37,896 bases of DNA, from contig JAAETI010000423.1 in the NCBI GenBank assembly GCA_024228555.1, positions 1 through 37,896 on the forward strand, given 5' to 3'. The position numbers were made by a program, and so were the translations under genes. Shown in pieces: positions 1 to 37,896 of this stretch. Position 1 is the first letter of the stretch. Each line of letters starts with the position of its first letter. Under the pieces are notes generated by a model. The model ran no database searches. It was not told the DNA's origin and saw only the letters and a list, made by a program, of their open reading frames with translations. The DNA comes from a bacterium. Lineage in GTDB: Bacteria; Actinomycetota; Acidimicrobiia; Spongiisociales; UBA5794.

Positions 1-125
1 AGCTCGACCCCGTCGGTGCGGGCCTGGGCCACCAGCGCTTCAGCCCACTCCGACATGTCCCCAGCCGGCACAGCCAAGCCAGTCTCACGGTCCTCTTCAG
101 CTGGAGGATTCCTATCAGAAGACAT
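1..125 (-). CDS. IS256-type transposase, N-terminal fragment (cut by window edge)
   Basis: Reading leftward from the ATG at 125-123 gives about 41 residues before the window ends. They include MSEWAEALVAQARTDGVEL, which resembles the N-terminus of actinobacterial IS256-family transposases, where a QARxxGVxL segment precedes the conserved GLLTGLTK stretch. That stretch would lie outside the window. A purine-rich AAAGGACC lies about 10 bases upstream of the start. The DDE catalytic core is not visible, so the family call rests only on this N-terminus and on the terminus-like DNA upstream of it. Another mutator-type transposase is the main alternative. Confidence 0.6.
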   Translation of the reverse strand, partial: MSSDRNPPAEEDRETGLAVPAGDMSEWAEALVAQARTDGVE

Positions 126-212
126 CAGATATGGTCCTTTCCACCCAACACCACCAGTGCCAGGCAATCTAGACCACACCATTTACACAACTTTTGTGAC
201 AGTCCCACTCCC
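1..212 (-). mobile_element. Left-edge insertion sequence, IS256-like; 5' end visible
   Basis: The DNA upstream of the transposase start, about 178-212, reads CATTTACACAACTTTTGTGA on the plus strand. This resembles the terminal inverted repeats of IS256-family elements (a TTTACACAA core followed by TGACA and C-rich bases). The exact boundary and the target duplication cannot be checked because the other end is outside the window. The element sits immediately upstream of the first Fic gene. Confidence 0.5.
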
Positions 213-285
213 CGGGTGCTTCGATGGTGGGCTGGCATGCGGCACCTCTTCCTAGTTATCAAAAAAGTACTAATCTATGACGAAT

Positions 286-302
286 TAGTAGTTCAACTAC
301 TA
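286..302. promoter_or_regulatory. Perfect palindrome upstream of Fic gene 1
   Basis: TAGTAGTT at 286-293 and AACTACTA at 295-302 are exact inverted repeats around a single base. The palindrome ends 23 bases before the TTG start and 32 bases before the ATG start of the Fic gene. It lies in an AT-rich stretch unlike the surrounding GC-rich DNA, as expected for a promoter-operator. The Fic protein ends in a winged-helix-like region, so autoregulation is a reasonable inference. Confidence 0.55.
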
Positions 303-325
303 GAGCAGTTGTAGTTCGCGACGAA

Positions 326-1669
326 TTGGACAATATGAAGGTCCCAACGAATCCACCCAGTATTCCCGAACTGCTATCCGGATTAGAGGCAGATCGAACC
401 ACTGTCGTTCTCGAACATCTGGCCGCGCCAACCGTTAGGGGGCGCTACTTCCACTGGGATGAGCTACGCAGGCGAAAGCCACCCGACGACCTCACATCTG
501 AAGAGTGGTGGCTGACGCTCAAGCTTGCCAGAGGATATGGCCGCAGGTCGCTCCCCTTCAATGACACGTCGGGGAGACCATTCAGCTACATACTGACCGA
601 CGAAGTGTTGTCAATGTTGCATCGGATCGACCGACTCGCGTCGGGACGAATTGCGGTCCCAGAGGCAATCACCAATGAAGCAACCAAGGATCGATACCTC
701 GTGTCGAGTCTCATGGAAGAAGCAATCGGTTCGAGCCTTCTAGAAGGCGCCGCCACCACGCGCAACGAGGCCAAGGAGCTCCTCCAGTCGGGGCGAGCTC
801 CTCGGACCACCGCGGAACGAATGGTCGTCAACAACTACATCACCATGCAGCACATCCGCCTGGATCTGGACGTGCCGCTCAATATCGACATGGTCATCGA
901 GATCCACAGGCTTGTCACCGAAGATACCCTCGCCGACCCAAACGACGCGGGCCGCATCCAGGAGCCCGGCGAGACTCGGGTAGACGTGGGAGATCCGATA
1001 GATCCGGCGATAGTCTTCCACCTGCCACCGCCCGCCGAGGAACTGCCGCAGCTGCTGACGAATCTCGCCTCATTCGCCAATGACGTTGAATCCGAACCGT
1101 TCATCCATCCAGTCGTGCGCGCCGTGGCACTCCATTTCTACATGTCATACATCCACCCGTTCATCGATGGCAACGGCAGAACGGCTCGAGCGCTCTTCTA
1201 CCGATCGATGCTCCGCCAGGGGTATTGGCTGGCGGAGTTCCTCTCAATCTCTCGGCTCCTATATCAAGCACCCGCCCAATATGCTCGCTCGTTTCTCTAC
1301 ACGGAAACCGACGAGGGTGATTTCACCTACTTCCTACTTCACCAACTGACGGTCATTTCCAGAGCGATCGATGAGTTGTTCGAGTACCTAGAGAGGAAGG
1401 TCGGCGAGGTCAGGCGCGTCGAGCGGACGTTGAGGTCCGTGCCGGGCCTGAACCATCGGCAACTAGCGCTTCTTTCTCACGCCATCCGCAACCCACACAC
1501 TGCGTATACGTTCGAATCTCATCGCAACAGCCACAACATCGTGTATCAGACGGCGAGAGCAGATCTACTCGATCTCGAAGCTCTCGGCTTTCTCGAGCGC
1601 CACCAAGTCGGCAGGCAATACCGCTTCTACCCCGCAGCTGGCCTTTCTGTACGGATATTGGGTAGTTGA
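326..1669 (+). CDS. Fic family protein with inhibitory helix and C-terminal winged helix (AMPylase-like)
   Basis: This 447-residue protein has the complete Fic motif HPFIDGNGRTAR at residues 277-288. The His is the general base, and the DGNGR loop binds the phosphates of the nucleotide, usually to transfer AMP onto a protein. An SSLLEG motif at 136-141 matches the (S/T)xxxE(G/N) inhibitory helix, placing the protein in the class with an N-terminal inhibitory segment. The region from about 370 looks like a winged helix (NHRQLALLSHAI, then a FLERHQVGRQYRFY wing), as in Fic proteins that bind DNA. TTG at 326 gives the longest frame; ATG at 335 is equally possible, and neither has a clear ribosome binding site. 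The stop lies 134 bases before a tRNA-Arg fragment (att copy 1), which suggests island cargo. The target protein is unknown. Confidence 0.88.
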   Translation: MDNMKVPTNPPSIPELLSGLEADRTTVVLEHLAAPTVRGRYFHWDELRRRKPPDDLTSEEWWLTLKLARGYGRRSLPFNDTSGRPFSYILTDEVLSMLHRIDRLASGRIAVPEAITNEATKDRYLVSSLMEEAIGSSLLEGAATTRNEAKELLQSGRAPRTTAERMVVNNYITMQHIRLDLDVPLNIDMVIEIHRLVTEDTLADPNDAGRIQEPGETRVDVGDPIDPAIVFHLPPPAEELPQLLTNLASFANDVESEPFIHPVVRAVALHFYMSYIHPFIDGNGRTARALFYRSMLRQGYWLAEFLSISRLLYQAPAQYARSFLYTETDEGDFTYFLLHQLTVISRAIDELFEYLERKVGEVRRVERTLRSVPGLNHRQLALLSHAIRNPHTAYTFESHRNSHNIVYQTARADLLDLEALGFLERHQVGRQYRFYPAAGLSVRILGS

Positions 1670-1732
1670 AGTAACGACAACGTGGTGTCGATTCGACGCT
1701 CTGGTCGATGGCGGTCCTGGGAGCGACAAGTA

Positions 1733-1741
1733 ATGGCTCCC
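1733..1741. repeat. TGGCTCCCA short repeat, left of att copy 1
   Basis: This 9-base word recurs at 1901-1909 and 1913-1921 on the other side of att copy 1, and at 10444-10452 beside att copy 2. About 50 bases around it (1733-1780) are also similar to 10444-10490. The placement on both arms of an att core fits arm-type integrase binding sites, but that role is inferred. Confidence 0.4.
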
Positions 1742-1773
1742 AAACGTCAGAAGGTCCGTCGAATCATCGCGGC

Positions 1774-1800
1774 GAGATCCCTTGCAGCGCAAGGGATCTC
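1774..1800. terminator. Perfect 12-bp hairpin next to att copy 1
   Basis: GAGATCCCTTGC (1774-1785) pairs perfectly with GCAAGGGATCTC (1789-1800) around an AGC loop. It sits three bases from the tRNA 3'-fragment, on the side where a terminator follows a tRNA gene. There is no clear T-run on either strand, so it could be a terminator remnant or a recombination-related structure. Confidence 0.5.
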
Positions 1801-1802
1801 TG

Positions 1803-1845
1803 GCACGCCCGGGAGAACTCGAATCCCCAACCTTCTGATCCGTAG
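1803..1845 (-). repeat. att copy 1: 43-bp duplicate of the tRNA-Arg(ACG) 3' part
   Basis: These 43 bases are identical to 12146-12188, the 3' part of tRNA-Arg from the anticodon through the T-arm and acceptor end, and to 10514-10556. The 5' half of the tRNA is absent, so it is not a tRNA gene. Partial tRNA 3' copies at the far end of an insert are the classic mark of integration by a tRNA-targeting recombinase. Confidence 0.8.
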
Positions 1846-1858
1846 ATCTACAAGCCGT

Positions 1859-1898
1859 GTCCACCAGCGTCCACAGCCGTCCACACAAGTCCACAGCG
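1859..1898. repeat. Four GTCCAC repeats at exact 10-bp spacing beside att copy 1
   Basis: GTCCAC begins at 1859, 1869, 1879 and 1889, one helical turn apart. Two TGGCTCCCA words follow at 1901 and 1913. Such phased arrays beside an att core resemble the arm sites bound by an integrase or its directionality factor. No protein in the window can be named as the binder. Confidence 0.55.
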
Positions 1899-2008
1899 AA
1901 TGGCTCCCAACTTGGCTCCCAGCGAGGACAAGGCGGCAGCCGTTGTGCATCGTGGCACTATCCGAACAGCCGACCATGTCCGTGCCAACGTCTCACGCTT
2001 CGGCGACG

Positions 2009-2353
2009 CTACCCACCGTTGACGTCGCCCGGTCCCGGTTTGGGTTCCTCGGCCTCGTCGGACTCAACGGCAATGGCCTCATTGTTACCCGTCGGCTCGC
2101 CGGCATCGACACCGGCGTCGGCGTCGGCGTCGCCGAAAGGACCATCCAGGTCGGCAGGCTCGTCCTCGAGCATGATCCACAGGACCACATAGAGGAGGAT
2201 CCCAACGCCGCCCAGCGCAAGCACGACCCAGACGGCTCTGACCAATGTCGTATCGATGTCGAAATACTTGGCGACCCCCGAAGCGACCCCGGCGATCTTC
2301 TTGTCGTTCGGGTCCTTGTATAGCTTCCTCTGTCTCCTGCTCGAATTGGTCAT
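2009..2353 (-). CDS. PspC-domain membrane protein
   Basis: This 114-residue protein begins with a PspC domain: KLYKDPNDKKIAGVASGVAKY, then a helix containing DTTLVRAVWVVLALGG and one transmembrane segment ending VVLWIMLEDEP. PspC proteins take part in envelope-stress signalling, and short actinobacterial versions usually carry only this domain plus an acidic tail, as here (residues 65-114, rich in D, E and G). AAGGAG lies 8 bases before the ATG at 2353. It follows the kinase-flippase gene on the same strand with a 144-base gap, so co-transcription is possible. Confidence 0.85.
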   Translation of the reverse strand: MTNSSRRQRKLYKDPNDKKIAGVASGVAKYFDIDTTLVRAVWVVLALGGVGILLYVVLWIMLEDEPADLDGPFGDADADAGVDAGEPTGNNEAIAVESDEAEEPKPGPGDVNGG

Positions 2354-2497
2354 TGCTCGCTCCTTATGTAGTCGCTAGCCAACAGGACGTCTCCCCCAAC
2401 TCGCCCATTGCCACATGATGAACCGTTGTCTGATCTTGACAAGTCGTTCCCGGCGAGCAGTGCGGTCATATGCTTCTCCTGTCTCAAGCTGCTGGGT

Positions 2498-4912
2498 TTA
2501 TAGGCGCCCGGTTCGTTGCAGGTTGACCAGCGCGAACCAGCCAGGAAGGATCGGAAGCCAGAACGTGATGAGCCTGAAGAGCATTACTGCCGCGAATGCT
2601 GTGGATCCTGCGATGCCGACTGCTGTGTAGCCGGCGACGAGTGCTGCTTCGGTCGCCCCGAGTCCGCCCGGTGTTGGCGCGGCGGTCGCTACTGCTGATC
2701 CCACCAGGTATACGAGGGCGGCTGTGGCTATCGGCAGATCTGCTCCAAAGGCGTTGAGGGCGGCGATCATGGCGAAGGTGTAGCTCAGGGTGACGATCGC
2801 TGACCCGGTGAACAGCGCAAACAGCTTGGCTGGGGTTCTGGCGATTGCGGTGACCGATGATGCCGCGGCTCGAAGTGCGGGGATGAGGTTGCGGGTGAGG
2901 AGTTTTCGGCCGATCGGCAGCACCATGAAGGCTCCGGACAGCCCAATGACGACGATTACGCCAATAGCGGTGGTTCTTGCGTCGGGTACGGGCAGGCTGA
3001 CCTCGTTGGATTGGCCGGCGACAACAGCAGTCAGCGCAAGCAACGACACATGGATTATCGTTCCTGCCACGGTGTTGAGGCCGACAGCCGATACGGCCAT
3101 GGGCAGGGTCAGGTTCTGCTTTTGAAGAAACCGCACGTTGGTGGCTAGTCCGCCGACCTTGGCCGGAGTCACTCTGTTGGAGAATGACGAGGCGAGCTGT
3201 GCTGTCAGGACCGGGACCAGCTGGAGACGGACCGGTACCGCTCCGAGCATGCCGGTTGCGGCGCCTACGTAGGTCAACGCCGAGGCAACGACAACTACTG
3301 CGGCCCAACCGAGGTCCGCACCGCGCAGCTCGTCGAAGAACCCGCTGGCAGCGGCGAACTGTGGGATCAACACATACAGCGACAGCGCCGCGGTCGCCAT
3401 AATGAGGAGGGTCCCGGGCTTGATCCGCTCTAGTTTTTCGTATCCAACCTCGTCGATTCCTACGGCAGCCGCGGCCACCGATCGCAGCTTGGCGTGGTCC
3501 TCGGACTTGCCGATTTGGCCGGCTGTTGCCGAGCTCAGGGCCAGTGGCTGGATCCAGGGCAGCGCTTCAGCAATCGTGTCCCGGCCAGTGGCCTCGACTG
3601 CGACCGCTACAGCTCGCTCCACCCCGACGACCGCGGCGGTGGAGGCAAGCAGCTCGGCGTTGTCACGTGCCAGGAGAGAATCGTCGGCGGCCAACTCGGC
3701 GAACCCGAAATCGATGATCCAGGGCACCCCGTCGTCGGCGATAAAGATGTTTGCCAGCCGCAGATCACGGTGTGCGATCGCTGCGTCCCGCAGCAGCCCA
3801 ACCAGTTGCCAGACGTTCGTGAGCATCTCATCGGTTATCTCGCTCGGTTCGACCGCATCGAGCGACTTGCCATCAATCTTGGTGTAAGCAAGCAGCATCC
3901 CATCGCTACCGACCTCAGCAACCGTCACTAACCGCGGGGTGCGGATTCCACGACTTTCGGCGGCGAGAGAGAGGAACGCTTCGTGTTCAACCGCCCGCCG
4001 CAGCGAAGAGAACGGCTGGCGGTCACCGGCCCGCCGTAGCCGAATCATGCGGTACACCCGGAAGAGCAGGTCGGCAGCGCGGTGGTCTGAGCCGAGTGTC
4101 TTGACAAACAGCTCGTCGCCATCAGCAACGGTGACAAACCAGGGCACCGAGCCACGGGCGTCCACCGCAGCACGCTTGACGTGGACTGCTGAGATTCGGT
4201 CCCGCTCGAGTGTGGACGTCAGCTCTCCTGCTGTCGGGGTCCGGTCTCGCGTTCTCATGATCAGAGCTACCAGTGCTCCCGCAACGATGCCGACCCCGAT
4301 ATCGAACGGCAGCGTGATCACGGACAGCGCTCCGCCGACGAACGAGAGTCCGACAGTTGCTGCAGCAAATCCCACAACCCAGGGACGCAGCCGTGGCCCT
4401 ATCCATACACTGGAAACGGTGAGCACTGCCACCACCGAAGCAAGGCCGTCGTTGCCAAGCCCCTGCTCGGATCCGGCCTCGATCGCATCGGCAAGTACAT
4501 CGGACGTCGCTATCGCAAGCACAAAGTGACTGGCCGCAGCTCCTACAAAGACGGCCCCGAACGCGGAGAGGTTGATCATGATGAGGCGTCGCCACTTCCG
4601 GTGGTAAACGAGAAAGCCGTTGGTGCCGAGGACCGCCATAGCGATCGCGAGCCCTAGCCCGACCTGGATGGTGGTCACAAGCCACTCCGGCCAGGAGTCC
4701 TGGAGCGTCTGGATGTCGCCTCTGAGTCCGAGCAGCCCGTTTTCGAACACCAGCAGGAGCAGCGCCCCCATCACCATCAAGGTCAAACCAATCAGAGCGC
4801 GGAACACGTAGACAGTCGAACGCACCAGCGGAGGCCTGGGCTCGTCGAGGTCGCTTGCGTCGACGTGTTCGTTGGAGCGCTCGGAAGCCGCACCGATCTC
4901 AACAACCTCCAT
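2498..4912 (-). CDS. Kinase-like domain fused to an LPG-synthase-type flippase membrane domain
   Basis: The protein has three parts; residue numbers here count from an upstream ATG at 4942. Residues 40-230 form an N-terminal bundle of about six membrane helices. Residues 240-450 are a protein-kinase/phosphotransferase-like fold, with ATP lysine K281 (FVKTLG), helix acid near E318/E321, catalytic HRDLRLAN (391-398) and metal-binding DFG (411-413). From about 510 to the end there are seven or eight membrane helices of the LPG-synthase-TM/UPF0104 type, with the SNRVTPAKVGG and PTPGGLGATEAALVAGY motifs typical of that flippase-like family. The likely start is the ATG at 4912, which has GGAAGGG at proper spacing. 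The gene is divergent from TetR 1 and shares its operator region. A role in moving or modifying membrane lipids or polyprenyl carriers is inferred; the kinase substrate is unknown. Confidence 0.82.
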   Translation of the reverse strand: MEVVEIGAASERSNEHVDASDLDEPRPPLVRSTVYVFRALIGLTLMVMGALLLLVFENGLLGLRGDIQTLQDSWPEWLVTTIQVGLGLAIAMAVLGTNGFLVYHRKWRRLIMINLSAFGAVFVGAAASHFVLAIATSDVLADAIEAGSEQGLGNDGLASVVAVLTVSSVWIGPRLRPWVVGFAAATVGLSFVGGALSVITLPFDIGVGIVAGALVALIMRTRDRTPTAGELTSTLERDRISAVHVKRAAVDARGSVPWFVTVADGDELFVKTLGSDHRAADLLFRVYRMIRLRRAGDRQPFSSLRRAVEHEAFLSLAAESRGIRTPRLVTVAEVGSDGMLLAYTKIDGKSLDAVEPSEITDEMLTNVWQLVGLLRDAAIAHRDLRLANIFIADDGVPWIIDFGFAELAADDSLLARDNAELLASTAAVVGVERAVAVAVEATGRDTIAEALPWIQPLALSSATAGQIGKSEDHAKLRSVAAAAVGIDEVGYEKLERIKPGTLLIMATAALSLYVLIPQFAAASGFFDELRGADLGWAAVVVVASALTYVGAATGMLGAVPVRLQLVPVLTAQLASSFSNRVTPAKVGGLATNVRFLQKQNLTLPMAVSAVGLNTVAGTIIHVSLLALTAVVAGQSNEVSLPVPDARTTAIGVIVVIGLSGAFMVLPIGRKLLTRNLIPALRAAASSVTAIARTPAKLFALFTGSAIVTLSYTFAMIAALNAFGADLPIATAALVYLVGSAVATAAPTPGGLGATEAALVAGYTAVGIAGSTAFAAVMLFRLITFWLPILPGWFALVNLQRTGRL

Positions 4913-4955
4913 GGCCTTCCCTTCCATCGAACAGCACTGCAATCACCTGGACGGT

Positions 4956-5005
4956 CCGTATCGTATTGATATACAATCCAAAAAGCAAGACATATCGTCT
5001 CGTAA
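4956..5005. promoter_or_regulatory. Operator-promoter region between kinase-flippase and TetR 1
   Basis: CCGTATCGTAT (4956-4966) is followed after exactly 18 bases by a 21-base element starting GCAAGAC and ending CGTCTCGTAA (4985-5005). The same two elements, in the same order and spacing, lie upstream of TetR 2 on the other strand (6253-6302), with one mismatch in the 21-mer. The element is 20 bases from the GTG of TetR 1 and 44 bases from the flippase ATG, so it could control both. Confidence 0.7.
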
Positions 5006-5024
5006 AGCGGGAAGGTCCACAACT

Positions 5025-5618
5025 GTGACATCTGAAGCTGGTTCTACGTCGCAGCGCGGACGCCCCCGCGACGCTCGATCCCATCAAGCCGTCCTCGCTG
5101 CCACTCTGGACCTGCTCGGCGAAGTCGGCTATCGGCGTTTTACGGTGGCTGGCGTCGCCAAGCGGGCAGGTGTTGGGAAGTCGACCATCTATCGATGGTG
5201 GCCATCCAAGTTGGACCTCATCTTGGAGGCTGCCGCACCGCAGTTGGAGATTGGTTTGGCGCCCAATACCGGCAGCACTCGTCACGACCTCAACATCGGA
5301 GCTGAACAAGCCATTGCCAGCTACAGCAGCCCGATCGCCGCTCAGGTTATCTTCGTCGTCATCGCCGACCTAGAAGAAGATCCACGATTACGAGAGATCT
5401 ACCAGAGCAAATGGGTCTTGCCATGGCGGATCTCTATGGCAAACGCTCTCGAACGTGGGATCGCCAACGGAGACCTCACTAAGGGACTGGACGTTGAACT
5501 TGTGATCGACATGCTGGCTGGCACGATCTTTCAAAGAGTTCTCGTAATCCCCGAACCAATGACGGACGGGCTCGCCCAGCGCCTCATCGACCTTGTCATT
5601 AGGGGCAAGCTCCTTTAG
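5025..5618 (+). CDS. TetR-family regulator 1
   Basis: This 197-residue protein has an N-terminal TetR DNA-binding domain: QRGRPRDARSHQAVLAATLD, then GVAKRAGVGKSTIYRWWPSK for the helix-turn-helix, at about residues 11-65. A divergent ligand-binding domain follows. I chose the GTG at 5025 because it gives an N-terminus exactly as long as that of the neighbouring paralogue (16 residues up to QRGRPRD) and has GGGAAGG upstream. Longer frames run into the flippase gene. It is convergent with TetR 2 (28-base gap) and divergent from the kinase-flippase gene. Regulation of that gene and of itself through 4956-5005 is inferred from position. Confidence 0.9.
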   Translation: MTSEAGSTSQRGRPRDARSHQAVLAATLDLLGEVGYRRFTVAGVAKRAGVGKSTIYRWWPSKLDLILEAAAPQLEIGLAPNTGSTRHDLNIGAEQAIASYSSPIAAQVIFVVIADLEEDPRLREIYQSKWVLPWRISMANALERGIANGDLTKGLDVELVIDMLAGTIFQRVLVIPEPMTDGLAQRLIDLVIRGKLL

Positions 5619-5646
5619 ATGTTGACTATTCCGGCTGTCCACCGGC

Positions 5647-6234
5647 TCAAGAGGAGGCGATGAGGAGATCGATGATGCTTCGAGAAAGGCCCTCAGTCTG
5701 CGGTTGCGCCACGACCAGCGTACGTTGGAACACCGTGCCCACTATGACATCAAGTGTGAATACGATGTCGGTGTCGGCGGGAAGATCGCCGCGGTCAATG
5801 CCGCGTTGGATGGCTTCGACCGCTGATTGACGCCAGGGCATGACCGCGGTTTCCCGGAAGATGCGAGCCATGTTCGGGTCATCGTCGAGGTTGGCAATTG
5901 CCGCGAATATCACTATCCCGGCAAGCCGGTCAGAGAAGGTCTCGATGAGCTGCTGGGTGGCAATGAGTAGGTCGCCGCGGGTGTCACCGGTGTCCGAAAC
6001 AACGCCAATAGCGATGTGGTCGGCGACCGCCTCGAGCACTAGTTCGCCTTTCGTCGACCACCACCGATAGACCGTGGCCTTACCTGCGCCTGCTCTGGCG
6101 GCGACGCCTTCGATGGTGAGCCGCGAATACCCGACTTCGTCAAGCATTTCTCGGGTCGCTTGGAGAATGGATTGTTGGATTCTGGGATCGCGTGGGCGGC
6201 CGCGCTGAGCTTTGGAAGTAGCCGGAGTTGTCAT
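5647..6234 (-). CDS. TetR-family regulator 2
   Basis: This 195-residue paralogue of TetR 1 has the same QRGRPRD lead-in and helix-turn-helix (GVAARAGAGKATVYRWWSTK). The C-terminal half is also alignable with TetR 1 (for example GDLPADTD...GTVFQRTLVVAQP against GDLTKGLD...GTIFQRVLVIPEP). It is divergent from the MmpL transporter, so it is probably that gene's repressor and regulates itself. Its operator-like elements at 6253-6302 match those of TetR 1, so the two regulators may cross-bind. The ligand is unknown; TetR regulators beside MmpL genes usually sense the exported lipid or drug. Confidence 0.92.
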   Translation of the reverse strand: MTTPATSKAQRGRPRDPRIQQSILQATREMLDEVGYSRLTIEGVAARAGAGKATVYRWWSTKGELVLEAVADHIAIGVVSDTGDTRGDLLIATQQLIETFSDRLAGIVIFAAIANLDDDPNMARIFRETAVMPWRQSAVEAIQRGIDRGDLPADTDIVFTLDVIVGTVFQRTLVVAQPQTEGLSRSIIDLLIASS

Positions 6235-6252
6235 GCTGAAGGCATCCTACTA

Positions 6253-6302
6253 TTACGAGACGATAAGTCTTGCATTCAAACCCCGTAACAGATACGATAC
6301 GG
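6253..6302. promoter_or_regulatory. Operator-promoter region between TetR 2 and MmpL
   Basis: The 21-base element at 6253-6273 and the 11-base element at 6292-6302, 18 bases apart, are the reverse-strand counterparts of 4985-5005 and 4956-4966. The 21-mer differs at one base and the 11-mer is identical. They lie 19 bases from the TetR 2 start and about 50 bases from the MmpL start. Confidence 0.7.
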
Positions 6303-6350
6303 TGCGGTTGATATATGGAGTGAGTAAGTTCATCTCCGGGAGGGACCGTC

Positions 6351-9272
6351 ATGAGTGTGACCGAGAAGGATCCTGCTAACCACCGACCCCGCGATGACCG
6401 AAGCGGTTTGGGCATCTTCGAATGGGTTGGACGCCATGTTCGGTCCCTGGTCACCGTGATCATCATTGTCTCGGTGGCCCTCGGGATCGCCGGTTTTGTC
6501 AGTTTCTTGCTGGAAGAGGATCGTGACGGTCCGGCGTTCAACCCGGGTGGTGAGATCTATGAGATTGCGGACCGTGTCGATGAACTCTTTGACCCGGCGA
6601 CTGAGGTCTTGACTGCGATCTTCTTCGTTGAGGCCAAGGACCCGGTCAACGGCGACGTGTTGACCCGCGTCGGTCTATCCGAGTTTCTCAGCAACACCTC
6701 CGCGCTGCTAGCCGATGCTGACTCGCAGTCTCACCTCACCTCAACGTTTGACAGTGATTTGGGCGTGCCCGTTGATGGAGTGTTCTCGATCGCTCATGCC
6801 ATCGATGACCATCTGACCGGAGGGCTTGCGGCTGCAAACGACGCCGACGTAAAACGCGCTCTATCAGAGATCCTGGACGACAACAGCCCGCAGGCGACGT
6901 TGCGAGCTACTTTGTCGCAGCTCACCACCTCGACCGTCGAGGACATCGATGGCAACACCGTGACCGTATGGCGGTCACCGGCGTTCCAGGCCGAGGTTGC
7001 CTACCTGCGTGAATCATTCGAGATCGAAGATCCTGACACCGACAACGAGGACTTCATCGAGTATCAGTACGCCTTTGAGGGCCAGACCTGGCTTCGAGAA
7101 GCCCAGACCATCCTGCGCGGCGACCAGCAGAACATAAGCGTGCTCGGGCTAGCTATTGACGGGATCCTCACTGAAGAGGAGCAATCGGAGGCTGCTGGGC
7201 CATTCATTATGGGTGCGATCGTCTTGATCGTGCTCTTGGTTGGGGCTCTGGTGAGATCGTATTGGGCGTCGGCGATCGTCGCTACCGGACTCAGTGTCAC
7301 CTTCTTGGCCTACAGCGGGATCGTCGTGTTGATTGGTTTGAAGAACAGCATCCTGCTGACCTTCATCATTCCCATTGCTGTCTTGAGCTTCGGTGTGGAC
7401 TTCTTCATCCATGGCTTCGGGCGCTGCCGCGAGGAACAGGAAGCCGGCACGGCACCGCTTCGGGCATATCCCTTGGGTATGTCGGCGGTCGCGGCGGCTG
7501 TGCTCCTGGCGGTGACGACATCGGCTGCTGCGTTTCTCTCCAATGTGTCGTCGGGCATCGAAGCGATCCGCGACTTTGGTATTGCCGCTGCCATAGGCCT
7601 GCTGCTTGCTTACCTGTTCCTAGGTGTCATCGGTCCAAGAGTGGTTCTAGGCATCGAGCAACGGGTCGGGCCACCACCCCGATTCCATGGTCCCCGTTTG
7701 GGCGCCAAGGTCGGGTTCGTTGTGATGAGCCTGATCGGTGGCCTGACAGTGACCTTCTCGGTGATACTGGTTCCGTTCGGGGTATTCCTGCTTATCGTCG
7801 TCTTCATCCCGCTGGTCATCTACTTGCCCTACCGTCGGGTGATTCGTCGCAATCGGAAGGCCGCTGAGAACGGGCGCCAGCTCGACCATCGCATTCGTGG
7901 TGCCGGCCACGGCCTCAAGAGCGCCGGGTCGGTGGTGCACTTCGTGGCTCGTTGGCGGGTCGTAACTGTGCCGGTGACCGTGGTCTTGGCCCTCCTAGGG
8001 CTGTACGGGTTCACCCAGGTCGAGGAGAAGTTCAAACCAAGCGATTTCACGTCCTCCAAGACCGACTTCATCAAGAGCCTCAATGCGCTGCAGCTCCACT
8101 ACGGAACCAGCACCGGCACCAACGCCTATCTATACGTCGAGGGCGACCTGACCGAACCCGCCACGCTTGCAGCAATGGACACCGTGATCGTCGATGTCGA
8201 TGCTGCCGACGCCAAGCGGACGTCGGAGGGAGGCGTTCCGTTCCTGGCCCGCGACTTCGACGGGACAACGGTGACAGCCAGCAATGCCACTGACATCGTC
8301 CGCGCCGCGTTGGCCTCACCAGACGCGGTGACAGCAATCGAAGCCTCCACCGGTGTCACGCTGGAGGAGGGATCCGACGGCTTGCCAGAAGGTCCGAACC
8401 AGGTGGCTGCCATCTACCAATATGCATCCGAAAGCGGCATTCCCGGCCCGGGCGGGACACTGCTGTGGCGCCCCGAGGATGTCCAGGCCGCCGTGCATGT
8501 CGGCGACGGATTCCAGGCGACCCGTGTCGACGTCGCCCTCGCCACTGTCTCCGATCTGGAGCTGATGGCGGCGGCACGCGACGCCCTCCAGGAAGCCAGT
8601 GTCGGGTTCGACTCGGCGACCCCTGAATTCGCCAGTGTCGGCCTTTCCGGCGACGCGATAGCGGACGAGGACACCCTCACCGCGTTTACCGCGTCGATGG
8701 TGCTGTCGCTGCTCATCGCGTTGGGTCTGTGTGCGCTGATTGCGTGGGCGTTCATGCGATCACTGAAATATGCGCTGGTGTCGGTGATCCCGATCCTGTT
8801 GGTGGTCGGGTGGGTCTACCTATTCATGTACCTCTATGGGTACTCGATCAACCCGGTCACGGCAACTATCGCAGCTATCGCAGTTGGCGTCGGCGTCGAC
8901 TTTGCAATGCACTTCACCATGAGGTTCCGTGAGGAATTTGTCGGGGAACCAAGCCGCTTCCCAGCCCTTCGCCGAGCTGGAGAGGGTACCGGTGGAGCGC
9001 TTGTGCTGTCAGCGCTCACCTCCATGGGTGGGTTCCTCGTAATGTCGAGGGCGCCCATGCCGGTGTTCGCCGACTTCGGATTCCTCACCGCAGTGATGAT
9101 CTTCTTCTCATTGGTCGTAGCGCTGTTGGTGCTGCCCAGTCTGCTGCTGCTAGTCACCCCCTCCCGGCAAGGTGAGGAACGACAAGAGGTGCTCGAAGCG
9201 CTGCGCAGCTTTGAGGACAGTGAGTACGACCCACACAGCCGTAGGACGGCGCTAGAAACCGCCCATCACTAA
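6351..9272 (+). CDS. MmpL/RND-family transporter
   Basis: This 973-residue protein has the two-fold RND plan. There is a first membrane helix near 33-55, a large extracytoplasmic domain, a helix bundle at about 280-480, a second lone helix near 537-555, a second extracytoplasmic domain, and a second bundle at about 780-940. Each bundle carries the proton-relay-type motif GVDFxxH (FGVDFFIHGF with D350, GVDFAMHF with D850), exactly 500 residues apart. This matches the MMPL/patched-like RND exporters, which move lipids or hydrophobic compounds out of the cytoplasmic membrane using the proton gradient. GGGAGG precedes the ATG at 6351. The ion-channel gene follows after three bases, and TetR 2 is divergent. 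The substrate cannot be read from the sequence. Confidence 0.9.
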   Translation: MSVTEKDPANHRPRDDRSGLGIFEWVGRHVRSLVTVIIIVSVALGIAGFVSFLLEEDRDGPAFNPGGEIYEIADRVDELFDPATEVLTAIFFVEAKDPVNGDVLTRVGLSEFLSNTSALLADADSQSHLTSTFDSDLGVPVDGVFSIAHAIDDHLTGGLAAANDADVKRALSEILDDNSPQATLRATLSQLTTSTVEDIDGNTVTVWRSPAFQAEVAYLRESFEIEDPDTDNEDFIEYQYAFEGQTWLREAQTILRGDQQNISVLGLAIDGILTEEEQSEAAGPFIMGAIVLIVLLVGALVRSYWASAIVATGLSVTFLAYSGIVVLIGLKNSILLTFIIPIAVLSFGVDFFIHGFGRCREEQEAGTAPLRAYPLGMSAVAAAVLLAVTTSAAAFLSNVSSGIEAIRDFGIAAAIGLLLAYLFLGVIGPRVVLGIEQRVGPPPRFHGPRLGAKVGFVVMSLIGGLTVTFSVILVPFGVFLLIVVFIPLVIYLPYRRVIRRNRKAAENGRQLDHRIRGAGHGLKSAGSVVHFVARWRVVTVPVTVVLALLGLYGFTQVEEKFKPSDFTSSKTDFIKSLNALQLHYGTSTGTNAYLYVEGDLTEPATLAAMDTVIVDVDAADAKRTSEGGVPFLARDFDGTTVTASNATDIVRAALASPDAVTAIEASTGVTLEEGSDGLPEGPNQVAAIYQYASESGIPGPGGTLLWRPEDVQAAVHVGDGFQATRVDVALATVSDLELMAAARDALQEASVGFDSATPEFASVGLSGDAIADEDTLTAFTASMVLSLLIALGLCALIAWAFMRSLKYALVSVIPILLVVGWVYLFMYLYGYSINPVTATIAAIAVGVGVDFAMHFTMRFREEFVGEPSRFPALRRAGEGTGGALVLSALTSMGGFLVMSRAPMPVFADFGFLTAVMIFFSLVVALLVLPSLLLLVTPSRQGEERQEVLEALRSFEDSEYDPHSRRTALETAHH

Positions 9273-9275
9273 CCG

Positions 9276-10364
9276 ATGACGAAGCGAAGCGAGGTGCGGC
9301 TCCAGGCCTTCGAGGCCCGGGCCGCACCTCGGCTTAGAGTGGCATGGATCCTCAGCCTGGCACTAGCGGCGGTTGATGCCGGCACCCGCAACGCCAGCGC
9401 CTCGGTCCGGATTGCCACGGCCGCAGGCATCGGGCTTGTCTACGCCGTGCTCGTTAGCCACTACTTGCGTCGGCTGGCGCTGGCCCCCGACCGTCGCCAA
9501 TTCCTTCGGTCCACCCGCTTCGATCTACTTGCCACCCTCATTCCACCCCTCGGCGGGACACGCGAGCTCATCATCTCTGCCGCCTCGCGCTACGGCGGCA
9601 CACGCAGCAATGCTTCCCTGGCCGCCTACGAAGAGCGGACTCGCACGCCGATGCTTGCCGTATCGCTGGCGATCGTTCCGATCTGGATCGGTGAAGCACT
9701 CGCCCCAGAACAGCAGCTCTGGATCATCGGTCCGCTCGCGGCTACCCACCTCGTCATTGCCGTCATCCTGACTGTGGACATCGGCGCCCGCGCCTACCTG
9801 TCGCCCAACCGACGAGCATACCTAGCCAGCCACAAACTCGACCTCCTTGCAGTGGTCATCCCACCGGTGCGCGCACTAAAGGAAATCGTCGGCCTCCGCG
9901 CAGTTGTGCTGCGGCGCGGGTTCAGTCGTTTTGTATCCTTTGCCGTCGCCACCGTCGCCGTCAGCGCGTTGCTCGTCTACGCCTTGGAGCGCGATCAAGA
10001 GGGCGCTCTGATCAGCTCGCTCGGTGATGCGTTTTGGTGGGCAACGGTTACCGCGACCACGGTTGGCTATGGCGACAGCGTTCCAGTGACGAACGCTGGC
10101 AGAGCCATCGCCGTGCTTCTCATGGTGCTCGGAATCACTCTGTTCTCGGTGGTGACCGCCCACATCGCTGCCCACTTCGTCGAGCGGGATTACGGACAAC
10201 CCAAGGTTGATTTGCCGGATGATCTCACCGCCCGCCTCGCCCGCATCGAGTCGACACTGGTCAACATCGAGCACGCATTCCCACCAACACGCACAATGTC
10301 CGCTGGCGCAGCTGCAGACCATCCCCGACCTCCAACAGCCGCGCCGCCTTCGCCTGAGCCTTGA
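9276..10364 (+). CDS. Two-pore-helix potassium-type ion channel with duplicated half-sensor
   Basis: The C-terminal part has a pore module: a helix at about 217-237, a pore loop with the K+ selectivity filter TVGYGD (262-267), and an inner helix (about 277-300). A short tail predicted to be coiled (DLTARLARIESTLVNIEHAF) follows. Upstream there are two similar membrane blocks. Residues 63-99 contain APDRRQFLRSTRFDLLATLIPP, and residues 172-207 contain SPNRRAYLASHKLDLLAVVIPP. This suggests an internal duplication of part of the sensor domain. The classical arginine-rich S4 is weak, so voltage gating is uncertain. The ATG lies three bases after the MmpL stop, so translation is probably coupled. 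Control of membrane potential for the transporter is a speculative role. Confidence 0.85.
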   Translation: MTKRSEVRLQAFEARAAPRLRVAWILSLALAAVDAGTRNASASVRIATAAGIGLVYAVLVSHYLRRLALAPDRRQFLRSTRFDLLATLIPPLGGTRELIISAASRYGGTRSNASLAAYEERTRTPMLAVSLAIVPIWIGEALAPEQQLWIIGPLAATHLVIAVILTVDIGARAYLSPNRRAYLASHKLDLLAVVIPPVRALKEIVGLRAVVLRRGFSRFVSFAVATVAVSALLVYALERDQEGALISSLGDAFWWATVTATTVGYGDSVPVTNAGRAIAVLLMVLGITLFSVVTAHIAAHFVERDYGQPKVDLPDDLTARLARIESTLVNIEHAFPPTRTMSAGAAADHPRPPTAAPPSPEP

Positions 10365-10443
10365 GGTCCCCGACCTCGCGTCGTGCGCCCCTTGGGATAC
10401 AAGAGCTAGTTGCTGCTCACACGGATCACGGTCGAGCGACGAA

Positions 10444-10490
10444 TGGCTCCCACACGTCAGAAGGTCCGTGAAATGGTCGCGGCGAAATCC
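10444..10490. repeat. Flank of att copy 2, similar to 1733-1780
   Basis: This stretch starts with TGGCTCCCA and CGTCAGAAGGTCCGT and stays alignable with 1733-1780 over about 47 bases with a few mismatches. In both places it lies left of the tRNA-Arg 3' copy, so it behaves as an inherited arm of the same kind of integrating element. The third att (the real tRNA) lacks it. Confidence 0.55.
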
Positions 10491-10510
10491 CCGGTTGGAC
10501 GGGCTCTTCT

Positions 10511-10559
10511 TCAGCACGCCCGGGAGAACTCGAATCCCCAACCTTCTGATCCGTAGTCA
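10511..10559 (-). repeat. att copy 2: 49-bp duplicate of the tRNA-Arg 3' part
   Basis: This copy is identical over 49 bases to 12143-12191 and over its inner 43 bases to 1803-1845. It contains no 5' half, so it is not a functional tRNA. It marks the junction between the MmpL/channel segment on the left and the 1.6-kb Fic segment on the right. Confidence 0.8.
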
Positions 10560-10727
10560 CCTGGAGCTCGTGTTGCGGAGTGATGTCCGGTGGCGTCTGG
10601 GTCGCTGGCGTTGAGGCTTCGGGGTTGACCCAATCCGTCTGGTGTGCTGCAAGCATCCCACGTTGCTCGGCCTTGGGTAGAAGATCGGTAGAAGCGACTC
10701 CACACGAGAGCTGTTCAAGCATCCTTT
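10560..10727. other. Stretch without a supported gene between att copy 2 and Fic gene 2
   Basis: The only long frame is on the minus strand, starting with MLEQLSCGVASTDLLPKAEQ at 10722 and running into the att copy. The about 55 residues before the att show no domain I recognise. It could be the tail of a decayed island gene, but the composition alone does not prove coding. Confidence 0.3.
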
Positions 10728-10751
10728 GCTTAGCTTCGCTCCAAGCTAAGC
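10728..10751. promoter_or_regulatory. 9-bp inverted repeat upstream of Fic gene 2
   Basis: GCTTAGCTT (10728-10736) and AAGCTAAGC (10743-10751) are perfect inverted repeats with a 6-base spacer, followed by an AT-rich stretch. The site ends 40 bases before the Fic ATG. With the palindrome upstream of Fic gene 1, this suggests that both Fic genes carry their own operators, although the two sequences differ. Confidence 0.55.
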
Positions 10752-10791
10752 TTATTACATAACCTTCGGTTACGCCCCGAGGAGGCGAAGG

Positions 10792-12072
10792 ATGGCTCGA
10801 TACATACGGAGCCGTTGGGAACCCCGTTTTGACGGGATGACCCGACGCGACCGACAGGGGTGTAGCTACGACGCCTACGTGCCTGACCCCCTGGCCGGGT
10901 GGAACCTCACCCTGCCGAGCGACCTTGCCGCGGACATCGCCGATGCGGAGACCGCGATCAGAGACCTGAATCAGACCGAAGCGGCATCCGTCAGCTTCGA
11001 AGGCATCGCTCGCTTCCTTCTCAGGGCCGAGTCTGTGGCTTCCTCCAAGATCGAAGGATTGGAAGCCGGACCACGGCGACTCGTTGAGGCGGAAGCGGCC
11101 ATCGCCATGGGTGGCCGGAGCGCGGACCGCGTCGCTGTTGAGATCCTTGGCAATATCGACGCCATGGAATCCGCGATCGAAGTGGCATCGAGCCGGGTGG
11201 CTGTCTCGCTATCCGATCTGTTACAGATTCATCAGACCCTGATAGCGCAATCGTCAACGCCTGATCTAGGCGGGGTAGTCCGCGAGGAACAGAACTGGAT
11301 CGGAGGAAGCTCCTACAACCCGTGCAGCGCGGCCTACGTTCCACCGCCGACTGAATACGTCGGTCAACTGCTGGACGACCTCGTGAGGTATGCCAATGGC
11401 GACGAGCATTCTCCACTCGTACAAGCCGCGCTGGCCCACGCTCAGTTTGAGACGATCCATCCCTTCGCCGATGGCAACGGGCGTTCTGGAAGAGCGCTCA
11501 TCCACATCGTGCTCCGCCGTCGCACGATCTCGACAACGGCGATCCCACCCATCAGTCTCGTCTTGGCCACCTGGGCCGACGACTACATCTCTGGGTTGAC
11601 CGCGTTTCGGCACACACACGAGGCTGATAGCACTGAGCGATCCGAGGCAGCCCACACCTGGCTACGCACATTCGCAGGGGCGACCCTCCGGGCATGTGCA
11701 GACGCATCGCGCTACACGTCGCAGATCGAGGACCTGACCGATGAGTGGCGATCCGATCTCGGCGCGATCCGGAGGGGCTCGGCTCTAGACCTACTGACCG
11801 CAGTCCTGCCGGCAGTACCTCTGTTGACTGTCGAGTCCGCAAGTCGGCTGATCAGTCGGTCCGAGGTCGCGGCCGCAGGCGCCATCAACCGCCTCCTCGA
11901 CGCGGGGATCCTGGTCCAACGCAACGTTGGCAAGCAACGCTATCGGATCTTCGAGGCTCCAACCGTTCTTGCTCTCTTCACATCACTGGAACGATCCCTC
12001 GCTAGCCCGACGGGCGACACGGCTTCCGAGCCACCGGTCCGGCCCGTACCGGTGCGACCGTCCGACAACTAG
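10792..12072 (+). CDS. Fic family protein 2 (Fic_N plus Fic domain, C-terminal winged helix)
   Basis: This 426-residue protein has the full Fic motif HPFADGNGRSGR (223-234). Its inhibitory helix SSKIEG (84-89) matches (S/T)xxxE(G/N), and VREEQNWIGG (163-172) is a landmark of the Fic_N/Fic architecture. A winged-helix-like end (SRSEVAAAGAINRLLDAGIL, then NVGKQRYRIF) follows. It is predicted to transfer AMP from ATP to a target protein under control of the inhibitory glutamate. GAGGAGG precedes the ATG. It fills most of the 1.6 kb between att copy 2 and the tRNA-Arg gene. It is not a close copy of Fic gene 1, since the motif-to-end lengths and surrounding residues differ. The target is unknown, and no antitoxin-like partner gene is visible. 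Confidence 0.9.
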   Translation: MARYIRSRWEPRFDGMTRRDRQGCSYDAYVPDPLAGWNLTLPSDLAADIADAETAIRDLNQTEAASVSFEGIARFLLRAESVASSKIEGLEAGPRRLVEAEAAIAMGGRSADRVAVEILGNIDAMESAIEVASSRVAVSLSDLLQIHQTLIAQSSTPDLGGVVREEQNWIGGSSYNPCSAAYVPPPTEYVGQLLDDLVRYANGDEHSPLVQAALAHAQFETIHPFADGNGRSGRALIHIVLRRRTISTTAIPPISLVLATWADDYISGLTAFRHTHEADSTERSEAAHTWLRTFAGATLRACADASRYTSQIEDLTDEWRSDLGAIRRGSALDLLTAVLPAVPLLTVESASRLISRSEVAAAGAINRLLDAGILVQRNVGKQRYRIFEAPTVLALFTSLERSLASPTGDTASEPPVRPVPVRPSDN

Positions 12073-12116
12073 CGTCGCTCTTTCCTCCTGCGCCGAGGCT
12101 GACGCCGAAGCGCACA

Positions 12117-12140
12117 AACCCCCCGCATTTGCGAGGGGTT
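12117..12140. terminator. Hairpin between Fic gene 2 and tRNA-Arg
   Basis: AACCCCCCGC (12117-12126) pairs with GCGAGGGGTT (12131-12140) with one mismatch around an ATTT loop. It lies just downstream of the tRNA-Arg 3' end on the minus strand and also after the Fic stop on the plus strand. It probably terminates the tRNA transcript or both. Confidence 0.65.
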
Positions 12141-12146
12141 CATCAG

Positions 12147-12220
<74 letters not shown>

Positions 12221-12401
12221 ATGGTTTCGTCAAGTATGGCAAGAGCTTCTGGAGAACCCAAGCCGACCGGCAGCATTGTAGTCAAGATCAGGTGCTGTAT
12301 CCGGTGGGTCCGTCTACATCGTGATCCGTGATTCCATCGAATGTGGCGACGCATCCACAATGCGCGGCGAAAACCCGCACGCAAGGCAGTGGTCCCACCC
12401 G
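12221..12401. other. Gap right of tRNA-Arg, nothing recognised
   Basis: This stretch lies upstream of the tRNA and downstream of the small membrane protein gene. It should contain the tRNA promoter, but I see no clear boxes or other structure. Confidence 0.4.
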
Positions 12402-13004
12402 CTAGTCGAAGCCCGACCACCGGATGACTGTGTCGACGATTTGGTCAAGCAATCCATCAGGGGGAGGCGGATTGCTTGCCAGCGACCATCCCATCGCGAA
12501 CACCAATACTCCCATCGCTACAAGCAGGAGTCCGAGCACAACTCCCGGGAGTCTTTGCCACCAAACGGTCGATCCATCCTCGAATGTCCACCGCGAAATC
12601 GAGGTAGCGATGCCAAGAAAAGAGAATCCCAGACCCAAGCCCATCGCCACTACTCCCGGATGTTCTGCCAGCTGCGACCAGAGCTCGTCGCTGCCTCCAG
12701 CTATCGCGGCGATACCAGCGACGACCAGGGCCCCCCCAATGACAATGAATGCAACGCCGAAGATGACAGCCGACACACCGGTATGGACCCTGGGAAGAAA
12801 ACTCGAACCGGATCGACCCGTCCGGTGTTGGCGCGCAACCACACTGTGCACTCCACCGACAACCGCGGCTCCTCCAAACATCACGAGCGCGGCCGGAATG
12901 AACACGCCACCCGTCAGGAGTCCGATAGCCGCCAGCGCGGCTCCGATCATGATCAGGATGATCGCGATTTTCTGCGTTGAGTTCAGCGCATCACGCTCGT
13001 CCAT
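12402..13004 (-). CDS. Small multi-pass membrane protein of unknown function
   Basis: Starting at the ATG at 13004 (MDERDALNSTQK) the product has 200 residues with about four or five hydrophobic helices: IAIILIMIGAALAAIGLL, FIPAALVMFGGAAVVGG, VIFGVAFIVIGGALVVAG, VVAMGLGLGFSFLGIA, and VVLGLLLVAMGVLVFAMGW. Soluble parts are short and show no catalytic motif. A longer upstream extension to 13136 overlaps the divergent lipoprotein gene and has unconvincing composition, so I rejected it. I do not recognise the family. Confidence 0.65.
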   Translation of the reverse strand: MDERDALNSTQKIAIILIMIGAALAAIGLLTGGVFIPAALVMFGGAAVVGGVHSVVARQHRTGRSGSSFLPRVHTGVSAVIFGVAFIVIGGALVVAGIAAIAGGSDELWSQLAEHPGVVAMGLGLGFSFLGIATSISRWTFEDGSTVWWQRLPGVVLGLLLVAMGVLVFAMGWSLASNPPPPDGLLDQIVDTVIRWSGFD

Positions 13005-13121
13005 GAGTTGGACCCTAGTGGGGAGCCGAGAGCATCGTTGGTGGGCTGCACTCCGTCGTTCGCCTAAATGGGAGCCACGGCCGGGCGGTAGCCGCCCGCG
13101 TTCTGAGTAAGCTCGGCAACG

Positions 13122-14891
13122 ATGGGTGAACGGCAAATTCCCGGCGGGCTCTGCTCTGTGCTAAAGCTGGCGGTCGCTCTAGCGATCATTGTTGGCGCAT
13201 GCACCTCGAGTGAAGAAACAGCCGTGACGAACACCCGGGTGACGGAGTCCACGGTCACCAGCTCGCCCAATACGACGGCGGCGTCGCCGTCGACCTCCTC
13301 GGCAGCAGTCCCATATGAGGTGCCGGAACACGACATCGCCGTGCGGATCATCGACGGCCAGGGCGAATTCTATCTGCGCGACACGAACGAACGGTTTGAG
13401 CCGATCGGGCCCAACTTCCACGTCTTCCGCTCAGGACCAACCTTCGTAGTGGATCAGCTGTTTGCTCCGGTGTTCTACGACAGTGCCTTCATCGGAGAAC
13501 AGTTCCGGGAGATGCGATCGCTCGGCTACAACGTTGTGCGCACATCGCTCGATCTGTGTTCTGAGGATTGCATTGGGAGCGCATCCGGCGGGCTGCGAGC
13601 GGAGTGGCTTGACAACGTCGCCGACTTCATTCGCTTGGCAAAAGACAACGGGCTGTATGTGATCCTCACCTCCAACGATTTGCCTCTCCTCGCCGGCTAT
13701 GTCCCGACCGTCGAGTCGACCTGCTGCGATCCATTCGACGGCTACATCAACTCCCACTATCTGTCTCCCGTCGGCGTCGAGCAATGGTCGACCTATTGGA
13801 CGGAGGTGGTCCAAGCACTCGTCGAACGCGAGACACCGCTCGACGCGATCATGGCATATCAGATCCGAGGCGAGCTTTGGCTCTGGCGTGATCGCCCGCC
13901 GCTGTCGCTTGAGGAAGGCCTCGTAACCACCGGCAATCTGAACACGTATGACATGGCAGACGCTGCGCAGAAGGAAGCGATGATCGCTGACAACGTTGCT
14001 CACTGGATCGACGAGGTTGGCGGCGCGATTCGCGATCTGGATCCAACGGCGCTCATCACCGTAGGGCTATTTGTTCCGAACTCGCCAACCCAATGGCGAC
14101 CACCTGACGATCCCCGCCTGGTTCCCGACGTCCGTACGGTGGCAGCCTCAACCATCGATTTCATTGATCTCCACCCCTACCCCGGCTACATCCCTTTCTC
14201 ACGGCTGATGGAGAACTTCAATCTTCCGGAAGTCGCCGAGAAGCCGCTGATCATCGGCGAGACGGGCGGGTTCACATTTGTCTTCGGATCACCCGGTGAA
14301 GCCGCCCAAGGCCTCCAGCAATGGCAGGCGCTGTCTTGCGACTACGGCATCCAAGGCTGGATGTTCTGGCACTGGCTCGGCACCGATGACCACGAGGTGT
14401 GGACCGGGTCTGAAGGCGACGGAGCAATCCGCGACGTATTTGCCCCGACAAACCGTCCGGACCCATGCTCTCAAGCCGATTTCGACTTCTTCGAAGACAA
14501 CCTGGCGCTGGGCAAGCCGGTGAGCGCATCCGGCTCCATCGACGGTGGTGCCCCAGAGCTTGCGATCGACGGATGGAACAGCTCAGCATGGCAATCCGGC
14601 GCCGAGCCGAGGCAGTGGTTCGAGATCGATCTCGAGAGCGAACATACAGTACGGGCAGTTCGGCTGGTGCCAAGCCAATACCCTGAAGGTCCGACCGTTC
14701 ACGTCGTCGAGATGGCAGGAGCTGACGGTGCACTGTCGGTCGTGCATCGTTTCGAAGAGACGACTTCCGACGGCCAGGCGCTCGTTCATGAGTTCTCCGA
14801 TCCCCCAACCGGAATTCGCTACGTCCGCGTCACAACCACCTCCAGCCCGTCCTTTGTTTCGTGGTATGAGGTGGCAGTGCTCGGTGAGTAG
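13122..14891 (+). CDS. Lipoprotein glycoside hydrolase (GH-A clan-like) with C-terminal discoidin/F5-8 C domain
   Basis: A lipoprotein signal ends in IIVGAC (C27), followed by a Thr/Ser-rich linker to about 62. Residues 65-455 resemble a TIM-barrel glycosidase of the cellulase/GH5-like clan. They include NVVRTSLDLC, an acid/base candidate E251 in AYQIRGELWLW, HPYPGY near 351-356, nucleophile candidate E380 in LIIGETGGF, and a C-terminal barrel strand WMFWHWLG. From about 468 to 589 there is a discoidin-type carbohydrate-binding domain (NLALGKPVSASG, AIDGWNSSAWQ, QWFEIDLE, GIRYVRV). It is predicted to act outside the membrane on a polysaccharide. The usual NEP around the acid/base is RGE here, so the exact GH family is open. 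Confidence 0.78.
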   Translation: MGERQIPGGLCSVLKLAVALAIIVGACTSSEETAVTNTRVTESTVTSSPNTTAASPSTSSAAVPYEVPEHDIAVRIIDGQGEFYLRDTNERFEPIGPNFHVFRSGPTFVVDQLFAPVFYDSAFIGEQFREMRSLGYNVVRTSLDLCSEDCIGSASGGLRAEWLDNVADFIRLAKDNGLYVILTSNDLPLLAGYVPTVESTCCDPFDGYINSHYLSPVGVEQWSTYWTEVVQALVERETPLDAIMAYQIRGELWLWRDRPPLSLEEGLVTTGNLNTYDMADAAQKEAMIADNVAHWIDEVGGAIRDLDPTALITVGLFVPNSPTQWRPPDDPRLVPDVRTVAASTIDFIDLHPYPGYIPFSRLMENFNLPEVAEKPLIIGETGGFTFVFGSPGEAAQGLQQWQALSCDYGIQGWMFWHWLGTDDHEVWTGSEGDGAIRDVFAPTNRPDPCSQADFDFFEDNLALGKPVSASGSIDGGAPELAIDGWNSSAWQSGAEPRQWFEIDLESEHTVRAVRLVPSQYPEGPTVHVVEMAGADGALSVVHRFEETTSDGQALVHEFSDPPTGIRYVRVTTTSSPSFVSWYEVAVLGE

Positions 14892-14953
14892 CCGCACGGG
14901 ACCGACATCCGATACCGGGCGAGGGCGATCGACACCTGCAGAACGTCGGACGC

Positions 14954-16219
14954 TCAATTCTCCAGCGCGTCGCTAGCGACCGCCGCAGCTGCCTCTTCTA
15001 TGCCCACAATGGAGTCATCGCCAAAGTGACTCTCAACGGCAAACCACACCGTTGCGCCATCGGTAGCGACTCCAACAGCAAAGGCGTTGTCAAGCCGAGC
15101 AAAGGTTTGCCGACCTGTCGCTAGATCCACCCGGACCGGGTAGCCGTCAATGAACCCGAAGTACCAGGCGGCATCCTGGGTGACTGCCAGACCGGGACGC
15201 CCGAAAGCGGGCTCGATGACAAGGTCGATCTGCCTGGTCACTTCGCCAGTCCGGGCGTCCAGTAAGAAGAGTGCGCCTCCACCGACGACGTTCAGTTCGC
15301 CGCCCGGAGCGGGGGTGTCGGCCAGAACCCAGACGCCTTCGGAAGTCACGGCCAACGCCTTGGCGCCGTCGGAGAGAATGGATGAGGTTTCTCCTGACTC
15401 CTCGGCCAAGAAGCCGAGGTCGCCAATGATCGCGTCGATCGTGCGGCCGTTGGCGTTGATACGCTCAACCGAGCCATCGCTCTCGTTGATTGCCCAGGCA
15501 ATACCGTCGGCCCCGACAATCGCGGTGTCGGTGCCGCCTCCTGAGATGTCTGTGTCACCGAGCACGTCGCTCACCTCGTTTGTGACGACGTCGATCCGGG
15601 CGACCTGTCCGTGGCCGTCGATCACGGCCCAAGCAGCGTCATCGAGAACTGCCACTGCTCGCGGCGCCACACCGGAGTCCCCAATCTCGGCTACGAGAGT
15701 GCCATCTGCCGGGTCGATCCGAAGCAGTGGGCCGAAACTGAACTCGTAGGTCGTGACCCAAAGCGAGTCCGCCCCAACAACGACATCCGCCGGTTCCTCG
15801 TCGACGCCGAAGGTCTGTGTGGTCGCCCCCGTCTCGAGATCGACTTCTACAACCGACATGGCGTCGGGCGCAGCAAGCCAGGCATGATGGCCTTCGATTG
15901 CGATCGACGACGGTGTTTCATCGAGAAGGATCTCGGTCAGCGGAACATCAATCCTGCAAACCTCACCGCCAATGCACTCCAGCGGCGACGCTGTTGGTTC
16001 TGTCGACTCCACCGCTCCCCCAGATGTTGCATCTGGAGCAACCGTTGTCTCGCCTCCGGGAATTACGCCGATCAGGGAGCCGTCACCGTTGGTGGGCTCG
16101 TCTGATCCACCGCAGCTAGCCACCAAGACGGCGATTGCAGCCATCATGACAATCCAACGCACGTCGATCCCGCGACGGCGTGCCGACTCGGTCGTCCGAT
16201 GTGACTCCATTTTGCTCAC
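14954..16219 (-). CDS. Beta-propeller lipoprotein (YncE/NHL-like)
   Basis: The start is GTG at 16219, overlapping the stop of the upstream gene as GTGA, so translation is probably coupled. A lipoprotein signal runs to VLVASC (C36), followed by a Gly/Thr/Ser-rich linker. Residues about 90-410 contain repeated blade-like units (WLAAPDAMSVVEVDLETGAT, SLWVTTYEFSFGPLLRIDPA, AWAVIDGHGQVARIDVVTN, GIAWAINESDGSVERINANG, AAWYFGFIDGYPVRVDLATG). These are typical of extracytoplasmic seven-bladed propellers that act as binding platforms. No enzymatic residues are visible. It is the last gene of the four-gene operon and converges on the glycoside hydrolase gene with a 62-base gap. Confidence 0.8.
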   Translation of the reverse strand: MSKMESHRTTESARRRGIDVRWIVMMAAIAVLVASCGGSDEPTNGDGSLIGVIPGGETTVAPDATSGGAVESTEPTASPLECIGGEVCRIDVPLTEILLDETPSSIAIEGHHAWLAAPDAMSVVEVDLETGATTQTFGVDEEPADVVVGADSLWVTTYEFSFGPLLRIDPADGTLVAEIGDSGVAPRAVAVLDDAAWAVIDGHGQVARIDVVTNEVSDVLGDTDISGGGTDTAIVGADGIAWAINESDGSVERINANGRTIDAIIGDLGFLAEESGETSSILSDGAKALAVTSEGVWVLADTPAPGGELNVVGGGALFLLDARTGEVTRQIDLVIEPAFGRPGLAVTQDAAWYFGFIDGYPVRVDLATGRQTFARLDNAFAVGVATDGATVWFAVESHFGDDSIVGIEEAAAAVASDALEN

Positions 16220-18108
16220 TCCTCGATTCGTGTCAGTTCGAACTCGCTCACGGCACCAGGCGCCCGCACGATCAAGCTGTCGCCCTCACAGATGAATGTG
16301 CTTCCGAGCTTCCCCGGGGCCGGGACTAGCGACGTTGCCTCCGGGCCGGGAATCCATTGACCCTCGAGAAACGCAAGATGTTTTACGAAAGCATCGCCGC
16401 CCAACACGTCGCCTGTCTCGCCCCTACGGGTCAACATGAATCGATAGCTGCCCTCGAACACGAGCTTCACCCACGGCGTCAGACCCTCTGCATCAACCCT
16501 GGCGTTGATCGGAACCTCAGGGTTGAACACGACTTCTCCGCGTCCGGTGCGATCTATCGTCATTGACATCGTGGCCAGCCCTCCGATGACAGATTGGCCG
16601 GGCGCCCGGTACTCCTCGCTCAACCATTCCCCGATCATGCACACAGGTACCGGTGGCTGTTCACAGAACTCGTCGAGGGTCCAGCCCGCCAGATCCAATA
16701 CCGCGCCACCTAGATGTCCGGTCAGCCCGGCCCGGGCCTCGCCGGGAATAGTCTGCCTGAAGATGGTGTCGACCCCTGGACTGTCATCAGGGCAGCCACA
16801 TCCCTGGGGATCCGTGCACAGCACGTCGGCACCCATGTCGGGCAGCGTTGCGACAACGCCATCGGGGTATTGCAGCAAGCCGTAGCTACTCGAACTGACC
16901 GTGATCACGTCGGCGGTCAGGTTCACCTTGTATGCAGCTGCGCTGAGTGGCTTTGCGATCAGGTTCGCCCCGTCGCCGGGTCCAATGTCCCCCAGGAAGA
17001 GCGGTACTGGTGTGATCGAGGGGACCCCTGCCCCGGCTTGATCCCAAGCGGGCGCATACGCCGAATCGCGAAAGTAGCCCGGTCCCCATGTCGGTAGCAT
17101 CGTGGGGGATGCGAGGTCTAGGGCAGTTTCGTAGGCAGCGGCGCTGCCGGCGTCGCTGCCGGCAACAATGTCGAGGGCGAACGGCCATAGGCCGACGCTA
17201 TTCTCATCGAGATGGGCCCAGAAGCCGATGGCAGGGTAGGTACGTGCGAACAGGTCTGTTCCCGGCTGTCGCAGCCACCCATCCCAGTGGTTCTCGCTGC
17301 TACCGCCGGCGATGGTCTCCCCAGCCCACTCGGCCAAGCCTTCCATAACCCAGGCCGGGCGGCTCGGCATCCTCGCCGGGTCCCCAACGGTGAAGCTGTA
17401 GCAGTGGAAGAGCTCGTGGGCGATGAACGACTCGAGTTCGGCGGATGCCACGCCGTTGCTGATCTGCTTTGCAATGTCGAGTCCAAGCTTGCCGATGGTC
17501 ACCTTGCACCTGACCGGCTCGCCCGACCAACCGCCATTGGCATCGACCGGGTCCGCAAACATCCCTCCGTCGCCATCCACGAAGCTCGCTGCGATGCGCA
17601 ACTCGACAGGGATGCCCAGGGGCCGACCCAGCTTGGCAGCCAGCTTGGCGAGGGTTTGCTCGATGAACTCATTGAGCGCGGCTTCGTCGATCCCGTCGCT
17701 GGCAGCCGCCAGCACCGCGGCACCGATCACCATGCCGGCACCCCCCGCCGCGTCACCCGACTCACCTGTCACGTAGCGGGTCACCGTTTCTTGCTGTGTC
17801 GGCGTGAGCTGACCCCAGTGAGAGCGCACCCAACGAAGGGCTCCCGTTCCGGAAGGAATCAACTCCCGTCGCCCTTCCGGTAGCTCCACGCCGGGAAGCC
17901 TGCCGATCGCCAGCGAAAACGCGCCCAGCGCCGTATCCAGAGGCACGATGTCGCTTCCGACATCTGCGACGAGCGCTTCGAAGGCAGACTGATCACTCGC
18001 GTCCGTCGATGCGGACCCGTTGCTTCCCGCAGGTGTGGACGTTCCACACGAGGAAGCCAACAGAGCGGCCCCAAGTACCCAGCAATGGGAGCTTCTGACG
18101 GAGTTCAT
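16216..18108 (-). CDS. Lipoprotein zinc metallopeptidase (HExxH, gluzincin-like)
   Basis: The likely start is the ATG at 18108, which overlaps the upstream stop as ATGA. It gives 630 residues with a lipoprotein signal to LLASSC (C21). The zinc site is HELFHCY (H231, E232, H235), followed after about 20 residues by WVMEGLAEW, where E256 or E260 can be the third ligand, as in gluzincins of the peptidase_MA type. The N-terminal helical region (40-225) and the C-terminal part (about 330-630), with several cysteines including CTDPQGCGC, are not recognised. It probably works on the outer face of the membrane. Longer upstream starts run into the preceding gene and lack a signal. Confidence 0.82.
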   Translation of the reverse strand: MNSVRSSHCWVLGAALLASSCGTSTPAGSNGSASTDASDQSAFEALVADVGSDIVPLDTALGAFSLAIGRLPGVELPEGRRELIPSGTGALRWVRSHWGQLTPTQQETVTRYVTGESGDAAGGAGMVIGAAVLAAASDGIDEAALNEFIEQTLAKLAAKLGRPLGIPVELRIAASFVDGDGGMFADPVDANGGWSGEPVRCKVTIGKLGLDIAKQISNGVASAELESFIAHELFHCYSFTVGDPARMPSRPAWVMEGLAEWAGETIAGGSSENHWDGWLRQPGTDLFARTYPAIGFWAHLDENSVGLWPFALDIVAGSDAGSAAAYETALDLASPTMLPTWGPGYFRDSAYAPAWDQAGAGVPSITPVPLFLGDIGPGDGANLIAKPLSAAAYKVNLTADVITVSSSSYGLLQYPDGVVATLPDMGADVLCTDPQGCGCPDDSPGVDTIFRQTIPGEARAGLTGHLGGAVLDLAGWTLDEFCEQPPVPVCMIGEWLSEEYRAPGQSVIGGLATMSMTIDRTGRGEVVFNPEVPINARVDAEGLTPWVKLVFEGSYRFMLTRRGETGDVLGGDAFVKHLAFLEGQWIPGPEATSLVPAPGKLGSTFICEGDSLIVRAPGAVSEFELTRIEE

Positions 18109-20936
18109 TGCGACGGGATCTCCCCTGGTGTTTGGGCGGTTCTCTTGGGCACTGGCTGGCTGAAGCCCTTCCCGCACACATCCCCGAACATGGTGAAATC
18201 GACGTCGGGGTCCCGCCATAGCTCAATGCTCTGCAGCCTTTCCTGAGAGGAATACCCAGTGAGTCCCGGACCCGTGCCGGTGAGGTAGTGCCACCGATCG
18301 AAGTCGAGAGACGCGACACCGACCGTTGTCGACTCTCCCGGCGCAAGCCGGATCAGATCGACGGCAATGCTCTCAGAGGCAAACACGGGACCAACGACCG
18401 TTTCGTCGACATGGGAAACCCCCTGTTTTGTGGTCCAGCTGAGCGGCCCGGCGCCTTCCGTGCGAAGGCTGACGAAGCAAGTCTCAGGCGGTGCGGAGCC
18501 GATCGACTCGCCATCCAGCTTGCGGGTGATCCGCACCTCGATCGACCCCGGGAACAGTTGTCCCGCCGGCTCTGGTATGACCCGAATCTCGGGGTTGAGG
18601 TGAAGCACCCATCCACCCGACTGCGCTTGTGTGGTTGCCAGATCTGAGAAGTGGTCTTCGATGTCGTCAAGGGCGTCCTCTACGAACTGTGCAGCGAAGT
18701 CCGCACAAGGACCGTCGCAGACCTGACCCACCAACTGCTCGGTGAGGGCTGCGGCAATGTCGCCCTTGGCGCTCTCCATGAGCTCGCTGAAGCTCGGCAA
18801 TGTTGGAGGAACGCCCACAGCGGCCAGTCCGGCATCCGCAAGGGCGTTGAGGGCGGCCTTGCAGGCAGCCTCCGGCTCACATCCAGTGATGTCGACTATC
18901 CCCTGGATGATTCCGGCCTTCACCATGTCGACGAGATCCTTGAACGTGTCCCATGCTTCACCGATGAACGAAACGGCTTCACCGAGGTGGTCGAAGACAT
19001 CCTTGTCGGGAGGATCTGGCTTGTAGGCACAAACGGTTGCACCCGCGACGAGTCCTCGATGCTCGGTCTCTTCGGTTGTGAACACGCGGGCGGAGTCGCG
19101 AGTGGCGTCATAGACAAACTGCATGGTCGGAACAGGAGCCGGGTTCTCACTCCCAAACGGATTCTCGACGACTCGGACGCAGCGAGAGAAGCCTACGTTC
19201 GACTGCAGGGGTTGGTTGAACTTGACTGCGATGTCGTACAAGGCGTCGATCGCCTGCTCCGGCGGAGGCTCGATCAGAAGTCGCTCGCTGTCGACCTCAT
19301 AGAGGACAGCGTTGCTGACACCCTCGATAGGCTGACCGTTACTCAATGGGATTACCCGCACCCACAGCCGACCGGGAGGAATACCCTGCCACCATGAGCC
19401 GGCGACCGGCTGGCTCATCCGGGGACTTGCTCCCCCTGCTGCAGGTTCGCCGTTTGAGAGTTCGAGCCCCATCCTCTCGAGGTCGGAGAAGCGGAAGCCA
19501 GATGTGTGAGAGCCAGCTTCGGGCACAGGGGCAGTGCCGCGGCGGATCTGGTCGAGCGCCAATTCGAAGTCGCTAACCCGATCACCGTCTGTGGCGATCA
19601 TTATCGACCACAGCAGGCCGGGGAAGTCTGTGGATGGGCCGGCAGGTGGGCGTGTGGATGACACCTGGATCAGGCCCGCCTCGACGCCGAGGAGTTGCGT
19701 ATCCCATCGCAAGGTCTGGGGCACCGGGTCACAGTCCGGATGGAAGGCTCCGTCGACGCAAAGGACGGAACTGGTCAGTAGCCGCTCCTTGTTGGAGCCT
19801 GTGTTGAGATCGAAGTGCGCCCGCACTACGTTGAGGAGGGTATGCGGCCCAACTGGCTGGACAGGGCCGAGAATGGATTCGGCCGCCGCGATGCGCTCGT
19901 ATCGACCTCGACCAAGGTTGATGAGTTCGTCGTCGGACCAACCCCAGACTTCTACTTCGACGTCGTCGCCGGCAACCGCTGGAAGGGGCAATCCGGTGAA
20001 GTTGAACCCGGCTGCGGTGGGTGTCGCAAAACCTGTAGCGGGCAGCCGTTGCCAAATACCACCACCCTCTGTGACGTATAGGTAGGCGGCATCCAATCCG
20101 GCTGAGTTGTCAAGTGTCGTGCCGCTGAAGGTGACATCACCCACCCAGACTCCGACCGCACAGTCTTCATTGCCCGGCACAAGCATCGAGGGGCGCGACG
20201 CGCTCGTGGTTTCGTCGAACGGGACAATTGACACCATCGTCGGGGATGAGGTCACGGGCACCGTAACGGTACCACCGTCCGGACCCACCACTCCTACTGG
20301 CACCGTGCCCGACACACCGAGAGTTGCGGCTGTTGCAGCCTGTCCAACGCTGTCGGCCGCGGTGGGAATATCGAGTGTCGCTGTGCATCTTGCAGCATCC
20401 ACCGTTACCCCTTGGGAGGACGAAAGAAGCGGGGACATCGGGAGCTCGGTCAGCGGCTCCCCGCTCTGAGGGTCCCATCCCGCAACTACCTCCATCCAGA
20501 TTGGCGATGAGGCTGCGTATCGTTCGGACACGTCGAATGCCCGCACTTCGATCGCGTGCGGCCCGACCGAGTCAGCAGCCCACTGCCAGGGGACCTCCGG
20601 GTCCATTTGCGGTTCGGCGAAACCATGTGTGCCGACCTTCTCTCCGTCTACCCAGAATTCCACTCGGTCGATTGGTTCGGATGCCAGCACCTGACTGGTC
20701 ATGGAGATCCGCTGGCCGAAGATGAGATCTGTGCTTGAGGAGGTTCGCAATAGCGGCACGATTGGAGGTGGGGCCGGCGGGATCGCAGCAGGTGCTGTGG
20801 TCGGTCCCGTTTCGCCAGCTGTCCCTGTCGGTGGACGGATCGTCGTCTGGGGTTCCGCCTCTTCGGTTGGAGAGCACGAAGAGGCAAGGATCATGATGAC
20901 GATCAGCGGTACCGCGAGGAGGGATTGACGCCGCAT
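18105..20936 (-). CDS. Large lipoprotein of unknown function with Ig-like domain
   Basis: From the ATG at 20936 the protein has 943 residues and a clear lipoprotein signal (LIVIMILASSC, C21) followed by a Thr/Pro-rich linker. The segment after it (ISMTSQVLASEPIDRVEFWV, then VGPHAIEVRAFD) looks like an Ig-like fold of the kind found in surface proteins. The rest is mostly beta-rich with no motif I know, plus an Ala-rich helical part near 640-760 containing several cysteines (CEPEAACKAAL, CDGPCADF). The start shares one base with the stop of the upstream gene, and the stop overlaps the start of the peptidase gene. That tight packing suggests a complex or a shared task at the cell surface. Confidence 0.75.
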   Translation of the reverse strand: MRRQSLLAVPLIVIMILASSCSPTEEAEPQTTIRPPTGTAGETGPTTAPAAIPPAPPPIVPLLRTSSSTDLIFGQRISMTSQVLASEPIDRVEFWVDGEKVGTHGFAEPQMDPEVPWQWAADSVGPHAIEVRAFDVSERYAASSPIWMEVVAGWDPQSGEPLTELPMSPLLSSSQGVTVDAARCTATLDIPTAADSVGQAATAATLGVSGTVPVGVVGPDGGTVTVPVTSSPTMVSIVPFDETTSASRPSMLVPGNEDCAVGVWVGDVTFSGTTLDNSAGLDAAYLYVTEGGGIWQRLPATGFATPTAAGFNFTGLPLPAVAGDDVEVEVWGWSDDELINLGRGRYERIAAAESILGPVQPVGPHTLLNVVRAHFDLNTGSNKERLLTSSVLCVDGAFHPDCDPVPQTLRWDTQLLGVEAGLIQVSSTRPPAGPSTDFPGLLWSIMIATDGDRVSDFELALDQIRRGTAPVPEAGSHTSGFRFSDLERMGLELSNGEPAAGGASPRMSQPVAGSWWQGIPPGRLWVRVIPLSNGQPIEGVSNAVLYEVDSERLLIEPPPEQAIDALYDIAVKFNQPLQSNVGFSRCVRVVENPFGSENPAPVPTMQFVYDATRDSARVFTTEETEHRGLVAGATVCAYKPDPPDKDVFDHLGEAVSFIGEAWDTFKDLVDMVKAGIIQGIVDITGCEPEAACKAALNALADAGLAAVGVPPTLPSFSELMESAKGDIAAALTEQLVGQVCDGPCADFAAQFVEDALDDIEDHFSDLATTQAQSGGWVLHLNPEIRVIPEPAGQLFPGSIEVRITRKLDGESIGSAPPETCFVSLRTEGAGPLSWTTKQGVSHVDETVVGPVFASESIAVDLIRLAPGESTTVGVASLDFDRWHYLTGTGPGLTGYSSQERLQSIELWRDPDVDFTMFGDVCGKGFSQPVPKRTAQTPGEIPSQ

Positions 20937-21721
20937 CAGCAACCCCGGACCGAAATCGTGAATGACTGCGGTGCCGACCACGGGCCTGTGGCATCGTGGG
21001 TCTTGGGACGGACCCGCCACCAATAGTTGTTGCATGCCAGGCCGGGCGTGAGCCATTCGTTGGCTCCTGCCACCGTGCTTGAAGCAGCGATCTCGGAGAA
21101 CGCCGGCGTCGTGGAGACTTCCACCTGGAACTCGAGGGCAAGCCGACAGCCGTTATAGCTCCAGGAAAGGGTGTTGGCGACCAGAGGGGTGACCGACCCG
21201 TCGGCGGGAGTCAGTGGGATGGGTGGGTCGAACAGGCATGCGTCGGTGGTTGTCGGGGCCGGAGTCGTCGTCGATGTTGACGTCGTCGTTGACGTAGTGT
21301 CAGGTGGCACGTCGACGGCGCCTTCCACCGTGACGGTGACACGAGCGGGTCCACGCCAATCCCCGCCGATGTCTCGTGCCCACAGACTCAACACATGTAT
21401 GCCGGCGCTTGGTTCCCAATTGAACTCGACCGTAGCAAGTTGTCCTGATTCGCCCGGCAACGTCGCCTCACCATATGGCTCATCATCGATGTCTAGCCTC
21501 ACCATGTCGGCACCCGTCGGAACCGCAACATGACCCACGACGTGGACCACCTGGTCATCGACGCCGTAGTTGGACCCGTCGAGAGGTCTGTCGATCCAGA
21601 CAGCACTCGTCGATGGGTCGTCCGTTTCGAGAGCGGCGGCGTACGCCCCTGATGCGAGGAGGATGATGGTCAGACCCAAGGCGGCGAACACCCTGCCGCT
21701 GCCATAGAATTGGTTCCCCAT
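20936..21721 (-). CDS. Secreted Ig/fibronectin-like protein, first gene of the lipoprotein operon
   Basis: The ATG at 21721 has GGAGAGGGCGG upstream and opens a 261-residue protein with a Sec signal (GRVFAALGLTIILLASGAYA). Two beta-sandwich-like units are visible. The first (about 38-130) contains IDRPLDGSNYGVDDQVVHVV and AGIHVLSLWARD. A Thr/Ser linker (TTSTTTSTSTTT) leads to the second (about 163-261), containing PLTPADGSVT, WSYNGC, FQVEVSTTP and WWRVRPKT, which resembles a fibronectin type III-like unit. It has four cysteines in the mature part. Its stop and the next ATG share a base. It probably binds ligands or partners outside the membrane. Confidence 0.78.
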   Translation of the reverse strand: MGNQFYGSGRVFAALGLTIILLASGAYAAALETDDPSTSAVWIDRPLDGSNYGVDDQVVHVVGHVAVPTGADMVRLDIDDEPYGEATLPGESGQLATVEFNWEPSAGIHVLSLWARDIGGDWRGPARVTVTVEGAVDVPPDTTSTTTSTSTTTPAPTTTDACLFDPPIPLTPADGSVTPLVANTLSWSYNGCRLALEFQVEVSTTPAFSEIAASSTVAGANEWLTPGLACNNYWWRVRPKTHDATGPWSAPQSFTISVRGC

Positions 21722-22292
21722 TCTCCGCCCTCTCCTTGCAAGCACCAGGTCCACAATCCGAAATCTGGATTTCAACAGTACATAACTAGACGTATTCCGC
21801 GAGCTCTTGATACACCTTTGCTCCCCATCACCGCCCGCAGGATGGCCAGAGCCCGGACAATCCTTGCGCGGGAGCAGCGGTGGTTGGGGTGGGTGTCAGC
21901 AGGGCTTCGGTCGTAGCCACGCCACCGCTGCAGTCGGGACTAGGCCGGGGGCAGCGTTGCTGCCTCGACTTGGGGAGCAAATCCCTGCTGGTCCCTCGAT
22001 CGCGTCATCGGCTGCTGAGTCGGCCACGCGAACCAGTCCATTTGCGTTGCAGCCAGCTACGAGGTTGCCCTAGCGAATCCTGGCCCCATGACTCCAGATG
22101 GATCGCTGCAAGGTTGCATCCAACAACACGCGGGTGGCGACACAACTACTCGCGCAGCCGAGATGTCGACCGTGAGCGACAACACCCCAGCGGAAGCCGC
22201 CACGATGCCATAGGGGTAGCAACATCCAGCTGCAACGGAAAGCCGGGGCTCGGAAGGCTCGGGGTGACCAGACCACGGGCTCTCCCTATATA
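21722..22292. other. 571-bp stretch without a supported gene
   Basis: Frames here on both strands lack ribosome binding sites, domains and sensible composition. A 41-codon frame from ATG 22087 (MTPDGSLQGCIQQHAGG) is the most protein-like but has no supporting signal. The left end must hold the promoter of the lipoprotein operon, where the sequence at 21740-21800 is AT-richer. The remainder may be decayed DNA. Confidence 0.4.
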
Positions 22293-22332
22293 TTGACAAC
22301 CATCTATATATGTGTCATGGTTACATATAGAT
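22293..22332 (+). promoter_or_regulatory. Promoter-operator of the permease-ArsR operon
   Basis: TTGACA at 22293-22298 matches a -35 box. It is followed by an imperfect inverted repeat, ATCTATATATGT (22302-22313) and ACATATAGAT (22323-22332), with a two-base bulge. The AT-rich dyad overlaps the expected promoter, as is typical for ArsR-family operators, and the repressor gene is the second gene of this operon. Confidence 0.6.
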
Positions 22333-22357
22333 AGTGATCGATACGTAGGAGACACTG

Positions 22358-23329
22358 GTGGATCAGATTCTCGACCTCATGGCCCGAGTGGCCGACGACG
22401 TAGTCGAAACCATCTATCACGTCTGGCCCTTCCTGGCGATTTCGGTGGTGGCAGCCGCGGCGGTGAATGTCTATGTCGGAACTGAGCGCCTCGCCACGCT
22501 CTTAAACCGTCGCACCGGGGTCGCCACGGCAGGAGCCGTCTTGCTGGCAACCCTCACCCCGTTCTGCTCCTGCGGGACGATGGCCGTCCTTCTCGGCATG
22601 TTGGCAACGTCGACACCTTGGGCTCCCCTGGTGGCATTCATGGTCGCCTCGCCGCTTACAAGTCCGTCGGAACTTGTGTTCTCTGCGGGGTTGTTCGGTT
22701 GGTCGTTCGCCTTGGTGTTCTTCGTCGGAACGATCGTCCTCGGGTTCGCCGCCGGCGGTGTCGCTGGCATCCTGGACCGGGCCGGACTGCTCAGGAACCA
22801 AGCGAGGGCGACCATCGACGACGGCTGCACTACAGGGTCATGCGCCGTGCCACAGCCCGTCGCGGTCAGTATCGGGCCGGGTGCAGCGTCCATCGCCGAG
22901 TTCCCGCCTCGGCGGGAACGGTGGAAGCTCAACGAGTTCCGTACGGAACTGCTCACCGTCGGCCGCAAGATGGCCCTCTTCTTCCTCGGCTTCACCGCAG
23001 TGGGCTACCTCGCCATCGAGGCGATCCCCACAGCATGGCTGTCCGACTACCTCGGCGAAGGATCGCTATTGGCAATCCCCCTGGCGGCGCTTCTCGGCAT
23101 TCCGGCGTACATCAATACCGAGGGGTCCCTACCACTCGTCGCCTCGTTGATGTCGGGCGGCATGGGAGCCGGACCGGCAATGGCATTCCTCGTCACGGGT
23201 GCAGGCACCAGCGTCGGAGCAATCAGCGGACTGTTCGTCGTCGCCCGCAAGCGAGTGGTCGGACTCGTCGTAGCGATGCTGTTCGTAGGGGCGCTTGTTC
23301 TGGGACTCGTTGCTGAGATCGTGATCTAA
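22358..23329 (+). CDS. ArsP/DUF318-type permease
   Basis: This 323-residue protein has about eight membrane helices and the permease-family signature TPFCSCG (C70, C72) in the first half, with SPLTSPSELVFSAG after it. The second half has a matching repeat containing GIPAYINTEGSLPL and GAGTSVGAISG. The family includes ArsP, which exports trivalent organoarsenicals, and many uncharacterised permeases. A cytoplasmic loop has further cysteines (GCTTGSC, about 156-162). GTG at 22358 has GGAG six bases upstream. The ArsR gene follows closely, so a thiophilic metal or metalloid is the likely substrate; arsenic specifically is inferred. Confidence 0.85.
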   Translation: MDQILDLMARVADDVVETIYHVWPFLAISVVAAAAVNVYVGTERLATLLNRRTGVATAGAVLLATLTPFCSCGTMAVLLGMLATSTPWAPLVAFMVASPLTSPSELVFSAGLFGWSFALVFFVGTIVLGFAAGGVAGILDRAGLLRNQARATIDDGCTTGSCAVPQPVAVSIGPGAASIAEFPPRRERWKLNEFRTELLTVGRKMALFFLGFTAVGYLAIEAIPTAWLSDYLGEGSLLAIPLAALLGIPAYINTEGSLPLVASLMSGGMGAGPAMAFLVTGAGTSVGAISGLFVVARKRVVGLVVAMLFVGALVLGLVAEIVI

Positions 23330-23356
23330 GGCAGCGCCGTGTGGAACAATCAACAT

Positions 23357-23677
23357 ATGAAGACCGTCATCGAATGCTGCGCCCCCCTCCTCGAGGAACC
23401 ACTCGCCGAGACTGAAGCGGCAATGCTGGCCGAGTGGTTCGGTGTCCTATCCAACCCGACCCGGCTCCGGCTGCTCAGCCTGATTGCCGCCGCAGGGGAG
23501 GCGTGCGCCGCCTGCGACTTGGTGGCTCCGCTCGGCGTATCGCAACCAACAGTCAGCCACCACCTCAAAGTCTTGCGTGAGGCCGGGCTGATTGAGAGCG
23601 AGAAACGTGGTCGCTGGGTGTACTACAGCCCGGTGCCTGTCCGTCTCGGAGTCTTGGGGCGCGCCCTGGGATCTTGA
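23357..23677 (+). CDS. ArsR-family metal(loid)-responsive repressor
   Basis: This 106-residue winged-helix regulator contains FGVLSNPTRLRLLSLI, then DLVAPLGVSQPTVSHHLKVL for the recognition helix and GRWVYY for the wing. Cysteines C7-C8 (IECCAPL) and C50/C53 (ACAAC) resemble the arrangement of Corynebacterium-type ArsR, where an N-terminal CC pair and a distant Cys bind As(III). The ATG at 23357 is chosen because MKTVIECCAPL is the usual start of this subgroup; a GTG at 23339 is possible. It is the second gene of the permease operon and probably represses it through 22293-22332. Confidence 0.88.
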   Translation: MKTVIECCAPLLEEPLAETEAAMLAEWFGVLSNPTRLRLLSLIAAAGEACAACDLVAPLGVSQPTVSHHLKVLREAGLIESEKRGRWVYYSPVPVRLGVLGRALGS

Positions 23678-23801
23678 ACGCCATAGCAAGTTGAATCCAG
23701 ATCCCCGACCGGCATCAACGGCGTCTCGCACCGTCGCAAGCAGAGATCCCCCAGCATTGAAACGAATAAGCTAGGGCGGTTGATCGATCTAGGAGACTTC
23801 A

Positions 23802-25463
23802 ATGAACGCTGAACTTCGTGCCCTCGGCGAGAGCTACTGGCAAGACGAACTCGCCGCTTCGCCCCTCCAGGCATTGATGCTCGGTATCCACGACTACGAC
23901 GAGGAGATGGACGACGCATCCCGTGAAGCAGAGGATGCCCGCATCGCATCGCTGCGTTCATACGCCGCCAAAGCCGCTGCCTTCGACCCCGATGAACTAA
24001 CCGCCGATGAGCGAATCACTCGTGATGTGATGATCTTTGAGTCGGGCACGCGCGCCGACGTGCTCGAGATGCGAGAAGCCGAACTCGAAGTCAACCACGC
24101 GATGGGCCTCCAAGCCATGCTTCCGGTGCTGTTCCCCCAGTTTCCAATCGACGAGCCCGAGCATGCCAAAGCAATGCTGGTCAAGTATCCGAAGTTCGGC
24201 ACGCTGCTTGACCAGATGACCGACCGGCTTCGCAGCGGCGTCGCCAACGGCCGCACTCCCATGGCCAGCACAGTAGAAAAGACGGTCGAGCAGCTCGACG
24301 CCCTTCTCGCTGCGGACCCGGCCGCCAGCGTGTTTCTGACCACCCGGAGTCCGGCAGCATTCAGTGAAGAGGAAACAGCGGCGTGGCGTGGTTCGCTGGC
24401 AGCCATCGTTCAAGACACCATCTACCCCGCGTTGCAACGGTCCCGCGACTACATCGCAGAGCATGTGCTGCCGGCGTCTCGCGGAGACGACATCCCGGGC
24501 ATCTGTCATCTCGAAGGCGGTGAGGAGTGGTATCGCCGGGTAATCAAGCGACACACCTCGGTCGATATGACAGCCGAGGAAATCCACGAAATCGGGCTCG
24601 ATCAGATCCGCAAGCTCGATGAGGAATACCGCGAGCTCGGCGCTGAGGTTCTCGGCACATCTGACCTGAAGGAGATCTACGCCCACCTTCGCGATGACCC
24701 CGAACTCCACTTCGAGACCGGCGAAGAGGTCCGCGCCGCTTCCGAGGTTGCACTAGCCAAGGCCAAAGCAACGATGGGCGACTGGTTTGGTCGTCTCCCG
24801 CAGGCGGACTGCTTTGTCCAGGAAACACCATCAGGGCCCACTGCTTTCTACTTCCCGCCGGCCACAGACGGATCCCGCCCGGGCACGTTCTTCGTGAACA
24901 CGAGTGACCCTGCGTCGTGGGGCCGCTACGAGATCGAGGCGATCGCCTATCACGAAGGTATCCCCGGGCATCATCTCCAGCTCGCTATCTCCGGCGAACT
25001 GGCCGATGTCCCCGAATTCCGCAAGCACGCCGCAGTCACGGCGTATGCCGAAGGCTGGGGTCTCTACACCGAGCGGCTTGCCGACGAGATGGGGATGTAC
25101 AGCGGACCGCTGGAGCGGATGGGGATGCTGTCGGCCGACTCGATGCGGGCTGGCCGTCTTGTCGTCGATACCGGCCTCCATGCCAAAGGGTGGTCACGAC
25201 AGCAGGCGATCGACTTCATGGTCGAGAACTCACCGCTGCATCTGGGAACAATCGAACCCGAGATCGACCGATACATCGGTCTTCCAGGCCAGGCGCTTGC
25301 CTACATGATCGGGCGTCTCGAAATCATGCGGATGCGCGCCGAAGCCGAAGAGACGATGGGTGATCGCTTCGACATCAAGGGCTTCCACGACACGGTGTTG
25401 TGCTCCGGCCTGGTTCCCCTGGGCACCCTCGATCGCATGATCAAAGAGTGGGCGGCCACCTAG
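23802..25463 (+). CDS. DUF885 family protein 1 (HExxPGHH metallopeptidase-like)
   Basis: This 553-residue protein carries the DUF885 signature YHEGIPGHHLQL (H384, E385, H390/H391), a probable metal site. GWGLYTERLADEMG and AGRLVVDTGLHAKGWSRQQA follow, and IDRYIGLPGQALAYMIGR lies near the end. Members are thought to be zinc metallopeptidases or related hydrolases; few are characterised. There is no signal peptide, so it is probably cytoplasmic. AGGAG precedes the ATG. A paralogue lies at 28652-30325, with a surface-protein gene and a small gene between them, which looks like a duplication followed by insertion or rearrangement. Confidence 0.85.
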   Translation: MNAELRALGESYWQDELAASPLQALMLGIHDYDEEMDDASREAEDARIASLRSYAAKAAAFDPDELTADERITRDVMIFESGTRADVLEMREAELEVNHAMGLQAMLPVLFPQFPIDEPEHAKAMLVKYPKFGTLLDQMTDRLRSGVANGRTPMASTVEKTVEQLDALLAADPAASVFLTTRSPAAFSEEETAAWRGSLAAIVQDTIYPALQRSRDYIAEHVLPASRGDDIPGICHLEGGEEWYRRVIKRHTSVDMTAEEIHEIGLDQIRKLDEEYRELGAEVLGTSDLKEIYAHLRDDPELHFETGEEVRAASEVALAKAKATMGDWFGRLPQADCFVQETPSGPTAFYFPPATDGSRPGTFFVNTSDPASWGRYEIEAIAYHEGIPGHHLQLAISGELADVPEFRKHAAVTAYAEGWGLYTERLADEMGMYSGPLERMGMLSADSMRAGRLVVDTGLHAKGWSRQQAIDFMVENSPLHLGTIEPEIDRYIGLPGQALAYMIGRLEIMRMRAEAEETMGDRFDIKGFHDTVLCSGLVPLGTLDRMIKEWAAT

Positions 25464-25495
25464 CGGTTTGATCACGACCCAGGGCTAGTCGGTCT

Positions 25496-28318
25496 GTGGC
25501 CCGTGCCAGGTTCCGTCGATTCCGCTCTTTGACTCAGACCCTCGTAGCCTGCGGCCACGATTACAGATTGGGTTCTGAGTTGATAAGAGCGAGACACGTA
25601 GCACTGGTAGCGGCACTCGCGGTGGTCGTCACGGGGGGAATGACGTCCTTGAGTCATGCCGCCTCCGACACGCCGGAGCCTCTCACGGTGCCTCTCGGTG
25701 TTCAGTGTGAGTATTTCGCACAGATCTCATCCGACTCGCGCTATCTCATTTGCGTCGCTGACACCGATTCTGTAGATGGAGGGGAGCTGTACTCGGTCCC
25801 GATCGATGGGAGCGCCCCTCCGATTCGTCTCAATCCTGTCCGACCGGGTCCCGAGGACGTTGTGTCGTGGGTCGACATCACGCCCGATGGATCAACGGTC
25901 CTCTTTGCTCACGGCGAATCAATCGGCTCCGACGAGTTCAACAATCTGGCCATCTATTCGGTTCCAATCGGTGGCGGCGAGGTGACCTCGCTGACGCCGG
26001 ATATCGAGGTTGGTGGCTTCATGTGGAAACCGGAGATGTCCCCCGACGGATCCGCGGTGGTCTATTGGTGGTGGGACACATTGAAGGGCGGCTTGTATGC
26101 CGCGGCCACAGACGGCAGTGGCGCCACCCTGATAGGAACCCCATCACGACCGCAGTTGCTTTTCGAACCAGACCCAATGATCTCTCCCGATTCGAACTGG
26201 GTTCACTACCACACCAACACAGGTACATCTCAACTGGAGGCTGCCGAAGCCCTGCCCATCACAGGTGGTTCCCCCTTCGTCCTGACCGGCGACGGCACCG
26301 GCTTGTTGGAGACAGGTTGGTTCACCCCTGATTCGCAGTACTACGTCTTTCTTGGCACCTACGAGTCTGGTGTGTACGAACTGTTCGCCACACCGATCGC
26401 CGGCGGGGATCGGGTGAAACTAAACCAAGAGCTTGCCGCGGGCCAGCGTCTAGGAAACGCTATCCATATCCTGCCCGATTCCTCTGGTGTGGTCTTCTCT
26501 GTAATTGGGGACAGTTCTTCAATACCTATTTGGTATCGCGTGCCCATCAGTGGAGGTACTCCGACAGTTCTCTCGGACGCCATCTTTGAAATTCAAGTGA
26601 CGGCCGACTCGTCCTATGTCGTACTCGACAGCGTCGAAATCAACGCTCACTCTCTTGACGACGGGACTGTCACGCGACTCGGAGACATGGGTACCTTCCT
26701 GGTTTCGCCCGACTCGTCAAACGTATGGCTATGGCAAAGGCAACGCCACCAGGACACAGAAGCTCAGCTGTACACCGTTCCCATCAACGGTGGTGAGCTG
26801 ACTCTTCATCCTGGGACGACAGCAACGGCGGATGCAAATAGATTTGGATACCTTGAGAATCCATTCCAGGAGATCACGCCAGATTCCTCCCGATACCTCT
26901 ATGTTGAGGACGTCGACAATGACTCGACGCGGGAGCTCGTGATGGCTTCGGTCTATGGCGGACAGGCACATACCATCGCCACCGGAATCGAGATCATCAC
27001 CTATGAGGCTCCACTCCTCACCGACAGAGACATCGCGATGCTCGTGACACCGGACTCCAGCCGGGTCATCTACCAAGCGGATCCGGCTGGCAATGGATTG
27101 CAGTTCTATTCGTCGCTGCTGACGCGGTATCCGGAAACCGCCGATTCGAGTTGGCAGATCGAGGAGAACGCATCGATTGGGTCGGCTGTCGGCGTGGTCA
27201 CTGGGTCTGACCCGGACAAGGACCCGCTGACATTCAGCATCACCGGCAACAGTGGCCCATTTGCGGTCGAACCTGCAACGGGCGAGGTCACGGTGGCGAC
27301 CTCTCTCGACTACGAGGTCGCTTCGCAGCACGAGCTTTCGGTTGAGGTCAGCGATGGCATTGTGTCAGCAACTGCCTTGATCACGATCGAGGTGGGCAAT
27401 GTCAACGACAACCCGCCGGTTGGTGGTGACCTCGCCGCATCGCTTCCCGAGGACGCACCTTCCGGGACCACGATCGGGACCATCAGCGACGCTGATCCTG
27501 ATGGTGATGAGGTCACCTTCTCCTTGTCGGAGCCGAGCAGCTTGTTTGCTGTTGATGATGATGGGGTGGTGACTCTGGTTGATTCGTTGGACTACGAGAC
27601 AGCAACCAGTCACCAGTTGACGGTCAATGTGTCTGATGGGATCTTCACCACACCCGCCACGGTGACCGTAAACGTAACCGAGGTCAACGAACCGCCACCC
27701 TCGACAACGACAACGACAACATTGCCTTCAACAACCACCACGGCACCGCCCCCACCGCCGCACTCTGACTTCGGAGATGTCCCCGGTACCGATGTTTTTG
27801 CTGGTGACATCGCCTGGCTCGCCACCCAGGGCATCACCCAAGGCTGTAACCCGCCAGTCAACGACCAATTCTGCCCGAAGGCCTACGTCACCCGCGGCCA
27901 GATGGCAGCCTTCCTCCACCGTGCTCTTGGCGACAGCCTCACCCCCGGGTCACCAGTCGCGTTCACCGACGACAACGACTCTGTGTTCGAATCCGACATC
28001 GAATGGCTCGCCGCTGCCGGTATCACCACAGGCTGTAACCCGCCAACGAACGACCGGTACTGCCCGGAGGCCTATGTGACCCGTGGCCAGATGGCAGCGT
28101 TCTTGCATCGTGCCCTCGCAGACACCCTCCCCCTTGGACCACCAGTCACCTTCATCGACGACAACAGCTCTGTGTTCGAGACAGACATCGAATGGCTCGC
28201 CGCAACCGAAATCACCAAAGGCTGTAACCCGCCAACGAACGACCGGTACTGCCCCGACACGTATGTCACCCGTGGCCAAATGGCAGCCTTCCTCCACCGA
28301 GCACTTGCGGAGGGTTAG
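25496..28318 (+). CDS. Secreted propeller-cadherin-SLH surface protein
   Basis: The longest frame has 940 residues from GTG 25496. A TTG at 25580 would place the signal peptide (HVALVAALAVVVTGGMTSLS, cleavage near HAA) at the N-terminus and may be the true start. Residues about 60-545 form a TolB/WD40-like propeller with repeated SxDSxxVxY-type strands. Two cadherin-like repeats follow (about 552-640 and 640-735; SLDYEVASQHELSVEVSDG and SLDYETATSHQLTVNVSDG). A Thr/Pro linker (about 737-755) and three SLH repeats complete it; each SLH repeat has GCNPP...CP and VTRGQMAAFLHRAL. The SLH end should anchor it to the cell wall. Nearly identical DNA around 28031 and 28223 shows that the SLH repeats are recent or homogenised. 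Confidence 0.85.
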   Translation: MARARFRRFRSLTQTLVACGHDYRLGSELIRARHVALVAALAVVVTGGMTSLSHAASDTPEPLTVPLGVQCEYFAQISSDSRYLICVADTDSVDGGELYSVPIDGSAPPIRLNPVRPGPEDVVSWVDITPDGSTVLFAHGESIGSDEFNNLAIYSVPIGGGEVTSLTPDIEVGGFMWKPEMSPDGSAVVYWWWDTLKGGLYAAATDGSGATLIGTPSRPQLLFEPDPMISPDSNWVHYHTNTGTSQLEAAEALPITGGSPFVLTGDGTGLLETGWFTPDSQYYVFLGTYESGVYELFATPIAGGDRVKLNQELAAGQRLGNAIHILPDSSGVVFSVIGDSSSIPIWYRVPISGGTPTVLSDAIFEIQVTADSSYVVLDSVEINAHSLDDGTVTRLGDMGTFLVSPDSSNVWLWQRQRHQDTEAQLYTVPINGGELTLHPGTTATADANRFGYLENPFQEITPDSSRYLYVEDVDNDSTRELVMASVYGGQAHTIATGIEIITYEAPLLTDRDIAMLVTPDSSRVIYQADPAGNGLQFYSSLLTRYPETADSSWQIEENASIGSAVGVVTGSDPDKDPLTFSITGNSGPFAVEPATGEVTVATSLDYEVASQHELSVEVSDGIVSATALITIEVGNVNDNPPVGGDLAASLPEDAPSGTTIGTISDADPDGDEVTFSLSEPSSLFAVDDDGVVTLVDSLDYETATSHQLTVNVSDGIFTTPATVTVNVTEVNEPPPSTTTTTTLPSTTTTAPPPPPHSDFGDVPGTDVFAGDIAWLATQGITQGCNPPVNDQFCPKAYVTRGQMAAFLHRALGDSLTPGSPVAFTDDNDSVFESDIEWLAAAGITTGCNPPTNDRYCPEAYVTRGQMAAFLHRALADTLPLGPPVTFIDDNSSVFETDIEWLAATEITKGCNPPTNDRYCPDTYVTRGQMAAFLHRALAEG

Positions 28319-28395
28319 CTCCGGCACCGACGGCTAGACATACGAACGGGCCAACGCAGTCACCCAAGACCTCGGGGCCCTGCGACACTGGGTCG

Positions 28396-28668
28396 ATGAT
28401 CTCGATCGAGCTGGCTCAGAAGCTGCGCGATGCGGGGTTGGAGTGGCTGCCCACTGAAGGCGACAGCTTCATGATCCCGGATCGTGATCTAGAGGACCAC
28501 GTATTTACCATCAGCGAAGAGACAGTTGAGGTGCATCGACTCACCGCTGGAAAACGCATCTCGTTCAACGGAGCGGTCGAGTGGGCACTTGACTCGATCA
28601 TGCATACGGAGGCGACCTCGCCGCTAGCGTTACTTCCAAGGAGGATCGCGCATGAACGTCGAGCTTGA
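28396..28668 (+). CDS. Small conserved actinobacterial protein (often mislabelled CpaE)
   Basis: This 90-residue protein reads MISIELAQKLRDAGLEWLPT, then DSFMIPDRDLEDHVFTISE and FNGAVEWALDSI. It matches a small actinobacterial family that databases often call pilus assembly protein CpaE without evidence. I recognise the pattern but know no function. Its end overlaps the start of the second DUF885 gene by 17 bases, so the two are probably translated from one message. Confidence 0.7.
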   Translation: MISIELAQKLRDAGLEWLPTEGDSFMIPDRDLEDHVFTISEETVEVHRLTAGKRISFNGAVEWALDSIMHTEATSPLALLPRRIAHERRA

Positions 28669-30325
28669 CCAACTCGCCCAGGACTACTGGGAATACGCGC
28701 TCAGCACATTTCCCACCGAGGCAATGCTGCTCGGCGACCACCGTTTCGATGCCGAGATGGAACAGTTCAGCCGTCAAGCCGAAGACGAACAGATCGCTGA
28801 GTTCGATCGTCTCGTAGCAGCCGCTAACGCCATCGAAGACGGTGTGCTGAATGCCGACGAGTTGATTACGAAAGCCGTTCTGATCGACGAAGCCTCCGGT
28901 CGTGCCAACGAGCTTCGCTCCCGGACCGCCGAGTACGATGCCAACCCGAGCTGGGGTATCCACGTTCTACTGCCGCAGTTTGCCGGTCAACTTCCGCTCA
29001 CCAAACCGGCCCACGCCGAGGCTCTCGTGGAGAAATGGACCAACGTCGGCCCGATGTTCGACCAGTTGATCCACCGCCTCCGCCAAGGTGTCGCCAGGGA
29101 CCGCACTCCACCGCGCACCTCAGTCGAGAAGAGCATCGCCCAGATCGACCAATACCTGGCGAGCCCGACCACGACCGACCCCTTCATCAATGTCCCCGCA
29201 CCTGAAGCGTTCACCCAAGAGCAAACCGAAGCTTGGCGAGACCGCCTCGCCCGCGTTGTCATTGACGTCATCCGGCCGGCGTACGAACGGTACCGCCACG
29301 AACTCAAGGAGGTCGTCCTACCGGTGTCCCGTCCCGAGGAGAAGACCGGGGTGCGCTGGCTGTCCGACGGCGAGGAGATCTATGCAAGGGCGATCCGTCG
29401 CCACACCTCGCTCGACCTGACCCCGCTGGAGATTCACAACATCGGCCTCGAAGAGATCGCCCGGCTGGAAGGCGAGTACCAGACGATGGGTGCGCAGGTG
29501 CTGGGGACATCCGATCTGAGCCAGATCTACGACAGGCTGCGCAACGATCCAGAGCTTCGCTTCGACGACAGTGAGCAAATCGTCGCCGCCGCCCAGGACG
29601 CAATGGACCGCGCCCGGACCGCGATCCCCAATTGGTTTGGCAGGCTCCCCCGAGCCGACTGCGTGATGGCTGAAATCCCTGAGGCCGGCGCTCAAGATGC
29701 TCCGATTGCGTACTACCTGCCGCCGGCAACCGACGGTTCGCGGCCTGGCACCTACTTCATTAACACGACCGAACCGACCACCCGCACCCGGTTCGAGTCT
29801 GAGGCGCTGGCGTTCCACGAGTCCATTCCCGGGCATCACCTGCAGCTGGCAATCGCCCAGGAACTCGAGGGAATCCCGGAGTTCCGCAAGCACGCATTGG
29901 TAACGGTGTACGTCGAAGGATGGGGTCTGTATACCGAACGGCTCGCCGACGAGATGGGGCTCTACAGCGGCCCACTGCATCGGCTGGGAATGCTCTCGTT
30001 CGACTCGTGGCGGGCCGGCCGGCTCGTTGTCGACACCGGCATGCATGCCCTGGGGTGGTCAAGACAGGAGGCGGTCGACTACCTAGTACAGAACTCGCCG
30101 CTGGCGCTAAACAACATCGAGAGCGAGGTCGAGCGATACATAGGGATGCCCGGCCAAGCTCTCGCCTACATGATCGGCCGCCGCGAGATCATGCGGCTTC
30201 GGGAGGAAGCGCAGACGACCATGGGTGGCAGGTTCGACATCAAGGGATTCCACGACACTGTGCTCGGATCCGGCCCGGTGCCGCTTGGAATCCTCGGTGA
30301 CCTCGTCAGGAAGTGGGCCTCCTGA
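28652..30325 (+). CDS. DUF885 family protein 2 (HExxPGHH metallopeptidase-like)
   Basis: This 557-residue protein is a clear paralogue of the protein at 23802-25463, matching it from the N-terminus (QDYWEYALSTFPTEAMLLGD against ESYWQDELAASPLQALMLGI) to the end. The metal-site motif is FHESIPGHHLQL (H389, E390, H395/H396), with GWGLYTERLADEMG conserved. There is no signal peptide. AAGGAGG lies before the ATG. Its stop at 30325 abuts the stop of the convergent AlbA_2 gene at 30326 with no gap, and no hairpin separates them. Confidence 0.85.
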   Translation: MNVELDQLAQDYWEYALSTFPTEAMLLGDHRFDAEMEQFSRQAEDEQIAEFDRLVAAANAIEDGVLNADELITKAVLIDEASGRANELRSRTAEYDANPSWGIHVLLPQFAGQLPLTKPAHAEALVEKWTNVGPMFDQLIHRLRQGVARDRTPPRTSVEKSIAQIDQYLASPTTTDPFINVPAPEAFTQEQTEAWRDRLARVVIDVIRPAYERYRHELKEVVLPVSRPEEKTGVRWLSDGEEIYARAIRRHTSLDLTPLEIHNIGLEEIARLEGEYQTMGAQVLGTSDLSQIYDRLRNDPELRFDDSEQIVAAAQDAMDRARTAIPNWFGRLPRADCVMAEIPEAGAQDAPIAYYLPPATDGSRPGTYFINTTEPTTRTRFESEALAFHESIPGHHLQLAIAQELEGIPEFRKHALVTVYVEGWGLYTERLADEMGLYSGPLHRLGMLSFDSWRAGRLVVDTGMHALGWSRQEAVDYLVQNSPLALNNIESEVERYIGMPGQALAYMIGRREIMRLREEAQTTMGGRFDIKGFHDTVLGSGPVPLGILGDLVRKWAS

Positions 30326-31108
30326 CTACCAGCGCTGACTGACGTACTCCAAGGCTTCGTCGGTCAGCAGCTTGCGTGTCGAATTGCCCATCCGCACATA
30401 CATGTCGGCCTCGCGGTTCCCGCCGGGCTCATCCAGGAAGACCGGGGCAGGACCCGCCTCAACATCGATCCGGCACACCTCGGTGTTCCCCACCAGCTCA
30501 AAGCTAACGGTGATGTTCGCAATCGGCGGCTTCCCGAAACATCGCTCCAGATAGTCAGTGAGCCACAACTCGTAGCGATCAAGGTCAGGCTTCTTCATCA
30601 GTTTGAGATCGTCGTCGAGACCGGGTGTAGATCCATCATCGGCAACCCCGATCAACAAGGTTCCCCCATCACCGTTGAGGAACCCGGCGACAGTCTTCGC
30701 CACAACAAGCTCGATCTTGGGATCCTTCTGCCGACTGTGGATGTTCCAGCGTGCGGTCTGCTTGAACTCCACTTGATGCGTCTCCCCGGCGGCGATCAAC
30801 TCCTGAGCCGAAAGGCGTTCCGCGACGCTCTGCCGTATCCCGAAGTGATTCATCAGCCACATCACGACGAGGAGCACCATGACGGATCCGCCAAGCCCAC
30901 CGAGCACCGTTCCCCACCTCAACCCGGTTGTCGGCGTATCCGGTGTTGCGATGTTGACGAGCAGCGCACCAAGGCCAGCGCCTGCGATACCGATCAACGT
31001 GGTTTCTGACCAGGTGAGTCGTTGGCTGCCGGGGACGATCAGCCGGGCCAGACTGCCAAGGACGAACCCTGCGACGAGGACCCCGGCGAACAACAGACTT
31101 GCTTCCAT
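30326..31108 (-). CDS. Membrane-anchored AlbA_2 (Schlafen-type) domain protein
   Basis: Residues 1-90 form three membrane helices resembling the GlsB/YeaQ/YmgE transglycosylase-associated family (LARLIVPGSQRLTWSETTLI, then GIAGAGLGALL). Residues 101-255 are an AlbA_2 domain: E114/K116 in HQVEFKQTARWN, KTVAGFLNGDGGTLLIGVAD, and a C-terminal YVRMGNSTRKL. AlbA_2 domains are found in Schlafen-like and regulatory proteins and are reported to bind nucleic acids or nucleotides. The fusion to a membrane anchor would place the domain at the inner face of the membrane. The partner or target is not visible. Confidence 0.8.
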   Translation of the reverse strand: MEASLLFAGVLVAGFVLGSLARLIVPGSQRLTWSETTLIGIAGAGLGALLVNIATPDTPTTGLRWGTVLGGLGGSVMVLLVVMWLMNHFGIRQSVAERLSAQELIAAGETHQVEFKQTARWNIHSRQKDPKIELVVAKTVAGFLNGDGGTLLIGVADDGSTPGLDDDLKLMKKPDLDRYELWLTDYLERCFGKPPIANITVSFELVGNTEVCRIDVEAGPAPVFLDEPGGNREADMYVRMGNSTRKLLTDEALEYVSQRW

Positions 31109-31176
31109 GGCCAGATTCTATGCAGCAAATCGAACCCCGTACTTCAGAGTGGCCATCCCAGTACCGATACCCCCAC

Positions 31177-31410
31177 ATGGCACGATTCGGCTCATACTTC
31201 ATTATCGCCGGCGCCCTGTCTGGATTGCTCTCGCTCTTCGACTACGAACTCTCTCTGCTCATGTGGATCGAGACCTGGGGAAGCGGCGTTGCGTGGCTGA
31301 TCAGGGGTGCATTCATCCTGGTCGGCATGGGTCTCGTCTCCCAGGAGATGAAGACCCACCAGCCACAGGCTGAGCACCAGCCCGTCAGTTCTGACGACAT
31401 GATCCGCTAG
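31177..31410 (+). CDS. Small membrane protein, unknown
   Basis: From the ATG at 31177 this is a 77-residue product with two hydrophobic stretches (YFIIAGALSGLLSL and GVAWLIRGAFILVGMGLVSQ) and a polar tail. No ribosome binding site is clear and no family is recognised. It lies between the divergent AlbA_2 gene and the repeat array. Confidence 0.45.
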   Translation: MARFGSYFIIAGALSGLLSLFDYELSLLMWIETWGSGVAWLIRGAFILVGMGLVSQEMKTHQPQAEHQPVSSDDMIR

Positions 31411-31458
31411 CGATAGCGGAAGGCTTCGTTGTCTTCCCCCTTATCTTCTGCGCAGAAG

Positions 31459-31735
31459 AAGTCCCCTCGTGGGAGGACGGGGCTGGAACGACCGCAGAGA
31501 GGACCAGACTGGGAGGGGGAAGACGCAACCCGCGGCCGCACACGCTCTCACCCCCCTCGATCGGCCTCCGGCCAACCGATCCCCCCATCAAGGGGGGATT
31601 GCCCTGCAAAGCAGCCCTCCCCTCGTGGGAGGGGGAATAGGCGCGGCACGCGGCCGCACACGCTCTCACCCCCCTCGATCGGCCTCCGGCCAACCGATCC
31701 CCCCATCAAGGGGGGATTGCCCTGAGCAGCAGACC
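31459..31735. repeat. Repeat array A: hairpin-rich 76-bp direct repeats
   Basis: Two identical 76-bp copies (31531-31606 and 31649-31724), 118 bp apart, each hold two hairpins. The first is a GATCGG...CCGATC stem with inner GGCC pairs. The second is an ATCCCCCC/GGGGGGAT stem. Between the copies lies a third hairpin, CCCTCCC-loop-GGGAGGG, and a GGGAGGGGGAAGACG word occurs on the left. The same building blocks occur at 37161-37556. The DUF559 gene begins 37 bases after this array. Confidence 0.85.
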
Positions 31736-32165
31736 TCTTGAATCAATCTTGGCCATCCGGCATCTTCGGAGCATGCGGATCAAACCTCGGCTGACCAAGT
31801 ACGCACGACGGAATCGTGCGGACCCAACCAAATCAGAGTCAATCATCTGGGCAGACCTGCGCGGCCAGCAGCTCGGCTACAAGTTCAAGAGGCAGCAGCC
31901 GATCGGCCCCTACATCGTTGACTTCGTTTGCTACTCCAAGAAACTGATAGTTGAACTCGACGGCTGGACCCACGGGCTTGCCCAGAACTTCGATCGCGAC
32001 GACGCCCGCCAAGTATGGCTGGAATACCGCGGCTTCACTGTCCTCCGCTTCACCGACGAGGAAGTCATGGAAGACCGAGAAGCAGTCGGCGACGCCATCT
32101 TTGCCACGCTGGAATTGCTCTGAAGCGAGAGACCAGATCGGGAGGGGGATTTCGGCCGCCCGCAC
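31531..32165. mobile_element. Candidate DUF559-containing repeat element
   Basis: Left of the DUF559 gene lies a unit ending in the GGGGGGATT hairpin. Right of it (32126-32172) the sequence GAGAGACCAGATCGGGAGGG, followed by CCGCACTCGTCA, continues the same repeat unit as seen uninterrupted at 37161-37314. The gene therefore appears to sit inside one unit. Whether it moves is inference; no target duplication was identified. Confidence 0.4.
31773..32123 (+). CDS. DUF559 endonuclease-like protein (Vsr/PD-(D/E)xK fold)
   Basis: This 116-residue protein has the DUF559 plan: an N-terminal RNRADPTKSESIIWADLRG, then GYKFKRQQPIGPYIVDFVCY, then KLIVELDGWTH with E, D and H as probable catalytic residues, and RGFTVLRFTDEEVMED. 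The family is related to very-short-patch-repair-type nucleases, but its function is not established. The ATG at 31773 is chosen because it begins the family-conserved part; a TTG at 31749 adds eight residues. Hairpin-rich repeats flank it on both sides. Confidence 0.85.
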   Translation: MRIKPRLTKYARRNRADPTKSESIIWADLRGQQLGYKFKRQQPIGPYIVDFVCYSKKLIVELDGWTHGLAQNFDRDDARQVWLEYRGFTVLRFTDEEVMEDREAVGDAIFATLELL

Positions 32166-32181
32166 TCGTCAGCCAGAAGCA

Positions 32182-32208
32182 GAAAACGGACCCGGTGGGT
32201 CCGTTTTC
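32182..32208. terminator. Perfect 12-bp hairpin terminator, tRNA-Ser / DUF559
   Basis: GAAAACGGACCC (32182-32193) pairs with GGGTCCGTTTTC (32197-32208) around a GGT loop. The A-start and TTTT-end make it usable as an intrinsic terminator on both strands. It lies four bases downstream of the tRNA-Ser CCA end. Confidence 0.85.
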
Positions 32209-32211
32209 TCT

Positions 32212-32303
<92 letters not shown>

Positions 32304-32340
32304 AAGGTAGACAGAGGTTATCAGGTCCACGGAGAGGCGG

Positions 32341-33753
32341 TCATTCGCAATCCCCGTAGGTCACGCCTTCACCGTCGCCACCGGCGATATCGGCCGGCAG
32401 CACCGGTGTCCCGTCGGTGAAGAAGTTGCACGCAAAGTGGTGCGGGCCGGGAGAGTTCAACAGAGCCGCCCGGTTCACTCCCGCCTCGATCGTGTTGTTG
32501 ACGACAGTGAGCTCAGCGAGGTTGTAAGCACGCAGCGTGTACCAACCGTGAGCGGAGATGTAGTTACCGATGACGTCAATATGCATCTCGGAGTTGTTGG
32601 TCGCAAAGATGAGGTCGGTCACACCAATACCGTCGGGGATCTCATCGAAGTAGTTGTACGAGATCTCAAAGTCACCTGTCGTGACCTCAAACTCCCCAAG
32701 CTGGAAACCATCGAGGTGCGTACTGCTATCACCAAGGGGGTCGCGCCGGTAGTTGCGGGTGAAGGTGAACCCATCGAGCTCACCATCAGCAAAAACCGTG
32801 TCATCTCCACCCACCAACTCATTGTCGGCGATGATCAGGTTGGTGATGTCGTTGACCTTGAAGAGCTTGGTGTCGCGCAACCCGTTGATTTGGGAATGGT
32901 GGACATTGAGCCCGGTACGCACGATGCTCTCGTCGGCCTTGATCGGGTAGTAGCCGCCGCAGTTGATGACCACATTCCGGATGGTGACATTGTCTGCCTC
33001 GATCGTCACACAACCGTCAACAATCACGTTCTCCAGCAACGCCCCCTCCTCGGTCAGCTTCTGGCTTCCGACATGAGTCGTCGGTGCAGGGGCGATCACA
33101 CCCACTCCAATGGTGATACCGACATCATCAGGCGTCACATACTCGCTGGGGAGCGGTGGGGGCGACAACGGAGTGAGGCCGAGCGCCCGCACCAGGAACG
33201 ATGCCATTTGCGCCCGCGTCACCGGGTCGTCCGGGCAGAATCGGCTATTCGTCGGCGGGTTACAGCCGACGGTCACCCCTTGTTCGGCGAGTGCGTTGAT
33301 GTCTGGTTGGTGTACCGAACCGGAGTCGTCATCGAACCAATCTGTCGGTGACGGGGCAAAATCAAACGACCGAACCAACATCGTTGCCATCTCGGCGCGG
33401 GTAATCGACCGGATCGGACAGAACTGCGTGTTCGCCGGTGGATTGCACCCAAGCGTGATCCCTGCAGCAGCGACAGCATTGATATCGGCCTCGAAAACGA
33501 TGCCATCGTCATCGTCAAAGAAATCACGAGTGATGGCTGGAAGACTCAACGCCCGGCTGAGGAATGCGGCCATTTCGCCGCGGGTCACCGAGGAGTTCGG
33601 GCAGAACTCGTCGTTGGTCGGCGGGTTGCAGCCCCTGGTTATTCCCTCCGCCGCGATTGCCTCGATATCGGCCTCATGTACCGAACCGTCGTCATCGGTG
33701 AAGGTGCCGCCCGGCAACAGAGCAAGCAGGAGCGAAAGTGCGGTGAGGAGCAT
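32341..33753 (-). CDS. SLH-anchored right-handed beta-helix surface protein
   Basis: A short hydrophobic start (MLLTALSLLLALLPGG) acts as a signal. Three N-terminal SLH repeats follow (about 17-70, 73-127 and 131-187), each with GCNPP...FCP and VTRxxMAxFLxRAL-type ends. After a short Pro-rich linker, residues about 205-460 form a right-handed parallel beta-helix with pectate-lyase-like stacked motifs (VTIEADNVTIRNVVINCG, LNVHHSQINGLRDTKLFKV, ITNLIIADNELVGG, LTVVNNTIEAG). Such domains usually bind or cleave polysaccharides, but no catalytic set is obvious. The protein is predicted to be cell-wall anchored like the one at 25496-28318, with the SLH units at the opposite end. No strong ribosome binding site is seen at 33753. 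Confidence 0.82.
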   Translation of the reverse strand: MLLTALSLLLALLPGGTFTDDDGSVHEADIEAIAAEGITRGCNPPTNDEFCPNSSVTRGEMAAFLSRALSLPAITRDFFDDDDGIVFEADINAVAAAGITLGCNPPANTQFCPIRSITRAEMATMLVRSFDFAPSPTDWFDDDSGSVHQPDINALAEQGVTVGCNPPTNSRFCPDDPVTRAQMASFLVRALGLTPLSPPPLPSEYVTPDDVGITIGVGVIAPAPTTHVGSQKLTEEGALLENVIVDGCVTIEADNVTIRNVVINCGGYYPIKADESIVRTGLNVHHSQINGLRDTKLFKVNDITNLIIADNELVGGDDTVFADGELDGFTFTRNYRRDPLGDSSTHLDGFQLGEFEVTTGDFEISYNYFDEIPDGIGVTDLIFATNNSEMHIDVIGNYISAHGWYTLRAYNLAELTVVNNTIEAGVNRAALLNSPGPHHFACNFFTDGTPVLPADIAGGDGEGVTYGDCE

Positions 33754-33886
33754 GGGCCCAGCCTAGGAAAACTCGGGAGACAAACCGCTCATCCGCAATC
33801 ATTAACTCATTCGAAACAGCTGTGGAAACTGGAAACACCCGAGCGCCAGGACGTGTTTACTAGAGGCACAACCAATTGGAGTACCA

Positions 33887-34276
33887 ATGGATTTTGACAG
33901 AAGTGACCTCAAGCAGCGGCTCTCCCCTCTGCAGTACAGAGTGACCCAAGAGGCCGGCACCGAGCAGGCGTTCACCGGTGATTATTGGGATACCAAGGAC
34001 CCGGGGACCTACCGCTGCGTGGTCTGCGACGCTGAGCTCTTCTCAAGTGAAACGAAGTACGACTCCGGTTCAGGTTGGCCAAGCTTCTACAAAGCGCTTG
34101 ATGACAACGCCGTCAATCGTATCGAGGATCGCAGTCTCGGCATGGTTCGCATCGAGGTGACCTGTGCCAACTGTGACGCCCACCTGGGTCACATCTTCCC
34201 CGACGGACCGCAGCCAACGGGTGAGCGATATTGTATGAACTCAGCATCAATGAAGCTGGATCGCAAGACCGACTGA
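33887..34276 (+). CDS. msrB: Peptide methionine-(R)-S-oxide reductase MsrB
   Basis: This 129-residue enzyme reduces methionine-R-sulfoxide in proteins. The zinc-binding pairs are C44/C47 (CVVC) and C93/C96 (CANC), the GSGWPSF motif is at 61-67, and the catalytic cysteine is C116 in RYCMNSASM. The length and motif order are those of the cytosolic single-domain form. GGAG lies six bases before the ATG. The Rrf2 regulator follows after 31 bases on the same strand, and the oxidase genes come next, so this repair enzyme sits in a redox-stress cluster. Confidence 0.95.
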
Positions 34277-34307
34277 AGCCAAAGGGGAAGGCTCTACCCT
34301 TCTCCAA

Positions 34308-34697
34308 GTGAGACTTGAACTAGCAAGAAAGACCGATCTCGCGATAAGGGCCATGCGTGCCCTTGGCGCGGCAGGGGACCGCATTCCCGGCCACCAGCTT
34401 GCCGAGATCATCGGCGCCACAGCCCCGTTTGTTTCCCAAGTGGTCCACCCACTGGTGCAGCGGGGCTGGCTCGATTCCAAACCGGGCCCCTCGGGCGGGT
34501 ACGGCCTCGCCGTCGACCCCCAAACCATCACAATCCTTGATGTCATCGAGCTTATCGAAGGCCCAATCGACAACGGTGTGTGCGTCCTGGTTGGCGGCCC
34601 GTGTGGTGAAGATCGCTGCTCGGTGCATGAGGCTTGGACCGACGGTCGCACGGAACTTCGGGCTGCATTCGCCAAGGTGAGCGTCGTCCAGGAGTGA
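34308..34697 (+). CDS. Rrf2-family regulator with Fe-S cysteines (NsrR-like)
   Basis: This 129-residue winged-helix protein contains LAIRAMRALGAAGDRIPGHQ, then LAEIIGATAPFVSQVVHPLV for the helix-turn-helix and SGGYGL for the wing. Three cysteines, C92, C99 and C104 (spacing x6 and x4), lie where Rrf2 members such as NsrR and IscR bind an Fe-S cluster. In NsrR this cluster senses NO. The position between msrB and an NO-reductase-like oxidase supports NO or redox sensing, but the ligand is inferred. GTG at 34308 is the only start keeping the family N-terminus. Confidence 0.85.
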   Translation: MRLELARKTDLAIRAMRALGAAGDRIPGHQLAEIIGATAPFVSQVVHPLVQRGWLDSKPGPSGGYGLAVDPQTITILDVIELIEGPIDNGVCVLVGGPCGEDRCSVHEAWTDGRTELRAAFAKVSVVQE

Positions 34698-34740
34698 TCT
34701 GATCCCACCGGTTTCTCTCATCTTTGAAAGACCCGCCTAA

Positions 34741-34771
34741 ACCTCTAGTCTTTCACTGTAGATATAGAGGT
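34741..34771. promoter_or_regulatory. Inverted repeat upstream of the oxidase operon
   Basis: ACCTCTA (34741-34747) and TAGAGGT (34765-34771) are exact inverted repeats with a 17-base AT-rich spacer. The dyad lies between the Rrf2 stop and the subunit II start and is a candidate site for the adjacent Rrf2 regulator. It could also contain the operon promoter. Confidence 0.5.
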
Positions 34772-34851
34772 CCGGTGAGTTTGGCGGTTGAAGCCTGCCA
34801 CACAATCTGGGCCACTTGCACGTCACTCTGAAGGGAGCATTAGTACCTGCA

Positions 34852-35433
34852 ATGGTCGATTCCACAACCGTTCTGTGGGGCCAAACCATCGTGTACTCGC
34901 TGTATGTCGTCGCCATCCTGGTTGTTATGGGTGTCTTCACGTACAACATCACGAGGGACGGCAAGCCCCCCACTGTGAAGGACAAGCTCTTCTATACGTT
35001 TGCCGGGTTCTTGGTGGTCCTCGGTATGTCGCTACACGTGGTGACGTACAACACGATCCCCTGGGTCCCGACCGATGTTCATCGTGGCGATATCGAGGCC
35101 GACAAGGAGTTTGCGATCAACGTTGCCGATCACGAGTTCCAGCTGCCCGAAGCTCGTTTGATGATCGACTGCGAAGACACCGTGCTCTTCAACGTCACCT
35201 CATCCGACCTCACCTATGGGTTCGGGCTCTTCCGCCAGGACAATTCGATGGTGTTCCAGATGCAGGTCGGCCCCGGCCGTGACAACGAGATCATTTGGGA
35301 GTTCCACAAAAACGGTGTCTACTCGATCCGTTCTACCGAGTACTCCGGTCCCCTCGGCTATCAGATGATCGTCAAGGACGCCGTTGAGGTTTCGGGCTGC
35401 GACGTAGCTGCAGGCGAAGGAGGTGCCAAGTGA
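34852..35433 (+). CDS. Heme-copper oxidase subunit II-like, CuA site lost
   Basis: From the ATG at 34852 this is a 193-residue protein with two membrane helices (about 11-32 and 46-66) and a cupredoxin domain, the normal plan of subunit II. The CuA loop, canonically C-x3-C-x3-H-x2-M, reads STEYSGPLGYQM at 161-172. Both cysteines are Ser (S161, S165), the His is Gly (G169), and only the Met (M172) and the E163/G166 framework remain. The upstream CuA His falls on Y122 (SSDLTYGF). The protein therefore should not bind CuA or take electrons from cytochrome c in the usual way; quinol or another donor is possible. AAGGGAG lies upstream at long spacing. Its stop overlaps the subunit I start. Confidence 0.8.
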   Translation: MVDSTTVLWGQTIVYSLYVVAILVVMGVFTYNITRDGKPPTVKDKLFYTFAGFLVVLGMSLHVVTYNTIPWVPTDVHRGDIEADKEFAINVADHEFQLPEARLMIDCEDTVLFNVTSSDLTYGFGLFRQDNSMVFQMQVGPGRDNEIIWEFHKNGVYSIRSTEYSGPLGYQMIVKDAVEVSGCDVAAGEGGAK

Positions 35434-37079
35434 CCTTCAAGGACACTCTTATCGACGGCAACGAAAGCGCCTTCGATCACAAGACGATGACACCGATGCA
35501 GAAGCTGACCTTGCGCTTTGTCATCATCGGCATCGTCTACTACGCATTTGCTGCCATCGAAGGCATGCTCATGCGTATCTATCAGGTGGACCCTGTGCCG
35601 TTCATCGAGGACGGAGTCATCCCGCTAGCTGGGATCGATCAGTACTTCGGGATCCTCACCGCACATCCGCTGGTCGGGATCTTCGGATCCACCTACTTGC
35701 TGGTGTTCGGTGCGTTCCTGTTCCTGGTGCCCTTCCTGATGAAGAAGCCGCTGTGGAGCTTCAAGGCAGCCAACTGGACCTTGTGGACGATCGCCGGCGG
35801 AACCTTCATCTTCTGGGCTGATGGTTTCCTGAGCCACTACGCCCCGCTGTACACGTTGTACTGGCCGCTCCCGGCGGACTTTGATCAGTTCCATCCACTC
35901 AGTGGTGCGATCTTCATCACCGGTATTGCGCTGGTGATGGTTGGTACTGCTCTGTTTGTGGTCAACATCTTCAAGACGATCACCTATACACCTGAGGGCT
36001 TCGAAAAGGTCGACGGCAAGGCCTACTTGAAGTCGGCGCTCGGCGTGACCGGCTTCAAGAACCTGTGGAAGGATCGCAAGCGGCAGAAGGAACACCTGGT
36101 CGATCTGCCGGTGGCGGCGATCGCCCGCGGCACCGTCGACACGGCGCTCAATGCAGGCATCATCCTGTTCACCGGTGTGCTGATCCTCGTCTACATGGTT
36201 GCCGAGCTGTTCGGGACTTCGCTGGAAACGACGACAGTCGATGCCTTGTTGTACAAGAACTGGTTCTGGTGGGGTCTTGATCTCATTGCCGACGGTCTTG
36301 TCCTGATCTTTGTTGCCGGTACCTGGTACCTGATGGCAAGCCTGATCACGGGCAAGCGGGTCTACATGCAGAACATCGCCCGTGCCGCGCTGCTCGTCGA
36401 GCTCGTGGTGTCGTGGACGGTGTGGTCGCACCATCTGCTCTCGGATCAGGGTCAGCCGGCGATCCTCAAGATCGTCTCCGGCGAACTCGTCACCGCATTC
36501 GAGTTGATCACCCAGGGTCTGGCGTTCTTCATCACGCTGGCGACGTTGTGGAGCGCTCGCCCGTTGAAGCTGACGAACGAGCTGAAGTTCCTGCTTGGTG
36601 GTCTGCTCGGGTTCGCCCTTGCGGTCCCGGCCGGGATTCTGCAGGCCGATATCGGCCTCAACCGAGTGCTGCACAACACACAATGGGTTGTTGGCCCGCA
36701 TGTGCATGTGGCGATCCTGGTTGGTCTCACCATGACCTTGTACTCAGCGATCTACTACCTGCTGCCGGTGCTCACCAACGGTGCGAAGTTGTACAGCCAG
36801 AAGCTGGCCAACTTCCACTTCTGGGCGCACTTGGTCGGTGGTATCGGGATGGGTGCCTTCATGGGCATGGCCGGCCTCCAAGGCATGCTGCGCAGGACGC
36901 TGTATTTCGAAGGCGAGTACTTCATCTACATGTTCCTCGCCGCACTGAGCGGGGCGCTGCTCATCGCAGCGCTGCTGGCATTCCTCTACAACATCGTCAT
37001 GACTGTCGGCCTCAAGGGTGCCCTCGGCATCTTCCAGAAGTCAGACGGCGACGTAAGGGAACTCCTCCCCGTCGAGTAA
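35430..37079 (+). CDS. Heme-copper oxidase superfamily catalytic subunit with NOR-like, Asp-substituted active site
   Basis: This 549-residue protein has about 12 membrane helices. Low-spin heme ligands are H79 (TAHPLVGIFG) and H426, and the high-spin heme ligand is H424 (HNTQWVVGPHVH). Two active-site metal ligands are H334/H335 (WSHHLLSDQ). In helix VI, where oxidases have HPEVY and cNOR has H-x3-E, it reads GLDLIADG with D284 and D288. The spacings (50 residues from D284 to H334, 90 from H334 to H424) match cNOR (51 and 89). The cross-linked Tyr of oxidases and the K-channel lysine are absent. This points to NO reduction or another non-O2 reaction in a family with an Asp ligand. GTG at 35430 overlaps the subunit II stop as GTGA. 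Confidence 0.85.
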   Translation: MTFKDTLIDGNESAFDHKTMTPMQKLTLRFVIIGIVYYAFAAIEGMLMRIYQVDPVPFIEDGVIPLAGIDQYFGILTAHPLVGIFGSTYLLVFGAFLFLVPFLMKKPLWSFKAANWTLWTIAGGTFIFWADGFLSHYAPLYTLYWPLPADFDQFHPLSGAIFITGIALVMVGTALFVVNIFKTITYTPEGFEKVDGKAYLKSALGVTGFKNLWKDRKRQKEHLVDLPVAAIARGTVDTALNAGIILFTGVLILVYMVAELFGTSLETTTVDALLYKNWFWWGLDLIADGLVLIFVAGTWYLMASLITGKRVYMQNIARAALLVELVVSWTVWSHHLLSDQGQPAILKIVSGELVTAFELITQGLAFFITLATLWSARPLKLTNELKFLLGGLLGFALAVPAGILQADIGLNRVLHNTQWVVGPHVHVAILVGLTMTLYSAIYYLLPVLTNGAKLYSQKLANFHFWAHLVGGIGMGAFMGMAGLQGMLRRTLYFEGEYFIYMFLAALSGALLIAALLAFLYNIVMTVGLKGALGIFQKSDGDVRELLPVE

Positions 37080-37098
37080 CCAACTGACGTGACTGAGT

Positions 37099-37126
37099 GG
37101 GCTCCCTTGCCCCCGCAAGGGAGCCC
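37099..37126 (+). terminator. Terminator of the oxidase operon
   Basis: GGGCTCCCTTGC (37099-37110) pairs perfectly with GCAAGGGAGCCC (37115-37126) around a CCCC loop, 20 bases after the catalytic subunit stop. No T-run follows, which is common in high-GC actinobacteria. Confidence 0.75.
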
Positions 37127-37160
37127 CTGCGCGTTCCTCGAACGGAAGTAGATCACGTCT

Positions 37161-37556
37161 TCACCCCCCTCGAACGACCTTCGGTCGTCCGATCCCCCCA
37201 TCAAGGGGGGATTGCAGCGCAAGCAGCCCTCCCCTGGTGGGAGGGCGGGACTGGGAGTGAGCGGAGCGACCGACCAGACCGGGAGGGGGAAGAACCGCAC
37301 TCGTCACAGAAGGTGCTCACACCCTCACCCCCCTTCGTTCGGGCTCCAAGCAGCCCTCCCCTGGTGGGAGGGCGGGGCTGGGAGTGAGCGGAGCGACCGA
37401 CCAGACCGGGAGGGGGAAGAACCGCACTCGTCACAGAAGGTGCTTACACCCTCACCCCCCTCGAACGACCTTCGGTCGTCCGATCCCCCCATCAAGGGGG
37501 GATTGCAGCGCAAGCAGCCCGACACTGGTGGGAGGGACCGATCCGGGAGGGGGAAG
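37161..37556. repeat. Repeat array B: mosaic hairpin repeats
   Basis: A 69-bp unit occurs identically at 37161-37229 and 37452-37520. A 114-bp unit occurs at 37220-37333 and 37347-37460 with two mismatches. The hairpins inside are ACGACC-TTC-GGTCGT, ATCCCCCC/GGGGGGAT and GCCCTCCC-loop-GGGAGGGC. The same modules in the same order form array A near the DUF559 gene. There is no nuclease gene here, and short frames across the array are translations of repeats. Confidence 0.85.
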
Positions 37557-37595
37557 ACGTAAACGTGTCCTCCCCCGCTCCCTACCCTTCTCGGC

Positions 37596-37896
37596 ATGAC
37601 CAATACTGTCGATGATGACATTCGGGAGGAGATCAAGGGGCTCTTTGTTGGCGATCGCACCTTGGGCGACTCGTTTGCACCACCGTTGTTGTTTGTGGCG
37701 GTCAACGCACTGTGGAGTCTTGGCCCGGCCGCGGCCGTGGCGATCGCGGCTGGCACCGCGGTGGCGCTGTGGAGGATCCGCAAGGGACAGCAGATCATCT
37801 ATGCGATTGCCGGCATCATCGGCGTTGCCTTTGCCGCGTTCCTTGCGGTGCGCTCCGGTCGCGCCGAAACGTACTTCCTTCCCGGGATCGTTTCCG
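37596..37896 (+). CDS. DUF3159 family membrane protein, N-terminal part
   Basis: The frame opens at ATG 37596 and runs off the window after 100 residues. It reads MTNTVDDDIREEIKGLFVGD, then hydrophobic helices (SFAPPLLFVAVNALWSLGP, AAAVAIAAGTAVALWRI, IYAIAGIIGVAFAAFLA) and RSGRAETYFLPGIVS. This matches the actinobacterial DUF3159 family of multi-pass membrane proteins of unknown function. It starts about 40 bases after repeat array B. Confidence 0.72.
   Translation, partial: MTNTVDDDIREEIKGLFVGDRTLGDSFAPPLLFVAVNALWSLGPAAAVAIAAGTAVALWRIRKGQQIIYAIAGIIGVAFAAFLAVRSGRAETYFLPGIVS

Follow-up and report, generated by a model that had tools for sequence, protein, structure and literature searches.

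An Asp-x3-Asp heme-copper protein paired with a CuA-less subunit II: a putative NO reductase of the gNOR kind

Three plus-strand genes fill positions 34308-37079 of the window, by which we mean the whole 37,896-nucleotide stretch of DNA that was analysed, and encode an Rrf2-family regulator followed by subunit II and subunit I of a heme-copper-superfamily protein. Helix VI of the catalytic subunit carries an Asp-x3-Asp (D-x3-D) motif, and subunit II has other residues in place of the CuA ligands. On balance, we favour the view that the pair forms a quinol-fed, two-subunit NO reductase of the gNOR (norGH) kind. The protein most likely belongs to a branch, abundant but seldom annotated, of an NO reductase family that has been proposed and whose activity has apparently not been measured in the literature examined.

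The active site of the catalytic subunit

Subunit I (35430-37079) is a heme-copper catalytic subunit with a COX1 fold (PF00115, E 6.4e-54) of 549 amino acids, and its GTG start overlaps the stop codon of subunit II in the sequence GTGA. Its helix VI reads NWFWWGL-D284-LIA-D288-G. A first MAFFT display placed a gap in this helix, and the comparison with the B-type profile also misplaced it by a gap; the register was settled by a gap-free anchor, [D/N]-x8-W-x3-[H/D]-x3-[Y/E/Q/D], which is common to the families compared and aligns the helix with A-type DPLLYQHIFWFYSHPAVY, B-type DPQLSRTFFWFTGHPLVY, eNOR-like DPAWYRITWWGLGHMSQQ and qNOR NLAVAEYWRWWVVHLWVE. In the A-type, B-type, eNOR-like and qNOR proteins of the fetched genomes, a D or N anchor is followed by W at +9, the metal-B His at +13 and Tyr, Gln or Glu at +17. 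The window protein and its homologues, with zero gaps, have D at +13 (D284, 36279-36281), the position of the CuB/FeB histidine, and D at +17 (D288, 36291-36293), the position of the oxidase Tyr or NOR Glu. The preliminary description had set these two residues against the His and Glu of cNOR, and the ungapped anchor bears this out. Neither HPxVY nor the active-site Tyr of A/B oxygen reductases was present in helix VI under this anchor, HPEVY was not recovered by realignment, and the H-x3-E helix VI with a three-His FeB site that is typical of cNOR and qNOR was likewise absent, D-x3-D standing in its place.

Residues D284, D288, the helix VII metal-B ligands H334 and H335 (36429-36434), E352, E358 (helix VIII, 36501-36503), H424 and H426 (high-spin and low-spin heme ligands of helix X; 36699-36707 with the residue before them) were invariant in all 84 homologues covering the site, and H79, the low-spin heme ligand of helix II (35664-35666), was present in 85/85, in a set with pairwise identities of 64-100% (median 77%). 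The two helix VII histidines and the heme ligands are thus kept, as first described. As judged from the alignments, this invariance argues that the loss of the His and the Tyr is a fixed trait of the family, with chance or assembly error excluded. E358 fell on the second active-site Glu of qNOR by two routes, MAFFT and profile comparison, and a proline (P423) is inserted before H424 in all homologues, a feature missed in the preliminary description. By alignment, metal site B would comprise H334, H335, D284 and D288 where oxidases have three histidines and a Tyr, and both sets of heme ligands are intact.

An AlphaFold model of subunit I (mean pLDDT 76, pTM 0.81) matched heme-copper catalytic chains with a best Z of 28.7 and an rmsd of 3.7 over 455 aligned residues. 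The fold-search matches listed were A-type oxidases and cbb3, and the absence of NOR chains among them is no evidence against an NOR. Similarly, the matches listed in a sequence search of the PDB covered part of subunit I and came from cbb3 and chains like it, with no NOR. No NCBIfam model passed its cut-off on the window's subunit I, the matching oxidase models scoring far below theirs; with standard models, such a protein would be annotated as a cytochrome c oxidase or go unnamed.

Subunit II and the adjacent regulator

Subunit II (34852-35433) starts at an in-frame ATG at 34852, an earlier TTG at 34816 being a possible alternative, and consists, by alignment and model, of two transmembrane helices and a cupredoxin domain devoid of CuA ligands. 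When 24 subunit II sequences were combined into a profile, this aligned to the Thermus ba3-type CuA domains, in which the CuA set H...C-x3-C-x3-H-x2-M reads Y134 (35215-35217; Y122 from the ATG), S173, S177 and G181 (35332-35358) and M184 in the window protein. The Cys-Cys-His was replaced in 24/24 aligned sequences and the first CuA His position is a Tyr; Tyr134, Ser173 and Gly181 were invariant, and the second Ser position was Ala in one row. Counted from the ATG, the Ser-Ser-Gly corresponds to S161, S165 and G169, the residues to which the preliminary description had correctly assigned the Cys-Cys-His set. The model of subunit II showed the two helices and a beta-sandwich that matched CuA domains, including that of Thermus ba3, with a Z of about 11. 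By analogy with bo3-type quinol oxidases, in which CuA is also missing, quinol would be the natural electron donor.

The regulator gene (34308-34697; Pfam Rrf2, E 6.7e-22) encodes C92, C99, C104 and H107, and its product is likely to be an Fe-S sensor of the operon. These three Cys and the His were invariant in 16/16 linked Rrf2 proteins aligned, and were kept even though the window protein and those of the Bacteroidota loci are only about 20% identical. It had been called NsrR-like, and this holds in so far as the Rrf2 winged-helix domain and the three Cys plus His are common to NsrR/IscR-type regulators and the window protein. In contrast to these, however, it passed no equivalog model: the NsrR model gave 14.8 bits where its cut-off is 182, and the top scores came from generic Rrf2 and SUF-regulator models.

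Between the regulator and subunit II lies a perfect dyad, TGAAAGAC-N15-GTCTTTCA (34725-34755), with one copy in the window and none in shuffled sequences. It may be a candidate operator, weakly so because the dyad was not found in the loci of six related actinobacterial carriers. An MsrB-type methionine sulfoxide reductase (SelR domain, 33887-34276) is encoded on the same strand, 31 bases before the Rrf2 gene, and the two genes possibly form one stress operon.

Kinship and distribution of the D-x3-D family

Trees were built with A-, B- and C-type, qNOR, eNOR-like and HPVVY proteins from related genomes, the set containing no cNOR. The D-x3-D proteins formed a single clade (support 100/100) whose stem measures 1.7 changes per column (1.7-2.1 across trees). 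They fell outside qNOR and cbb3 (the C-type, in which the Tyr lies in a different helix), and grouped with the B-type and the B-like HPVVY sequences at 86/87 and with the HPVVY clade at 93/94; long branches limit the detail of these trees. When the HPVVY and eNOR-like rows were left out, the clade still fell outside qNOR and C, and the order of the A, B and D-x3-D clades was not resolved. Profile comparison of subunit I gave E 6.6e-22 for B-type, 1.5e-21 for A-type and 6.7e-4 for qNOR. Thus, while the residue positions noted in the preliminary description are those of cNOR, the kinship is not: the family lies outside the NOR clade, represented here by qNOR-like H-x3-E sequences, and nearer to the A- and B-type oxidases, for which reason the NOR-like acids, sitting on a branch apart from qNOR, probably owe their cNOR-like look to convergence. 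The HPVVY sequences (L036-L039, same phylum, family f69) constitute a distinct oxidase clade with HPVVY and WAHH-[ML]-Y motifs, and may possibly be the sister of the D-x3-D family with the Tyr still present.

A scan of genome contigs returned 317 relatives, of which the best 80, ranked by similarity and so biased to close ones in their taxa, were fetched. Going by MAG titles, these 80 were mostly Bacteroidales and Ignavibacteria, together with Actinomycetota, Anaerolineae, Acidobacteriota and Spirochaetes. Matches were found in 6/50 genomes of the window's own family and in 10/149 of the order of one Bacteroidota-titled carrier; the viral contigs searched yielded no relatives, and on the plasmids searched the only matches were remote oxidases with an identity of about 24%. 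Subunit II lay directly upstream of subunit I in 75/80 loci. An upstream Rrf2 gene was present in at least 49/80, a lower bound since gene calling missed some in GC-rich loci; none was seen directly upstream in the nearest relatives (L043 and L045, 90% identical). Beyond these two genes, the neighbours were unrelated, each found in few loci, and none was widely conserved.

The gNOR (NorGH) family was reportedly proposed by Hemp and Gennis, and family HMMs for it are said to come from Murali et al. 2024; presumably the His-to-Asp ligand change also occurs in gNOR. It has been described as having an Asp at an active-site position (PMC8756737, Table A4), as a NorGH pair that oxidizes quinones and, with no proton channels, is non-electrogenic (PMC8906906), and that is present in Methylomirabilis (PMC6094997), and as a proposed B-family relative outside the biochemically characterized NORs (PMC11388526). 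The D-x3-D family shares the Asp at the Tyr position, D288, and the two-subunit composition with adjacent genes and a cupredoxin subunit II; the uniform loss of CuA matches the quinone-oxidizing trait, quinol use itself being our inference; and the B-family kinship is shared in both profile and tree, though A-type is equally close. All of the published gNOR traits that could be checked agree, namely the Asp in the active site, the subunit pair, the loss of CuA and the kinship with the B-family. From this comparison with published traits, we regard it as likely that the family is gNOR.

The same comparison bears on the best surviving alternative, an unpublished heme-copper family apart from gNOR, which has a two-His/two-Asp site and would still be an NO reductase or NO scavenger. 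It is favoured by the long stem on which the clade stands alone with full support, and by the hosts: Bacteroidales and Ignavibacteria dominate here, with Actinomycetota (Acidimicrobiia-titled relatives) and others besides, as against the Sulfurimonas, Sulfurovum, Persephonella and Methylomirabilis of the gNOR literature. However, the agreement with the published gNOR traits and the similarity-ranked choice of 80 relatives weigh on the other side, and we consider this alternative unlikely. A fuller version of it, in which an abundant non-gNOR family, independently of cNOR, exchanged the CuB His and the Tyr for Asp, built a heme/2-His-2-carboxylate iron site and now serves non-denitrifiers of several phyla as a quinol-fed NO scavenger, seems to us no less doubtful.

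Compared with the other families, the D-x3-D proteins share with cNOR and qNOR the carboxylate at +4 in helix VI, the second Glu of helix VIII and the heme ligands, and with qNOR the pattern W-x-W-W-x2-[H/D]-L-x2-[E/D]-G. In contrast to these, they form a separate clade, have Asp for the FeB His, and possess a cupredoxin subunit II in place of a cytochrome c or the fused N-terminal domain of qNOR. The B-family (ba3-like) oxygen reductases were the best profile match and have in common the L-H-N-T-x-W pattern of helix X and the ba3-like cupredoxin domain, whereas the D-x3-D protein is without HPxVY and CuA and has D284, D288 and the inserted P423. Among the NOR-type B-family relatives eNOR, sNOR and nNOR, the first two also lack the Tyr, the position being Gln in eNOR and Asn in sNOR (PMC8756737). 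A B-type relative with an eNOR-like H-x3-Q helix VI (GHMSQQ; L165:150-1883) was found in a genome of the window's own family (G668) that also carries the D-x3-D enzyme, and is clearly distinct from the D-x3-D family.

Genomic context and proposed function

In the window's genome NosZ scored over the cut-off and neither NirK nor NrfA was found. Besides the D-x3-D protein, its set of four PF00115 proteins holds an A-type, a B-type and a CcoN-like protein that lacks the usual ligands; no other NOR was seen. Across the carriers, NosZ passed the cut-off in 6/48 (42 without) and NirK was found in 2/31 (29 without), while NrfA was not enriched, being present in 4/10 carriers against 62/139 non-carriers of the same order; a search for NirS was uninformative, its control giving no signal anywhere. 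No other NOR-type protein (H-x3-E or H-x3-Q) occurred among the PF00115 matches read in the six NosZ-positive carriers, the window's genome included, and an H-x3-E NOR was present in 6/30 carriers. In one of these six (G698, L157) the D-x3-D gene and a qNOR gene, at 3031-4704 and 4911-7160, are convergent and about 200 bases apart. The D-x3-D protein was the only PF00115 protein detected in 7/30 carriers, bearing in mind that MAGs may be incomplete.

The gene thus does not track denitrification or ammonification, and since it does not travel with NosZ, NirK or NrfA, the distribution favours NO detoxification over respiration, or else a role not yet known. It also counts against an NO reductase, as neither a producer of NO nor a consumer of N2O goes along with the gene, and some other terminal-acceptor role would also fit the carriers in which it is the sole heme-copper enzyme. 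The NO reductase, possibly quinol-fed, that had been put forward at the outset accordingly stands in part: the absent Tyr, the acids at NOR positions, the loss of CuA, the adjacent Rrf2 gene and the match to descriptions of gNOR all support it, as do the lack of another NOR-type protein among the PF00115 matches read in the NosZ-positive carriers and the qNOR gene next to it in one carrier; cNOR/qNOR kinship and a link to denitrification found no support. We nevertheless think it quite probable, with good confidence, that the D-x3-D family reduces NO.

The two His and the carboxylates would favour non-heme iron rather than copper as the metal of site B. Electrons would pass from quinol to the low-spin heme, and the enzyme, without the Tyr, would be inefficient with O2 and would turn two molecules of NO into N2O and water. 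Its expression may be under the control of the Rrf2 protein, acting as a sensor of NO or of redox state. The role is likely to be NO detoxification and not a step of full denitrification, because most carriers are without nirK and nosZ; in the window's own genome, where NosZ is present and no other NOR was detected, the enzyme may also supply N2O.

A quinol oxidase reducing O2, for O2 detoxification, without the cross-linked Tyr would agree with the closest profiles being A- and B-type (E about 1e-21), with the loss of CuA that is typical of quinol oxidases, and with the carriers in which no second heme-copper enzyme was detected. However, the cross-linked Tyr is needed for O2 reduction in the known oxidase families and was not recovered in helix VI, two acids occupy the NOR Glu positions, and the linked Rrf2 looks to be of the Fe-S type; we therefore hold this to be improbable. 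A variant whose heme/non-heme iron site serves another substrate, as in NO dismutation or in N2O or peroxide chemistry, could be entertained, the site being unlike those of the compared families and the carriers showing no consistent denitrification genes, yet no linked genes indicate such a substrate and we rate it as highly unlikely. That the protein is a dead or non-catalytic heme protein, its binuclear site ruined and its role that of an electron sink or a sensor, is hardly credible, for although both metal sites are unlike those of oxidases and only the Rrf2 gene is a conserved neighbour outside the pair, the strict invariance of D284, D288, H334, H335, E358 and the heme ligands across several phyla at 64-100% identity points to strong selection on the site.

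Should the gNOR-kind protein be a true NO reductase, N2O production and NO tolerance would be undercounted in Bacteroidota, Ignavibacteria and Actinomycetota, many carriers being without nirK or nosZ. Its two-His/two-Asp metal site would offer a natural test of the roles of the third histidine and of the Tyr/Glu in the superfamily, in a family that seems to have reached a NOR-like acid site on a branch apart from qNOR.

The CcoN-like protein of the window's genome (L004, C145:58443-59648) joins a CcoN-like and a CcoO-like cytochrome c stretch in one frame, and its metal and heme ligands of the His-His and His-x-His type are missing; the host has ordinary A- and B-type oxidases. Within the window, two DUF885 paralogues (23802-25463 and 28652-30325) flank a cadherin/SLH surface protein (25496-28318), and a second SLH protein follows (32341-33753). 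An intergenic repeat, dispersed and roughly 60-180 bases long, occurs as tandem copies at 31462-31741 and 37120-37557 and has 43 matches in the window's genome.
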